Shown here: positions 1 through 64,000 of the stretch, one piece after another
How positions within the stretch are numbered: position 1 is the stretch's first letter
Layout of the letters: each line of letters starts with the position of its first letter
NCBI GenBank assembly: GCA_025963725.1
Contig: JAOQAE010000007.1
Location: 1 to 64,000, forward strand
DNA length: 64,000 bases
Origin: Bacteroidota bacterium
GTDB lineage: Bacteria > Bacteroidota > Bacteroidia > 2-12-FULL-35-15
Direction: 5' to 3'
Made by a program: the position numbers and the translations under genes
Notes under the pieces: generated by a model
Told to the model about the DNA's origin: nothing
What the model saw: the letters and a program-made list of their open reading frames with translations, nothing else
Database searches by the model: none

Positions 1-3000
1 CGTATTCATTCAACGGCGGCGCATTCTCCACTACCACCTCCTACACTGCTTTAGCGGCAGGTACCTATGCGGTGGTTGTGAAAGATGCGAACGGATGTAC
101 ATTCACCACTTCGGTGACCATCTCCAATATTGCAGGGCCTACGGCGCTGGCGCTTACTTCCGCCAACACCACTTGCGGAGCGGCGAACGGAAGCATCACG
201 CTTGGTACAGTTACAGGCGGAACAACACCATACACCTACTCGGTGAATGCAAGCGCCTTCACTGCAACAACAAGCTACACATCGCTGGTTGCAGGAACCT
301 ATAACATTGTGGTGAAGGATGCGAACGGATGTACATTCACTACAACAGCCACCATCACCGATGTACCGGGGCCTACGGCGATCGCTACTACAATTACAAA
401 TACAACTTGCGGCAACTCCAACGGAGCGGTGGCACTGGGCGCGGTAACAGGCGGAACACCTGCGTACACCTATTCGTTCAACGGCTCTCCGTTCACTGCT
501 ACCATCAGCTATACAGGGCTTGCGGCAGGATCGTACAGCATTGTTGTGAAAGACAACAACGGATGTACATTCACCACTACCGCCAACCTCACAAATACCC
601 CAGGCCCTACTGCCCTGGCAACAACAACGGTTAACTCCACCTGCGGCGCTGCAAACGGCACCGTGAACATCGGGCTGACCACAGGCGGAACATCTCCTTA
701 CACATACTCCTTCAACGGAGGCGGATTTACTGCAACAACCAGCTACAGCGGGCTTGCAGCAGGAACATATCCTGTGATCGTCCAGGATGCGAACGGATGC
801 CAGTTCACGGTTAACCCTGCGGTGTCAAATACATCAGGGCCTACCGCGCAGGCTACAAGCGTTACCAACTCTACCTGCGGCGGCGCGAACGGCGCGATCA
901 CCGTGGGCGCTACCACCGGCGGAACACCGCCATATACTTATTCTGTGAACGGGTCTGCATTTACCGCAACCACATCGTACACCGGATTGGTGGCAAATAC
1001 TTACAGCGTAGTTGTGAAGGATGCGAACGGATGTACATTCACTACTTCCGCAACCATTATCGACCTGAGCGGACTTACCGCTTCGGTGACCGCACAAACC
1101 AATGTAAGCTGTAACGCAGGCAGCAACGGATCGGTAACAGTTACCGCCTCCGGGTCAACCGCACCATACAGCTATGCGTTCGGGGCGGGAGCATTCGGCG
1201 CCAGCGGAACATTCGGCGGATTAACGGCCGGCTCTTATACCATCACTGCAAAAGATGGCAACGGATGTACCTTCGCGGTGCCGGTAACCATCACCGAGCC
1301 TTCGGTGCTCACAGGCGTGATCGCTACGCAAACGAACATCACCTGCTACAATGGTACCAACGGTGCTGTTTCAGTTACTGCGGCGGGAGGAACTACTCCT
1401 TCCTACACTTATTCAATTGACGGCGGATTATTTGTTGCCGGCGCTTCCTTTACTGGGCTCAATGCAGGATCACATCCTGTAGTGATCAAGGATGGTAACG
1501 GATGTACCGTAACTGTTCCGGTAACGATCACACAGCCTACTGCATTAACGCTTGTGACCTCTTCCACAAATGCAACATGTACCGCTGCAAACGGATCGGC
1601 AACAGTTACAGCAACAGGCGCAACACCGCTTTACACTTACCTGTGGTCGCCGGGCGGACAAACAACCGCAACGGCAAGCAATGTACAGGCAGGCAATTAC
1701 TCGGTGCTGGTGACCGACTTCAACGGATGTACGCAAACAGCGAACGTTACCGTAGGAGCAAATCCGGGAGGCGCTGCAACGATCTCCGCCAGCAGCAATA
1801 TTACCTGCACAGGTGCAAATGACGGCTCTGCAACAGTATCGATGGGTGCGGGAGCTACACCGGCATTCACGTATGCGTGGAACCCTTCGAGCCAGACAAC
1901 TGTTACGGCAACGAACCTTGCACCGGGATCATACACAGTGACGGTTACGGATGGCAACGGATGTACATCTACTGCTTCAACAGTGATCACACAGCCAACC
2001 ATCATTACAAATACCTTCACCAATGTGAACGTGTCGTGCTTCACAGGCAACACCGGCTCTTCAACCGTTAACCCTTCGGGCGGAACACCGGGATATACGT
2101 ACCTGTGGTCACCGGGCGGACAAACAACACAAACCGCAACCAACCTCACCGCAGGAACATACACCTGCGTGATCACCGACGCGAACGGCTGTACAAAAAC
2201 AAGCACCACCACCATCACCGAGCCTACAGGCATGACGCTCTCCAGCACACACCAGGATGCGAACTGTAACCTGGCGGATGGTAAGGGAACAGTGAACGTG
2301 GCCGGCGGCGTTGGCCCATACTCTTATTCATGGAGCACAAGCCCGGTACAAACAACACCAACGGCGCTGGGGCTTGCAGCCAACACCTATGTTGCAACAG
2401 TGACCGACGGCAATGGATGTACCCAGACCATTTCTGTAACGATCAATAACATCGCAGGCCCGGTAGCTACGGTATTCAGCACTACCAATGTTTCCTGCAA
2501 CGGATTAACGAACGGTGCCGCAACGGTAACGATCGCCGGCGGAACAAGTCCGTACACATTTGTATGGACCAACGGCCAAACGCTGCCAAGCGCTACCAAC
2601 CTGGCCGCAGGAACATATACGCTCAACGCAACGGATGTGAACGGCTGTTCAGCTTCCACTTCCGTAACGATCACGGAGCCGGCTGTACTTACAACCACCT
2701 ACGGCTTCACTGATCCGCAATGTGCCGGAGCTTCGAATGGTACTATCACAACCGCTTCAACAGGCGGAACAGCGCCATACTCTTACCTCTGGACACCGGG
2801 CGGTATGACCACCGCCGCTGTAACGGGGTTAACTGCAGGCTCGTACTCAGTCCAGGTGACCGATGTGCAGGGATGTACTTCCAATACAAACATCATCCTT
2901 ACCAACCCGGCCCCTGTTACTGCAACAACCACTTCAACGAACGTGACTTGCAACGGGCTTTGCAACGGAACTGCAACTGCAAATCCGGGCACCGGCACCG

Positions 3001-6000
3001 GGCCGTTCACATTCTCATGGAGCGACATCAATGCACAAACCACGCAGACAGCGACAGGCCTTTGCTCGGGAACATACACCGTTACGGTAACCGACGCGAA
3101 CGGCTGCTCCACAACAGCAGTGGCAACCGTGACCAGCCCGAATGCAATGGCAGCCTCCATTGTTACATCCGGCAACGTGACCTGCTACAACGCATGTGAC
3201 GGATATGCATCGGCAACGGTGACCGGCGGCTCCGCACCATACTCCTTCAACTGGATGCCGGGCGGAACAGCGGGCGCTTCGGTAAATAACCTTTGCGCGG
3301 CAACATACACCATGACGGTGACCGATGTGAACGGATGTACTGCAACAACAAATGTGAACATCACACAACCGAATGCGCTTGTTGCAACTATCACCAATAC
3401 GAATGTGACCTGCTACAATGCATGTGACGCCCAGGCAACGGCGGTATACACAGGCGGTACAGGCCCGTACACATTCATCTGGACGCCTTCATTGCAAACC
3501 ACACCAACCGCAACAGCGCTATGCGCAGGTGTTCAGAACCTGGCGATCACGGATGCAAACGGGTGTACTGCAAACGCATCGGTAGTAATTACCGAGCCGA
3601 CCATACTTGCAGTAACAACAAGCACAACCAACTCCGATTGCGGAAATGCAAACGGAAGCGCATGTGCTGCGATCATCGGCGGTTCTCCTCCGTTTGTTTA
3701 TGCATGGAACGATCCGGCGACACAGGCAACCAGCTGCGCAACCAGCCTGAATGCAGGTGTGTACACGATCTCCATCACCGATTCGCATGGCTGCAGCGTA
3801 ACCAATGTTGCTAACGTAAATGATAACGGCGCACCGGTGGTAACGATCCCTACGAGCTCGAACGTGACCTGCTTCGGAGCAGCGAACGGAAGCGCGCAGG
3901 GTAATGCAACAGGCGGGATCCTTCCTTACAATATCAGCTGGACGCCTACAGGACAAACAACCTTGTTTGCAAGCAGCTTATCAGGAGGTATTTACTCACT
4001 GGTTATAACCGATTCTGTTGGCTGTACAGGTTCCGCTTCAGTAACGATCACCGAGCCTGCAACCCTTGTGAGCGCGATCACCGCTTCTTCCAATGTGAGC
4101 TGTTATTTATCCTGCAACGGATCTGCAACGGTACTTGGCGGCGGCGGAACAGCGCCATACACGTATCTGTGGAACGATGCCTCGCTGCAAACCAATGCGA
4201 CGGCAAACGGCTTATGCGCTCAATCGTACACCGCAACCATCACCGATGCGAACGGATGTACATCGCAAAGCTCTGTGACTATCACACAGCCTACACCGAT
4301 CGTGATCTCGCTTGTTTCCACAACCAATGTTTCCTGCAACGGAGGCAATAACGGACAGATCTCCATCAGCGTTGCCGGGGGAACACCGGGCTACACCTAT
4401 TTGTGGACGCCTGCGGTAGGCTCCGGCCCGATAGTGACGAACTTAACGGCAGGCACTTACACTGTGCAGGTAACGGATGCGAACGGCTGCAGCAAAATTG
4501 CGATCTTCGATATCATCGAGCCGAATGCGCTTGTGCTTACGGCCAACTCCAACTCCAGCACCTGCGGTAATGCCGACGGAAGCGCAGGCGTAACGATAAG
4601 CGGCGGCACTACGCCGTATGCATACTCATGGTCGCCTACAGGATTAACAACAGCGATCATCACCAACGTACCGGCAGGTATTTACAGCGTGAACATAACG
4701 GATGCGAACGGATGTACTGCTTCCGCAAGCTCTACGGTAACCGACATTGCGGCACCGGTGATCAGCAGCATCACATTCACACCACCGCTTTGTAACGGCA
4801 CGCCTACAGGAACTGCCACAGTGATCGCGAACGGCGGAACACCGCTGTACACGTACCAGTGGTCGGGGCCGGGAGCACAAACGTCCCAAACTGCTACCGC
4901 TTTCCCTGCAGGAACATACACGGTTACTGTATCGGATGCAAATCATTGCAATGTTACAGGAACCGTATCGCTCACGCAGCCTGACACGCTCGAGATCGTG
5001 ATGAGCCCGACCGACACGATCTGTATCGGACAGCTTTCACAGATCTACGGAGTAGGCTACGGCGGAACACTGCCTTACACCACTTATACATGGGTGCCTT
5101 CAACGCTTACCGGCTCGGGCCCTATCACGGTGAACCCAGTAACAACCACTTCATACCAGGCTTATGTGACCGATGCGAACGGCTGTATCTCATCACAGGA
5201 AATGGCAACCGTATTTGTGAATCCACAGATCGCGGTGAGCGCAACAGATGAATCTGTGTGCAGCGGCGATTCGGTTCTCATCTCTGCTGTCGCGACAGGC
5301 GGAAACGGCGGGCCGTACACGTATTCATGGAGCAACAGCGTGAGCGGCGCATCACAGTATGTAACGCCGATCCCGGGAAGCACTTCCGTAGATTACACGG
5401 TAACTGCAAACGACATTGGCTGCTCGCTGCCGGTGACGGATGTTTCCACGGTAACCATAAACCCGCTTGCCGTTGCATTTATGACGGCACCGGTAACTTC
5501 GGGCTGTGAAGACCTTACAGTAACCTTCAACGGGTTCAGCAACATCGGAACTTCCTACATGTGGAATTTCGGTGACGGAAGTGCGCAGATGGCGGGCGAT
5601 ACGGTAACGTATACCTACCAGACATCAGGCACTTACAATGTAACGCTTACCGTAACAACAGCGCTCGGCTGCGTTTCTTCCGTGACCAACACAGGCTACA
5701 TCACCGTGTTCCCTGCGCCTGTAGCCGGCTTCAGCGCTTCGCCGAACCAGGCTACCACCACAGCACCGCTGATCCACTTCAACGACCTTTCGGTTGGCGC
5801 AACGGATTGGGATTGGGATTTCATCTATACCAACCCGCCTTCCGGATTGTTCACCGATACGCTGCAGAACACTTCCTTCTCATATCCTGATTCGGGAGTG
5901 TACGTGGTGCAGCAGATCGTTCACAACGGTTTCGGATGTGCCGATACGGCATACAACAATGTGGAGATCCTTCCGGAATATGTGATCTATGCGCCAAACG

Positions 6001-6266
6001 CATTTACGCCGAACAACCACGACGGCCTGAACGACATGTTCATGCCGAAGGGAATGGGCATCGATCCGGATAACTTTGAAATGACCATCTACGACCGCTG
6101 GGGCAACCAGATCTTCAAGACCACCGACATTACAAAAGGATGGGATGGAAGAGCTAACGGCGGCAGCAACATCGCGCAGATCGATGTGTATGTGTGGAAG
6201 ATCAAGACCAAGGATTTCAGGGGAGAGAACCACTCCTATGTAGGGCATGTAACAATTGTAAAATAA
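1..6266 (+). CDS. Giant SprB-repeat adhesin with type IX (type B) sorting domain, 5' end outside window
   Basis: The reading frame is open from the first bases, so the N-terminus lies upstream. The visible part (about 2088 residues) is a chain of at least 21 SprB-like repeats of about 75 residues. Each has a TxxNxxC...NG start, a GGTxPYTY core, a LxAGTYxVxVxDxNGC end and a conserved Cys pair that may form a disulfide. Two divergent repeats, two PKD-like domains (WNFGDG near nt 5565) and a C-terminal type B sorting domain (YAPNAFTPN, near nt 5990) follow. SprB of Flavobacterium is the cell-surface adhesin moved by the gliding motor and exported by the type IX system, so this is probably a motility or attachment adhesin. 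The first full repeats are almost identical, indicating recent duplication. The 3' end is followed by a strong terminator. The full length cannot be known from this window. Confidence 0.93.
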   Translation, partial: YSFNGGAFSTTTSYTALAAGTYAVVVKDANGCTFTTSVTISNIAGPTALALTSANTTCGAANGSITLGTVTGGTTPYTYSVNASAFTATTSYTSLVAGTYNIVVKDANGCTFTTTATITDVPGPTAIATTITNTTCGNSNGAVALGAVTGGTPAYTYSFNGSPFTATISYTGLAAGSYSIVVKDNNGCTFTTTANLTNTPGPTALATTTVNSTCGAANGTVNIGLTTGGTSPYTYSFNGGGFTATTSYSGLAAGTYPVIVQDANGCQFTVNPAVSNTSGPTAQATSVTNSTCGGANGAITVGATTGGTPPYTYSVNGSAFTATTSYTGLVANTYSVVVKDANGCTFTTSATIIDLSGLTASVTAQTNVSCNAGSNGSVTVTASGSTAPYSYAFGAGAFGASGTFGGLTAGSYTITAKDGNGCTFAVPVTITEPSVLTGVIATQTNITCYNGTNGAVSVTAAGGTTPSYTYSIDGGLFVAGASFTGLNAGSHPVVIKDGNGCTVTVPVTITQPTALTLVTSSTNATCTAANGSATVTATGATPLYTYLWSPGGQTTATASNVQAGNYSVLVTDFNGCTQTANVTVGANPGGAATISASSNITCTGANDGSATVSMGAGATPAFTYAWNPSSQTTVTATNLAPGSYTVTVTDGNGCTSTASTVITQPTIITNTFTNVNVSCFTGNTGSSTVNPSGGTPGYTYLWSPGGQTTQTATNLTAGTYTCVITDANGCTKTSTTTITEPTGMTLSSTHQDANCNLADGKGTVNVAGGVGPYSYSWSTSPVQTTPTALGLAANTYVATVTDGNGCTQTISVTINNIAGPVATVFSTTNVSCNGLTNGAATVTIAGGTSPYTFVWTNGQTLPSATNLAAGTYTLNATDVNGCSASTSVTITEPAVLTTTYGFTDPQCAGASNGTITTASTGGTAPYSYLWTPGGMTTAAVTGLTAGSYSVQVTDVQGCTSNTNIILTNPAPVTATTTSTNVTCNGLCNGTATANPGTGTGPFTFSWSDINAQTTQTATGLCSGTYTVTVTDANGCSTTAVATVTSPNAMAASIVTSGNVTCYNACDGYASATVTGGSAPYSFNWMPGGTAGASVNNLCAATYTMTVTDVNGCTATTNVNITQPNALVATITNTNVTCYNACDAQATAVYTGGTGPYTFIWTPSLQTTPTATALCAGVQNLAITDANGCTANASVVITEPTILAVTTSTTNSDCGNANGSACAAIIGGSPPFVYAWNDPATQATSCATSLNAGVYTISITDSHGCSVTNVANVNDNGAPVVTIPTSSNVTCFGAANGSAQGNATGGILPYNISWTPTGQTTLFASSLSGGIYSLVITDSVGCTGSASVTITEPATLVSAITASSNVSCYLSCNGSATVLGGGGTAPYTYLWNDASLQTNATANGLCAQSYTATITDANGCTSQSSVTITQPTPIVISLVSTTNVSCNGGNNGQISISVAGGTPGYTYLWTPAVGSGPIVTNLTAGTYTVQVTDANGCSKIAIFDIIEPNALVLTANSNSSTCGNADGSAGVTISGGTTPYAYSWSPTGLTTAIITNVPAGIYSVNITDANGCTASASSTVTDIAAPVISSITFTPPLCNGTPTGTATVIANGGTPLYTYQWSGPGAQTSQTATAFPAGTYTVTVSDANHCNVTGTVSLTQPDTLEIVMSPTDTICIGQLSQIYGVGYGGTLPYTTYTWVPSTLTGSGPITVNPVTTTSYQAYVTDANGCISSQEMATVFVNPQIAVSATDESVCSGDSVLISAVATGGNGGPYTYSWSNSVSGASQYVTPIPGSTSVDYTVTANDIGCSLPVTDVSTVTINPLAVAFMTAPVTSGCEDLTVTFNGFSNIGTSYMWNFGDGSAQMAGDTVTYTYQTSGTYNVTLTVTTALGCVSSVTNTGYITVFPAPVAGFSASPNQATTTAPLIHFNDLSVGATDWDWDFIYTNPPSGLFTDTLQNTSFSYPDSGVYVVQQIVHNGFGCADTAYNNVEILPEYVIYAPNAFTPNNHDGLNDMFMPKGMGIDPDNFEMTIYDRWGNQIFKTTDITKGWDGRANGGSNIAQIDVYVWKIKTKDFRGENHSYVGHVTIVK

Positions 6267-6284
6267 CAGCCCGCAGATAAAAAC

Positions 6285-6316
6285 AAAAAGGGGAAGCAAC
6301 TTTGCTTCCCCTTTTT
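6285..6316 (+). terminator. Rho-independent terminator of the SprB-like gene
   Basis: A long inverted repeat, AAAAAGGGGAAG with its complement CTTCCCCTTTTT, lies 19 bases after the stop codon and ends in a T run. The G/C-rich core with flanking A and T tracts fits an intrinsic terminator. Confidence 0.85.
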
Positions 6317-6357
6317 GCATCTGACAGGTAGCTTCTTTGGAAATTCATCCCCGGAAA

Positions 6358-6388
6358 TTAGTTTTTCCGGCATTTCTTTATATTTTTG
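6358..6388 (+). promoter_or_regulatory. Putative Bacteroidota promoter of the first collagen-like gene
   Basis: TATTTTTG at 6381-6388 matches the TAnnTTTG -7 box, and TTAG at 6358-6361, a 3 of 4 match to TTTG, sits 19 bases upstream. The box lies 23 bases before the ATG at 6412. The weak upstream half keeps confidence moderate. Confidence 0.4.
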
Positions 6389-6411
6389 CTACAGATAAAA
6401 ACTTCCCCTAT

Positions 6412-7635
6412 ATGAAACATCTTAACTTCAGGTCAACCATTCTCGGCTGTTTGTTATTATTCACACTCATTTTACCGGGTACTCTTTCCGCACAGGATAA
6501 CGTAGGGATCGGCACAAACACTCCGGACGCATCCTCTCTCCTCGAGCTCGTTTCAACAAGCAAAGGAGTGCTGGTTCCCAGGATGACGGCGTTGCAGCGC
6601 CTCGCGATCGCATCGCCTGCAAATTCATTACTGGTGTACGACACGGATTCTATGTGCTATTTCTTTTACCGGCAGCCAACTACAGCATGGATCTCCCTCT
6701 GCAGCATGAGCGGCGGAGGAAGCGGTGCGGCAGGGCCAACCGGACCTACAGGCGCAGCAGGACTTAACGGTGCAACCGGTAATACCGGCGCCACCGGAAC
6801 TGCGGGCACAAACGGCATCGACGGTGCAACAGGCGCAACAGGCGCAAGCGGCATTGATGGCGCTACGGGCCCTACGGGAATTGCCGGCGCAGATGGCGCT
6901 ACCGGAGCAACGGGAGCAACAGGCACGAATGGAATTGACGGAGCTACAGGTGCTACGGGCGCTACAGGTACAAACGGAATTGATGGCGCTACGGGTGCTA
7001 CAGGTACCGCGGGAACTAACGGGATCGACGGAGCAACCGGTGCTACAGGCGCCACAGGAGCTCCGGGAGTGGCAGGAGCCGCGGGGGCTACAGGCGCAAC
7101 GGGTGTTACAGGTGCTAATGGAACCAACGGAACAAATGGAACTAACGGAACTAATGGCGTAGCGGGAGCTACAGGAAGCACCGGCGCTACAGGACCTACA
7201 GGCATCATCCAGAAATATCATGTATACGGAACCGCCGGAAGGCTGGCTGTGGCAAGCGCTACACCAACCCTGCAACCGGGGCTCACACAGGCATTTGTGC
7301 TTGCTTCACCTGCTACCGCCCTTGTTTGGGTGACCATTGGCGCAAGAACCACCGGAACAGGAAATGCCAATTATGCAAATGTGGATGTGGTTGTTTATGT
7401 GGATGGCGCATTCCTGCCTTTGGGCGGCTGGAACAGGTTCCAGGTAACAAATCCATCCACCACCAACTCATTCAACACCTGTGCGATCAATACCAGCGTA
7501 AATTTAGCAGCCGGCGCACATACCATTGAAGTAAGAACACTGCGTCTCGCGGGCAGCACCTCTACGGTTGATATTGGCGGAAACGCAGCGACGGATGTAA
7601 ATCCGGGTGAAATGACCATCATGCTTTTAAACTGA
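6412..7635 (+). CDS. Secreted collagen-like fibre protein 1
   Basis: This 407-residue protein starts at the ATG at 6412, because that start gives a clean signal peptide (MKHLNFRST, hydrophobic core, LSAQ); an upstream in-frame start at 6337 would bury it and overlap the promoter. After the signal comes a domain of about 75 residues beginning [13 protein letters not shown] and including GVLVPRM and [11 protein letters not shown]. It is shared almost unchanged with the proteins at 8046 and 10702. Then follow about 53 uninterrupted Gly-X-Y triplets rich in GAT, GTN and GID, and a C-terminal beta-rich head of about 140 residues. Such proteins form trimeric rods, with the head usually driving trimerisation or binding. 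No type IX sorting domain is visible, so export is probably by Sec, with anchoring unknown. The next gene starts 4 bases later. Confidence 0.85.
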   Translation: MKHLNFRSTILGCLLLFTLILPGTLSAQDNVGIGTNTPDASSLLELVSTSKGVLVPRMTALQRLAIASPANSLLVYDTDSMCYFFYRQPTTAWISLCSMSGGGSGAAGPTGPTGAAGLNGATGNTGATGTAGTNGIDGATGATGASGIDGATGPTGIAGADGATGATGATGTNGIDGATGATGATGTNGIDGATGATGTAGTNGIDGATGATGATGAPGVAGAAGATGATGVTGANGTNGTNGTNGTNGVAGATGSTGATGPTGIIQKYHVYGTAGRLAVASATPTLQPGLTQAFVLASPATALVWVTIGARTTGTGNANYANVDVVVYVDGAFLPLGGWNRFQVTNPSTTNSFNTCAINTSVNLAAGAHTIEVRTLRLAGSTSTVDIGGNAATDVNPGEMTIMLLN

Positions 7636-7639
7636 TCCC

Positions 7640-7906
7640 ATGAAAAAAGAGATTCTGAGCACCTGCTTTTTTATAGCATTCGCCTTCGCGGCATCTTCGC
7701 AGAACACAGTCGTTTCAACAGGACGTACAGCTGTGGCCGAACCTGTGAAAGAAGAAAAAGTACAGGCCCCTGCCGAGGCTGAAAAGGTTGTATCCGCTGC
7801 AAAAGACGCGAAAACCGAAGCAGCGGCATCCGGCACTGCAGCGGCAAGCGGCACCACAGCTGATCCGGCCACTACAGAGAAGAAGCAGCCCGTACCAAAG
7901 AAATAG
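7640..7906 (+). CDS. Small secreted Ala/Glu/Lys-rich protein downstream of collagen-like protein 1
   Basis: The 88-residue product has a signal peptide (MKKEILSTCFF to ASSQ) and then a low-complexity tail of Ala, Glu, Lys, Thr and Pro ending in PVPKK. I do not recognise a family. It starts 4 bases after the collagen-like gene and is closed by a strong terminator, so the two are surely cotranscribed. A second small secreted low-complexity protein has the same place after the gene at 10702. That position suggests an accessory role for the fibre (assembly, packing or periplasmic chaperoning), but this is inference from position only. The tail is probably disordered. Confidence 0.72.
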   Translation: MKKEILSTCFFIAFAFAASSQNTVVSTGRTAVAEPVKEEKVQAPAEAEKVVSAAKDAKTEAAASGTAAASGTTADPATTEKKQPVPKK

Positions 7907-7920
7907 CTCAACTGCATTTT

Positions 7921-7951
7921 AAAAAGCCGCGATCAGAAATCGCGGCTTTTT
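7921..7951 (+). terminator. Rho-independent terminator
   Basis: The stem AAAAAGCCGCGAT pairs with ATCGCGGCTTTTT around the 5-base loop CAGAA and runs into more T residues. It closes the 6412-7906 operon. Its T run overlaps the upstream element of the next promoter. Confidence 0.9.
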
Positions 7952-7981
7952 TTGTTTTATCATGTTTTTTTAATAAATTTG
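7951..7981 (+). promoter_or_regulatory. Bacteroidota-type promoter of collagen-like gene 2
   Basis: TTTG at 7951-7954 and TAAATTTG at 7974-7981 are separated by 19 bases, which is the textbook Bacteroidota TTTG-N19-TAnnTTTG arrangement. The leader to the ATG at 8046 would be about 57 bases. Confidence 0.72.
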
Positions 7982-8045
7982 GGCAGCAACTCATTCACTG
8001 TAAGTACAATCAAGCAATTGCACTATAGAAATCTTAACTGATCAC

Positions 8046-10571
<2,526 letters not shown>

Positions 10572-10590
10572 CAGATCCTATTTAATATCA

Positions 10591-10621
10591 AAAAGGCCGG
10601 AAAGTTTCTTTCCGGCCTTTT
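10591..10621 (+). terminator. Rho-independent terminator of collagen-like gene 2
   Basis: A perfect 14-bp stem (AAAAGGCCGGAAAG with its complement) closes a TTT loop and continues into TTT. It begins 19 bases after the stop. Confidence 0.92.
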
Positions 10622-10701
10622 TTGCTTCCACCAGGCGCGATTAAAAATAATAAACACGTACGTGCTGAATTTTTATACCTTTAGCCGGTTATACACTCCA
10701 C

Positions 10702-12672
<1,971 letters not shown>

Positions 12673-12679
12673 TTCTATC

Positions 12680-12976
12680 ATGAAAAAATATATTTTATTT
12701 TTCGCAGTAGCATCTATTTTTGGTGCTTCACGTGCCTCTGCTCAAAGCCGGGCGACAAGCGGAAAAGGACAAGCTGCTGTTGTTACTGAACCGCAAAACA
12801 GTACAGGAAACAACAATCAGAAGGGAACCATAACCAAAGCGGGGAAAAACCAGCAGAGCACCTATACACCAGCTTCCGATCGCAGCAACACTCCCAGCCC
12901 GGGCACTCCGGCTTCACAGCAGGCAGCGCCTGACCAAATGCAACCGGCAGTGGTTGATCCTAAAAAACCAGAATAA
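12680..12976 (+). CDS. Small secreted Gln/Pro/Ser-rich protein downstream of collagen-like protein 3
   Basis: This 98-residue protein has a signal peptide (MKKYILFFA to ASAQ) followed by a polar, probably disordered tail rich in Gln, Asn, Pro, Ser and Thr and ending in DPKKPE. No family is recognised. Its start is 7 bases after the collagen-like gene and a strong terminator follows. It corresponds in position, length and style to the 88-residue protein at 7640, although direct sequence similarity outside the signal peptide is weak. A shared accessory function for the fibre is inferred from position alone. Confidence 0.7.
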   Translation: MKKYILFFAVASIFGASRASAQSRATSGKGQAAVVTEPQNSTGNNNQKGTITKAGKNQQSTYTPASDRSNTPSPGTPASQQAAPDQMQPAVVDPKKPE

Positions 12977-12990
12977 ACTTTACGAATAAC

Positions 12991-13030
12991 TAAATAGAAA
13001 AAGCCGCAGATTTGCGGCTTTTTCTATTTA
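12991..13030. terminator. Bidirectional terminator between the collagen operon and gyrB
   Basis: A perfect 18-bp inverted repeat (TAAATAGAAAAAGCCGCA and its complement) surrounds a 4-base GATT loop. A and T tracts on both sides make it work for transcripts from either strand. Confidence 0.93.
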
Positions 13031-13062
13031 GCTCAAAAATCTGAGCTTTACCTTTAAACTAA

Positions 13063-15488
<2,426 letters not shown>

Positions 15489-18400
15489 ATGATTTTAACC
15501 TTACGGTTCAGGGACAAGGTTTCTGCTTTTTATACGGCTGCGAACCGCAGCGGCGGTCTTACCTGCTTTTTTATTTACGCTACCGGCACACCGGATACGC
15601 TTGCATTCACCGATTGCTTTGACCCGCTGAAGTACAAAGGATATTTTATTTTTCTTTCTTCTCAGCCCATCCTGAAAACACTCATCCCCACTTTAAAAAA
15701 ATTAATTCCTGCCGCACCATTGCCGCATACACAGCTCCTGTGGATCCGTGCTGCAGATCCTGCCTCAGCCACAACGGATGATCTTATTCTCCTGCAGCTT
15801 GACAAGGAAGGGGTTCAGCAGAACGATATAAGCGCCGCATGGGGGAAATATGGTATTTCCATTCCGGCCGGATCAAAAGTGATGGCTGAGCTCCGTGAGA
15901 GCATTTCAGGCTTAAGCTGGACATTGCCAATGGATCCGGTTCAGCCGCAGCCGCAACCGTTTTTTCTTCCATTACATGGGGATAACAGCGGACTTCTTAT
16001 TTCGCGCGCCTCCATTGCCGATTTTTCGGATGCTTCGGGAACAGGCTGGGATGTGGGCTTCCGCTATTTCATGAAGGATGCTGCTGAAGAAGAGATTATT
16101 TCACAGTATTACCCGCTTTTCCATCCCGAGGAAAACACGAATGTGCTTTTTAAATTAGCATGGGACCCCACAAGCAGCAAACGGACAACGCTTGAATTCG
16201 AAGCGCTTTCATTTATAATGGACCCTTCGGCTGATCAGCCCGGCGGCTACCTGCTGCGGATGCCGGCAAAGCCTGAACGCCTGCGCACATGGCTGCGCAC
16301 AGACATGGGGCTGACTGTGTACCTCTACCCGCTCAGCAACAAGCTGATGCCGGGACAAGGTGCAAAGCTGGTGCTTGCTGCGCTTCCGGGCGGTGGTTAT
16401 TACTGGAGCCCGGAGGGTTGCTTTGAGCTGGGACTGGAAACGGATCGCACTTCACCTTCCACCCATTATCTCCTTTGTGGCCTTTCTGGTGTTGAAACAA
16501 TGAGCTTTCAGCCGAGAAGCGCAGTTACGCATGGCGATGTGCTCCGCTTCGAAGGAGGGAAGCCTGCATTCGTATATAATTTCCCGGGCACTGATAAAAT
16601 TATTTCACAGCCATCCGGCCTGCAAAAAAGAAAAAGGAAAAATGCACCGCATGCGCCGGGCGACCTGTACATCGCCTATTCAAAGAGCAGGATGGAAATG
16701 CCCGCGGCCGGTCCGGATCCGTCCTCCTACCTTGATAATACATATCAAACAAGCTGGATGAAGATCCGCTCGTTCACGGGTGCAAACCAGGGTGTGAATT
16801 ATTATTATGCACAGCCGGCCTCTTCCGCACTTTACGGCGGCGCCACAGGACTTTATAACTGGCGCCAGTATGCTGCACCGGGGCAAACAGCCGCACAGGA
16901 ATATTCCTTCATGCCCTTTTTCAGGCCGCCTTCGGCCGTGCTGAGCACCTTTTCAAAAAAAACAAATATTCTTTTCCCGATGGCTCCCGTTGCCGGAGCC
17001 CTTGCAAACCCAGCCACACACAGCTTACACCCCGGACCTGCCGCCACCTTTCTTTCCTTTTTTGAAGAGCAGGTAATGTCGCCTTCACGAACGGAGCAGG
17101 TGATGAAGGGCCAACCGAAACGCAGGGACGTACTGCGCAAAGGCCCTAAAGATGCTTCAAGCTACAGCACTTCGCCGCAAGGCCTGCTGGTGAAGATCAG
17201 TACAACAGATTTCAAATGGAACGAATTATTATTTGCATGTTCACAGAAAGACCCTTCCCCAGAAGGCAAGCTTTCTTTTACCGATCTCAGTGACAAGCTT
17301 ACCGCCGCTTTTCAAACAAAGCAATTGTTCCTTGTAATGTCTGTCCTGCCACAAAGTGACAGGGCCGCCTTTAAAAATAAGATCGACATCCAGGGATGGC
17401 CTTTTGCTATCAATGTGCCGGAAAGCACAGTGGGTAGCGAATACAGCAATGTTCTTATATTTAAGTTCGCGCCGGGATCCCTGAAAGACCTTCTCGCAGA
17501 TTATTCGCGCTGGACTTCGGTAAACGATTTTAATACCAACCCTGCAGGTGTTTCCAAATACCTCAGCGACTACATCACGCCCAACCCTTCCACGCTCTAT
17601 GATCATTTTAATGAGCTCGTGAATTCAGAAACATGGACCGGCGTATTAGCGCTGAATCTCGACCTTGACCTGAAAGGCTTTCCCGAGCAGATCAAAGGCC
17701 TTATCGGCGGTATCGACCTGCAAAAATTCAATGCGCATCATTTGGGAATAGAAGTAAGCCAGGTTGTTCCGGATACGGTAAAAGGCGGCTTAAAATTCAC
17801 GGAGCCCAGCTCACTTTTTGCATTGATCGATTATGAAGAAACGCAGCCGGCGGTAAATGATCTACCGTTTGATTTTAAAGTAGATCTGCTGCAGGTGCTT
17901 TTCCGCAACAACACGATCACAGATTTCCGCTGCAACATCAGCCTTAAGCTCGGGCGTTTGTTTGGAGAAGAGGTAAGATTTGACCCTGCGCCCCGGCAGC
18001 CTTCTACTATTGAGCTCAACGGCACATATGAAAAGCATGAAGGTGTTGCCAGCTATTCCTTTTTAAGTAAAGAGCAATACGTGCTCAGCAGCATAAAAGG
18101 AATAGTCTGGAAAAGTATTACGCTCTCTAAAATACAGTTCTTCACATTATCACAGCTGGATAATACTGTAAACTCCGTCTTCTCTTTCTGGGGAGATCTG
18201 ATATTTAATGATATTGATAGGAAAAAAGAAATAAAGGAGGATAAAAGTCATTTTGACCTGTTCTCCTTCGACAAGCTTTCATTCAGCGGCATGCAGCTGC
18301 TCATGAACTTCAGCACCGTTCCTCCGAAAGCGCCAGCAAAAACCACGTTGAACTTTACATTCGAACCTTCTGCGATCACATTTAACAATTCAACCTCCAT

Positions 18401-18944
18401 ACCGAGAAAGGCGAGCCTGTTCCTTAATTTTCCACTGGATGCAAAAGGCATGGTCTCAGGCAATGAAAGTAACCTGCCTTCCGGAAAAGGTTATTACCCG
18501 ATCGAGCTACCATTAAAGTATCCGCATGAGATCAACTCAACCTGGTATGCGCTGCGTTATGACCTTGACCTTGGAACTCCCGGTGCATTGGCGGAGAAGG
18601 CTGGATTTACAGCCAGCATCCTTGCCTGCTGGACGCCGCAAACTGATACGTCACAAACTCAGATCGCAGCATACCTGCAGCTCCCGGGCGGCAGCGGGCT
18701 TTTCCAGACAACGCTTCAAAGCGCACTGACACTGTCGGTTGGCGATGCTAAATTTTCTTCCCCTATACCGGTGGGCTTGGAAAATCCGGTCTACAGGCTC
18801 GCTTTAAACAGTATTGTATTAAAAGTGCTTGGCTATTCCATCCCTCCAAACGGGGCAACAAATGCTTCGCTGTTCAGCAACGTGGACCAGGCTGGAAAGA
18901 AGAGCAGCACCGGGTGGTATATTGCCTACAATAAAAAAAAGTAA
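15489..18944 (+). CDS. Large protein of unknown function, first gene of the LysM operon
   Basis: The 1151-residue product starts at the ATG at 15489 and has no signal peptide, membrane segment or recognised catalytic motif. The N-terminal third is a mixed alpha/beta region with many aromatic and Pro residues. The middle (about 380-560) has a polar linker with KRKRK and NYYYAQP. The C-terminal half has long alternating beta-type segments (such as LALNLDLDLKGFPEQIKGLIGGI near residue 718) resembling the module in the small proteins downstream. It is the first of five genes on one strand with short gaps (42, 66, 3 and 2 bases), so it probably works with the giant LysM protein. Possible roles are a scaffold, a lipid- or polymer-binding beta structure or a polymorphic effector; none is proven. 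Confidence 0.75.
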   Translation: MILTLRFRDKVSAFYTAANRSGGLTCFFIYATGTPDTLAFTDCFDPLKYKGYFIFLSSQPILKTLIPTLKKLIPAAPLPHTQLLWIRAADPASATTDDLILLQLDKEGVQQNDISAAWGKYGISIPAGSKVMAELRESISGLSWTLPMDPVQPQPQPFFLPLHGDNSGLLISRASIADFSDASGTGWDVGFRYFMKDAAEEEIISQYYPLFHPEENTNVLFKLAWDPTSSKRTTLEFEALSFIMDPSADQPGGYLLRMPAKPERLRTWLRTDMGLTVYLYPLSNKLMPGQGAKLVLAALPGGGYYWSPEGCFELGLETDRTSPSTHYLLCGLSGVETMSFQPRSAVTHGDVLRFEGGKPAFVYNFPGTDKIISQPSGLQKRKRKNAPHAPGDLYIAYSKSRMEMPAAGPDPSSYLDNTYQTSWMKIRSFTGANQGVNYYYAQPASSALYGGATGLYNWRQYAAPGQTAAQEYSFMPFFRPPSAVLSTFSKKTNILFPMAPVAGALANPATHSLHPGPAATFLSFFEEQVMSPSRTEQVMKGQPKRRDVLRKGPKDASSYSTSPQGLLVKISTTDFKWNELLFACSQKDPSPEGKLSFTDLSDKLTAAFQTKQLFLVMSVLPQSDRAAFKNKIDIQGWPFAINVPESTVGSEYSNVLIFKFAPGSLKDLLADYSRWTSVNDFNTNPAGVSKYLSDYITPNPSTLYDHFNELVNSETWTGVLALNLDLDLKGFPEQIKGLIGGIDLQKFNAHHLGIEVSQVVPDTVKGGLKFTEPSSLFALIDYEETQPAVNDLPFDFKVDLLQVLFRNNTITDFRCNISLKLGRLFGEEVRFDPAPRQPSTIELNGTYEKHEGVASYSFLSKEQYVLSSIKGIVWKSITLSKIQFFTLSQLDNTVNSVFSFWGDLIFNDIDRKKEIKEDKSHFDLFSFDKLSFSGMQLLMNFSTVPPKAPAKTTLNFTFEPSAITFNNSTSIPRKASLFLNFPLDAKGMVSGNESNLPSGKGYYPIELPLKYPHEINSTWYALRYDLDLGTPGALAEKAGFTASILACWTPQTDTSQTQIAAYLQLPGGSGLFQTTLQSALTLSVGDAKFSSPIPVGLENPVYRLALNSIVLKVLGYSIPPNGATNASLFSNVDQAGKKSSTGWYIAYNKKK

Positions 18945-18986
18945 ATACAACCAAATCAATTAATACTAATCTAAAAAACAAAAACA

Positions 18987-19553
18987 ATGGCAAAAAATGT
19001 AAATCAAAGTTTGGTGAAAGACAGGTTCAGCCTTTCAAAAAAGAAGGACGGCTTGGTTGATATCACGGTAGATCCTCCTCCGACTCCCATTCCTATAGGA
19101 GGGTTTGAAATATCCTTAGTACTAGATATCATTGACGACGAAGTTACCTTAACAGGACGCTCGCTTGCAGGAGGGATCAAAGTTGAATTCCACCGCCCAT
19201 GGAAGGAAGCCCCGAAGCTGGGAACAATTACAGAAGCAATCTCCAAGCTCAGTAAATCCCTTGGCCTCGATACGGATTTTGGCACAAAGATGGAAGCATT
19301 TATTAAGAACCTTCCTGAACCTCTCAGAACGGCAGGCCAAGCAGTCACGACTGCCCAGATAATCGTAACAGATTTCGTGATCAACACTACGGGAGATGTA
19401 ATTGACGAAAAAGACCAAACGGCAAAAAATGTATACCAGATCGGGCTGGGTCTTGTGTTTCTGGACAAATCTGTTAAGGTAGGTGATATCAGTCTTAAAA
19501 CATTCCTTATAAAATACACATATTTAACAGATCACAAGAAAAAAGCTGCTTAG
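18987..19553 (+). CDS. Small beta-module protein A of the LysM operon
   Basis: The 188-residue product has no signal peptide. Its pattern is strand-rich start (GGFEISLVLDIIDDEVTLTG), a helical middle (TITEAISKLSKSLGL, then KNLPEPLRTAGQAV) and a strand-rich end (YQIGLGLVFLDKSVKVGDISLKTFLIKYTY). The same order, including a LP(E/G) helix and a GLGLxFxxK strand, recurs in the next gene and, less clearly, at the start of the 2940-residue protein. I read these as copies of one module, possibly free-standing partners of the giant. No known family is recognised. It is followed by a strong hairpin that may lower expression of the genes behind it. Confidence 0.75.
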   Translation: MAKNVNQSLVKDRFSLSKKKDGLVDITVDPPPTPIPIGGFEISLVLDIIDDEVTLTGRSLAGGIKVEFHRPWKEAPKLGTITEAISKLSKSLGLDTDFGTKMEAFIKNLPEPLRTAGQAVTTAQIIVTDFVINTTGDVIDEKDQTAKNVYQIGLGLVFLDKSVKVGDISLKTFLIKYTYLTDHKKKAA

Positions 19554-19564
19554 CATAAACCAAT

Positions 19565-19590
19565 GCCGGGTGAGCAATGTCTCACCCGGC
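19565..19590 (+). other. Intra-operon hairpin (attenuator or processing site)
   Basis: A perfect 10-bp GC-rich stem, GCCGGGTGAG and its complement, encloses the loop CAATGT. No T run follows, so it is not a typical terminator. It lies 12 bases after the stop at 19553 and could protect the upstream mRNA or cause partial termination. Confidence 0.5.
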
Positions 19591-19619
19591 TTACTTAACA
19601 GTTAAATTCATCAGTATAA

Positions 19620-20117
19620 ATGCAGAAAAAGCTTTCCGGATCACAAAGCAAATTTGAGGCTTCACTTGTTTTGAGCATTGGTGCGCTCGAATACCAGCTG
19701 GATGGCAGCTTCTCAGACGGAAGCTTTTCTGTAAAGTATTCGAAAGACATTCATAATGCCATCGACCTGGGTTCTGTCAGCGACGGCCTTAAAATGCTCG
19801 GTAATGTTTTGCTTGGAAAAGACGGTGGAAAGAAATTACTGGAGGAAATTGAATCGTTCGTTAAAGAGCTGCCGGGCATATTCCAGGATGTGACCGGTGC
19901 TTTTTTAAACGCGCATGTTATGATCACGAGACTGGAAATCACCACTAAACCTGATCCGGACAAAAGCGTGTATTATGCGCTCGGCCTGGGTTTGCGTTTT
20001 ACCAAAAAAATATCGCTCGCAGGGATCGAACTGGAATATTTCACATTTGAATACGAAGGCACAACCGGAAAAAAATCGGTTATGAAATCATTAACAGCGT
20101 CGTCGCAAACGAATTAG
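19620..20117 (+). CDS. Small beta-module protein B of the LysM operon
   Basis: The 165-residue product lacks a signal peptide and repeats the layout of the protein at 18987. It has a first beta section (ASLVLSIGALEYQLDGSF), a helical middle (SVSDGLKMLGNVLLG, then FVKELPGIFQDVTGAF) and a final beta section (YYALGLGLRFTKKISLAGIELEYFTFEYE). The two proteins share the motif GLGLxFxKxxxxxxIxLxxFxxxY, so they are paralogues. The next start is 3 bases after its stop, so translation is probably coupled. The function is unknown. Confidence 0.75.
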   Translation: MQKKLSGSQSKFEASLVLSIGALEYQLDGSFSDGSFSVKYSKDIHNAIDLGSVSDGLKMLGNVLLGKDGGKKLLEEIESFVKELPGIFQDVTGAFLNAHVMITRLEITTKPDPDKSVYYALGLGLRFTKKISLAGIELEYFTFEYEGTTGKKSVMKSLTASSQTN

Positions 20118-20120
20118 ATC

Positions 20121-20591
20121 ATGCCGGATACAGAGGAGATCACACGTATTTGTAAAGAGTATGCTGCAAAAAAAAGCTATGCCCTGGCTTTCAGCAAATC
20201 CATCGACCTTGGGATCATTACGGATGTGATGCCACTGGTTCAGGAAGCCATTCCGCAATTGCCGGGCTCCCTCATCAACGCATGGACGATCGAGCTCCGG
20301 CAGCTGCTTACAGTGTCATACCTGTCTATGGTAACAAAAGCGATCCCGGAAGCAAACGTACGCCTGGTGGGAATAAAAAATATTCCGAACCAAAGCAAAG
20401 TTGTTTTTTCCTTCGCTTTTAATTTTAAAGATATTGATCCGCCCATAAAAGCAGAAGGCATTTCCCTTCTTTCATTTGGCGTGACCGTTATTGTTTCACC
20501 TAACGGAGCGCCGGGCAAAAAGAGCAAGCTGGTGATCATGAAAAGCAATTCCCGCTCCGAAAAATTTACAATACTGAAAAAAGCATCCTGA
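20121..20591 (+). CDS. Small protein C of the LysM operon
   Basis: The 156-residue product has no signal peptide. A helical start (MPDTEEITRICKEYAAKKSYAL) is followed by IDLGIITDVMPLVQEAIPQLPGSLINAW, which aligns in style with the helical middle of proteins A and B. The C-terminal part is beta-rich (VVFSFAFNFKDIDPPIKAEGISLLSFGVTVIV), with IxLLSFGVTV in the place of the last strand. It is more divergent than A and B but plausibly the same module. It lies 3 bases after protein B and 2 bases before the giant gene. Confidence 0.72.
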   Translation: MPDTEEITRICKEYAAKKSYALAFSKSIDLGIITDVMPLVQEAIPQLPGSLINAWTIELRQLLTVSYLSMVTKAIPEANVRLVGIKNIPNQSKVVFSFAFNFKDIDPPIKAEGISLLSFGVTVIVSPNGAPGKKSKLVIMKSNSRSEKFTILKKAS

Positions 20592-20593
20592 TC

Positions 20594-23500
20594 ATGAGTG
20601 GAGAAAATAAATATAAGCTGGGTGCCGGTTTCCGCTTTGGAAAAACGTCGCTGGTCCTCAGCGGTGAATTTGGCAAGAACTCGCGCAGCAAGCTTACCGC
20701 AGAGATCGGGGACCTCACCATGGCTGATATTGTTGCCTACCTGATCAGTATTTTTGATGGTGATAAAAAACCATTTACAGAATTCCCCGAGCCTTGGGGA
20801 TTTTTGAATTCTATTAATTTCAAAGGCCTCAAGCTTATTGTTGAAGGCGAAACAACAAAAGGTGCAAAAGATAAACGGGTCGGGATCTCTTACCCGCTTT
20901 CGATAGATGTAAAATTTGCGCAGATCAGCGCAATTGAGATCTACTATTATCCCGACAGCAAGAACCACATCCTTATCCAACCGAAAGGAACTTTTCTCGG
21001 GCAGGAATTTAAAGAATGGGAGATCTACCCGAAACAGGAAGCACCCGCTGTTCCCGGCTACGGAACGGCCTTGTTCGACCTCAAATTTCTCGGCCTCGGG
21101 CAGCATGTTACTGTAAAGGGCATGTCTAAGTCTGCAGGAATTGCAGATACCGTTAAAGCGCTTGAAGACAACTTTAAGGAAGGCATGGAGATAAAGCCTG
21201 CGGATACTGCAGGCCCGGAGGATCTTATATTCAGCCCCACAAGCGGCTGGATGATCGGTTCACGCTTTATTATCATCAACACGGTTGACCTCAGCCTCAT
21301 TTATAATGATCCTTACATGTATGGCCTCGCGCTTTCGCTTTCAGGTGCCAAGGCAAAAACTTTAGCAGGGCTCAACATCGAGCTTTTGTACAAAAAAATT
21401 AATGATTCCATCGGCGTTTACTCGCTGCATCTGCAATTGCCCGATGCCATGCGGCAGCTCGAATTCGGCGCCGTTTCCTTTACACTGCCGGTGATCGATA
21501 TCGCTATTTATTCGAATGGCAATTTCAGGATCGATCTCGGGTTCCCGAATAACAACGACTGGAGCCGCGCAGCTACGGTGCAGGTGTTCCCGTTCATAGG
21601 GGCCGGTGGATTTTATTTTGCATTGCTCACAGGCGCTACCGCTACCCGGCTGCCTTCCGACTATGACCGTGAAATGGGCCTGTTCAACCCGGTGATCGAT
21701 TTTGGGATCGCACTACGGCTGGGTATCGGTAAAACAATTGACAAAGGAATTTTAAAGGCAGGCCTGAGCCTTTGCTTCCAGGGAATTGTTACCGGCACAT
21801 ACGGCTTTTTTATTCCCGATAGGGAAAAGGCCCCGGGCAGAAAAGAAGATTCTTATTATTACCTGAACGGGCAATTTGAAGTGGTGGGCCGTGTGTACGG
21901 GGAAATAAATTTTTCCGTGATCAGCGCAAGGCTCGATGTAATGATCTATGCCGCAATCGGCGTTGTGATAGAAGCATACAAGGATATTGTGCTGTATGTG
22001 AACGCTGGTGTAAGCCTCTCGCTCACCGTAAGCATCAACCTGGGATTCATTAAAATAAAGATCGATCTCTCTTACTCTACCAGCATCAGCTACACGTTCG
22101 TTTTGCCATACAGCGGCCCCTTGCCACAATGGAGGAAGCCCGACGGGAAATCCCTGCGCAATGCAGCGATGCCCGAAAACCCTTTCTATACCTCACTTGC
22201 AGCACCCGATGCAGGCACCTCGATCACAGAGCTGAAACCAAAACGGCTGCGCAGGACCGGAGAAAAAACGGTTCTCCCTGTGTGGTTCTTACCGCAATTC
22301 AGCGCGCGTGTAAAAGAAGAAATGCAGCAGCCGGAGCTAAAGGATCAAACGGCCAGCTTTATTGCGGGCCTGTTCTTAGACAGCGGCACCGACAAGCATG
22401 CAGGCGCCTTCGGAACACTTGCAAAAGCATACCTGCAATGGCTCGTCACCGTTTTCAAATCCCAGCTAAAGTTAACCGGCAGCAACAGCATCAGCATATT
22501 TACATTAAAGGACCTGTTCTCTTTTCTGTCGAAAGACCAGGCCGGTGTTCCTGTGATCGGATATGAATATCTTACAGGTTTCCTGGATGATAATTTTGAT
22601 GTGCAGATAACATCGCCGAAACACATGTCCGACGTTCGCAGGGTTAGTGTTTTCCCGATGCTGCCCGACCTTAAAATGCAGGCACAGCTGGATGATCAGC
22701 CCCCTTTCCTGGAGGTTGACTTTTCCGCAGATAAGGTAGACAGCGGCTACAACAAAACGATCCAGGAGTATTTTTCAAAAATGAAAGTGGGTTTTGAAAA
22801 TCCGCTCGAAGCAAAGAACAACCGGAAGCAAACTACAAAGAAGTCTGTCCGTCAATCACTCCCTACATTTATTTTCCAGGATTATTTTGTTTTACTGGGA
22901 CGTAACCTTTTACAGGATTGCATCGACCTGATGGAAGCGTATCCTTATACAACAATAAAAAGCGACAGCCTTGCTTCACTGTGCTCAACGTTTGACATTA
23001 CTGCGGAAGCCATTGTGAATGCAAATGCAAATGCGGAGCTGAAGCCGGATGAGATCATGTATCTGGGCGGCACGAAGTACAGCATTCAGAAATATGATTC
23101 TTTCGAATCGATAGCGTCTTATTACAATTTTGGCGAACAGGGATTAACAAGGGCATTCCTTATTTTCATTGCAGATACAAAAGCCAATGCGGAGATCATA
23201 AATCTATTTATTCCCGGTGCAACGCTCTTGATACCTTCTGGTGGTCCCCCGGAATCCTATATCTGTAAAACAGGTGATACTCTCGCAAGCATTGCCAGGC
23301 TCTCCAAAATCGCTGACCTCCCTTCTGCTATCCGTGAGCTGATCTGGATGAACAGGGAGAAAAAAGACATTCTTTCCACATTTACCGCATTGGTCATCCC
23401 CAAATATAAATTTGCAGTTAACAAAGGAATGACCTTCGCCTCGTTGGCTGACCACGGCAAGATTTCACTTGACCGCCTTGCCAACAACAACAACAAGAAT

Positions 23501-26500
23501 GCTGCTGCTATTTTTAATACAGGCACGGAACTCACACTGCCGCAACTGTATTCGCTTCCTGACATGAAGGTGCTGATCGATGGCATTACGGAAAAAGATT
23601 CACTCAGAAAGCTTTCAGGACTTGCATCGCGCTACCTTTTGCACGGCCTGCGTGTTCCCGCCCCTGCTGAATTTGCAAATCACTCCGGGACTTACGCATT
23701 GTATGACCTCACCAGGCAGATGTTTGATATTCCTGCCGCAAAGGCTGCATCCTGCACTGTTACATTGTCTGCCGACCTGCCTGCTTCCGTAAAAACAGAA
23801 ACATGGTTCAGGCTGATGCCGGAGAATGGTTCTCAAAAAAATGAGATCCGCTCCAGGATCGTCCTGGAAGGCGAAGATCTTAAGCAGGTTAAAAAGCTTT
23901 CCACTACCTTATTTAAGCCGAAGGTGAACAGTATAAAGAAAGCGGGCGGCTATACGATCAACCCAAGCCGCTATATGCTGAAGGCGCCATCGGTATGGCA
24001 GGCAAATGCCCCTGTATTTGTTCAGGGTCCCAGCGGCAGCACCTGGCCGGGCGGCCCCTCGGGCCCTGCGTATGGCTGGTGGCCGTATTCGGCTACCGGT
24101 TCCACTGAATATTCCGGTCCTACCGGCTGGCGAAAAGCAGCAACACCAAAGCTCTGGTATTTCTCCGATGAGCTTACAAAAGCCCTGCAGGAACAAAAAT
24201 CACTCGAGCCGGCACTCAGGCTTTACATGGGCAGGAACAACCCTGAGAAGAAAGAATTCGAAAAGAAAGAAATAAGGACTTATGGATGGAGCACCATTAT
24301 TCCGCTGAATATAATCGTAGTACCATCGTCCTTAACCCCGGGAGAGGAGCTCTCGACCATGTTCGAGATCGAAAGCACCTCGGAGGAAGGCTTGCAGCTT
24401 CTTGAAAATTTACTGGCCAATCAATATGATCCGGATCTTTCTACAGCGGAGCGCGTGGATGTGGCACAGGTGCATATATTATATACACCTGCAGCAAGCA
24501 GCGACGGACAGGGATTGCGCTCCATCGATCCTTCGGAAGTGGTTTCCGCCATAGTGCAATCCAACTTATCAACTGTTCGCAACCCGCAGGCATTAAAGGC
24601 TGCGGCAGGATCTGTGGGAAGGATATTCGGAAGCTTTAACCAGGACCCGGTGAACAACATCAAACGTTTGTGGGAAGCCTGCTCCGTAAAAAGCGGGGGC
24701 TTTTACCTGTATTACTTTGACAGTAACACAAAGCTGGGAATTCCGCGTAATACCTTTGATGAAAAAGGACATGCGCAGATCAGCATCGTGATCACCTATG
24801 GGCTTCAAAAACCTTACGGGTATAATTTCACAAACAGCATGACGCTGGGAGAAACAGTGCCGGAAGATTCTTATTTATTCGTAGAGTCGCAGCCGCGGGA
24901 TATTATAATACCGAATAATAATATAACAGTAGACAAACTACTGGAAAAATACCGCCTTACAATCGACTACCTCGCCCAGAAGCTGGACACCTCCAGGCTG
25001 AAGGAAAAGTTAGTGCTTAACATCCGCACCATTATTTTTCTGCTCAACAATGATGAATATACAGCAGACACAATTGCGCAGAAATACAATGTTAATGTAA
25101 AGGACCTTCGGGAGCTTAATCCCGGGATTGATTATAAACAGGGAGATGCGGTAAGGATCCCGGAAGTACGGTTTGACCTGGCAAAGAACAAGGAAAGAAC
25201 GCTGAAGGAGATCGCTGCCCTGTATTCTGTTTCTGTTATCAGCCTGCTCTGGGCCAATAAGGGTCAGCAGCTTTTCAGCGATCTTAGCATGTTAAAGCTG
25301 GCCGACCAGTCGCAAAGCAAAACATCCTCTGCTGTGCCGGGGACTGTTTCCTTTAACCTGCTGAGAAAGAATCCGGAAGTGGATGCCGCACGATTTGAAG
25401 AGTACCATAAAGATGCGCCAACGTTCGATCCTCAATCAGCGCTCGGACTCAATTATAACCTGCTAACATTTGCTGTAAAAGAAAATCCGTCATTCGCAGC
25501 AAGCTCGTACTCCATGGCGGTGAGCCCTGATAACGCAGGCTGGACAGGCAGCTCCGGCTTTTCTCCTAACCTCAGCTACCCGGGTGTGATCCCTGCATTC
25601 AACTATTCAAAAGCAGCCATTCAAAAAGGTCTGCCTTCGTATCCTGCACCGGAAAAAAATCCTTACAGGGGAACAGGAGATATTGTGCAGGTAAATTTCG
25701 ACTGGCAGGATATGTACGGAAACCGGACGGTATCGCCATTCAGCAACCCGAAGCTTTATCCTGATCCTTACCCGAACAGCTTTCCGCAGGTCGCCGCTTA
25801 TTCCGATCCGCTGCAGTCGGTTCTGCAATGGCCGGCGATAGGTATCGAGCATTTATTTTTGCCGAAAAAGAAACTGAATGTATCCCTTGCCTTTGATGCC
25901 GGAAGCTATTTGCCTTTCCCGGACAAAGGCGATGCACAGGACCTGATAAAGAAAGCACAGACCGACCTTGAAACATACCGCAAAGCCATTTACCAGCTAA
26001 GCGCAAACGATGTAACCGCAAGAGTTTCCACCTCCCTGGATCCCTCGCTTGAAAATGCTTCAGAGCTAAAACCGGAACTGCTGAACCTGATGGACGGCAT
26101 CTTTCATTACCTCTCCGCATTTACTGTTCCGGGGTATCAGTACTTTTCAGTAAAAGGCATAAGTGCAGAACACCTCGCGATGAATTACCGCATGAGCAGG
26201 GAATACATCAGTGCGCTGAACCCTGAGAAATCGCCGCCCGAAAACCGCATTAAAGATTACTTTTTACCGAACGATAATTTTTATTTGTATTACACCCTGG
26301 AAGACGAAAGCTTTACTGAGATTGCCGCAAAATTAAAAGTCATCAGCCCGCAGTTTAAAAACATCTCAGCGGAAGAGATCAGTTCCCTGAACCCCGGCAT
26401 TCCGGAAGTACAAGGCGATATGCTGATCGTGATCCCTGATCAGCGTTTACAAAGCTATGAACCAATGTTAGGCGAAACACTTGAAGGGATCTCCATCAAA

Positions 26501-29416
26501 ACGGGCGTTTCCACAGATATGCTCAAAGCTGCAAATCCCGGTATAAGTGAAACACCACCGGCGAGGCAGAAAATACTGATCCCCCGGTTCAGCAGCACTT
26601 TTTACACAACGGGGGAAGGTGATACCTTAAAGGGGCTGGCTGCAAAATTTAATGTTCCCGAACCTGTATTGAATGCGGCAACCTGTAAACATACCAGGCC
26701 ATTACAGGCAGGAAAGACCATTCTTATTCCTGACGGTGATTTTAAACTTTATCGTGCAAAAGAGGGTGACACGCTCAGTTCCATCGCTGCAGAAAAATGG
26801 GTGGCCTACAAAACGCTCTGCCTGATCAATCCCGCTTTAACCAATGAGCTTGCAGCAGGCACCGATGTATTGCTTCCGAAAACGCCTGTGCCGCTTGTTC
26901 AAAGCTTCCGCGTTGATATTAAAAATAAATCGCTCATCTTCCCTCTCGAGGTATGGCTCACCATCAGCAGGCAAGCCGCGCTGGTGGATGAAGCATTCCT
27001 CGATCAGCCGGAAGTAACGATATCTTCAAGCCTCATCCCGCCTCACCTCAGCATCACTGCGAATAATGAATTCAAAAAGAATACACCTGCCTCCGAAAGC
27101 CGTTCACTCCTCAATTACGCGGAGAGTTTCGAGAAAACATTTAGCGAAGTGAAGATCGCTACGTTAGGAGATAAGGCCGCTTCCAGGAATCAGCTGTATG
27201 CGGTAAGGATCAATAAAGGGGAAAAAGGCACTGAAAATAAAGGGATCTCTTTTTTTATAAAAAACGAGCCCGACTTTTATGCACCCATCCCGCTGGCCAC
27301 TTATCCGCTCAGCGCCACTTTCAGGGTTCCGCAGTACGTAAGCGGCAAAGGTTTTACAGGCCCCTGCTTCAATACGCCGAAAGGCTGCATGGGCGCTACC
27401 GGTGCGGGCACGCTTAACATGACGTTCCAGGGAATGCAGCTGGATCCTGTTGCACAGGATCTTTTTGAAAGCGTTGACCAGCTGCTGCAGCCTGATCTTA
27501 CAAGAGGGCTGCTGCAACTCGATGGCACGCTGAACACCAGCTACAGGCAGCAATTACTTGATGCAAAGAAAAAGATAGCGCAGGCGTACGGCAGCCATTT
27601 AGTAAAGCATGTTTTAAGCGAAACCAGCCACGATACGCCGGCTGATGTGAGCGAAGCGCTGCAGCAGCAAATGCTTCAGCGCCTCTCCAATTTATACAGC
27701 ATAGGAACCATTATTCAACTGCCGGTAACTGTTTCAAAGCACATTACCGATCCTGCACTGATCTTCGGAAATCCTGTGAATATAAATGAAAAGGCCGAAG
27801 ATCAGGTGACATTCTCATCAGCCCAGATCAGCCTGCAGCAATCGAATTCCACATCAATGACATTTGTGCTGAATGCTAGGCAGCCTGAAAAAAACAAGAA
27901 CATATCGTTAAACCTTGCTTACAAGCCGCTGGCAATGGAATTCAACATTCATCCGATCCCGGGCATCAATGATTACAAAGCTTCCCAATGGCTGTTCTTT
28001 GTTAAACCGCTGCCGCAAATAACCATCGGAGAGATCGAGGTCCCGGTTCCGCTGCGTGATTTTCCCGTTCCGCCAACGGTACTTGAACAAGAGGCAAAGG
28101 GAGTGGATGATGAAACGCCTGCGCTTGAAGCAACACGGCGATGGAAATATGCCTTTACTTTCCGTAACCCGGATACGGCGGCACAGGATGCCGTTTATTC
28201 GAGCACCCTGTTCAACATAGAGAATTATAATCTGAAGCTTGCAGCCGATGTGCCTGATCTGTTCTTTGGCCTTGCTACATGGAGCGTTGCCGGCCGCGAA
28301 ATGATGAGCGACATGCTTCGCTGCCTTCCGAAGCTCCAGCAGGGCGAGCGTGCAACCACTCCACTGTTCGACACGTGTAACAGGATCGTTAAAAGTTATT
28401 TGTCGGTTGTTACCTATGTTGCCGCTGCCCTGCCCGTATGGCTGGATGTGCGCAGCGCAAAATATAAACCAAAGGATATTGAATCCGGGGCTATGGAATT
28501 TTTAATGCTGACCGCGGATGAGAGCGATGAGTATTTTTTCATTCAGCTGAAAGCACCTGCCGGTACAGGGACGGTAAATATGCCTTACCCGACCTTGCCA
28601 GAGATAAACAAACGCCGGTATAACCCGACACAGAAAGCGCCCGGAACAAATGAGAAAAATGATGAGCAAAAATATTTCTTCATCGACGAAGAGAATAATT
28701 ACCTGCGCACAGCTGTTGCGACGGAATCGGCGGAAGCGAAAAGTATTTCATTGACGTTTGGCGCTTATCCCGGAAGGAATGAACATCCTGGATTCGGAAC
28801 GTGGCTTGATATTATGGAGCGTTGGAATGCCTGGGGCGGCGCTTACATTACACGCAATGAATACCTCGTCAAAGGTAAAATCACGAATCCTGATTTTGTT
28901 TACCGTACGCCTGTAGTGCGGCCGTACAACGCTTCCGCCCCACTGCTCGATTACAGCACGCCTTTCGACATCCATCTGATGCCACTTCCTGCGAAGCCTC
29001 TCCTGTTTGAAGAGCAAATGCGCAACATGCTCTATAACTTTTTCGGCGGGGATAATGGTAACAATCCAAAGATCAGGCTCAAGCTGGTATGGAGCTACAG
29101 CTATTGCATCAACGCCGGAGTTACCGATCCGTATGCCGCTGATGCACTGTATGTAACGCTTCCCGGCGGATTGATCCCGCCCTTTACATTTACAATCCCA
29201 AATGACTGGAACAGCGATCCGGGCTCCAATAGCTTTGCCTGCCAGCTTTCTGCAGTGATCAGGAAATGGCTGGAAGATAACGAAGTGCCGGGTGCAGAAG
29301 CCGGCGCACGCATCCAGTTTGATATCACTGCGTTCTCTAACCTGCCGGATAACAAGCTTCCGTTTTACAGGCTGCGTAATCTGTTTTTAAATGTAAAAGA
29401 CCTGATCCTTAAATAA
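20594..29416 (+). CDS. Giant 2940-residue protein with about a dozen LysM-like repeats
   Basis: No signal peptide is seen. Residues 1-120 carry a module like those of the three small proteins upstream, and residues about 120-520 are long amphipathic strands (FRIDLGFPNN, GAGGFYFALLTG, INLGFIKIKIDLSYS) that resemble large beta-barrel or DUF6603-like proteins; that comparison is from memory. LysM-like repeats come in three blocks: about 785-990 (YICKTGDTLASIARL), 1485-1580 (TADTIAQKYNVNVKDLRELNP) and 1850-2100 (GEGDTLKGLAAKFNV, AKEGDTLSSIAAEKW). LysM domains usually bind GlcNAc-containing glycans such as peptidoglycan. Near 1136-1185 there is a Gly/Pro/Trp-rich linker with GPSG and GPTG. The C-terminal 800 residues are unrecognised. 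With no export signal, peptidoglycan binding requires an unknown route or release by lysis. It is the last and largest gene of the operon. Confidence 0.82.
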   Translation: MSGENKYKLGAGFRFGKTSLVLSGEFGKNSRSKLTAEIGDLTMADIVAYLISIFDGDKKPFTEFPEPWGFLNSINFKGLKLIVEGETTKGAKDKRVGISYPLSIDVKFAQISAIEIYYYPDSKNHILIQPKGTFLGQEFKEWEIYPKQEAPAVPGYGTALFDLKFLGLGQHVTVKGMSKSAGIADTVKALEDNFKEGMEIKPADTAGPEDLIFSPTSGWMIGSRFIIINTVDLSLIYNDPYMYGLALSLSGAKAKTLAGLNIELLYKKINDSIGVYSLHLQLPDAMRQLEFGAVSFTLPVIDIAIYSNGNFRIDLGFPNNNDWSRAATVQVFPFIGAGGFYFALLTGATATRLPSDYDREMGLFNPVIDFGIALRLGIGKTIDKGILKAGLSLCFQGIVTGTYGFFIPDREKAPGRKEDSYYYLNGQFEVVGRVYGEINFSVISARLDVMIYAAIGVVIEAYKDIVLYVNAGVSLSLTVSINLGFIKIKIDLSYSTSISYTFVLPYSGPLPQWRKPDGKSLRNAAMPENPFYTSLAAPDAGTSITELKPKRLRRTGEKTVLPVWFLPQFSARVKEEMQQPELKDQTASFIAGLFLDSGTDKHAGAFGTLAKAYLQWLVTVFKSQLKLTGSNSISIFTLKDLFSFLSKDQAGVPVIGYEYLTGFLDDNFDVQITSPKHMSDVRRVSVFPMLPDLKMQAQLDDQPPFLEVDFSADKVDSGYNKTIQEYFSKMKVGFENPLEAKNNRKQTTKKSVRQSLPTFIFQDYFVLLGRNLLQDCIDLMEAYPYTTIKSDSLASLCSTFDITAEAIVNANANAELKPDEIMYLGGTKYSIQKYDSFESIASYYNFGEQGLTRAFLIFIADTKANAEIINLFIPGATLLIPSGGPPESYICKTGDTLASIARLSKIADLPSAIRELIWMNREKKDILSTFTALVIPKYKFAVNKGMTFASLADHGKISLDRLANNNNKNAAAIFNTGTELTLPQLYSLPDMKVLIDGITEKDSLRKLSGLASRYLLHGLRVPAPAEFANHSGTYALYDLTRQMFDIPAAKAASCTVTLSADLPASVKTETWFRLMPENGSQKNEIRSRIVLEGEDLKQVKKLSTTLFKPKVNSIKKAGGYTINPSRYMLKAPSVWQANAPVFVQGPSGSTWPGGPSGPAYGWWPYSATGSTEYSGPTGWRKAATPKLWYFSDELTKALQEQKSLEPALRLYMGRNNPEKKEFEKKEIRTYGWSTIIPLNIIVVPSSLTPGEELSTMFEIESTSEEGLQLLENLLANQYDPDLSTAERVDVAQVHILYTPAASSDGQGLRSIDPSEVVSAIVQSNLSTVRNPQALKAAAGSVGRIFGSFNQDPVNNIKRLWEACSVKSGGFYLYYFDSNTKLGIPRNTFDEKGHAQISIVITYGLQKPYGYNFTNSMTLGETVPEDSYLFVESQPRDIIIPNNNITVDKLLEKYRLTIDYLAQKLDTSRLKEKLVLNIRTIIFLLNNDEYTADTIAQKYNVNVKDLRELNPGIDYKQGDAVRIPEVRFDLAKNKERTLKEIAALYSVSVISLLWANKGQQLFSDLSMLKLADQSQSKTSSAVPGTVSFNLLRKNPEVDAARFEEYHKDAPTFDPQSALGLNYNLLTFAVKENPSFAASSYSMAVSPDNAGWTGSSGFSPNLSYPGVIPAFNYSKAAIQKGLPSYPAPEKNPYRGTGDIVQVNFDWQDMYGNRTVSPFSNPKLYPDPYPNSFPQVAAYSDPLQSVLQWPAIGIEHLFLPKKKLNVSLAFDAGSYLPFPDKGDAQDLIKKAQTDLETYRKAIYQLSANDVTARVSTSLDPSLENASELKPELLNLMDGIFHYLSAFTVPGYQYFSVKGISAEHLAMNYRMSREYISALNPEKSPPENRIKDYFLPNDNFYLYYTLEDESFTEIAAKLKVISPQFKNISAEEISSLNPGIPEVQGDMLIVIPDQRLQSYEPMLGETLEGISIKTGVSTDMLKAANPGISETPPARQKILIPRFSSTFYTTGEGDTLKGLAAKFNVPEPVLNAATCKHTRPLQAGKTILIPDGDFKLYRAKEGDTLSSIAAEKWVAYKTLCLINPALTNELAAGTDVLLPKTPVPLVQSFRVDIKNKSLIFPLEVWLTISRQAALVDEAFLDQPEVTISSSLIPPHLSITANNEFKKNTPASESRSLLNYAESFEKTFSEVKIATLGDKAASRNQLYAVRINKGEKGTENKGISFFIKNEPDFYAPIPLATYPLSATFRVPQYVSGKGFTGPCFNTPKGCMGATGAGTLNMTFQGMQLDPVAQDLFESVDQLLQPDLTRGLLQLDGTLNTSYRQQLLDAKKKIAQAYGSHLVKHVLSETSHDTPADVSEALQQQMLQRLSNLYSIGTIIQLPVTVSKHITDPALIFGNPVNINEKAEDQVTFSSAQISLQQSNSTSMTFVLNARQPEKNKNISLNLAYKPLAMEFNIHPIPGINDYKASQWLFFVKPLPQITIGEIEVPVPLRDFPVPPTVLEQEAKGVDDETPALEATRRWKYAFTFRNPDTAAQDAVYSSTLFNIENYNLKLAADVPDLFFGLATWSVAGREMMSDMLRCLPKLQQGERATTPLFDTCNRIVKSYLSVVTYVAAALPVWLDVRSAKYKPKDIESGAMEFLMLTADESDEYFFIQLKAPAGTGTVNMPYPTLPEINKRRYNPTQKAPGTNEKNDEQKYFFIDEENNYLRTAVATESAEAKSISLTFGAYPGRNEHPGFGTWLDIMERWNAWGGAYITRNEYLVKGKITNPDFVYRTPVVRPYNASAPLLDYSTPFDIHLMPLPAKPLLFEEQMRNMLYNFFGGDNGNNPKIRLKLVWSYSYCINAGVTDPYAADALYVTLPGGLIPPFTFTIPNDWNSDPGSNSFACQLSAVIRKWLEDNEVPGAEAGARIQFDITAFSNLPDNKLPFYRLRNLFLNVKDLILK

Positions 29417-29423
29417 GAAAAAT

Positions 29424-29431
29424 TATCTTTG
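29424..29431 (+). promoter_or_regulatory. -7 box just upstream of the first glycosyltransferase
   Basis: TATCTTTG matches TAnnTTTG and ends 4 bases before the ATG at 29436. If it is used, the mRNA would be leaderless or nearly so. No clear TTTG is seen 19 bases upstream. Confidence 0.4.
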
Positions 29432-29435
29432 AGAA

Positions 29436-30251
29436 ATGCCGCTTCAATACCCTAAAATAAGCTGTCTCACGGTTACAAAAAACAGGTTACCTGCTTTAAA
29501 AACCGCGATCCGCTGCTATTGCGACCAGACCTATCCTGAAAAGGAAATGGTAATTGTTTCTGACGGCAGCGCATGGTATAATGCTGCCGTACAACGTTAC
29601 CTCAGTGAGCTCGGAAGAAAGGATATCCGCCTTGTAGCAATAAATGAAACATGTACGCTTGGGAAGCTGAGGAACATCAGCATTTCGGAAGCAACAGGCA
29701 ACATCATCTGCCAGTGGGACGATGACGACCTTTACCACCCCGATCGCCTGAGCATACAGTTTGCAAAGATGACAGCGGAGAATGCGAAGGCCTGCTGCAT
29801 GACCGACCAGCTGCATTATTTTTATGAAGAGCGTGAATTATTCTGGTGCGACTGGAAAGCATATGAGAGCAACCCGCTGTATCAGCTGATCCCCGGCACC
29901 ATCATGATGTATAAGGACAAGCGTTTTTCGTACCCCGAAACCGGCAGTTATGCGGTTTCCGGCGAGGATTCTGTTTTTCTCGCGGGTATCTTCGAAACCT
30001 TTCCTGTTGCAGAGCTTTCAGGCATGGGGTATTTATATACCTACACATTTTCAGGCAACAATACCTTTTCCGAACAGCATCACCGCCTCCTTGACGAAAA
30101 ATACAGCATGTCCGCGGACGATGTGTGGAAAGATGAAGCAAAGATCCGGGAAGCTCTTGATTATTACCTGCTGCCTTCACCGATAAAAATAATAGGCTAT
30201 GAACAGGAGATCGTTTTTACCTGGATGTTTAATTATCAATCATCGTTATGA
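29436..30251 (+). CDS. Family 2 glycosyltransferase
   Basis: The 271-residue cytoplasmic protein has the GT-A fold pattern of family 2: SCLTVTKNR at the N-terminus, VIVSDGS for nucleotide binding, GKLRNISISEATG, and the metal-binding stretch WDDDDLYHPDR near residue 95. It probably transfers a sugar from a nucleotide donor to a growing glycan or to a protein. Acceptor and sugar cannot be read from the sequence. Its stop overlaps the start of the next gene in an ATGA arrangement, so both are translated together. The length is short but complete for the family. Confidence 0.88.
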   Translation: MPLQYPKISCLTVTKNRLPALKTAIRCYCDQTYPEKEMVIVSDGSAWYNAAVQRYLSELGRKDIRLVAINETCTLGKLRNISISEATGNIICQWDDDDLYHPDRLSIQFAKMTAENAKACCMTDQLHYFYEERELFWCDWKAYESNPLYQLIPGTIMMYKDKRFSYPETGSYAVSGEDSVFLAGIFETFPVAELSGMGYLYTYTFSGNNTFSEQHHRLLDEKYSMSADDVWKDEAKIREALDYYLLPSPIKIIGYEQEIVFTWMFNYQSSL

Positions 30252-32110
30252 GCTATAAACCAACTGTAAGGATATGCCTTAACATGATCGTTAAGAATGA
30301 AGCAGCGGTGATACGCCGTTGCCTCGAAAGCGTGATGCCCGTTATCAGCTATTGGGTAATTGTTGATACCGGGTCCACAGACAACACGAAAGAGATCATC
30401 CACGAATGCCTCAAAGATATTGATGGCGAGCTGCATGAAAGGCCATGGAAAAATTTCGGACATAACCGTTCCGAAGCGCTGGAGCTTGCAAAGGGAAAAG
30501 GGGATTATCTTCTGATCATTGACGCGGATGAGGTCCTTTCTTTTGATCGCGGGTTTACATGGCCTGTACTCGACCGGGACGGCTACATGATAGAAACAAA
30601 ATTCAGCGCAACCTCCTACGTACGCATGCAGCTGGTGAACAACCGGCTCAACTGGCGCTTTGAAGGTGTGTTGCATGAATATATCCACTCGCCTGAAATG
30701 AAGACCTCAGGCACCTTAACCCACGTTTATAATTATCCTTACCCGGATGGCGCACGGTCATCGGATCCGAATAAATATAAGCGTGACGCACTGGTACTGG
30801 AAAATGCATTGCTGGAAGACCCTGAGAATGCACGTTATGTGTTTTACCTGGCGCAAAGTTACCGCGATGCGCAGGAGCATGAGCTGGCATTAAAGAATTA
30901 CATAAAACGGGTGGAGATGAAAGGCTGGCCCGAAGAAGTGTGGTTCAGCCTTTACCAGATCGCGATACTGAGCAACCGAATGGGCGAAGACTGGGCGGTT
31001 ACAAAAGAAAAATTCCTGGCAGCTTTTGAATACAGGCCTTCAAGGGCGGAGCCATTGTTTCATGTGGCCCACTATTACAGGTCAAATGAACGATATGACC
31101 TTGCATATTTATACGCTTCGCAGGGTGAACGTATACCATTGCCCGCGGATATTCTTTTTGTAGAGAAGCCCGTTTACGAATACCTGTTGCCGATGGAGCT
31201 GGCCATATCGGCGCACTGGACAAACCGCTACGATGAAGCGCTGGCGGCGAACAACAAGATCATGGCAAACAGGCTGGAGACACCGGCTTCTGTTTTCGGC
31301 CAGACGATCGTCAACCGCAATTTTTCACTCGATGAGCTAATAAAGCGCCTGCCTTTTTCAGGAAAAAAGAATAAGATCAGGGTTGCTGTTCTTTTTTATA
31401 ATCCCGGAAGCTACCTTGACAATTGTATTTCCAGCTTACTGCAGCAGGATTACGATAATTTTGAAATCATCTTTGTAGATGATGCCTCTACCGACGGTTC
31501 GCAGGAGCGCATTCCAACGGATGATCCCCGGGTTACGCTGATCAGGAACACCGAAAACAAAGGCGGGGCATGGAACCTGCACCAGTGCCTGCTTCGTTGC
31601 CAGCCTGATGATATCTTCTTTCAGCTGGACGGGGACGACTGGCTGGCTTGCAATGATGCGCTCAGCCACGTGAACCGCTTTTTTGAGGAAACCTCCTGCT
31701 GGGTAATGTACGGACAATACATGTTCATGGACGGATCGTACGGACTTTCGCGCCCTTTTACAGATCCTAACGATTTCAGGAATATGCGCCGCGACTGGGT
31801 GTCGCCTGTTCCGAGATGCTTCCGTGCAGGACTCTATCACCGCATATCCGATCAGGACCCTGGTTATGAGTGCATGCGCGATGCCAAAGGTGAATGGTAC
31901 CGGGAAGCCATGGATGTTGCGTTGATCTATCCTGTTCTTGACCTCGCCGGCCTGGAAAATGTAAAATTTAATACACGCACGCTTTACGTTTATAATACAG
32001 ACAATCCGCTGAACGTGCACAAATCACGACGCTTGCAGGAAGCTGAGAACCATTCGCAGATCTCCGCAAAGCGCCCTTTTGCAAGAATAGCCGATTACCG
32101 GTTTTCCTGA
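30248..32110 (+). CDS. Bifunctional protein: two family 2 glycosyltransferase domains with a helical TPR-like middle
   Basis: The 620-residue protein has an N-terminal GT2 domain (ICLNMIVKNEAAVIRRCLESV, VDTGSTDNT, IIDADEVL at about 93-100) of the kind fused to tetratricopeptide-like repeats in many bacteria. A helical region follows at about 170-330 (ARYVFYLAQSYRDAQEHELAL, FHVAHYYRSNERYDLAYLYA). A second GT2 domain starts near residue 378 (RVAVLFYNPGSYLDNCISSL, FVDDASTDGSQ, FFQLDGDDWL near 456). TPR-like parts usually hold protein acceptors, as in O-GlcNAc transferase, which supports protein glycosylation here. It overlaps the previous gene by 4 bases and is followed after 16 bases by the GT62-like gene. 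Confidence 0.87.
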   Translation: MSYKPTVRICLNMIVKNEAAVIRRCLESVMPVISYWVIVDTGSTDNTKEIIHECLKDIDGELHERPWKNFGHNRSEALELAKGKGDYLLIIDADEVLSFDRGFTWPVLDRDGYMIETKFSATSYVRMQLVNNRLNWRFEGVLHEYIHSPEMKTSGTLTHVYNYPYPDGARSSDPNKYKRDALVLENALLEDPENARYVFYLAQSYRDAQEHELALKNYIKRVEMKGWPEEVWFSLYQIAILSNRMGEDWAVTKEKFLAAFEYRPSRAEPLFHVAHYYRSNERYDLAYLYASQGERIPLPADILFVEKPVYEYLLPMELAISAHWTNRYDEALAANNKIMANRLETPASVFGQTIVNRNFSLDELIKRLPFSGKKNKIRVAVLFYNPGSYLDNCISSLLQQDYDNFEIIFVDDASTDGSQERIPTDDPRVTLIRNTENKGGAWNLHQCLLRCQPDDIFFQLDGDDWLACNDALSHVNRFFEETSCWVMYGQYMFMDGSYGLSRPFTDPNDFRNMRRDWVSPVPRCFRAGLYHRISDQDPGYECMRDAKGEWYREAMDVALIYPVLDLAGLENVKFNTRTLYVYNTDNPLNVHKSRRLQEAENHSQISAKRPFARIADYRFS

Positions 32111-32126
32111 ACCATATTTAACGCTT

Positions 32127-32882
32127 ATGCCTAAACCGCTTGTACTCATTCTTACGCCCCTGAAAGATGCTGCTAAAAACTTAGAGCTGTATTTCTCCTT
32201 GCTCGAAAAGATCAGCTATCCAAAAAAAAAGATCTCGATCGCCTTTCTTGAAAGCGACAGCAGTGATACAACCTATGCAGATATACAGGCGCGTTTGCCA
32301 CAGCTCAAAAAAAAATATCATAAAGCTACACTCTGCAAAAAAGATTTCGGCTTCCGGATTCCGGAGGGAATGCCGCGTTATTGGGAAACGATCCAGTATG
32401 AGCGGCGCAGTATATTGGCACGCAGTCGCAACCAACTCCTTTTCCGCGCCTTGCAAAATGAGGAATGGGTGCTTTGGCTGGATTCCGACCTGCTGGAATA
32501 CCCTCCCGATATTATCGAACAATTGCTAAGCAAGGAAAAAGAGATCCTGCATCCGAACTGCGTATTGGATTACGGCGGGCCAAGCTTCGACCGGAATGCA
32601 TGGCGCGACAAGGGTAAGTTACACATGCACGACCTGCGTGCGGAAAACGATGTCGTTCCGCTCGACAGCGTTGGCGGAACCATGCTTTGGGTGAAAGCTG
32701 ATATTCACCGCGATGGATTGATCTTCCCGCCTTTTCCGTATGGATTGGAAAACCCTAAAATAAGATATGATAATCTTTGGAAAGGTGAGCTGGAAACGGA
32801 GGGATTCGCAATTCTTGCCAGTGATATGGGCTACACCTGCTGGGGATTACCGAATCTTGAGATCAGGCATTTGCGGGAATAA
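32127..32882 (+). CDS. Anp1/Mnn9-like (GT62) glycosyltransferase
   Basis: The 251-residue protein carries the diagnostic series of the fungal Golgi Anp1/Mnn9/Van1 mannosyltransferases: LILTPLKDAAKN near residue 6, IAFLESDSSD, the RRSILARSRNQLLF block, VLWLDSDLLEYPPDII with the DxD site near 115, VGGTMLWVKADIHRDG, FPPFPYG and LETEGFAILASDMG near the end. It lacks the N-terminal membrane anchor of the fungal enzymes and is probably cytoplasmic. The fungal family makes alpha-1,6-mannose backbones; the bacterial sugar is unknown. The stop codon is directly followed by the stop of the convergent gene, with no base between them. The presence of both GT62 and GT71 types in one bacterial cluster is unusual. 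Confidence 0.85.
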   Translation: MPKPLVLILTPLKDAAKNLELYFSLLEKISYPKKKISIAFLESDSSDTTYADIQARLPQLKKKYHKATLCKKDFGFRIPEGMPRYWETIQYERRSILARSRNQLLFRALQNEEWVLWLDSDLLEYPPDIIEQLLSKEKEILHPNCVLDYGGPSFDRNAWRDKGKLHMHDLRAENDVVPLDSVGGTMLWVKADIHRDGLIFPPFPYGLENPKIRYDNLWKGELETEGFAILASDMGYTCWGLPNLEIRHLRE

Positions 32883-35543
32883 TTACTCCTTCACCGGCCG
32901 CAACACGACATACATTTTTTCATGCAACAGCCAGCGGCCTTCCCAGTCGCCCGTTTCGGACTGCAATAACCTGCAGCTTACGCCACCTTCTCCTTCGATG
33001 ATGATCCTGTAATTTGTATCCGTATAGTCGATCCACCAGGTTTGCTCGGATGGGGAATTACCTTCTCCGATTATCCCGCCGGACAAGAATTCCATACGCC
33101 GCTTATCGCACCCGATGCGTTCGAATTCAAAATAATGCATCCTGCAAATTTTTTCCTCGGTCTGCCGTATGGGATTCATTGCCTTGTCATCATATTGAAC
33201 AAGCTGCAATTTATTCAGCTGCTGTACAAACCCAATGCATTCGGCTTCATATACAAAGCCTTCGATGCGGTGATTTCTCATGTCACTGCGCAGCTTGTCG
33301 CCATAGCGGTGCTGAAACAAAGGCTTTCCTGAAAGATCATGCTGCACCATTGTAAAGGGCAAATGAAAAATGGGCGTATCAGGAAGAGTATACCCGCTGT
33401 TCAACCGGCGCCAGGCCATGTGAAATGTTTCCTTGTCGCCGTTGATCAGCCTGTAGTAAAAATGTGCGTGTGTATTATAAAACATTGCCAGCTGCAGTTC
33501 CCTGAAATGTTTTGTTTTATTGATCAGCATCTGCCCCGATTCAAATTCCGGCTCATCGCGGTATGCAACACCGCACACTTCCCAGATAGCCCTATGCCTG
33601 CTCAGCGAACCGAAATCGGGCCAGAACAGGGCTCCTGTTTTCCGATAGGCAGGCTCATCAAAAAGAAAAGATGGATCGCGCAAAGGAACATTGTCCGAAT
33701 CCAGCAGCAGCACTTCCGAAAATGCTGTATTGAGCAATGCGTAAGCTTTCAGCGGCCAGCCTTTTCTTTCATGATCACCGGGAATGTAACCTTCTGCGTA
33801 AGCATCGCGAAAGCTTACATTTAATTTTTGCAAGGCAGGAATTGCTTCCGCCGGCAGCTCTTCCTTACCAAGATGCCAAAGCTCGATTGGCAGCGTGCAT
33901 TTTAATGTAATGCGCAGCAAATGGATCAATGCCCATGCTCCGGGAAAATATTTTTCTCCCCCACCCGGAATAACAATGCCTCTGCCCGACCCAGCTTGTA
34001 TCGATGTTACGTCAAAAGAGGCGATCAGCTCTTCCTGCAATGCATGATAGATATGTTTTTCGGCTTCCGTACAGGCTTCATAAACAGGCTCCAGCCTTAC
34101 TGCGGTGTGTTCATCCAGCATTCCTTTCCAGCTTTCCTCTTTATCCCTGCGCAGGGAACAGGCGATCCCCAGGTGATTTAAAATAGCCAACAGCGGACTG
34201 CCGTCCGGACTCTCTTTCAATTCCCACTGTACAGGAATTCCCATTGGAAGATATCCCAATATGCCGATACTGAGATCCGGCATCATCTCCACCAGTTGCG
34301 AACCGGTTCCTGCAAGTGTATAACGATACATTTTGGTACTGCAGAATTCCATAAAGGCGCGGCGCAGTTCAGCCGGATATATTTGCGGCGTACAAGCACT
34401 TCCGGGAACATCGCCATACAAGCTATCAAGGATTTGCATCAGCCGCTGCGTTGTGTTTGCCCAGGTGTATTTTTTCCTGATCGCTTCGGAAGCTGGTTGT
34501 GCAGAAAGCATTTCACCTTTTACAGCGCGCTGTATGATCTCAACCGCTGCATCATGCTCCGGCAACCAGAAACGGAGACCGCTTAATAATGTAGGAGGAT
34601 GATCAGCGGGAACATCGATTTCTTTCGATGGAATAAAGCTTGTCCATTGCTCATCCATCCAGTTTTCGTATGCACTGTGTCGCGGCGCGATCAGCTGCAA
34701 TCCGCAGGCGCCCGCTTCCATCATAGGGAGGTCCCAGCCCTCGCCGTGCGACATGCTGATGTAATGCGTACCGGCAGCGTAGAGCGAAGGCATTGCATCC
34801 GGAGCAAGAAGATCAGAGATCCAGCAGATGGGCGCAGCCTCTTCAAATGTTTTTCCTGCTGCTTCCTGTATGCCAACAATTTTCTGCTGCAGCCATGTAT
34901 GCAGATGCTCGTGGTATAAGCCAGCCTTCAGGATAAGCACGGCATCATCAGAGCTACTGGTTGCTTCCAGCCATGCACGAAGCAACCCTGTAATATTTTT
35001 GCGCGGGATAAAATCTGAAATGTTCATCATCCGCACAGCGTATTCATGCACAGGCTTTTCACGCGTCATCCCTAAATCAAGCGCGGCAATTCCCGGCTTA
35101 AAGATAGCAGGGTCCACACCTAAAGGACAGATGCTTATTTTACTGCTGCTGATCCCTGAGTTGATCCATGCATTGGCGGATGAAAGTGTGGGAACAATAA
35201 TGTGGTCGTGCTGTGAGCTTCTTTCGGCCCAGGCGGGAGGAATGGTAGTGGCCTCAAACATTGTAAAATTAACATTCGGCATTCCCTCGCAGCGTTGTAC
35301 CTGAGGAGGCATTACAAAATGCAGGCAAATTTCCGTTGCTTCCTGTTGAGCGGCAGGAAAAGAGGAGATCTCTGAAAGCCAGTTGGCAGGGAGCGTAACG
35401 GTGCTCCACCCGGTAAATTCACGAAATTCAAAGGAGCGGCCGCACTGCAACAAGGCTTTGCAGATCTGCCTTACATGGTTGTCGTACCCCGTTGGGCCGC
35501 GGCAGGGGCCGATGATCCGGAAATTTTTCAGCACCTTTAACAT
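32883..35543 (-). CDS. Fusion of a GT4-type glycosyltransferase and an Mnn1-like (GT71) mannosyltransferase domain
   Basis: The 886-residue protein has two catalytic halves. The N-terminal half (about 1-400) is GT-B type, with GPCRGPTGYDNHVRQI at the start and the EGWDLPMMEAGACG motif near 265 that marks retaining family 4 enzymes. The C-terminal half (about 515-790) matches fungal Mnn1-type alpha-1,3-mannosyltransferases: GRGIVIPGGGEKY, VLLLDSDNVPLRDPSFLF with the DSD site near 612, GALFWPDF, ESGQMLINKTKH near 669 and NGDKETFHMAW near 701. A tail of about 100 residues follows. No signal or membrane segment is seen, so it is cytoplasmic. It is convergent with the GT62-like gene and divergent from the collagen-Kelch gene, which makes that protein a candidate substrate. 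Confidence 0.85.
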   Translation of the reverse strand: MLKVLKNFRIIGPCRGPTGYDNHVRQICKALLQCGRSFEFREFTGWSTVTLPANWLSEISSFPAAQQEATEICLHFVMPPQVQRCEGMPNVNFTMFEATTIPPAWAERSSQHDHIIVPTLSSANAWINSGISSSKISICPLGVDPAIFKPGIAALDLGMTREKPVHEYAVRMMNISDFIPRKNITGLLRAWLEATSSSDDAVLILKAGLYHEHLHTWLQQKIVGIQEAAGKTFEEAAPICWISDLLAPDAMPSLYAAGTHYISMSHGEGWDLPMMEAGACGLQLIAPRHSAYENWMDEQWTSFIPSKEIDVPADHPPTLLSGLRFWLPEHDAAVEIIQRAVKGEMLSAQPASEAIRKKYTWANTTQRLMQILDSLYGDVPGSACTPQIYPAELRRAFMEFCSTKMYRYTLAGTGSQLVEMMPDLSIGILGYLPMGIPVQWELKESPDGSPLLAILNHLGIACSLRRDKEESWKGMLDEHTAVRLEPVYEACTEAEKHIYHALQEELIASFDVTSIQAGSGRGIVIPGGGEKYFPGAWALIHLLRITLKCTLPIELWHLGKEELPAEAIPALQKLNVSFRDAYAEGYIPGDHERKGWPLKAYALLNTAFSEVLLLDSDNVPLRDPSFLFDEPAYRKTGALFWPDFGSLSRHRAIWEVCGVAYRDEPEFESGQMLINKTKHFRELQLAMFYNTHAHFYYRLINGDKETFHMAWRRLNSGYTLPDTPIFHLPFTMVQHDLSGKPLFQHRYGDKLRSDMRNHRIEGFVYEAECIGFVQQLNKLQLVQYDDKAMNPIRQTEEKICRMHYFEFERIGCDKRRMEFLSGGIIGEGNSPSEQTWWIDYTDTNYRIIIEGEGGVSCRLLQSETGDWEGRWLLHEKMYVVLRPVKE

Positions 35544-35566
35544 TTACATGCTCTTCTTTTATCATT

Positions 35567-35574
35567 CAAAGATA
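35567..35574 (-). promoter_or_regulatory. -7 box of the GT4-GT71 gene
   Basis: Read on the minus strand, TATCTTTG matches TAnnTTTG, 23 bases before the start codon at 35543. The TTTG half is not found at normal spacing. Confidence 0.42.
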
Positions 35575-35743
35575 ACAAAGTATACGCATCCCGAAGAGAT
35601 ATGTAACACAGTGCTTTGTCCTCATGGTGCGCTGTCGTAAGGTTTTTATTGGCAGTTAAAAATATTGTCATACATTAGCGATGAGCTACTCCCTCGAAGA
35701 TCACTATCATTCTAACATAAAATTGCGGTTAACAGATAAGTAA

Positions 35744-37432
35744 ATGAGTAAGAAAAAATCAACAGCTTCCGGCAACAAACAAGAGCTTTCGTCAAAAATA
35801 AAAACGTCAAAAAAAGATCTGAATAAAAAGCCCGGGCCCACAGGTGCTATTCCTTTTAATTCTACTACAGATCAGTTACTGAAGTATTTGGTTGTGAACA
35901 GCATTACAGGCCCAACCGGCCCTACAGGTAAAGACGGCAAAGATGGCGTAACAGGTGCTACAGGAAAAGATGGCAAAGATGGAGTAACTGGCGCTACAGG
36001 TAAGGACGGTATAGATGGCAAAGACGGAAAAGATGGCGCTACAGGGGCAACAGGTAATGACGGTACAGATGGCAAAGACGGCAAAGATGGTGCTACAGGG
36101 GCAACAGGTAAAGACGGTACAGATGGCAAAGACGGAAAAGATGGCGCTACAGGGGCAACAGGTACAGACGGTACAGACGGCACAAATGGAAAAGACGGAG
36201 TAACTGGCGCAACAGGTAAGGATGGCACAGATGGCAAAGACGGAAAAGATGGAGTAACAGGCGCAACCGGTAAAGACGGTACAAATGGCACAAATGGAAA
36301 AGATGGAGTAACGGGTGCAACCGGTAAAGATGGCACAAATGGCTCAAATGGAAAAGATGGAGTAACGGGTGCACCGGGAAAAGATGGAGCAACAGGCCAT
36401 GGCGAGAGAGGCCCTACAGGCCCTACAGGTGCAGGCATTGAAGCTGATGTTATTATATTGAGAAAAACCAACCAGTCGATGTCCGGCTTTGTTCCTTTGA
36501 ATATTGTAGTAACCGGGAATACGGTAACAGGCTTCTGGAATGAAGCACCCAGGCCTGATGCATTCGTATGTAATGCAGGAACGGTAGTAGACCCGCACTC
36601 CAAAAGTATTTACCTGATAGGTGGAGTTGCCGGGGTCACAAAAGTAAAACTTGTTCAGCATTTTAACACGAAAGAAAAGGAATGGAAAATGCATAGTTCC
36701 ATCCCGGATGCCTTAACATTCCCCGCTGCTACAATGTATACCAATAAGCTTGTTTATGCCGGGGGGGATCTGGATGGAGCAATAAGTAATAAAGTGTATA
36801 TATTTGACGGTACGTGGAGGCTCATGGGCGAATTGCCCAAGCCGGTTTCAGCAGCAACGGCCGTTGAATATCGTGGCAAGTTGTATGTACTGGGGGGCCG
36901 GGATAAAAAAAACGCGATAACGCCTTGTAAATATATCCAGGTATATGATCCGGAAAGTAGAAGCTGGAGTTTCGTGGATACCCAGGTTGTGAGTTTTGCA
37001 ACAGCCAGTGCCGCAGTTTACCAGGATAAAATATATGTATTCGGTGGCCATTCAGTTAACGCTTCAGGAGCTCTTATCCCAATGCCTGTTATGGCTTATC
37101 ATCCACCGACTAACCTGTGGACGCAAATAGCAGCACATCCTACCACACTGATATATGAATCAGCTTTAATGATAGATGATACGATCTATTATATTGGCGG
37201 TTCTTTCTTTGAGTCGTTTGACGATCCGAGCAGCAGTTGCTTCGCCTATAATGTGGTGTCGAAAAGCATGAAGACAGTACAGACAACCCTAAAAACGCCA
37301 CGCAGGAACGCAAGCGGCGCCGTTGTTGACCGTTGCATGTTTATCATGGGAGGTACGGGTCCTACCGGCACATTTAAAACAGAATATCTTGATCCGGACG
37401 ACTATCAATTTTACCTGCATAAAAGGATCTGA
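35744..37432 (+). CDS. Collagen-like/Kelch fusion protein without signal peptide
   Basis: The 562-residue protein begins with a Lys/Ser-rich head (MSKKKSTASGNK) and a short linker, with no hydrophobic signal. About 58 Gly-X-Y triplets follow (about residues 56-230), built on GKDG, GATG and GVTG, so this rod is charged and Lys/Asp-rich, unlike the GAT/GTN rods at 6-12 kb. The C-terminal 300 residues are Kelch-type repeats forming a beta-propeller (IYLIGG, LVYAGGD, LYVLGGRD, IYVFGGHS, IYYIGGSF, MFIMGGTG). Kelch propellers bind proteins or glycans. G-K-D triplets can form axial salt bridges that stabilise a triple helix without proline. The divergent glycosyltransferase and the three upstream suggest glycosylation of the rod, as inference. 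The start fits after an untranslated stretch of about 200 bases. Confidence 0.87.
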   Translation: MSKKKSTASGNKQELSSKIKTSKKDLNKKPGPTGAIPFNSTTDQLLKYLVVNSITGPTGPTGKDGKDGVTGATGKDGKDGVTGATGKDGIDGKDGKDGATGATGNDGTDGKDGKDGATGATGKDGTDGKDGKDGATGATGTDGTDGTNGKDGVTGATGKDGTDGKDGKDGVTGATGKDGTNGTNGKDGVTGATGKDGTNGSNGKDGVTGAPGKDGATGHGERGPTGPTGAGIEADVIILRKTNQSMSGFVPLNIVVTGNTVTGFWNEAPRPDAFVCNAGTVVDPHSKSIYLIGGVAGVTKVKLVQHFNTKEKEWKMHSSIPDALTFPAATMYTNKLVYAGGDLDGAISNKVYIFDGTWRLMGELPKPVSAATAVEYRGKLYVLGGRDKKNAITPCKYIQVYDPESRSWSFVDTQVVSFATASAAVYQDKIYVFGGHSVNASGALIPMPVMAYHPPTNLWTQIAAHPTTLIYESALMIDDTIYYIGGSFFESFDDPSSSCFAYNVVSKSMKTVQTTLKTPRRNASGAVVDRCMFIMGGTGPTGTFKTEYLDPDDYQFYLHKRI

Positions 37433-37458
37433 GCGCTTCACTGCTCATTAAGTCATTT

Positions 37459-39102
37459 ATGAATCTGGCACGCACAACCTTTACACGCCTTAATGAAACC
37501 AGCACCGGCCGGCTCTTCATTGTACTTGCCTTGTTTGCATTATGCCGGCTTCTTTCATTGCTTGTATTTTACGAAGGCTTTCTGCATATATTCAATGCCG
37601 TTAATTTTCGCCTCTTTGGAGCGCATGCCCCGGCCCTGCTCTCCCGTGTGCCTTACCATGATGCATCCATTATTTTATCATCACTGCTGAACCCTTACTT
37701 TCTCCTGGCGCTGGTTCTTTTTTATGTTCCGTTTTTTGTAAAAAGAAAAGCACTTCGCGATAAAACATTTACATATACTGCTCCTGAACGATTATTTATT
37801 TTCACGGCGGCCTTTTTATTAGCCTGGGAGCTTTCAACCTACCAGTTCAATTATTACCTCAACCAGCCTTTTTATTTTGACCGCATCGCATTAATCATAC
37901 TCGCTTTTTTACTGCTTCGCTTCCCACTGCTTACGCCCTTATTTGTTGCTTTTGCTTACGTTTACCGTTCCCAGTTCAATTATCCTGTGGATGGCTTTAC
38001 GCTGCATGATAAACGCCTTTTGTTCGACCTGCTGATCATGTTCGTTGTGCATGTATACGCAAGGCTTTACCTTCCACTTCTCAAAATACCTTATGCTTTC
38101 TTTCTCATACTTGTTTTAGCCTCGGGCTATTTTACCGGCGGACTTTCCAAGCTTACCATCTCACCGCATGGCTACGAATGGCTTTTGCAGAACGATCCTG
38201 TTAACCTGTTTCATAATATATGTTACCGTGGCTGGCTGGCACAGGCAACGGAAAGCACCAGGCACATGCTCGAGTCGTTCTTTACTCATTACGGGAAGCT
38301 CTTCCAGGCACTTGCCTTTTTAATCGAGCTATCGGCTTTATTTATCCTGTATTCAAGAAGAGCCGGGATCATTATTATTGTTGGCTTACTGGCCATGCAT
38401 ACGGGAATCTTTTGCATGACGGGTTTTCTCTTCTGGAAATGGATGGCCGTCGACCTCGTATTATTGTTTTGCTATATCTATAAGCGGGGTTATTATGTGA
38501 ATGAGCTGTTCCAAAAAAGCTATTTTAAAACATCCGTTCTTATTATGTTCGTTTCATTTGCCTGGCTACAGCCCATTAAATTTGGCTGGCACGATACTCC
38601 CGCGAACCAGTTCTTTACGTACGAAGTGGAAAATGCAAAAGGAGAAATATATTCATTTGAGAAAAATGAAATGAATCCTTATCATCAATGGTTTCAGCTC
38701 GACCGCTTCCTGTTCCTGGTAAACAAGCCCACCCTGCCGTTAAGCGGCTTTGGGTACACAGCTAAGTATGCAATAGCAAAAGGCATAGTCATCTCCGGCC
38801 CGAAAAAATTTTTACAATTTGAAAATGCAAATGGAAAGGATTCTTACCAGGCTGATCTGAAAAATAAATACGAGGAATTTATCAGAACGTATTTTACCAA
38901 CCGTAACGCGCGGTTAAACGAGACATTCCTGCCCTCTGCATTTATGGCGCCCTTCCATCTTTATAATTCGGAAACAGGAAATGTATGGCACGAACAGCAA
39001 CCGGTACATACATTCCGGGTTATTTTTAACCAGGTGTATACGGTGAACGGAAAGCCTTTGCAAATCACCAGGCAGGTGGTGGATGAGGTTGTGATCGAGT
39101 AA
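37459..39102 (+). CDS. Polytopic membrane protein, possibly HTTM-like
   Basis: The 547-residue protein has about nine or ten hydrophobic segments in its first 370 residues (FIVLALFALCRLLSLLVFY, YFLLALVLFYVPFF, FIFTAAFLLAWELS, IIIIVGLLAMHTGIFC and others). A soluble C-terminal domain of about 170 residues follows (WHDTPANQFFTYEVENAKGE onward). The membrane part resembles the HTTM domain of vitamin-K-dependent carboxylase relatives and DoxX-like proteins in layout, but I cannot confirm it. It starts 26 bases after the collagen-Kelch gene on the same strand and may be cotranscribed. Its role could be membrane anchoring, export or modification of that protein; this is inferred from position. Confidence 0.72.
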   Translation: MNLARTTFTRLNETSTGRLFIVLALFALCRLLSLLVFYEGFLHIFNAVNFRLFGAHAPALLSRVPYHDASIILSSLLNPYFLLALVLFYVPFFVKRKALRDKTFTYTAPERLFIFTAAFLLAWELSTYQFNYYLNQPFYFDRIALIILAFLLLRFPLLTPLFVAFAYVYRSQFNYPVDGFTLHDKRLLFDLLIMFVVHVYARLYLPLLKIPYAFFLILVLASGYFTGGLSKLTISPHGYEWLLQNDPVNLFHNICYRGWLAQATESTRHMLESFFTHYGKLFQALAFLIELSALFILYSRRAGIIIIVGLLAMHTGIFCMTGFLFWKWMAVDLVLLFCYIYKRGYYVNELFQKSYFKTSVLIMFVSFAWLQPIKFGWHDTPANQFFTYEVENAKGEIYSFEKNEMNPYHQWFQLDRFLFLVNKPTLPLSGFGYTAKYAIAKGIVISGPKKFLQFENANGKDSYQADLKNKYEEFIRTYFTNRNARLNETFLPSAFMAPFHLYNSETGNVWHEQQPVHTFRVIFNQVYTVNGKPLQITRQVVDEVVIE

Positions 39103-39106
39103 CGAT

Positions 39107-39490
39107 TCACAGAACAAGCTCCCTGAACAATCTTGCAACAGTCCCCTCAAGATCAGCGCAAATTCCGGGATGCGGCCGCGAAGTCTGGATCACCGAGCTT
39201 CGTACCGCCGTAAGCCAGCGAAAGCGGGAAGCATCATCCATCAGGGCAATTGGCCCTCCATCCTTGTCGCCACGGGCTATTTTCTGAAAGGATTCCAGGT
39301 TCAGCTTCAGCTGCTGAAGATCCGTTTCCTTACAGAACACGCTCAGCTTCGGCTCATTGATGGTGTATTCCATCTTAATGAACTTCGCCTGCTTGCTGAA
39401 AACAATGATCCCCACGTTGATGAACTCCTCTCGTTCTACCAAGGGTAAAATGCGGATCACGGAATATTCGTATAGGAATTTATCTTGCAT
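39107..39490 (-). CDS. DUF3037 family protein
   Basis: The 127-residue product starts at the ATG at 39490 (MQDKFLYEYSVIRILPLVER), which fits the family start; a longer frame from 39520 adds ten unlikely residues. Family features include YSVIRILP, EEFINVGIIVF and the C-terminal DLEGTVARLF segment. Function is unknown. DUF3037 genes commonly follow a HipA-like kinase gene, as here, where the start lies 11 bases inside the kinase gene. The pair is therefore translationally coupled and probably forms one functional unit, perhaps kinase and substrate or regulator. Confidence 0.82.
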   Translation of the reverse strand: MQDKFLYEYSVIRILPLVEREEFINVGIIVFSKQAKFIKMEYTINEPKLSVFCKETDLQQLKLNLESFQKIARGDKDGGPIALMDDASRFRWLTAVRSSVIQTSRPHPGICADLEGTVARLFRELVL

Positions 39491-40262
39491 CGATAGCCTC
39501 CTTTGTAAAACTATCGGCATAACGCAGCCGTGTAATTAAAAACTGCAGGTACACCTCCCTGATCTCTTCAGGCCTTTCATCGGTATCATCCCAATGCAGC
39601 CATTCGTCGGGAATCAGGCTTACAATTGCCCGCAGCTTTTCTTCCGTAAGCAGGAACTTAAATTCGGCATTTACCTCGTTCAGTAAAGTAGCCTGCGGCA
39701 AAAGCACATGATCCTTTATAAAGGTAAATGGCCCTGCAGCCTTTGCCTGCCAGTTGGTCCAGGTATATTGAAAATACAGGCAGGATCCATGATCGATCAG
39801 CCACAATTCTTTGTTCCAGATGAGCATATTGGTGTTCCGTACGGTGCGGTCGGCATTGGTAATTAATGCGTCGAGCCACACGATCTGCGACGCGAGCCGT
39901 TCATCAATTTTCGTTACTGCGGGGTCAAATGTGATAGCACCCGACAAAAAATGCAGCGCAAGGTTCAAGCCTTTGCTTGCCTTCAACAGGTCCTGGATCT
40001 CCTCATCGGGTTCCGTTTGCCCGAAGGCTTCATCCAACTCCGCAAACACAAGCTCGGGCAGCTTTAGCTTTAATGCCCGCGCAATTTCACCGCCGAGCAG
40101 TTCAGCAATAAGTGTTTTAACACCATGTCCGCCGCCCTTGAATTTCAGAACATATTTAAAGTCATCATCGCCCTCGGCCAAAGCCGGCAAAGAGCCGCCT
40201 TCCCGCAAAGGCTGGATATACCGTGTAACATTGATTTTTCTCAGAACAGGTGAAAACGGCAT
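39480..40262 (-). CDS. HipA-like protein kinase
   Basis: The 260-residue protein has the core of HipA-like Ser/Thr kinases: a phosphate-binding-like FKGGGHGVKTLIAELLGGEIA region, the catalytic-loop-like stretch DALITNADRTVRNTNMLIW near residues 130-150, and WLIDHGSCLYF as the metal-binding DxG equivalent. It is shorter than HipA of E. coli (440 residues) and lacks its N-terminal subdomain, fitting the compact HipA-like family found next to DUF3037. It may phosphorylate a translation component, as HipA does with GltX, but its target is unknown. No antitoxin-like DNA-binding protein is adjacent. Confidence 0.82.
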   Translation of the reverse strand: MPFSPVLRKINVTRYIQPLREGGSLPALAEGDDDFKYVLKFKGGGHGVKTLIAELLGGEIARALKLKLPELVFAELDEAFGQTEPDEEIQDLLKASKGLNLALHFLSGAITFDPAVTKIDERLASQIVWLDALITNADRTVRNTNMLIWNKELWLIDHGSCLYFQYTWTNWQAKAAGPFTFIKDHVLLPQATLLNEVNAEFKFLLTEEKLRAIVSLIPDEWLHWDDTDERPEEIREVYLQFLITRLRYADSFTKEAIDAR

Positions 40263-40296
40263 TTTTATATGTTTACTTTGTAAAGTTCGATGGATT

Positions 40297-40304
40297 CAAA
40301 GTTA
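40297..40304 (-). promoter_or_regulatory. -7 box of the HipA-like/DUF3037 operon
   Basis: On the minus strand TAACTTTG matches TAnnTTTG, 34 bases before the kinase start. No clear TTTG partner is seen. Confidence 0.42.
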
Positions 40305-40338
40305 ACAAAGAAGATAAACCGGGCTTCTATGCTATTAA

Positions 40339-42750
40339 TTATTTTTTGAACCTGCCATCGGTATCCTCATGCTTTAATTTCTGTTCGATGTGCATCTTCC
40401 CGAACTTATAGCTCAGGCTAAGCCGGGCCCGTTGGGTATCTGCACGCTGGGCATAATAATAGTACTGGTCGGACAACTTGCTGGAAACAGACTGGTTCTC
40501 AGAATAAAAAACATCAAAGAAGCCAAGTGAAACATCCAGCTTGTCTTTCAAAAAGCTTTTATTGATGACGAGGCTAACAGAGCTCACCGGAGAGTATGTT
40601 TGAATAGCATCATAAAAAGGAGAGGCGTAATAACCGTTCACCTGTACCTTGAAACCTTTCGGCAACAGGAACTCGGTGTTAAGAGATCCGTAAAATTGCG
40701 CTGTTGCCGAATTGGCTGTTTCGCCGTTTATAGTTCCTTTAAAATCATAATACATGAAGGCGCCGTACAGCTGAAAATTAAACCATTTGATCTGCTTCTG
40801 AACAAAGAGGCTAAAGCTGTAATTGTCACGTAAGCGGAAATTGAATGTAGTGTCGATGTTTATTTTCGATTGACTTTTCGTATAAGTGTACCAGTACATA
40901 AAATCGCGGGTGCGGTAGTAATCCACGCTGGCAGTTATAAAGCTGTTATAATTGTAATTCAGCGTTATGTCGTGTGTGTACTGTGGCCTTATCGTTGGAT
41001 TCCCCACGCTGTAATTCAATTCGTCATTATAGATCCTTGCAGGGTTCATCCTGTTAAAGCCCGGACGGTCGATCCTGTAGCTGTAGGCTCCCGTGATGGT
41101 ATTTTTAGGATTTATTTTATAATCAAGGGAGGAGCTTGGAAAAAAATTCAGATAACTCCTGCCAAGCGTAAATCCCATGGTTTTGCTGAGCCCCTTTACA
41201 TCCGTCTGTTCTGCCCGGAGGCCTGCTGTTATACCAACCTTTTTATACGTCTTTGACAATGTAGTATAAGCGGCCAACACACGCTCATTATAGGTATAAT
41301 TGTTTTGAAGGGCCGTGTCGCCGCCGGAATTATGCAATGCATAATCAGCATCGCTGTTAATATCAATAAAAGTACCTTTTAGGCCAGCTTCAACTGAAAA
41401 GTCGTTCCTGTACATTTTTGTATAATCGAGCTTTTCGTAAAAAATATTATACAGGCTTTTTGATCCCGTTGCATACGTGCTGGGAAAAAGGATCTCAGCA
41501 GTATTACTATCGTAAAAATGATTCTCCACAAACTTGCTTTCCATTCCCGACACATAAAAGTAATCGGAAGAAAGCTGAAGTTGTGAGCCGAGGGTGTCGA
41601 GCTTATGCAGGATATTAAAATTGACATTCGGAGAGGTATACTCCTGCTCCTGTTCCGACCGGTAAGTAAATGAATGATAATCAAAAGCATCGCCCTGCAA
41701 AACAGTGGTTGTTGCTTTTTGAACGGGATTTGAATGATCAAGGTTGTCATTAAAGTATAACCCTATAATGGTCTTAGGGCTCGCCTCATATTCTATTCCG
41801 CCGTTAAAATTGGCGATCTTCCTCAGATTCAGCACTTGCCCGCTCGCATTGAACACATTGGTGCTGCCTGTAGTATTCAGGATCCTGTCCAATTCCGTTT
41901 GGTCATACAGGTTAACGTAGGCATAGCTCAGGTTGCTGAATGCGCTGAACTTATTATTCTTAAAGTTGAGTGTAAGCGCAGTGAAAGACCTCCCAACCTT
42001 TCCCTGGCTGTACGACTGATCAATGCTCCCGTTAATGCCCTTCAGCCTTGCTTTTTTTGTAACTATGTTTATCAGTCCGCCGGTGCCTGCCGCATCGTAT
42101 CTCGCAGGCGGGTTTTTGATCAGCTCGATGGAAGTAATGGTTTCGGCGGTCATTCCGCTTAAAATGCCAGCCATCTGGTCGCCCGACATTTGCTGCAGCC
42201 TTCCGTCGATCAAAAACCGGACTCCTCCCATTCCATTTACCGTAATATTATTCTGAGCATCCACATGCACCCCCGGCACTTGCTTCAGCAGATCGAGTAC
42301 ACTGTTGCCTTTAGCGATGAGATTATTTTCTACATTTAAAACGATGATCCCTTTTTTAAATTCTACGGTAGCCTTGAAGGCTGTAATATCAACCTCCTTA
42401 AGGTTTGTGCTATTAGAGCCCAGCGCCAGCGCCGGCATATCGACCATGGTGATGCTATCGAACACTATCGTTTTACTATACGAAGCAATGTAGCCTATTG
42501 CTGTTACTTTAACGAGGTATTCGCCCTTGTGAATATTTTCAAAGCAGTAATTACCATCCTGGTCGGTTACTGCTCCTTTGTAAACGGAGCTATCCTTGCT
42601 GTTCAACAAGCCTACCGGGGCAAAGGGTATAGCCACCTGCAACGTATCAACTACCCTTCCTTTTATGTCGCATTGAGAAATGCTGCTGTAAGAGGAAAGC
42701 AGGGCAAGAAGAAGGCAGATTGAATATCGAAGCGTAGGATAGCATTTCAT
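40339..42750 (-). CDS. TonB-dependent-receptor-like outer membrane beta-barrel protein
   Basis: The 803-residue protein has a signal peptide (MKCYPTLRYS to SSISQ) and a CarboxypepD_reg-like domain at about 28-110 (IKGRVVDTLQVAIPFAPVGLL, GNYCFENIHKGEYLVKVTAIGY). A plug region follows (NSVLDLLKQVPGVHVDAQNN, RFLIDGR, IELIKNPPARYDAAGTGGLI near 205-235) and then a beta-barrel to the C-terminus with many aromatic strands. It belongs to the Bacteroidota outer-membrane barrel family related to SusC but shorter. No SusD partner is adjacent, so substrate is unknown. A paralogue with the same architecture lies at 58351. The terminal residues are Lys-rich (DGRFKK), not the usual aromatic ending. Confidence 0.88.
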   Translation of the reverse strand: MKCYPTLRYSICLLLALLSSYSSISQCDIKGRVVDTLQVAIPFAPVGLLNSKDSSVYKGAVTDQDGNYCFENIHKGEYLVKVTAIGYIASYSKTIVFDSITMVDMPALALGSNSTNLKEVDITAFKATVEFKKGIIVLNVENNLIAKGNSVLDLLKQVPGVHVDAQNNITVNGMGGVRFLIDGRLQQMSGDQMAGILSGMTAETITSIELIKNPPARYDAAGTGGLINIVTKKARLKGINGSIDQSYSQGKVGRSFTALTLNFKNNKFSAFSNLSYAYVNLYDQTELDRILNTTGSTNVFNASGQVLNLRKIANFNGGIEYEASPKTIIGLYFNDNLDHSNPVQKATTTVLQGDAFDYHSFTYRSEQEQEYTSPNVNFNILHKLDTLGSQLQLSSDYFYVSGMESKFVENHFYDSNTAEILFPSTYATGSKSLYNIFYEKLDYTKMYRNDFSVEAGLKGTFIDINSDADYALHNSGGDTALQNNYTYNERVLAAYTTLSKTYKKVGITAGLRAEQTDVKGLSKTMGFTLGRSYLNFFPSSSLDYKINPKNTITGAYSYRIDRPGFNRMNPARIYNDELNYSVGNPTIRPQYTHDITLNYNYNSFITASVDYYRTRDFMYWYTYTKSQSKINIDTTFNFRLRDNYSFSLFVQKQIKWFNFQLYGAFMYYDFKGTINGETANSATAQFYGSLNTEFLLPKGFKVQVNGYYASPFYDAIQTYSPVSSVSLVINKSFLKDKLDVSLGFFDVFYSENQSVSSKLSDQYYYYAQRADTQRARLSLSYKFGKMHIEQKLKHEDTDGRFKK

Positions 42751-42988
42751 TCAAAAAAGGGATTAGTATATCTGAGTATAACCGGGATTATTGAAAAGGA
42801 TACAGGTATATCGTTTTTGACGAAAATACGGTAAATTTTTTAGTGGATAAGCGAAGGCGATTATTGGAGGAACAACCAGCCCTGTCGATAGAAAGGGAGA
42901 AAGACTGAACTAGCTGCGCGGACGTACATACAAGATAATACGATATAAATAATTATCCTTACATTCGGGTAGTCATTAAACTAATACC

Positions 42989-44932
42989 ATGAAAAAAAAA
43001 TTTATTCTGCTATTCTGTACTATTACTATAATTGCAAATGCACAAATACCAAATTGGCAATGGGCAGAAAGTGCGGGAGGAACCACATCTGACCTGGCAT
43101 CGGCTCTTTCCACGGACGCTTCCGGAAATGTATATGTAACAGGGTGGTTTGATAGTCCGATCCTCACATTCGGCGCCACTACCGTAAACAATGCAGGTTA
43201 TTCAGATATTTTTCTAACCAAGTATGACGCACATGGAAATGTCTTGTGGTCGAAAAGCGCAGGGGGGACACAGATTGATATGGTTTTCGGTGTTTCTACC
43301 GATACTTTTGGCAATATTTATATAACAGGGCGTTTTAATAGCCCTACCCTTATATTCGACTCCATTACCTTAACCAATTCAAGCGGTTGGAATGATATTT
43401 TTTTAGCTAAATATGATTCAAACGGAAATGTGCTTTGGGCTAAAAGCGCAGGAGGATCAGGTGAGGACGTTTCCCGTAGTGTTTCAACCGATCCTTTAGG
43501 GAATGTTTATATAACAGGAGCTTTTGTAGGTTCTACCTCTACTTTTGGTTCCACTACTTTAAGCAATTCAAATGCAGGTTATGGCGATATTTTTATTGCC
43601 AAGTATGACCCAAACGGAAATGTGCTTTGGGCAACAGGGGCAGGTGGAACGGGTGACGAAGAGTCACACAGTGTTTCAACTGATGTTTCTGGAAATGTGT
43701 ATGTAGCCGGTTATTTTGCCAGTTCCGCTCTGACCTTCGGTTCCTCGACTTTAACGTCAGTAGGCGGGAAAGATGTTTTTTTAACAAAATATGACCCCAA
43801 CGGAAATGTTCTGTGGGCAAAAAGTGCGGGAGGCACAAACGAGGACCGGGCGTACGGCATGTCCACTGATACCTCCGGAAATGTATATGTAACAGGTAAC
43901 TTCTTTAGCGCCAGCCTCAGTTGGGGAACTATGACCTTAACTAATACCGGCAACCATGATATTTTCACAGCAAAGTATGACACAAACGGAAATGTTCTTT
44001 GGGCTAAAAGCGCCAGTGGTTCAGATTCTGATTATGCATACAGTGTTTCCAACGATGCCACCGGAAATGCATATGTAGCCGGAAGTTTTTATAGTCCCAC
44101 CCTCACATTCGACTCCACCACTATAAACAATGTGGGATATCAGGATATTTTTATTACAAAGTATGACGCAAACGGAAATGTTCTTTGGGTGAAAGGGATT
44201 GGAGGAACAAATTATGAGGAGGCAAATGGTGTTTCCACAGATGCTTTGGGAAATGCACATATAGCAGGTCGTTTTAGCGGCACCATTAACTTTGACTCCA
44301 TCACCTTAAACAGTGCAGGCGGAAATGATATATTTACGGCCAAGCTATGTATCAACACTTTTTCCTTTCAAACCATTAGCAATTGTAGTGAATATATTTG
44401 GAACGGTAACACCTATACCGTTTCCGGAACTTATTTGGACACCATTCCAAATGCAGTTGGATGTGATAGTGTGATGACATTGAATTTGACAATTAACGGT
44501 GGCGCCTTCACTCAAAACATTCCCTTCAATAACGGAGACAGTATTGTTGTTGGGACACACACTTACACTGCGGTGGGAACCTATGTTGATACTCTTGTTA
44601 CGGCAAGTGGTTGCGATAGCATAGTAACAACGAACCTGATACTTCCTGCCGGGATAACGCTTGTTTCAAAAGAAAAAGCCGAAATGAAAGTTTTCCCAAA
44701 CCCGGCAAGCACGGAAATACATATTAGTCTTTATAACATTCAAAAATCAGATTTGTACCTCATTTCAATTTATGATATTACAAGTAACTTGATAAAGACC
44801 TTCACTGTCGAAGGAAATAATGAAACAATCATACTTAATACCTCAGAGATAAGAAATGGAATGTATTTCTGCAATGTAAAAAATGAATTGAACGAAGTAG
44901 TGGTGAGTAAAAAGTTTGTGGTGAATCGATAG
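42989..44932 (+). CDS. SBBP-repeat secreted protein with type A type IX sorting domain
   Basis: The 647-residue protein has a signal peptide (MKKKFILLFCTITIIANAQ). Seven repeats of about 63 residues follow (GNVYVTGxF, LTFGSTTLTN, DIFLTKYDxNGNVLWAKSAGG), which are beta-propeller SBBP repeats. Two short Cys-containing modules (CSEYIWNGNTYTVSGTYLDT and GTHTYTAVGTYVDT) come next. The C-terminal 75 residues are a type A sorting domain (VFPNPASTEIHISL, ISIYDITSNLIKT, GMYFCNV, KKFVVNR). It is therefore exported through the type IX system and attached to the surface or released. TACATTCG at 42960-42967 is a 7 of 8 match to the -7 box. Confidence 0.9.
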   Translation: MKKKFILLFCTITIIANAQIPNWQWAESAGGTTSDLASALSTDASGNVYVTGWFDSPILTFGATTVNNAGYSDIFLTKYDAHGNVLWSKSAGGTQIDMVFGVSTDTFGNIYITGRFNSPTLIFDSITLTNSSGWNDIFLAKYDSNGNVLWAKSAGGSGEDVSRSVSTDPLGNVYITGAFVGSTSTFGSTTLSNSNAGYGDIFIAKYDPNGNVLWATGAGGTGDEESHSVSTDVSGNVYVAGYFASSALTFGSSTLTSVGGKDVFLTKYDPNGNVLWAKSAGGTNEDRAYGMSTDTSGNVYVTGNFFSASLSWGTMTLTNTGNHDIFTAKYDTNGNVLWAKSASGSDSDYAYSVSNDATGNAYVAGSFYSPTLTFDSTTINNVGYQDIFITKYDANGNVLWVKGIGGTNYEEANGVSTDALGNAHIAGRFSGTINFDSITLNSAGGNDIFTAKLCINTFSFQTISNCSEYIWNGNTYTVSGTYLDTIPNAVGCDSVMTLNLTINGGAFTQNIPFNNGDSIVVGTHTYTAVGTYVDTLVTASGCDSIVTTNLILPAGITLVSKEKAEMKVFPNPASTEIHISLYNIQKSDLYLISIYDITSNLIKTFTVEGNNETIILNTSEIRNGMYFCNVKNELNEVVVSKKFVVNR

Positions 44933-44952
44933 GGAACCTTAATTCTTTAAAG

Positions 44953-44978
44953 TAAAAGCACATCTGGATGTACTTTTA
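44953..44978. terminator. Weak bidirectional hairpin between convergent genes
   Basis: TAAAAGCACATC pairs with GATGTACTTTTA around a TG tip with one mismatch, and T or A tracts lie on both sides. It sits between the stops at 44932 and 44995. Confidence 0.5.
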
Positions 44979-44994
44979 GAATCGGCTTTCATCG

Positions 44995-45603
44995 TTAAAC
45001 GATGGAACCGGTTGTTACATTCGTATCCACATTTCCTGTGATGCCACTTACTGAACCGGTGGAGCTGTTCTGCCAGATGTAATACTGCGTCCAGCCAACA
45101 GGCAATTGCAGTCTGGCCGGAGAAACATACGCGGCCAGCCATAAGCGGATATTTCCCAAATTGTGATTTGCCGGAAGGTTTGAATCCAGGAAAGGGGTAT
45201 AAGAATAAAGGATTGTATTGTTGTAGCCGCCCTGTTTCATTTCAGCAAAAAAAGTATTGATCCATTCCAGCACATGCGCTTTATCCAGGCCAACTTTATT
45301 GGTTTCAATGTCCAATGCATACGGGAGATCCGCAGCGGGAGCCGATTTGATGAGCGACATAAAGTAATCGGCTTCCGATTTTGCATCGGGTACATCGTTC
45401 AGCGTATTCAGCGAAGCAAAATGATAAAAGCCGATCTTCAATCCCGCCGCTTTTGCGCCCTTTGCATTTGTTGCAAACATAGGATCAGTATAGCCAACGC
45501 CTTCGCTCGCTTTTATATAAACAAAATCTATTTTTGTTGGATTGGCAGCCACTTTTGCCCAGTCGATCGTACCGTTGTTGTGGGAAACATCAATTCCGTT
45601 CAT
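44995..45603 (-). CDS. GH25-family lysozyme without signal peptide
   Basis: The 202-residue protein matches glycoside hydrolase family 25, which cleaves beta-1,4 bonds between MurNAc and GlcNAc. Catalytic-site motifs are GIDVSHNNG at the N-terminus, FVYIKASEG, GFYHFAS, and YALDIETN (about residues 95-102) with the acid Asp and Glu. The end WTQYYIWQNSSTGSVSGITGNVDTN is the last strand containing the usual W and D. There is no signal peptide and no cell-wall binding domain, which resembles phage endolysins or effector lysozymes, but no phage genes are near. Adjacent to the tRNA array it could be a remnant of an inserted element; that is inference. Confidence 0.87.
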   Translation of the reverse strand: MNGIDVSHNNGTIDWAKVAANPTKIDFVYIKASEGVGYTDPMFATNAKGAKAAGLKIGFYHFASLNTLNDVPDAKSEADYFMSLIKSAPAADLPYALDIETNKVGLDKAHVLEWINTFFAEMKQGGYNNTILYSYTPFLDSNLPANHNLGNIRLWLAAYVSPARLQLPVGWTQYYIWQNSSTGSVSGITGNVDTNVTTGSIV

Positions 45604-45810
45604 TTTTTTAGATTTTAGTTAGTACAGGTTTATTTTCCGCACGAAAGTATATTAATTGTCAGCTGCTCCAATGGACACTTTTGTTCTTCTGTGACATTCA
45701 AAAACAAAATCGTATTACTTCAATATAGATTATAGCTAACATTGGGAGATACGTGCAAGTTAGAAGCTAAAAAGCACCTTTCGGGGAATATATAGAGAAG
45801 AATAAAAAAC
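45604..45810. other. Spacer upstream of the GH25 gene
   Basis: This stretch holds the upstream region of the minus-strand GH25 gene, including a CGAAAGTA sequence (7 of 8 to the reverse of TAnnTTTG) near 45643. I see no gene in it. Confidence 0.4.
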
Positions 45811-45814
45811 AAAA

Positions 45815-45838
45815 AAGCCTTACATTTCTGTAAGGCTT
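45815..45838 (-). terminator. Terminator hairpin of tRNA-like copy 1
   Basis: On the minus strand AAGCCTTACA and TGTAAGGCTT pair around a GAAA-type tip and are followed by TTTT, an intrinsic terminator right after the tRNA-like 3' end. Confidence 0.7.
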
Positions 45839-45840
45839 CT

Positions 45841-45911
45841 GTGGGAGCTACTGGGTTCGAACCTTGACCTCCCGATTGAAAATCGGGATGCCCGAACCAG
45901 TTGAGGAAATA
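45841..45911 (-). pseudogene. tRNA-like remnant, copy 1
   Basis: The T-arm and 3' acceptor strand (GAACCCAGTAGCTCCCAC) are retained, but the 5' acceptor strand does not pair, one T-stem pair is lost (AAGG instead of CTGG) and bases are missing beside the variable loop. It should not fold as a normal tRNA. Confidence 0.65.
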
Positions 45912-45924
45912 GTATAAAACAAAA

Positions 45925-45948
45925 AAGCCTTACATTTCTGTAAGGCTT
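45925..45948 (-). terminator. Terminator hairpin of tRNA-like copy 2
   Basis: Identical to the hairpin of copy 1, with the T run on the minus strand. Confidence 0.7.
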
Positions 45949-45950
45949 CT

Positions 45951-46023
45951 GTGGGAGCTACTGGGTTCGAACCAGTGACCCTCCCGATTGAAAATCGGGA
46001 TGCACTGAACCAGCTGAGCGAAA
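45951..46023 (-). pseudogene. tRNA-like remnant, copy 2
   Basis: D-arm, anticodon arm and T-arm can be traced on the minus strand, and the T-arm is intact. The anticodon arm is two bases longer than in the adjacent tRNA-Val, with loop TTTTCAA closed by CCCGA and TCGGG; read normally the triplet is UUC. The 5' acceptor strand is absent (AT-rich sequence where GGGAGCT is needed). I call it a pseudogene, although an automatic finder may report it as tRNA-Glu. Confidence 0.6.
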
Positions 46024-46034
46024 TATAAAAACAA

Positions 46035-46058
46035 AAAAGGCTTACATCTCTGTAAGGC
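46035..46058 (-). terminator. Mutated terminator hairpin of tRNA-like copy 3
   Basis: The same hairpin as in copies 1 and 2 but with AAGGCTTACA on the outer side, which puts a G-G mismatch in the stem. It is probably weakened. Confidence 0.5.
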
Positions 46059-46062
46059 TTCT

Positions 46063-46136
46063 GTGGGAGCTACTGGGTTCGAACCAGTGACCCTCCCGAC
46101 GAAAAGTCGGGATGCCTGAACCGGCTGAGCGAAACG
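46063..46136 (-). pseudogene. tRNA-like remnant, copy 3
   Basis: The T-arm and 3' acceptor strand match tRNA-Val, the 5' acceptor strand does not pair, and the D-arm has lost a base. The anticodon-position hairpin differs from copy 2 by a T-A to C-G pair change that keeps pairing (CCCGAC with GTCGGG). The loop no longer offers a normal anticodon with a purine at position 37. Confidence 0.6.
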
Positions 46137-46201
46137 CTATTATCTTAAGAACTTTTTCCAATTCACCTTGTACAAAACTTGTACGTCGTAAAGCATATAG
46201 A

Positions 46202-46242
46202 AACAAAGAAGCCTCTCAGTTTCCTGAAAGGCTGTCTTTGTT
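46202..46242 (-). terminator. Terminator of tRNA-Val
   Basis: On the minus strand a long imperfect stem (AACAAAGA with TCTTTGTT outside, GCCTTTCAG with CTGAGAGGC inside, GAAA tip) follows the tRNA 3' end by a few bases and ends in a T-rich arm. Confidence 0.65.
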
Positions 46243-46245
46243 ATG

Positions 46246-46320
46246 TGGGAGCTACTGGGTTCGAACCAGTGACCCTCTGCTTGTAAGGCAGATGCTCTGA
46301 ACCAGCTGAGCTAAGCTCCC
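46246..46320 (-). tRNA. tRNA-Val (anticodon UAC)
   Basis: The 75-base minus-strand sequence folds into a full cloverleaf: acceptor GGGAGCT with AGCTCCC, D-arm GCTC with GAGC, anticodon arm TCTGC-CTTACAA-GCAGA with anticodon TAC, variable GGGTC, T-arm ACTGG-TTCGAAC-CCAGT and discriminator A. The CCA end is not encoded. It is the only intact member of the tandem tRNA family in this window. Confidence 0.93.
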
Positions 46321-46457
46321 TCTTCGTCATCCGTAGCTTTAGCGAAGGATGAACGCCGCTATTAATTTTAACGGGTTGCAAATATAGATACTTTTTAGAA
46401 AGTGCAAAAACTTTTTTCTCTTTTTTTAATTTTATTTCTCATAATCAGGGGAATAAA

Positions 46458-46487
46458 AAAAGCCGCCCTTTTAAAAAGGCGGCTTTT
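46458..46487. terminator. Terminator downstream of the second type B cargo gene
   Basis: AAAAGCCGCC pairs with GGCGGCTTTT around a T/A-rich loop. It lies 18 bases past the stop at 46505 on the minus strand, and tracts on both sides would let it act in both directions. Confidence 0.8.
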
Positions 46488-46504
46488 CCTGTGTTTTAGC
46501 GGCT

Positions 46505-49500
46505 TTACTTAATGATCGTCACATGGCCGATATAGTTGTGCTTCTTGCCGTCAAAATCCTTAAAGGTAACCTTCCACACATATACATCCTGCTCCACCAG
46601 CTCACCCGTATTGTTCCTCGCGCCATTCCAGCCCTCCTCGTATTTATTCGATTTCAGGATGCATTCGCCCCAGCGGTTAAAGATCCGCATCTCGAACGTG
46701 CCCTTGTCAATACCGTCGGCATACACCCTGAACACATCATTATTGCCATTGTCATTCGGGGTAAAGGCATTTGGCGCATAAAATACGAGCACAGGATCTA
46801 TCATCACATCGTCGAATGCGGTATCTGCACATCCGTGAATGTTGGTTACGATCAGCTGAGCCATATACACCCCGGTATCGGGATATACATAAATAGGGTT
46901 CTGCACAAGTGAGCTGTCATTCGCATAACCGAAGGTCCAGTGCCAGCTGTCGATCAGTCCTGTCGACTGGTCCAGGAAATGCACCGTAGGATCCACAATG
47001 GTAGCTGGCTGCGGCGAAGGCGTAAATGCTGCGACCGGCTGTGAGTGAATCGTAATGTATCCCGGCATCGTCAGCGTGTCGCTGCAGCCTATCGTATTGG
47101 AGTAGCTGTAGATCACTTCGTAAGAGCCGGCGTAATTATAAGTATGTGACGGGTTTTGCAATGTGCTCGTATCATTCACGCCGCTGATCGCATCGCCGAA
47201 GCTCCAGAGCGAAGTGCCTCCCGGCTGGTTGTTAGTGCTGCTGAAGTTGATCGTGGTAGGCTCACAGCCCTCCGTTAAATCGGATGTAAAGCTGATCACC
47301 GGCGACGGGATCACGGTGATCGCATCCGTATCCACAGCGCCGCAAAGGCCTGTAATTGTATAAGTCACCACATGCGTTCCGCCCCCTGCTACCGAAGGGT
47401 CGAATGTGCCTGCCACTGCATCGGTAATGCCCGGGCCGCTCCATGTTCCGCCCGGATCCACAGCAGAAAGCGTTATCGCCGGCGAAGCAGTGCAAAACGG
47501 TCCAACATGCGTAATAGTGGCATCCATCTGCGAAGTAACCGGCACGATCACCGTATCCTGCGCATAGCATGGAAGTAAAACAGTGTATGTTATTATGTAT
47601 GATCCGACACCCGCAACAGCAGGATCGAATGTTCCCGCGCTTGCATTCGTGATGCCCGTTCCGCTCCAGGTACCACCCGGAGTAACGGCAGCAAGCGTAA
47701 CAGGCGCTCCCGTTACACACTGGTTGCCTACAGGCGTGATCGTAGCATCGGGCGTAGGTGTTACTACAATATCCATCGTATCCGCGCCGGTTCCGCAGGA
47801 GCCGCTCACCGCATAAATGATCTGGTGCGTACCTACTCCCGCAACCGTTGGATTGAATACGCCAAGCGTGGTGTTGGTGATCCCCGTTCCCGACCATGCG
47901 CCGGTGCCTGTTGGTACGGAAACCTGTAATGTGTCGATGCTTCCGTTCACGCAATACGGGCCTGCCGGTGTTACCGTAAGTGTATTGATATTCACGACAT
48001 CCACCTGCACGCTGTCGGTGCTGGAGCATCCGCCGGCAATGTCGGTAACTGTAACCGTAAAAGTGGTGGTGGCCATCGGGCTGCCTGTTGTGTTCTGTGC
48101 TGTTGGTGCTGAAACCGTTGCCGAAGGAGCCCAGGAATAGCTGTAGTTTGCAGGGTTTGCAGGCACAAGGCATTTCAGGAATTTCACATTCGGACGCTCG
48201 GTGGTTGGCGCGAAAGCATCCGGCGTAGTTAAGGTACATCCCGGTGTAGGGTCCTCATAATCCACGATCACAGAAGAATACGATGTGGATGTTTTGTTCA
48301 GCACATCATTGCCCGTCCACGAAGTATTGTTATAGCAGGTTTCAATGATCAGGTTGGAAACACCATCCCAGTCGTAAGGCGTTGTTAAGGCATACATATT
48401 CCAGCCAAGCGCTGTTGTGCTTGCCGCAGGGCCGTATACCACCGTAGGAACCGACTGGAATGATCCGGTAGGCAATGAAGCAAGCGCGGTAGTTCCCATC
48501 TTAATTGTAAACCCGTTATATGGCGCCGTGCTGTTCTTCTGCGCTACATCAAATCCTATCGAGGAGATCTTGCCTCCCGTAAAGCCCATCGCATTAAGAT
48601 CTGCCGCAGTGTAAAGGATCTGCATACGCCCATTGTCCCAGAAGCCGGTATACGGCGTTGGATACTGGTTCACGGTAAGCGTGCCAGTTCCGGCGATCAC
48701 CGTAGTTGGGCTCGAGCAGCCGCCCGTAGTGCTTGGCCCGCTGATGGCAGGAGGCACCAGCCCAAAGTTCACACCCAGCGTAGCTGTTCCGCCTGCGCAG
48801 AAGGAAGTATCCGCCAGTGCAGTGATGGTAGGCGATACAGCCGGGATCACTGAAATGGTAATATTGTCGGTTTTTGTACAGCCTGTTGCATTGGTGATCG
48901 TAACCGTGTATGTATATGTTCCCGGTGAAGTGATGGTGGCAACAGGATTAGAGATCGTAGGATTGCTGAGATAAGTTGCCGGCGACCATTGATAAGTGTA
49001 GCCTGGTCCGGCAGGACTAAGCCCCGCAATGCCCAGCTGGATCGGCTGAAGAAGGCAGGAGCTCGTGGAGCTTTGCGTTACGCTGAATGTAAAATCAGGC
49101 ACTACGAAAACAGTTACCGTATCCACATTATCGCAGGTGCCGCTCAGGTTGCTCACCACAGCATACGTAGTTGTAGCGCTTGGCGATGCGATCGGGTTCG
49201 CACATGGATTGCAGGAAAAATTCGCGGGCGTCATTGGCGGCCCCGATACTACCGACCAGTTGAAGATGCTTCCGCCGTATGCATTGATCTGGGCGGTTTG
49301 CGAGCCGCAGATGGTAATATCCGGACTGGCTGTTGTTGCATCCAGGATGCTTACGGCGTATGCAAAGGTTTGCTGTCCGGGGATCGGGCAGTAATTATCC
49401 TCAATGGTCATTGTAAATGTGAGGTTCTGCCCCATTGTGCCTGCAGGCGCGCACCAGCTCACATTCACCGTCAGCGGGTTGGCGCCGGAAGATGTGACAA

Positions 49501-50509
49501 CAGCGCCCGGAAGCGCGCTCAGGATATTCGAAACATAGGTCAGTGAATCCGTAGGATCTGTGTCGGTATACGTTGCCGAAAAGTTAAAGCAGTTGCCTGC
49601 GCACATCTCCAGCGCATACGGGCCTGTTTGCACCGCGCTTCCGCCAAAGCTGCTGATCGCGCCGCTTGTAGGGCTCGGAACGGTGTTCGAACAGTTCTGC
49701 ACTACGAACTGTATGTCGCGCATTACCGTGCCGATCAGGTTTCCGGCAGCATCGTATTCCTGCACAAGGATCACAAAAACATAGTTACCGATCGTGGTAG
49801 GCGTAAAGCTCAGCAGCCCTGTGTTCGGGTCGATGGTAGTGCCCGGAACAGGCGCCGATCCTGAATAGCCCGGATAGTAGGTTGAGGAAAGCCCCGCAGC
49901 ATCCATCGCATCGATCAGTGAATAATAAAGTGAATCGCCGTCGGTTTCAACCACGCCGTAGCTGTAGTTCACAGGCTGATTGGTACACACATAGGGGATC
50001 GGCTGGGCTGTAAAATACGGCGAGCTGTTGCAGGGAGCTGTAGCGCTGTTCAGCGTTGCCTCGATGTAATAGTTCGCACCGGAAACGTTATCGATCGCAC
50101 TGTTCCGGCAGCAGGTGGAATAGCTCATTGTCCAGGTATCGCATGGCGGCGACAAGGTCACAATTCCCGAATAAGTGTTCATGTTCATTCCCGGGAAAGT
50201 ACCGCCGCTGCAGGAGCTGATCACACCCGGGCAGGTTTGTGAAATATCGGTCCCGCCGGGATTCGTCTGGTTCACGGTCACCGAAGTGCTTCCGCCGCAG
50301 GAGCTGTTAAGGTAAATGATTTGCGATGGCCCCGGATCAAATCCGCCGGTGCAATCCCAGTATAGGTTCAGGTTGATCTGGTACTGGTTGGCGCCAAGGC
50401 ACACATAGGTGATCTCGCCGCCAGCAAGGTGCGATGCGCTTACCTGTTTAGGTGCCAGGAAAAGCGCAAGGGCAATACCCAGAAAAGAAATAATTTTTTT
50501 GAACATCAT
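46505..50509 (-). CDS. Large secreted PKD/Ig-like protein with type B type IX sorting domain
   Basis: I start at 50509 (MMFKKIISFLG), which gives a compact signal peptide ending VSASHLAGG; a frame from 50527 adds six residues. The product is about 1334 residues. The N-terminal 300 residues carry a Cys-rich region (YWDCTGGFDPG, CPGVISSCSGG, STCCRNSA) and a cadherin-like stretch. At about 590-760 there is a domain with WDNGRMQILYTAADLNAMGF, and then at least three Ig-like repeats with the core GGTWSGTGITNASAGTFDPAVAGVG. Two PKD-like domains (SLWSFGDAIS, DSWHWTFGY) and a type B sorting domain (YAPNAFTPNDNGNNDVF, YNRWGE-like FNRWGE, HVTIIK) end the protein. It is probably a surface protein or adhesin working with the type IX system; its Cys-rich N-terminal domain resembles that of other gliding-associated proteins. 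Confidence 0.9.
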   Translation of the reverse strand: MMFKKIISFLGIALALFLAPKQVSASHLAGGEITYVCLGANQYQINLNLYWDCTGGFDPGPSQIIYLNSSCGGSTSVTVNQTNPGGTDISQTCPGVISSCSGGTFPGMNMNTYSGIVTLSPPCDTWTMSYSTCCRNSAIDNVSGANYYIEATLNSATAPCNSSPYFTAQPIPYVCTNQPVNYSYGVVETDGDSLYYSLIDAMDAAGLSSTYYPGYSGSAPVPGTTIDPNTGLLSFTPTTIGNYVFVILVQEYDAAGNLIGTVMRDIQFVVQNCSNTVPSPTSGAISSFGGSAVQTGPYALEMCAGNCFNFSATYTDTDPTDSLTYVSNILSALPGAVVTSSGANPLTVNVSWCAPAGTMGQNLTFTMTIEDNYCPIPGQQTFAYAVSILDATTASPDITICGSQTAQINAYGGSIFNWSVVSGPPMTPANFSCNPCANPIASPSATTTYAVVSNLSGTCDNVDTVTVFVVPDFTFSVTQSSTSSCLLQPIQLGIAGLSPAGPGYTYQWSPATYLSNPTISNPVATITSPGTYTYTVTITNATGCTKTDNITISVIPAVSPTITALADTSFCAGGTATLGVNFGLVPPAISGPSTTGGCSSPTTVIAGTGTLTVNQYPTPYTGFWDNGRMQILYTAADLNAMGFTGGKISSIGFDVAQKNSTAPYNGFTIKMGTTALASLPTGSFQSVPTVVYGPAASTTALGWNMYALTTPYDWDGVSNLIIETCYNNTSWTGNDVLNKTSTSYSSVIVDYEDPTPGCTLTTPDAFAPTTERPNVKFLKCLVPANPANYSYSWAPSATVSAPTAQNTTGSPMATTTFTVTVTDIAGGCSSTDSVQVDVVNINTLTVTPAGPYCVNGSIDTLQVSVPTGTGAWSGTGITNTTLGVFNPTVAGVGTHQIIYAVSGSCGTGADTMDIVVTPTPDATITPVGNQCVTGAPVTLAAVTPGGTWSGTGITNASAGTFDPAVAGVGSYIITYTVLLPCYAQDTVIVPVTSQMDATITHVGPFCTASPAITLSAVDPGGTWSGPGITDAVAGTFDPSVAGGGTHVVTYTITGLCGAVDTDAITVIPSPVISFTSDLTEGCEPTTINFSSTNNQPGGTSLWSFGDAISGVNDTSTLQNPSHTYNYAGSYEVIYSYSNTIGCSDTLTMPGYITIHSQPVAAFTPSPQPATIVDPTVHFLDQSTGLIDSWHWTFGYANDSSLVQNPIYVYPDTGVYMAQLIVTNIHGCADTAFDDVMIDPVLVFYAPNAFTPNDNGNNDVFRVYADGIDKGTFEMRIFNRWGECILKSNKYEEGWNGARNNTGELVEQDVYVWKVTFKDFDGKKHNYIGHVTIIK

Positions 50510-50658
50510 GTATGGAGCCTTAAACAAAATAAAATTTAAGTAAACTATTTAAAATCAATGAGAAACGAAACTTTCTGTCTTATTGTAAAAAGACTACAAA
50601 GTTCCCCTTTTAGTTGCACTATTGCAAAAAAAATGTCACAATTAATTAGGGATTGAAG

Positions 50659-50666
50659 TACCTTTG
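50659..50666 (+). promoter_or_regulatory. -7 box directly before the methyltransferase gene
   Basis: TACCTTTG matches TAnnTTTG and ends 4 bases before the ATG at 50671. This gives a possible leaderless start. The TTTG half is not obvious. Confidence 0.45.
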
Positions 50667-50670
50667 AAGC

Positions 50671-51456
50671 ATGGACAAAATAGCGCTCGCTATTAATTAC
50701 CTGAAATACAGAAAGTTAAGAACAAATGAGCATGGGATTCATTCTCCCTTTGTTTTTAGCCTGTACAATCATGTCTTCAAAAACGCTTCATCCTATTATG
50801 CCTATACCGCTGTAGAAGCTGTCCGCAGCCGGCTTTCGGCCGATAAAAGGATCGTCCGGGTGAAGGATCTTGGCGCCGGTTCGGGCCACAACCAAGGCAA
50901 GGAAAGGACCGTTAGCGGCATTCTGAGAACAGCCGTTAAAAGCCCAAAGTATTCCCAGCTGCTTTTCAGGCTGGTCAACTATTTCCAGCCGGATACCATC
51001 CTCGAGCTGGGGACAAGCCTCGGGATCAGTACCATGTACTTAGCAATTGCTCGCTCAAAATCAACAGTAACAACCATCGAAGGCTGTCCCGAAACACGCC
51101 GGATCGCGCTGGAGAATTTTGCAAGCCTCGGGCTTCCAAACATCCGCTCCCTCGAAGGAAATTTTGATTCGGAATTGCCCGAGGCGCTTCAATCGCTGAA
51201 CACCCTCGACCTTGTATTCTTCGATGGCAATCACCGGAAATCTGCCACCCTCAGCTATTTTGAGCAATGCCTCGAAAAGGCGAACAATGAAAGCATCTTC
51301 ATTTTTGATGATATTTACTGGTCGAAGGAAATGACCGAAGCCTGGGAGCTCATCAAAGCGCATCCCAAAGTGAAGGTAACGATCGACATCTTCCAGCTGG
51401 GAATTGTGTTTTTCAGGAAAGAACAGGTGAAGCAGCATTTTGTGCTGAGCTACTGA
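50671..51456 (+). CDS. Class I SAM-dependent methyltransferase
   Basis: The 261-residue protein has the Rossmann-type methyltransferase core: motif I ILELGTSLGISTMYLA at about 109-124, VTTIEGCPETRRIALENF for the acidic ribose-binding loop, and LDLVFFDGNHRKSATLSYF near 180-200. The segment IFIFDDIYWSKEMTEAW resembles motif of O-methyltransferases of the caffeoyl-CoA or catechol type. The N-terminal 100 residues (YLKYRKLRTNEHGIHSPFVFSLYNHVF) are conserved in Bacteroidota homologues as I remember them. The substrate is unknown. It is monocistronic, starts next to a -7 box and is followed by GC-rich repeats. Confidence 0.85.
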   Translation: MDKIALAINYLKYRKLRTNEHGIHSPFVFSLYNHVFKNASSYYAYTAVEAVRSRLSADKRIVRVKDLGAGSGHNQGKERTVSGILRTAVKSPKYSQLLFRLVNYFQPDTILELGTSLGISTMYLAIARSKSTVTTIEGCPETRRIALENFASLGLPNIRSLEGNFDSELPEALQSLNTLDLVFFDGNHRKSATLSYFEQCLEKANNESIFIFDDIYWSKEMTEAWELIKAHPKVKVTIDIFQLGIVFFRKEQVKQHFVLSY

Positions 51457-51486
51457 GAAGAAATATGCTTAACGAATTTTCCCACG

Positions 51487-51575
51487 GAGCCATTCCCCCT
51501 CCTTGCAGGAGGGGACAGGGGTGGTGATTCCGGATCATGATACCACCCCAGCCCTCCTAAGAGGAGGGAGCAGGC
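51487..51575. repeat. Inverted pair of GC-rich REP-like elements
   Basis: A CCCCTCCTTGCAGGAGGGGACAGGGGTGGT-type element lies at about 51493-51523. An opposite-orientation copy, ACCACCCCAGCCCTCCTAAGAGGAGGG, lies at about 51542-51570. Each contains a short palindrome, and together they can form a large hairpin between the methyltransferase and the ABC ATPase genes. The same element recurs near 52924-53131. Confidence 0.75.
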
Positions 51576-51614
51576 GCTGCATCAGATCAACTTCTCCTAT
51601 CAAATAAATAATTG

Positions 51615-51622
51615 TAAATTTG
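51615..51622 (+). promoter_or_regulatory. -7 box of the ABC ATPase operon
   Basis: TAAATTTG matches TAnnTTTG, 16 bases before the ATG at 51639. The upstream TTTG is poor (TTCT at the right distance). Confidence 0.45.
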
Positions 51623-51638
51623 CTCATATCCATTTACC

Positions 51639-52358
51639 ATGCAATCGATCATCCAACTTTCCGAGATAGCAAAATCCTACAAAATAGGCACCGAGGTGAT
51701 CCATGCGCTCCGCTCCGTTTCCCTCGACATCTACAAGAACGAATACGTAGCGCTGATGGGGCCTTCCGGCTCAGGAAAATCCACATTGATGAATGTGCTG
51801 GGCTGCCTCGACAGTCCTTCCTCCGGCGAGTATGTGCTGAATGGCAAATCGGTTGCGAAGATGCTCGACAACGAGCTTGCCGATGTGCGCAACAAAGAGA
51901 TCGGATTTGTATTTCAATCCTTCAACCTCCTTTCCCGCTCCACCGCGCTTGATAACGTGATGCTTCCGCTTGTGTATGCGGGCTTCTCAAAAGAGCAGCG
52001 CCTCGCACGCGCACAGGAAGTGCTTCACCAGGTAGGGCTTGGAGAACGCATGCTTCACAAGCCGAACGAGCTTTCCGGCGGACAGCGCCAGCGCGTTGCC
52101 ATTGCGAGGGCATTGGTGAACAAGCCGGCGATCATTCTTGCCGATGAGCCTACAGGTAATCTCGATTCAAGGACCTCCGTGGAGATCATGGGCCTTCTCG
52201 AAGAGATCCACAAACAGGGCAACACCATTGTGCTGGTTACGCACGAGGAAGACATCGCGCAGCATGCTCACCGCATTGTAAGGCTGAAGGATGGCGTGGT
52301 TGAGCGCGATTATAAAAATGAGAACATCACCACCGTTTCTTCGAGGCTGGTGCATTAA
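51639..52358 (+). CDS. ABC transporter ATP-binding protein (LolD/MacB type)
   Basis: The 239-residue ATPase has Walker [10 protein letters not shown] (41-49), signature [15 protein letters not shown] (about 144), Walker [13 protein letters not shown] (about 166) and the switch VTHEE (about 205). The sequence [25 protein letters not shown] is typical of the MacB/LolD/FtsE-like subfamily, which powers lipoprotein sorting or efflux with separate FtsX-like permeases. No permease gene is adjacent, so its partner must be elsewhere. The next gene starts 14 bases later and is functionally unrelated. Confidence 0.9.
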
Positions 52359-52372
52359 TTCAAAAAAAGATC

Positions 52373-52921
52373 ATGAAAGTTTATACAAAAACGGGCGACA
52401 AGGGACAAACCTCCCTCATTGGCGGAACGCGTGTTCCAAAGCATCACATGCGCATTGAAGCATACGGCACAGTGGATGAGCTGAACTCTTATATCGGGCT
52501 CATCCGCGACCAGCAGATCAGCGGCGACAGCAAAAAGATCCTCGTGGAGATCCAGGACAGGCTGTTTACTATCGGCTCTTCACTCGCCTCCGACCCCGAG
52601 CGTTCCAAAATGAAGATCCCGGACCTGAAGGAAGAAGACATCACCCTGCTGGAGCAGGAGATGGACCGCATGAATGAAACACTCCCGGAAATGCGCTCCT
52701 TTGTGCTCCCGGGCGGACATACCACCGTTTCCTATTGTCACATCGCGCGCTGTGTGTGTCGCCGTGCGGAACGGCTCACCATCCACCTTTCGGAGAACAG
52801 CTTTGTGGCTGAGCTCGTGATCATTTACCTCAACCGCCTCAGCGATTATCTTTTTGTGCTTTCGCGAAAGCTGAGCCATGAGCTGAATGCTGAGGAGATC
52901 CCGTGGAAGCCGAGAATGTAA
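52373..52921 (+). CDS. PduO-type cob(I)alamin adenosyltransferase
   Basis: The 182-residue protein shows the features of PduO-type ATP:corrinoid adenosyltransferases, which make adenosylcobalamin from cob(I)alamin and ATP: MKVYTKTGDKGQTSLIGG for ATP binding at the N-terminus, YGTVDELNSYIGL, and the C-terminal RRAERL and LNRLSDYLFVLSR motifs that line the active site. The family works as a trimer of helical bundles. It follows the ABC ATPase gene after 14 bases, and a repeat-rich spacer follows it. There are no other cobalamin genes in the window, so it probably serves salvage. Confidence 0.92.
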   Translation: MKVYTKTGDKGQTSLIGGTRVPKHHMRIEAYGTVDELNSYIGLIRDQQISGDSKKILVEIQDRLFTIGSSLASDPERSKMKIPDLKEEDITLLEQEMDRMNETLPEMRSFVLPGGHTTVSYCHIARCVCRRAERLTIHLSENSFVAELVIIYLNRLSDYLFVLSRKLSHELNAEEIPWKPRM

Positions 52922-52923
52922 GG

Positions 52924-53148
52924 GTACCACCCCGGCCCTCCTAAGAGGAGGGAGCTGATCCTGCTGTATTAGATCATTATTCTTTACCAATATGTTTTCG
53001 CTTGCACAATGCATTCCCCTCCTCCCAGGAGGGGTTAGGGGTGGTCGCTGCCTTGTACTATATCATTATTCTTTACCAAAATGTTCTCGCTTGCACAATG
53101 CATTCCCCTCCTCCCAGGAGGGGTTAGGGGTGGTGGCTGCTTTGTACT
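52924..53148. repeat. REP-like elements with an 87-bp tandem direct duplication
   Basis: A GC-rich element (ACCACCCC...CTAAGAGGAGGG) lies at about 52926-52954. Behind it, 52973-53059 and 53062-53148 are two near-identical 87-bp copies containing TTCGCTTGCACAATGCATT, a CCCCTCCTCCCAGGAGGGG palindrome and GGGGTGGT. They differ at only a handful of positions. The same GC-rich core occurs at 51487-51575. Confidence 0.82.
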
Positions 53149-53265
53149 GCAAATCTGCCTGAAAGAAGATAGACTCTCCCGCAAAAACCAAACAAGCCCA
53201 ACAAGCCTGTAATCCTTGATTTTATTAATGTTTTGAACAAAAAAGCAAAAAACCTCAATATAGTG

Positions 53266-53295
53266 TTTGATAAGTGGAATTAATTTTTACTTTTG
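53266..53295 (+). promoter_or_regulatory. Promoter of the DUF2795-like gene
   Basis: TTTG at 53266-53269 and TACTTTTG at 53288-53295 are 18 bases apart, a good fit to the Bacteroidota promoter. The transcript leader to the ATG at 53381 would be about 80 bases. Confidence 0.65.
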
Positions 53296-53380
53296 CACGA
53301 AATTGATAGTTTTTCAAAAAAATTCGATTGGGACGTAACAAGCTAAAAAAATTTACGTTCTAATTTTAAAAATAAGCATT

Positions 53381-53602
53381 ATGTACTGGACACTTGAATT
53401 GGCAAAGCACTTAGAAGATGCACCATGGCCTGCCACCAAAGACGAATTGATAGATTTCGGCATTCGCTCGGGGGCACCGATGGAAGTTATTGAGAACCTC
53501 CAGGAAATTGAAGACGAAGGTGAAATTTATGAGTCGATCGAAGAGATCTGGCCTGATTACCCTACAAAAGAAGATTTCTTCTTCAATGAAGATGAATACT
53601 AG
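53381..53602 (+). CDS. Small acidic DUF2795-like protein
   Basis: The 73-residue protein (MYWTLELAKHLEDAPWPATKDELIDFGIRSG) matches a short family conserved in Bacteroidota, related to DUF2795, with helices and many Asp/Glu in the C-terminal half. No catalytic motif is visible. It is monocistronic, with a good promoter and terminator, which suggests a small, highly expressed housekeeping protein. The function is unknown. Confidence 0.8.
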   Translation: MYWTLELAKHLEDAPWPATKDELIDFGIRSGAPMEVIENLQEIEDEGEIYESIEEIWPDYPTKEDFFFNEDEY

Positions 53603-53623
53603 CTTATAATGAGTGTATGTATT

Positions 53624-53653
53624 AAAAAGCCTCCGCAATTGTGGGGGCTTTTT
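53624..53653 (+). terminator. Rho-independent terminator
   Basis: AAAAAGCC and GGCTTTTT form the arms of an imperfect stem (one mismatch) around CAATTG, 21 bases after the stop of the small gene. Confidence 0.85.
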
Positions 53654-53656
53654 AAT

Positions 53657-53664
53657 TAACTTTG
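53657..53664 (+). promoter_or_regulatory. -7 box directly before tilS
   Basis: TAACTTTG matches TAnnTTTG and ends 4 bases before the ATG at 53669. Confidence 0.42.
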
Positions 53665-53668
53665 GTTC

Positions 53669-54997
53669 ATGCTCCAGGCATTTGTAAATAATTTAAAAAA
53701 GGAACAGCTCATCGCTCCCGGCGATACGGTTTTGCTTGCAGTAAGCGGCGGCATCGATTCGGTGGTGATGTGCGAACTTTTTCACAAAGCCGGGATCAGC
53801 TTCAGCATCGCCCACTGCAACTTTCAGCTGCGCGGGAAAGAAAGCGAAGGCGATGAGGCATTCGTAAAAAAGCTGGCCGCTGCATACAACGTTCCTTTTC
53901 ATTCCATCCGCTTTAAAACAAACGCTTTCGCAAAGAAGAACAAGCTGTCCATCCAGGTGGCTGCACGCAACCTTCGCTATGAATGGTTTGAGCAGCTGCG
54001 TGAAGCATCCGGCTCTGCTTCCATCGCCACAGCGCATCATGCCGATGATTCCGTGGAAACCTTTCTCATCAACCTGGTCCGCGGCACCGGGATTGCGGGA
54101 CTGCACGGCATACTTCCCAAACAAGGCAAGATCATCCGCCCGATGCTGTTTTGCAATAAAGAGGCGATCAGTGATTTTGCAAAAAAGAACAAGCTGAAAT
54201 TCCGCAGCGACAGCAGCAACGATTCCGATAAATACCTTCGCAACAGGATCAGGAAAAGCATATTGCCCGCCTTAAAAAAACTAAACCCTTCCATCGATAC
54301 TGCCATCCTCAAAAACATTGAACACTTATCCGGGGTGGAACAAATTTTTCGCAGGGAGATCCTGAGAACAAAAAAAGAGATCCTCCGTGTTAAAAATTCA
54401 ACAGTTTATATTTCTATCAGCGGGCTGAAAGAGCTTGATCCCCTTCCTGCATATCTTTTTGAGCTTTTAAAACCTTATGGCTTTAATGCCGCTTCCATCG
54501 AAGAGATCATCCACTCGCTCGGCACCATTTCCGGCAAGCAGTTCACATCCGCAACGCACCGCCTCATCAGGGACAGGAAGGACCTGATCATTCAGCCAAA
54601 AGAGCAGCTGGCGGCTGAAAGCGCCTCCTTCACAGTAAAAAAAAACCAACGCAGCGCAGAGGGAGAAGGCATCAGGCTTTCCTTCTCACAATTGCCTGCT
54701 GGCACAAATTTTTCGCGTTCTGAAATGAGCGCTTCACTGGATCTTGACACACTCAGCTTCCCACTCACCATCCGTAAATGGAGAGAAGGGGATTCTTTTC
54801 AGCCGATCGGAATGAAAGGCAAAAAAAAGCTGAGCGATTTTTTCATCGACCGGAAATTGTCGATCGCACAAAAAGAAGATACCTGGCTGCTTGTATCGGG
54901 CGGAGAGATCGCCTGGGTGATCGGCCAGCGGATCGACGACCGTTTTAAGGTCAGCGCCCAAACAAAAAAGATTTATTTTGCAGAATTAACAGAGTAG
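53669..54997 (+). CDS. tilS: tRNA(Ile)-lysidine synthetase
   Basis: The 442-residue enzyme converts C34 of tRNA-Ile(CAU) to lysidine, so that it reads AUA instead of AUG. The PP-loop SGGIDS is at residues 26-31, followed by ISFSIAHCNFQLRG and the RNLRYEWFEQL and TAHHADDSVETFLINLVRGTGIAGLHG motifs of the N-terminal catalytic domain. The C-terminal domain has the WREGDSFQPIGMKGKKKLSDFFIDRK motif near residue 375. The length is normal. Its start lies right behind a -7 box. It is followed by a membrane protein gene after 16 bases. Confidence 0.95.
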   Translation: MLQAFVNNLKKEQLIAPGDTVLLAVSGGIDSVVMCELFHKAGISFSIAHCNFQLRGKESEGDEAFVKKLAAAYNVPFHSIRFKTNAFAKKNKLSIQVAARNLRYEWFEQLREASGSASIATAHHADDSVETFLINLVRGTGIAGLHGILPKQGKIIRPMLFCNKEAISDFAKKNKLKFRSDSSNDSDKYLRNRIRKSILPALKKLNPSIDTAILKNIEHLSGVEQIFRREILRTKKEILRVKNSTVYISISGLKELDPLPAYLFELLKPYGFNAASIEEIIHSLGTISGKQFTSATHRLIRDRKDLIIQPKEQLAAESASFTVKKNQRSAEGEGIRLSFSQLPAGTNFSRSEMSASLDLDTLSFPLTIRKWREGDSFQPIGMKGKKKLSDFFIDRKLSIAQKEDTWLLVSGGEIAWVIGQRIDDRFKVSAQTKKIYFAELTE

Positions 54998-54999
54998 CT

Positions 55000-55007
55000 T
55001 AACTTTG
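55000..55007 (+). promoter_or_regulatory. -7 box directly before the small membrane protein gene
   Basis: TAACTTTG matches TAnnTTTG and ends 6 bases before the ATG at 55014. Confidence 0.42.
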
Positions 55008-55013
55008 AAGAAT

Positions 55014-55541
55014 ATGCAAGAGGAAATCATTTTTGAAGAGAAGCAGTATATCGGCTACAATAAATGGTCGATCCTGTGGCGCACCGTTCTTGCACTTTTT
55101 TGTTTTGTCCTTTATTACTGGAGTGAAAATCCGAAACCCCTTGATGTAACGGTGATCAATATTCCTTCTTCCCCGGTGGATGAAGATTCCGGCCAGCTGT
55201 TCTTCCTGATGGGCCTCGTACTGATGCTGCTTTCGCTGGTGATGATCTTTGTGCTGCACATTCATACACGGGTGGTTGGGAAAAACCTGATCCTCGACGG
55301 GCTCTGGACCTCCCGCAAGGTGAAGATCGACCTCAATAACATTGTGGATGTAAAACAGGTGAAGTACAGCAAGTACCTGCTGAACCGCCCCGTTTACAAT
55401 TTACATTTCAAGAATAAGATCCGTTTCTTCACCCAGGGAAACGATGCCGTTGAGATTACGGACAAAGAAGGGCTGAAATACCGTATCGGCAGCCAGAAAG
55501 CAGCCGAACTGTGCAAGCTGTTGAAAGACCTGGCTGCTTAG
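55014..55541 (+). CDS. Small membrane protein with two transmembrane segments
   Basis: I use the ATG at 55014 (MQEEIIFEEKQY) over a TTG at 55005, because the TTG lies within the -7 box. The product of 175 residues has two hydrophobic segments (ILWRTVLALFCFVLYYW and LFFLMGLVLMLLSLVMIFVL) and a C-terminal cytoplasmic domain of about 80 residues with beta strands (NLILDGLWTSRKVKIDLNNIVDVKQV, VYNLHFKNKIRFFTQG) that resembles a PH-like bacterial domain. The function is unknown. It is conserved in style with small Bacteroidota membrane proteins, but I cannot name a family. Confidence 0.75.
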   Translation: MQEEIIFEEKQYIGYNKWSILWRTVLALFCFVLYYWSENPKPLDVTVINIPSSPVDEDSGQLFFLMGLVLMLLSLVMIFVLHIHTRVVGKNLILDGLWTSRKVKIDLNNIVDVKQVKYSKYLLNRPVYNLHFKNKIRFFTQGNDAVEITDKEGLKYRIGSQKAAELCKLLKDLAA

Positions 55542-55638
55542 CCCGGCGAATTTTCGTTCCAGATTTTTGTAACGCTTCCTTTTTATTTTGCGTATAATAT
55601 TAAGTTCTCTGTATACTAACCACTAAATTGTTATCCCC

Positions 55639-55938
55639 ATGACAAATACTACTAACCTCCTGAAGCCCGTTCTTATCGAGAAAGAGAACATCAGCGGCTT
55701 AAAATTCCCCGAAAACGATGTGCTTACATCAAAAGAAGACATTAAGACCCGAACGGCTGCGCTCGATAAAGCCCTTAAGCTCGGAAACCTTGAACATGGC
55801 AAGATCAAGATCATTTTCGAAGATGCCGAAGGCGTAAAGCAGGTGAACACCACCGTATGGGGTGTCACGGATAAAAGAGTGATCCTGAAAAAGGGAGCAG
55901 TAGTGCCCATCCACCGCATTCATGAAGTGATCGTATAG
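55639..55938 (+). CDS. Small conserved hypothetical protein, possibly SH3-like
   Basis: The 99-residue protein has a charged N-terminal half (LTSKEDIKTRTAALDKALKLGNLEHG) and a C-terminal beta section (KIKIIFEDAEGVKQVNTTVWGVTDKRVILKKGAVVPIHRIHEVIV) that looks like a small barrel of the SH3 or LSm type. No family is recognised with certainty, and no signal or membrane segment is present. It has its own strong terminator. Confidence 0.7.
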   Translation: MTNTTNLLKPVLIEKENISGLKFPENDVLTSKEDIKTRTAALDKALKLGNLEHGKIKIIFEDAEGVKQVNTTVWGVTDKRVILKKGAVVPIHRIHEVIV

Positions 55939-55982
55939 AACGTTAAAATTTCATAAATCACGATCAATTACTAATAATAATT

Positions 55983-56016
55983 AAAAAATAGCCCCGTACC
56001 ATCGGGGCTATTTTTT
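55983..56016 (+). terminator. Rho-independent terminator
   Basis: A perfect 14-bp stem (AAAAAATAGCCCCG and its complement) encloses TACCAT and ends in T residues. Confidence 0.92.
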
Positions 56017-56071
56017 TAACTTTACCTCATAAGGCAAAAGCCAAATTTTATTTTACACAAAAAATAAATTT

Positions 56072-58195
56072 ATGAGAAACGTTTTTCGCGGAGTTGCAGT
56101 GCTGATCGCAGTGCTATGTTCCATATCCCTTTTTGCGCAGGTGGAGACCCCTGTAAAATGGAAGCTCAGCACAGTGAAGGTAAGCGATTGCGAATGCGAC
56201 CTTGTATTTTCGGCCACCATCGATGAGCACTGGCATGTGTATTCACTCAATCAAAAAGGAGATGATGGCCCCGTGCCTTCCAGCATCAAGCTCGATAAAA
56301 GCCCCGATTACGAAGCAGTGGGGAAACCTACGGAAGGCAAGCCGATCAAGATCTTCGACAAGGTGTTCGAAATGGATGTGCTGTATTTTGAGAAATCACT
56401 CACCTTCAAACAGCGCATCCGCTTAAAAACAGACAAAGAAATAACTGTAAAAGGAAGCTACGAATACGAAGCCTGCACCGATGAAAAATGCACCTTCCCT
56501 CCCGCCACTCCCTTCGACTTTAAATTAAAAGGCTCCGCAGAATGCCTGCCTGCTGCCGGTACAGGCGCAAAAGCAGAAGTCAATCCCTGCCTGATCGACT
56601 CTGCTGCCATTGCAAAAGAATATGCGCTGTCGCATGAGCAGTCAGCCGGCACAAGCGACACCGCCCATGCCGGAGCGACCGTAACCCCACAGGCAACAAA
56701 CGGAACTTTACCCGGCAACGGGAACTCCACCTCCGACACAGACCCATGGTGGCTGATCTTCCTGATCGGCTTCGGCTGGGGCTTTGCAGCATTGCTTACA
56801 CCCTGCGTATTCCCGCTGATCCCGATGAACGTAAGCTTTTTCCTGAAAAGGAGCACCTCCAAGGCCAAAGGCAGGTTCAACGCGCTTGTATATGCGATCT
56901 CCATCATTGTAATTTTTGTGGTGCTTGGCTTAAGCATCTCTTTAATATTCGGTGCCGGGGCGCTGAATACATTATCAACCAGCGCACCGTTCAACCTCAT
57001 CCTTTTTGCTTTGCTGCTGATCTTTGCGGCCTCCTTTCTCGGCGCATTTGAAATTGTATTGCCTTCGCGCTTTGTAAATAAGATCGATGCGCAGGGCGAC
57101 CGCGGCGGCTTTGCAGGCATCTTCTTCATGGCGCTTGCGCTGGTGGTGGTTTCTTTTTCATGTACCGGCGTTATGATCGGCAATGCGCTGGTATCCGCTT
57201 CATCTACCGGCGCGATCAGCGGGCCTTTCTGGGCGATGTTCGGCTTCTCCACAGGGCTTGCAATTCCGTTCGGCTTCTTCGCATTTTTCCCCGCCATGCT
57301 TAACTCCATGCCTAAGAGCGGCGGATGGCTCAACGCGGTGAAAGTAACATTAGGATTTCTCGAGCTGGCCCTTGCATTGAAGTTCGCGTCCAATGTGGAC
57401 CTTGTGTACCAGCTTGGAATCTTAACGCGCGAAGTATTCCTCGTGCTCTGGATCGTGATCTTCGGCCTGCTTACCATGTACCTGCTCGGCGCATTTAAAA
57501 CGTCCCACGACAGCGATGTGAAGCACATCAGCGTTTCACGCCTGTTCTTTATCATTCTTTCTTTTTCTCTTACCGTTTACCTGATCCCCGGATTATGGGG
57601 CGCACCGTTGAAGCTGTTCAGCGGAATTCTGCCGCCGATGGAATATTCCGAATCACCTCATGGCTTCGGAGCCGGCAACGGCGCCTCTGCTTTGCCGCAG
57701 AATATCGATAAGGAATTTGCCCCTTATATTGAAGTGAATAAGAACGGCGTTGTACATTTTAAGAACGATTATGCCCATGCACTGGCATACGCGAAAAAAA
57801 CAGGCAAGCCTTTAATGGTGGATTTCACCGGACATGCCTGCGCCAACTGCCGTAAAACGGAAGATAAGATCTGGCCCGATCCCGAAGTGCTGAAGCGCCT
57901 GAATAATAACGTAGTCCTTGTTTCCTTATATGTTGATGATAAACGGGAGCTGGATCCCAAAGATTACCAAAAAGTATTCTGGTACGGACAAGAGCGCGAG
58001 ATCACTACCATTGGCGACAAGTTCAAGTACATGGAAGAAACGCTTTATAAACAAAGCAGTCAGCCGCTGTATGTGCTGTTAGACCATTCGGAGCAGCTGC
58101 TCAATTCACCGAGGGGATACAAATCCGAAACCCCGGGATATCTCCAATGGCTTGATGAGGGGATCAATGAATTTAAAAAGAGAACTGGTAAATAA
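56072..58195 (+). CDS. DsbD-like thiol:disulfide interchange protein
   Basis: The 707-residue protein moves electrons from cytoplasmic thioredoxin across the inner membrane. It has a signal peptide (MRNVFRGVA to SLFAQ), an N-terminal DsbD-alpha-like domain at about 24-160 (VETPVKWKLSTVKVSDCECDLVFSA, CTDEKCTFPPATPF), and a linker. Eight membrane segments start near residue 228 with the paired membrane cysteines LLTPCVFPLIP and VSFSCTGVMIG. The C-terminal thioredoxin-like domain near 560-700 has the active site HACANCRK (CxxC at about 590-593). The layout and length fit full-length DsbD. In this cell it could keep Cys-rich secreted proteins correctly paired. It ends in a strong terminator. Confidence 0.93.
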   Translation: MRNVFRGVAVLIAVLCSISLFAQVETPVKWKLSTVKVSDCECDLVFSATIDEHWHVYSLNQKGDDGPVPSSIKLDKSPDYEAVGKPTEGKPIKIFDKVFEMDVLYFEKSLTFKQRIRLKTDKEITVKGSYEYEACTDEKCTFPPATPFDFKLKGSAECLPAAGTGAKAEVNPCLIDSAAIAKEYALSHEQSAGTSDTAHAGATVTPQATNGTLPGNGNSTSDTDPWWLIFLIGFGWGFAALLTPCVFPLIPMNVSFFLKRSTSKAKGRFNALVYAISIIVIFVVLGLSISLIFGAGALNTLSTSAPFNLILFALLLIFAASFLGAFEIVLPSRFVNKIDAQGDRGGFAGIFFMALALVVVSFSCTGVMIGNALVSASSTGAISGPFWAMFGFSTGLAIPFGFFAFFPAMLNSMPKSGGWLNAVKVTLGFLELALALKFASNVDLVYQLGILTREVFLVLWIVIFGLLTMYLLGAFKTSHDSDVKHISVSRLFFIILSFSLTVYLIPGLWGAPLKLFSGILPPMEYSESPHGFGAGNGASALPQNIDKEFAPYIEVNKNGVVHFKNDYAHALAYAKKTGKPLMVDFTGHACANCRKTEDKIWPDPEVLKRLNNNVVLVSLYVDDKRELDPKDYQKVFWYGQEREITTIGDKFKYMEETLYKQSSQPLYVLLDHSEQLLNSPRGYKSETPGYLQWLDEGINEFKKRTGK

Positions 58196-58198
58196 CAG

Positions 58199-58227
58199 AA
58201 GTCCCGGAGAGCATCCGGGACTTTTTT
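58199..58227 (+). terminator. Rho-independent terminator of the DsbD-like gene
   Basis: AAGTCCCGGA pairs with TCCGGGACTT around GAGCA and is followed by TTTT. It starts 4 bases after the stop. Confidence 0.92.
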
Positions 58228-58350
58228 ATACCTCTGCGTTCTCTGCGCCTCTGCGAGAAATAAACCATTCAAAATTTAAATAAAACCGTTCAACATATTC
58301 TTAAAACAGGATGCAACAACGCTGCGTACTATTGTATCAAATTAAAGCAG

Positions 58351-60780
58351 ATGAAAACACGCATCCTCTTCCTGTTATTCTTTACAGCCTCGCAATGCCT
58401 TTCTGCAAAGGAGTTTGAAGGCGGCAGCATCAAAGGCATCCTCGCCGATCAGCAGAACAACCCGATCCCATTTGCAACCGTTATCCTAAAGAACAGCTCC
58501 GACTCTTCCTTATATAAAGGTGAGATCACCAATGAAAAAGGCGAATTCAACTTCGAAAATATTAAGGAAGGATCTTTCTTCCTGCAGGTGCACATGACCG
58601 GCTTCGAACAGCTTAACAGGCCATTGGAAATGCACAGCACATCGCCTGTGCTCGACCTCGGAACCATCACGCTGGCGCCCGCTTCCAAAGAGCTGCAAAC
58701 AGTTACGGTGGCAGCCGAAAGGCCATTCATTGAACGGCAGATCGACAAAACAGTAGTGAACATCGAGAACAGCATTGTGCAAACAGGCTCATCTATTATG
58801 GAAGTGATGGAAAAGCTTCCTGGCGTAATGGTTGACCAGGACGGGAACATCAGCCTGAAAGGAAAGCAGGGCGTGATCATTATGATCGACGGAAAGCCGA
58901 CCGTGCTCTCGGGACAAGACCTCGCAAACATGCTGCGCGGGATGCCTTCCTCCAGCATTCAGAAGATCGAGATCATCACCAATCCATCTGCAAAGTATGA
59001 TGCAGCAGGAAATGCAGGGATCATCAACATTATCATGAAGAAGAACAGGCGCGACGGCTTCAACGGGAATGTGAGCACAGGCTACGGGCTGGGTCGCTAT
59101 GCGAAGTACAACGGCAGCCTCAGCCTCAATTTCAAAAAGAAATGGTATAACCTCTTTTTGAATTACAGCTATTCCAACAGGAAAGGCTTTAACAACCTTG
59201 TGCTGAACCGGAAATTTTATGAAGGCGATACGCTCAACACCGTTTTTGAAACGGATGATTATATCATCTTTCCGTTCAGCACGCATACGCCAAGGCTCGG
59301 AGCCGATTTTTACCTTTCTAAAAAAACCACCTTATCCGTGCTGGGAACAGGTGTTATCAACCAGTTCCAGCCTTCTGCAAACAACCATACCGATATTTAT
59401 GACGGCCATCACAACCGCGTAAGCAGCTACGATTTCATTAATGCCTCGCACGATCAGTGGTTCAACTATTCGCTGAATGCGGAGCTGAAACAGCAATTCG
59501 ACACCACGGGAAAAGAGCTGACCGTTGACCTTGATTATGCCAGATACTGGAACATCACCGACCAACTGTTCACCACCACCAGCCGGGATGGCAGCGACAG
59601 CACCTTAGGCACCACCTACCTTACCGGGAAACAGAACGGGATGCTTACGCTTTATTCGCTGAAAGCCGATTATACAAACCCGCTGAAGAACAATGCGAAG
59701 CTTGATGCGGGATTAAAATCGAGCTACGTAAGTTCCAATAAAAATGCGGAGTTCTATAACCGCACGAACAGTGGGGATGCGTTCGACAGCCTCAGAAGCA
59801 GCCATTTCCTGTATTCGGAGAACATCAATGCAGCTTACCTTAACTTCAGCAAGGAATTCAAAAAAATTTCCCTGCAGCTGGGACTGCGCACCGAGCATAC
59901 CGCCGCAAACGGCAGGCAGCTCATGAACGGGCGCAGCTTCACACGCAATTATGTGCAGGTGTTCCCAACCGCTTTCTTCGACTTTAAGCTCAATAAAGAT
60001 CACGACATCAACCTGAGCGCAGGCAGAAGAATAGACAGGCCGGGCTACGACCAGATGAACCCTTTCAAGCGGCTGATCGACGCCACAACCTACAGCGAAG
60101 GAAACCCGTACCTGAGGCCGCAATTGACGTATAATACGGAGCTGACCTATTCCTACAAAAGCATGTTCTTCGCAACAGCGAGCTACAGCCTCACTACCGA
60201 CAATATCACCGATGTGCTGATCCAGGATTCAGAAACACGCACAACAGTTCAGACGATCGTGAACCTCAATAAATTCAACTATTACAGCCTGAACCTTTCG
60301 TTCTCAAAACGCCTTGCCAAATGGTGGACAACAAACACAAGCCTGCTTTCCTACTACGGCGTGTACACCGGAACGATCAATAAATACACGATCAACCAGG
60401 GGATTCCTTCTTTTTATATCAACACGAGCAACAGCTTCTCCATCATGGACGGCTTCTCGGCTGAGGTCAGCTTTGAATACAACTACAAGAACCTGTACGG
60501 CGTAACGCTGATCAAACCCAACTCGAACTTAACACTGGGGCTTCAGAAATCGATCCTGAAAAAGCGCGGCACTATCACGCTGAATGTTTCCGATGTATTC
60601 TGGAATGCCTATCCGAGCGGCATTACCGACTTCGGCAATGTGAACGAGAATTGGACCGCCGTACGCGATACACGCGTGGTAAACCTTAACATCTCTTATA
60701 AGTTTGGAGACGGGAAAGGATCGCGGATGCGCAGGAATACAGGTGCGGATGATGAGAAGAGCAGGATCGGCTCCAACTAA
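58351..60780 (+). CDS. TonB-dependent-receptor-like outer membrane beta-barrel protein
   Basis: The 809-residue protein has a signal peptide (MKTRILFLLFF to CLSAK) and a CarboxypepD_reg-like domain (SIKGILADQQNNPIPFATVILK, GEFNFENIKEGSFFLQVHMTGF) at about 30-115. A plug follows (SSIMEVMEKLPGVMVDQDGN, IDGKPTVLSGQDLANML, IEIITNPSAKYDAAGNAGII near 210) and a barrel fills the rest. It is a paralogue of the protein at 40339, with better conserved motifs. No SusD-like gene is adjacent. The exbB-exbD-tonB genes that could energise such a receptor lie 1.3 kb away on the opposite strand. Its stop overlaps the stop of folC by 4 bases. Confidence 0.9.
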   Translation: MKTRILFLLFFTASQCLSAKEFEGGSIKGILADQQNNPIPFATVILKNSSDSSLYKGEITNEKGEFNFENIKEGSFFLQVHMTGFEQLNRPLEMHSTSPVLDLGTITLAPASKELQTVTVAAERPFIERQIDKTVVNIENSIVQTGSSIMEVMEKLPGVMVDQDGNISLKGKQGVIIMIDGKPTVLSGQDLANMLRGMPSSSIQKIEIITNPSAKYDAAGNAGIINIIMKKNRRDGFNGNVSTGYGLGRYAKYNGSLSLNFKKKWYNLFLNYSYSNRKGFNNLVLNRKFYEGDTLNTVFETDDYIIFPFSTHTPRLGADFYLSKKTTLSVLGTGVINQFQPSANNHTDIYDGHHNRVSSYDFINASHDQWFNYSLNAELKQQFDTTGKELTVDLDYARYWNITDQLFTTTSRDGSDSTLGTTYLTGKQNGMLTLYSLKADYTNPLKNNAKLDAGLKSSYVSSNKNAEFYNRTNSGDAFDSLRSSHFLYSENINAAYLNFSKEFKKISLQLGLRTEHTAANGRQLMNGRSFTRNYVQVFPTAFFDFKLNKDHDINLSAGRRIDRPGYDQMNPFKRLIDATTYSEGNPYLRPQLTYNTELTYSYKSMFFATASYSLTTDNITDVLIQDSETRTTVQTIVNLNKFNYYSLNLSFSKRLAKWWTTNTSLLSYYGVYTGTINKYTINQGIPSFYINTSNSFSIMDGFSAEVSFEYNYKNLYGVTLIKPNSNLTLGLQKSILKKRGTITLNVSDVFWNAYPSGITDFGNVNENWTAVRDTRVVNLNISYKFGDGKGSRMRRNTGADDEKSRIGSN

Positions 60781-62072
60781 ACCACTTCGGCTACGGTGAA
60801 GGTGCTGCCGCCAATAAACACAAGGTCGTTCGCTCCCGCCGATGTTCTTGCAGCTGCAAGCGCAGCCTGCACGGAATTATGAACCGTGCCTTTTAACCCG
60901 CATGCTTCTGCCTGTGCAGCAAGCTCCTTCGCATCCAGCGCTCTCGGAATTGTTGCCCTGCAGAAATAATACGTTGCAGAAGGAGGAAGCATTTTTAATA
61001 TCCTGGAAATGTCCTTATCGTTCACCATCCCCAGCACAACATGCAGCCGGTTATGCGGGGTAAGCGCAATTTGTTTCAGCACCTCTTTAATGCCGGCTTC
61101 GTTATGCCCTGTATCGGCTATCGTTAAAGGATTTTGAGCAAGCACCTGCCAGCGGCCGAGCAACCCCGTATTTTTGATCACATGTTTGATCCCGCTGCGG
61201 ACAATGTTCTCAGTCAGGTTAGAACCCTGCCTGTTCAGCTCGTCAACTGTGGCAAGCACCGTTGCGATATTTTTTTGCTGATACAGTCCGGGAAGCTCGC
61301 TTAACAGATCCTCATAAATAGTTTGCCCCTGCTTCTCCATATTTAATTGCAGGTACAGCCCTTCCTTATTTACCTGCCGTACATTTTCCGCATGATAAGC
61401 TTCCTCCGCAAAAATGATCTCCGCCTGCTGTTCGCTTGCTTTTGCAATGAATACTTTTTTTGTTTCAGCGGTCGTTTCACCGATCACCACCGGAACACTT
61501 TTTTTTATAATGCCCGCTTTCTCGCCTGCGATCAGCTCCAGCGTATTGCCGAGCAATGCCGTATGGTCGAAGCTGATGTTGGTGATCACGGAAACAAGCG
61601 GCGTGATCACGTTGGTGGAATCGAGCCTTCCGCCGAGCCCTACTTCTATCACGGTTATATCGACCTTTTCAGCTGCAAAATAATCGAAGGCCAATCCCAC
61701 CGTCATTTCAAAAAAGGAAAGCTGGATCTTTTCAAACTCATTCTTATGCTTTTCCACGAACTCCACCACATTTTTTTCGGGGATCATCCCGCCGTTGATC
61801 TTAATGCGCTCCCGGAAATCCTTTAAATGCGGGGAAGTATAGAGCCCGACCTTTAACCCTGCTTCCTGCAAAACGGACGCAAGCATGTGCGATGTGGAGC
61901 CTTTGCCGTTGGTGCCTGCAATATGGATGGAGCGGAATTTATTTTCAGGATTACCGAGCAGGCTGCAAAGCGCGATCGTGTTGTTAAGGTCGGCCTTATA
62001 CGCAGCAGCTCCCACACGCTGGAACATGGGGAGCTGGCTGTAGAGGTAATCTAATGTTTCCTGGTAATTCAT
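60777..62072 (-). CDS. folC: Bifunctional folylpolyglutamate/dihydrofolate synthase
   Basis: The 431-residue Mur-ligase-type enzyme adds glutamate to dihydropteroate and to folates. The P-loop IHIAGTNGKGSTSHMLASVL (about 49-68), the TSPHLKDFRERIKI omega-loop motif and VIEVGLGGRLDSTNV are clear. The C-terminal Mur ligase domain has IADTGHNEAGIKEVL near residue 315. The length is typical. It is the last gene of a minus-strand run after tonB, 46 bases behind it, with a TACTTTTG box at 62103-62110 that may give it its own promoter. Confidence 0.94.
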   Translation of the reverse strand: MNYQETLDYLYSQLPMFQRVGAAAYKADLNNTIALCSLLGNPENKFRSIHIAGTNGKGSTSHMLASVLQEAGLKVGLYTSPHLKDFRERIKINGGMIPEKNVVEFVEKHKNEFEKIQLSFFEMTVGLAFDYFAAEKVDITVIEVGLGGRLDSTNVITPLVSVITNISFDHTALLGNTLELIAGEKAGIIKKSVPVVIGETTAETKKVFIAKASEQQAEIIFAEEAYHAENVRQVNKEGLYLQLNMEKQGQTIYEDLLSELPGLYQQKNIATVLATVDELNRQGSNLTENIVRSGIKHVIKNTGLLGRWQVLAQNPLTIADTGHNEAGIKEVLKQIALTPHNRLHVVLGMVNDKDISRILKMLPPSATYYFCRATIPRALDAKELAAQAEACGLKGTVHNSVQAALAAARTSAGANDLVFIGGSTFTVAEVV

Positions 62073-62102
62073 TTATATTACTTTGCGAAAGAAGAATCTT
62101 CA

Positions 62103-62110
62103 CAAAAGTA
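62103..62110 (-). promoter_or_regulatory. Possible -7 box of folC
   Basis: On the minus strand TACTTTTG matches TAnnTTTG, 30 bases before the folC start and just after the tonB stop. The upstream element would lie within tonB and is not clear. Confidence 0.38.
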
Positions 62111-62118
62111 AAAGAATT

Positions 62119-62925
62119 TTATTCGAGTGTGAATACGAAGGTGTAGGTACCGCGCTGCGTGTCTGTGGAGCCGTCGGTGCGCGGACTGAAGGTTGCCGAT
62201 AATGCAGCCTGGCGGGCCTTGGAATATAATTTCGAGCTGAAAGTAGTAGAACCCTTTTGTCCTGCCGTGGCTTTTATCACTTTCCCTTCAGCGCTTACTA
62301 TGATCTCTACTACTACTACACCTTCTTCTGTTGCATCGGTCAGGCGGTCGGGCCTGTTCACCAGCGACCTGCCGGAAAGCTCAAAACCACCTTTCCCCTG
62401 TCCTATCCCCGGCCTGTTTCCTTTTCCATCATCGTCTCCGTCACCAACCCCTGCGCCTTTACCATCGCCGGACCCGCCTGTATTTCCATTGCCTTCACCT
62501 TTGCCACCGTTCTTGTTTTTCAGCTTTGCAAGCGCGTTCAGCAGCTCTGAGCTGGCCTGTTGCTCTGCCGGAGTTTTCACATCCTCCTTCACATCTTTCT
62601 TGCTATCGGGATTAGTTTTCATCGGAACCTCCGTTTCAGTAGGATCCGTGATAACATCCGGTGCATCGGAAGCCTGTGTTTTTGTTACCGGCGCAGCATC
62701 CATGGCCGTGGCAAGATCTTTCGAATTGTTCCCGCTTCCGCCGGGATCCTGCCCCATACCTTCCATTCCCAGCCCTATCTCTATTTCGGGCACAGGCTTG
62801 ATCTCAAATGGCGGGATCGGGGTAATGAATACAACGAGGATAAAAAGCAAAAATAACAATGCGTGAAATCCTATGGTAAACGCCAGTGCGATATACCGGT
62901 TCTTGTTTTCGGCTTGTGCTTCCAT
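62119..62925 (-). CDS. tonB: Energy transducer TonB
   Basis: The 268-residue protein has one N-terminal membrane segment (IALAFTIGFHALLFLLFILVV, about 12-34). A periplasmic linker rich in Pro, Lys and Thr follows, with a Gly/Asn/Asp-rich stretch at about 135-170 (GKGEGNGNTGGSGDGKGAG). The C-terminal TonB-like domain has GVVVVEIIVSAEGKVIKATAG and FSPRTDGSTDTQRGTYTFVFTLE. Its start is 4 bases after the exbD stop. It couples the proton motive force from ExbBD to outer-membrane receptors such as the two barrel proteins in this window. Confidence 0.9.
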   Translation of the reverse strand: MEAQAENKNRYIALAFTIGFHALLFLLFILVVFITPIPPFEIKPVPEIEIGLGMEGMGQDPGGSGNNSKDLATAMDAAPVTKTQASDAPDVITDPTETEVPMKTNPDSKKDVKEDVKTPAEQQASSELLNALAKLKNKNGGKGEGNGNTGGSGDGKGAGVGDGDDDGKGNRPGIGQGKGGFELSGRSLVNRPDRLTDATEEGVVVVEIIVSAEGKVIKATAGQKGSTTFSSKLYSKARQAALSATFSPRTDGSTDTQRGTYTFVFTLE

Positions 62926-62929
62926 GATA

Positions 62930-63337
62930 TTATTTGTTAGGAGGTTTTGTTGCCAGTACCATTTTCACACCTAAACTGTAACCGATCTGCATTACATCAG
63001 CGAGATCCTGTATGGTGAGACTGTTGTCGAATTTCAGAACTACGGTAGCATCGCCTTCCGCAATCTTTGCTATTTCAATCCTGAGCGCATTCTCCAGGTC
63101 AGTAAACGGGATCGGTGTCTTGTTTATTACATATTGGTGATTGCCGTCCACCTCTATGGTGATCTGCTGCTTCTGCATCTGTACGCCCGGCTTGGAGCTT
63201 GGCAGTGTAAGCTTCAGCACGCTGGGGTTGGCAAGGGTGGATATGATAAGGAAGAACAGCAAAAGAAAGAACATAATGTCGTTTAACGACTCTGTACTTA
63301 CTTCAGCTCCTTCTCTGTGTCTGCGTTTTATTTTCAT
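62930..63337 (-). CDS. exbD: Biopolymer transport protein ExbD/TolR family
   Basis: The 135-residue protein has a short cytoplasmic head, one membrane segment (FFLLLFFLIIST) with the conserved Asp at residue 20 in SLNDIMFF, and a periplasmic domain (QITIEVDGNHQYVINKTPI, DLADVMQIGYSLGVKMVLATK). The Asp is the likely proton-binding residue of ExbD. It lies between exbB and tonB in the same direction, so it belongs to that complex rather than to the Tol system. Confidence 0.92.
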   Translation of the reverse strand: MKIKRRHREGAEVSTESLNDIMFFLLLFFLIISTLANPSVLKLTLPSSKPGVQMQKQQITIEVDGNHQYVINKTPIPFTDLENALRIEIAKIAEGDATVVLKFDNSLTIQDLADVMQIGYSLGVKMVLATKPPNK

Positions 63338-63372
63338 GTTAACCGATCATTGAATGTTGATTGTTGTATAAA

Positions 63373-64000
63373 CTATTTTCCCGGCCCATGCAGGATATCC
63401 AGGAACTGAACAGACGCAGTTTCCATTTTATTGATCGTTTTATCGAGCATTGCATTTAAAATATAATAGCCGATAAAAGCGATCAAACCGATCATTAAGC
63501 CGGAAGCGGATGTGATCATTTTCTGGTAAAGCCCTGAAGAGATAACTCCAATGCTGATATTGTCGGTCAATGAAATGTCATAGAAAATTTTAATAACCCC
63601 GGCAATCGTTCCGATGAATCCAAAGATCGGAGCAATGCGTCCGATGAGGCTCAGCACGCTCAGGTTCCTTTCAAGGCGGTTGATCTCCAGCTTGCCCACC
63701 GCTTCCATCGATTCTTCAATTTCCTTGATCGGCTTGCCAATGCGGCTGATCCCTTTTTCGATCATGCGGGCTGCAGGTGCAGTGGTATTCTTACACAATG
63801 CTTTTGCAGCATCGAGGTTCCCGTTGTGGATGTAATCCTTGATATGGTTCATGAAATTCGCATCCATCTTTGAAGCTTTGCTGATGGTCATCAGTCGCTC
63901 AAAGAAAAAATAGATCGTGATGATGGAGAGGATTCCCATCGGGATCATAATGTAACCGCCTTTAACGATGAGGTCGAGCAGCGAGAGCGAATCCTGAGCC
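63373..64000 (-). CDS. exbB: MotA/TolQ/ExbB proton channel protein, N-terminus outside window
   Basis: The frame runs past the right edge of the window without a stop, so the N-terminus is missing; an internal ATG at 63948 gives a 191-residue product but the residues before it (SLLDLIVKGGYI) are also typical of ExbB. Membrane segments include MGILSIITIYFFFERLM, ITSASGLMIGLIAFIGYYIL and VLSLIGRIAPIFGFIGTIAGVIKIF. The last two carry the conserved pore residues. It forms the channel of the ExbB-ExbD motor for TonB. The gap to exbD is 35 bases. Confidence 0.92.
   Translation of the reverse strand, partial: AQDSLSLLDLIVKGGYIMIPMGILSIITIYFFFERLMTISKASKMDANFMNHIKDYIHNGNLDAAKALCKNTTAPAARMIEKGISRIGKPIKEIEESMEAVGKLEINRLERNLSVLSLIGRIAPIFGFIGTIAGVIKIFYDISLTDNISIGVISSGLYQKMITSASGLMIGLIAFIGYYILNAMLDKTINKMETASVQFLDILHGPGK

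Follow-up and report, generated by a model that had tools for sequence, protein, structure and literature searches.

The window, the whole 64,000-nucleotide stretch of Bacteroidota DNA analysed here, carries five genes at 29436-37432, encoding a GT2 glycosyltransferase, a 620-aa protein with a GT2 domain at either end, a GT62 protein, a GT4-GT71 fusion and a collagen-Kelch protein; on re-checking, all five lie where they were first described. Two relatives share the synteny of this set, which is therefore no chance arrangement of open reading frames. It closes a longer cassette of genes for leaderless proteins (15489-37432; Table 1) that 3 of 36 congeneric genomes have retained, with collagen-Kelch as its last gene each time and a different gene beyond it in each of the three.

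Table 1. Features of the cassette in the window.
Feature	Position	Strand	Evidence
1151-aa leaderless protein, cassette gene 1	15489..18944	+	Orthologues 59% / 67% in G407 / G408 beside same genes
Three small leaderless cassette proteins (188, 165, 156 aa)	18987..20591	+	G407 and G408 orthologues, 38-52% identity, order kept
Leaderless LysM giant, 2940 aa; alternative acceptor candidate	20594..29416	+	LysM PF01476
GT2 glycosyltransferase, proposed extension enzyme	29436..30251	+	PF00535, 58.2 bits, cut-off 23.3
620-aa protein: N-terminal GT2, TPR-like middle, C-terminal GT2	30248..32110	+	
GT62 (Anp1/Mnn9-like)	32127..32882	+	PF03452
GT4-like N-half fused to GT71 (Mnn1-like) C-terminal domain, 886 aa	32883..35543	-	PF11051
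Divergent intergenic region, GT71 / collagen-Kelch; conserved block near GT71 start	35544..35743	.	Alignment with two relatives
Collagen-Kelch, proposed acceptor: basic leaderless N-terminus, 55 Gly-X-Y triplets, Kelch repeats	35744..37432	+	

GT62, GT71, the LysM giant (searched with its N-terminal 800 aa) and a strong Kelch match share one distribution across the genus, being present in 3 of its 36 genomes, and strong Kelch matches (42-44%) are found solely in these three. The collagen-Kelch gene is constant in all three cassettes, which supports its earlier grouping with the glycosyltransferase genes; the three cassettes may stem from one acquisition in one genus. By hydropathy, neither the glycosyltransferases nor collagen-Kelch have a membrane or signal segment. 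The 1151-aa protein has no family in Pfam, PHROG or PADLOC. A defence role was rejected, PADLOC having matched none of eight submitted sequences (the giant as its first 800 aa), as was a phage origin, since among eight submitted sequences (the giant as its first 1000 aa) PHROGs matched collagen-Kelch only, through its collagen and Kelch parts. A promoter scan returned 30 matches, near the 25.1 expected from shuffling, and neither it nor a terminator scan yielded anything that enters the reading. A full-text search of the open-access literature, judged on titles and abstract openings, found no report of such a cassette.

GT62 (Anp1/Mnn9) and GT71 (Mnn1) are known chiefly as enzymes of the yeast Golgi; the activity expected of GT62 (PF03452) is that of a GDP-mannose-dependent alpha-1,6-mannosyltransferase, which for the window protein would be a prediction from sequence. 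The earlier note had recognised both families from their motifs, and Pfam bears this out far above its cut-offs: PF03452 (Anp1) matches 32127-32882 at 179.6 bits (cut-off 28.8, E 1e-52) and PF11051 (Mannosyl_trans3) the C-terminal half of the 32883-35543 protein at 121.9 bits (cut-off 22, E 4.1e-35), the comparison of GT71 with fungi being through Pfam only. A profile from eight bacterial GT62 members matches residues 23-301 of Mnn9 (3zf8; E 4e-36); the DxD-type motif D119-S-D121 of the window protein aligns with Mnn9, where the segment reads N-A-D, as do three blocks that we name HRDG, ETEG and GLPN, and the closest fold to the predicted one is Mnn9, matched over its whole length. Pfam families, DxD-type motif and fold match are thus common to the window and Mnn9/Mnn1-type enzymes; in contrast to yeast Mnn9, the window GT62 has no membrane anchor, lies in a bacterial cassette and has no known N-glycan substrate. 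Identity among the compared rows is 86-36% for bacteria and 32% for yeast Mnn9, and a recent fungal import of GT62 was rejected on identity and on the tree, in which the nearest rows are bacterial and the single fungal sequence sits on a long branch. Other cassette enzymes also have relatives linked to GT62 elsewhere: the GT71 part is 38% identical over 358 aa to an Oricola gene beside GT62; the GT4-like N-half of the 886-aa protein, matched by PF13524 and PF13692 under their cut-offs, shares 40% identity over 382 aa with a KSB1 protein encoded beside GT62, which itself scores 28.3 against a cut-off of 28.5 for PF13439; and a Symploca GT32-GT2-GT62 fusion has a GT2 part that shares 36% identity with the 29436 GT2 over 211 aa.

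The N-half of the 620-aa protein (residues 1-365) has its best solved relatives among cytosolic protein or peptide glycosyltransferases (GmaR, 7.9e-14; SunS, 5e-11; searched against PDB). In the TPR-like stretch between its two GT2 domains, the best Pfam TPR match is under cut-off (E 0.03) and a designed TPR chain matches residues 177-293 at E 3.5e-4; one relative of the N-half (L285) has TPR_2 above cut-off. A structure prediction of the protein reached a pLDDT of 38.7 and was left unused. The earlier suggestion of a protein acceptor for this enzyme is supported by its resemblance to GmaR and SunS and by the collagen-like neighbours of its relatives (below); the TPR part is weak by sequence. 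To judge from these similarities, the protein is likely a protein-acceptor enzyme.

A close parallel in layout is SgtA of Clostridioides difficile, described as a GT-A domain with four TPRs, encoded directly upstream of bclA3, that in vitro transfers beta-O-GlcNAc onto Thr of BclA3 collagen-repeat peptides (PMC7157674). On that description (PMC7157674), the window protein resembles SgtA in having a GT-A (GT2-like) domain with a putative TPR-like part behind it, and in a gene near that of a collagen-like protein with Thr-rich triplets; the likeness is one of domain layout and gene context. The window enzyme differs in having a second GT2 domain, in being joined by GT2, GT62 and GT4-GT71 proteins, in its weak TPR and in a candidate acceptor that bears Kelch repeats; whereas the sgtA gene adjoins its acceptor gene, the 30248 gene lies two genes and 3.6 kb from collagen-Kelch, within the same cassette. 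GmaR, which is described as a GT domain plus TPR, modifies flagellin (PMC9638930); the acceptors of GmaR and SunS differ from that proposed here, and no antirepressor role is suggested for the window protein.

Relatives of the N-half are statistically associated with collagen-like genes. Among the best 80 of 259 relatives found in viral contigs, a collagen-like ORF (at least eight strict GXY triplets, at most 4 kb from the glycosyltransferase gene) lies near 33, always on the strand of the glycosyltransferase and at most 250 bp away in 21; none was noticed at the other 47 of these 80 loci. As a control, one GT2 family of low diversity was counted in this viral collection: of 80 loci with a relative of the 29436 GT2, 1 had such an ORF (Fisher 8e-11). 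After clustering of the same sets (N-half, best 80 of 259, versus GT2 control), the proportions were 18/39 versus 1/26 at 85% identity (p 2e-4) and 7/10 versus 1/6 at 75% (p 0.12); these stricter counts of 33 and 18 were adopted in place of an earlier, looser 34/80 loci and 19/39 clusters. A second GT2 control overlapped the first largely in contigs (union 2/137 loci, both on one contig), and non-GT controls were too small (gyrB, one locus; PhoH, two loci, 0/2 with collagen). On a quick tree of the N-half relatives the collagen label changes at least 11 times, a second query, whose own locus adjoins a collagen-like gene, recovered 16 loci, 11 of them with a collagen-like ORF, and such an ORF lies within 5 kb in three of six plasmid or chromid records examined among 147 matching. 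Cupriavidus campinensis and C. metallidurans each have an N-half relative adjoining a collagen-like gene. GT62 itself gave zero relatives in a single-sequence scan of viral contigs; weak, putative GT62-pattern matches there have G-T-S-type repeats at 11 of 28 loci but in one cluster of four, and were set aside.

The collagen-Kelch protein matches the Pfam collagen family (PF01391) at E 2.6e-25 and its best Kelch family at E 7.1e-35. Thr or Ser occurs in 30 of the 55 triplets of its stalk, and Thr/Ser triplets persist in three orthologues; proline occurs three times in the 55 triplets, so another source of stability, for example glycans, would matter. The Gly-Lys-Asp triplet, offered earlier as an alternative glycosylation target, does not hold up, for the window stalk has 21 GKD triplets but two orthologues have one Lys-containing triplet each. 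Lysine glycosylation of the animal type (COLGALT/LH) was likewise rejected, since Lys is not conserved and no lysyl hydroxylase family occurs among the cassette genes. The next nearest folds to the predicted GT62 structure, after Mnn9, are the COLGALT1 N-domain (9evk_A; Z 20.2, 229 residues) and LH3 residues 293-518 (Z 19.7). Sequence similarity of GT62 proteins to COLGALT1 is weak (E 6e-5 in the window, 1.6e-4 in L003, 1.2e-5 in L004; 0.022, 0.49 and 0.21 in L006, L005 and L007, where no collagen is nearby); it was dropped as a mark of collagen and given little weight because it concerns a single lineage and the shared fold probably characterises the family as a whole.

Taken together, we favour with moderate confidence a cytosolic protein O-glycosylation cassette whose most likely acceptor is the collagen-Kelch stalk. 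The N-half of the 620-aa protein, with its GT2 domain and TPR-like stretch, would recognise the leaderless collagen-like protein and place the first sugar on Thr/Ser of Gly-X-Y triplets; the C-terminal GT2 of the same protein, the 29436 GT2, GT62 and GT4-GT71 would then extend it to an oligosaccharide, possibly mannose-containing. With this acceptor, a glycosylated rod topped by a propeller would result. We infer this role, including activity, step order, donor sugars, acceptor and exit of the product from the cell, from gene content and homology. Counted against it were the position of the 30248 gene, which closely follows the LysM giant and lies at a distance from collagen-Kelch, and the collagen-free GT62 loci outside the genus, with the Aphanothece exporter pair suited to polysaccharides. 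Also counted against it were the possible single acquisition, the low diversity of the GT2 control with the smaller contrast at 75% clustering, the 47 viral-contig loci where no collagen-like ORF was noticed, and the TPR-like stretch below Pfam cut-offs, which lowered our confidence slightly.

The first of these points raises the fairly unlikely alternative that the glycosyltransferases modify the LysM giant, or some other protein encoded in that operon, and that collagen-Kelch is a mere neighbour or partner. The giant, GT2, 30248 and GT62 genes share one strand with gaps of less than 20 bp, the giant shares its genomes with GT62, and it has short GXT/GXS patches, of which one, G-A-T/S-G-A-G, is common to the three orthologues. 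However, it has no run of six or more GXY triplets, the type of repeat with which N-half relatives associate; neither of two paralogous giant modules in G407 (C17, C20) is accompanied, in the stretches examined, by an ORF that matches the window glycosyltransferases; and no glycosyltransferase is annotated beside the giant in five plasmid records examined of eight matching, for which PLSDB gene tables are incomplete.

A role for the cassette in the synthesis or decoration of a polysaccharide or glycolipid, which GT62 loci in other phyla seem to have, we regard as unlikely. The earlier note had held that placement of the two domains in ordinary bacterial families would undo its proposal; they really are GT62 and GT71, yet the closest relatives found are bacterial, one of them beside an ABC-2 exporter. 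This is Aphanothece, where the exporter pair precedes GT62; around GT62 in Oricola lie GT90, GT4 and Caps_synth and a GT10-like gene just under cut-off; KSB1 has GT2 and GT4 genes nearby; and a collagen-like run was found near none of nine GT62 loci scanned outside the genus, two of which (L008 and L009) reach just 1.5 and 2.8 kb downstream. Against this, the cassette genes include no recognisable exporter, flippase, polymerase or lipid-linked priming family, and one cassette enzyme groups with protein or peptide glycosyltransferases. Quite improbable is the remaining proposal, that the sugars go onto the collagen-like fibres at 6337-12672 or onto collagens generally, with collagen-Kelch one of many: these fibres (col1-3) are richer in Thr/Ser (39/55, 71/89 and 114/136 triplets) and the viral-contig N-half relatives at loci L118 and L119 adjoin collagen-like ORFs with N-termini that look signal-peptide-like by eye, but 30 of the 36 genomes of the genus have collagen domains and 3 have GT62, so the fibres are independent of the cassette and the special link to them once suggested is not supported.

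The preferred reading, glycosylation of the collagen-Kelch stalk, has a wider form that we hold tentatively, in which N-half relatives, GT2 proteins with TPR or TPR-like repeats, would be widespread, dedicated O-glycosyltransferases of collagen-like (Gly-X-Thr) proteins in phages and bacteria, to which this cassette would add GT62 and GT71 for a longer, perhaps mannan-like, stalk glycan. Among the genomes it sampled, a published survey reports PF03452 genes in fungi only (PMC5225481), and a bacterial GT62 beside GT71 therefore bears on the origin of the yeast mannan enzymes. Bacterial collagen-like proteins are under study as biomaterials (PMC8968730), and the neighbour association provides a testable rule for which collagen-like proteins of bacteria and phages are glycosylated, and by which enzyme.

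An earlier note had proposed that five adjacent genes (see table) belong to a bacterial protein O-glycosylation locus that decorates the Gly-X-Thr or Gly-Lys-Asp repeats of collagen-like proteins. Its coordinates for the five genes are correct, and Pfam supports both of its family assignments: the 32127 protein is GT62 (PF03452, 179.6 bits; cut-off 28.8), and the second half of the 32883 protein is GT71 (PF11051, 121.9; cut-off 22). A profile built from eight bacterial members of GT62 matched chain residues 23-301 of yeast Mnn9 (3zf8) at 4e-36. Mnn9 is also the closest fold to an AlphaFold model of the window GT62 (mean pLDDT 74.5; Foldseek 5.6e-16; Z 21.9 over 223 residues). Next come the human COLGALT1 N-domain (Z 20.2), whose match by sequence is weak (6e-5), and an LH3 domain (Z 19.7).

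Coordinates of the features discussed, in the window and in fetched loci (L-numbers)
Locus	Coordinates	Strand	Feature
window	72-6266		2064-aa SprB-repeat protein with type IX secretion CHU_C tail
window	6337-12672		three collagen-like genes with signal-like N-termini
window	15489-37432		cassette
window	15489-29416		module: 1100-1250-aa protein and giant LysM-type protein
window	20594-29416		LysM giant
window	29436-30251	+	GT2
window	30248-32110	+	620-aa protein, two GT2 domains
window	32127-32882	+	GT62
window	32883-35543	-	GT4-GT71
window	35744-37432	+	collagen-Kelch
window	37459-39102		547-aa membrane protein
L006	12456-14432		KSB1 membrane protein with C-terminal TPRs
L008	8375-10765		GT32-(GT2)-GT62 fusion
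L071	8384-10744		GT32-(GT2)-GT62 fusion
L073	9230-10783		GT32-(GT2)-GT62 fusion
L284	2682-5483		Mesorhizobium plasmid protein annotated GT25 (COLGALT family)
L285	1936-6209		Citrobacter plasmid, autotransporter gene and 30248 N-half relative

PF03452 exceeded its cut-off in a single genome, that of the window, out of 395 from its phylum (six at E 0.001 or better). A cyanobacterial sample of 292 likewise yielded one, the genome picked as its centre (two at E 0.001), and a Pseudomonadota sample of 398 yielded four, counting its centre. Pooled, this is 6 of 1085 genomes, three of them being the window's own and two centres picked for having the domain. It is absent from all 14 control genomes. 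A published survey whose genomes included 52 from bacteria and 15 from archaea reported PF03452 only in fungi (PMC5225481).

Within the window's genus, GT62 occurs in 3 of 36 genomes: the window's, G408 (locus L003; genome only 64% complete) and G407 (locus L004). All three share one gene order: a protein of the 1100-aa class, three small proteins, the LysM giant, GT2, the 30248 orthologue, GT62, GT71 (opposite strand) and collagen-Kelch. The gene past collagen-Kelch is unlike in all three (window 37459; L003 15328; L004 16043); that of the window, which has no Pfam family, starts 26 bp past collagen-Kelch and does not adjoin it in either relative. These three genomes alone also have GT71, the N-terminal 800 aa of the LysM giant and a strong Kelch match, at E 8e-71 or better; weak Kelch matches occur in six further genomes (best 5.7e-8). 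Full-length matches to the 30248 protein are likewise limited to the three, and in the remaining 33 genomes nothing better than 9e-13, to one domain, was seen. This co-occurrence may reflect one acquisition.

Family searches of the cassette genes recognised no exporter, flippase or polymerase, and no glycosyltransferase, nor the giant or collagen-Kelch, reaches a 19-residue hydropathy of 1.6 within its first 60 residues. Whole-length peaks are 1.31 for the glycosyltransferases and 1.07 for collagen-Kelch; the giant has one segment, at residue 441, that rises to 1.82. Modules of the 1151-aa and LysM proteins also occur without the glycosyltransferases, twice in G407 (no ORF matching those of the window in the fetched stretches) and in five plasmid records (no glycosyltransferase annotated alongside; 5 of the 8 records with a match were examined). 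Such modules recur in distant bacteria (L042-L045; L075-L079), with Mycetohabitans, Paenibacillus, Nostoc, Azospirillum and Lysinibacillus as plasmid hosts, and the N-terminal parts tested matched no Pfam family.

The window GT62 is 86 and 83% identical to its two congeners, 62-53% to proteins of Aphanothece, KSB1, Oricola and Symploca, 48-47% to Azospirillum, 40-36% to three further Pseudomonadota rows (a fourth, L087, is left out of these figures) and 32% to Mnn9. In the tree the three Bacteroidota proteins group together (100/99) among bacterial rows, with Mnn9 on a very long branch. By these identities and this placement, with Mnn9 as the one fungal sequence compared, the window GT62 is no recent fungal import. 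Outside the genus, GT62 adjoins a GT71 gene in Oricola and, in KSB1, a GT4-like gene that shares 40% identity with the N-terminal half of the window's GT71 protein; also adjoining the KSB1 pair is a membrane protein (L006) that presumably resembles TMTC-type O-mannosyltransferases. Symploca and Azospirillum carry GT32-GT2-GT62 fusions, and the 29436 protein is 36% identical to the GT2 part of the former. Bacterial fusions of the GT32-(GT2)-GT62 type, found in L008, L071, L073, L085 and L088 (the last two recognised by eye), thus combine in a single protein two families of the yeast outer-chain pathway, the Och1 type and the Mnn9 type; yeast Och1, Mnn9 and Mnn1/Mnn2 belong to GT32, GT62 and GT71, respectively (table in PMC5225481). 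A strict run of at least 8 GXY triplets was found near GT62 at none of nine loci outside the genus (flanks about 10 kb; downstream just 1.5 and 2.8 kb in L008 and L009).

The collagen-Kelch stalk has 55 triplets in the window (Thr or Ser in 30; Gly-Lys-Asp 21), 60 in L003 (Thr or Ser in 38; one Lys triplet) and 71 in L004 (Thr or Ser in 41; one Lys triplet). Thr/Ser is thus conserved but Lys is not, which argues against Gly-Lys-Asp as the target. Collagen domains occur in 30 of the 36 genus genomes, and therefore the fibres at 6-12 kb do not need GT62; some genomes have more than 100 such matches. Directly preceding the three fibre genes is that of the SprB-repeat protein.

Searched against the PDB, the 30248 protein gave matches for its N-half to GmaR (7.9e-14) and SunS (5e-11). 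The TPR signal of this half is weak (residues 183-220, Pfam E 0.03, under cut-off); weak matches lie at about the same position in both orthologues and in most of the viral-contig relatives examined, and TPR_2 is above cut-off in the plasmid relative L285. GmaR, a glycosyltransferase domain with TPRs, adds GlcNAc to flagellin (PMC9638930). SgtA of C. difficile, a GT-A domain with four TPRs encoded directly upstream of bclA3, attaches beta-O-GlcNAc to Thr of collagen-repeat peptides (PMC7157674).

A scan of viral contigs detected 259 proteins related to that of 30248, of which the best 80 were analysed; these align almost wholly within residues 1-390. Among these 80, a collagen-like ORF (at least 8 strict GXY triplets) was present at 33 loci, always on the strand of the glycosyltransferase and in 21 cases within 250 bp, and absent at 47; relatives of the 29436 GT2, a control family of low diversity, gave 1 of 80 with the same collection and flank. 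By identity cluster the counts are 21/47 against 1/46 (90%), 18/39 against 1/26 (85%; p 2e-4) and 7/10 against 1/6 (75%; p 0.12). On a quick tree, collagen adjacency switches at least 11 times, and each of the three viral rows listed closest to the window is collagen-adjacent. A second query, itself from a collagen-adjacent locus (one locus of the same contig excluded), gave 11 of 16 loci and 9 of 12 clusters, the ORF always lying more than 250 bp away. At several viral loci (L090, L091, L092, L094, L098-L102, L108, L115), long G-T-S-type repeats lie upstream of small GT-like genes (0.8 kb in L098, 1.9 kb in L090) that match the GT62 pattern weakly and form one sequence cluster. Three of six plasmid records examined, of 147 with a match, have a collagen-like ORF within 5 kb (L281, L283 and, on the opposite strand, L284); L280 and L282 have none. 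In L284 the relative sits within the protein that carries the GT25 annotation. In L285 it lies about 110 bp after the autotransporter gene, whose product has one short collagen-like stretch, GATGPTGP, perhaps a minimal acceptor motif. In phage Tunturi_5, the one record examined of five phage records with a match, a collagen-like tail fibre is encoded 3.7 kb from the relative, on the opposite strand.

The observations behind our model are the families, the conservation of the cassette, the lack of export signals, the conserved Thr/Ser and the neighbour statistics. The N-half of the 30248 protein would initiate O-glycosylation on the collagen-Kelch stalk in the cytosol, and its second GT2 domain, the 29436 GT2, GT62 and GT4-GT71 would carry out extension. 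The main rival acceptor is the LysM giant, whose gene lies directly upstream of the glycosyltransferase genes. Yeast GT62 and GT71 enzymes use GDP-mannose as donor; for those of the window this is only assumed. A full-text search of the open-access literature, judged by titles and abstract openings, found no paper on this cassette. SgtA-BclA3 is already a known case of a collagen-like protein O-glycosylated in the cytosol by a GT2-type enzyme with TPRs; what is new here is the joining of GT62 and GT71, collagen-Kelch as a candidate acceptor, the conserved cassette, and a quantified association of this enzyme class with collagen-like genes in viral contigs.
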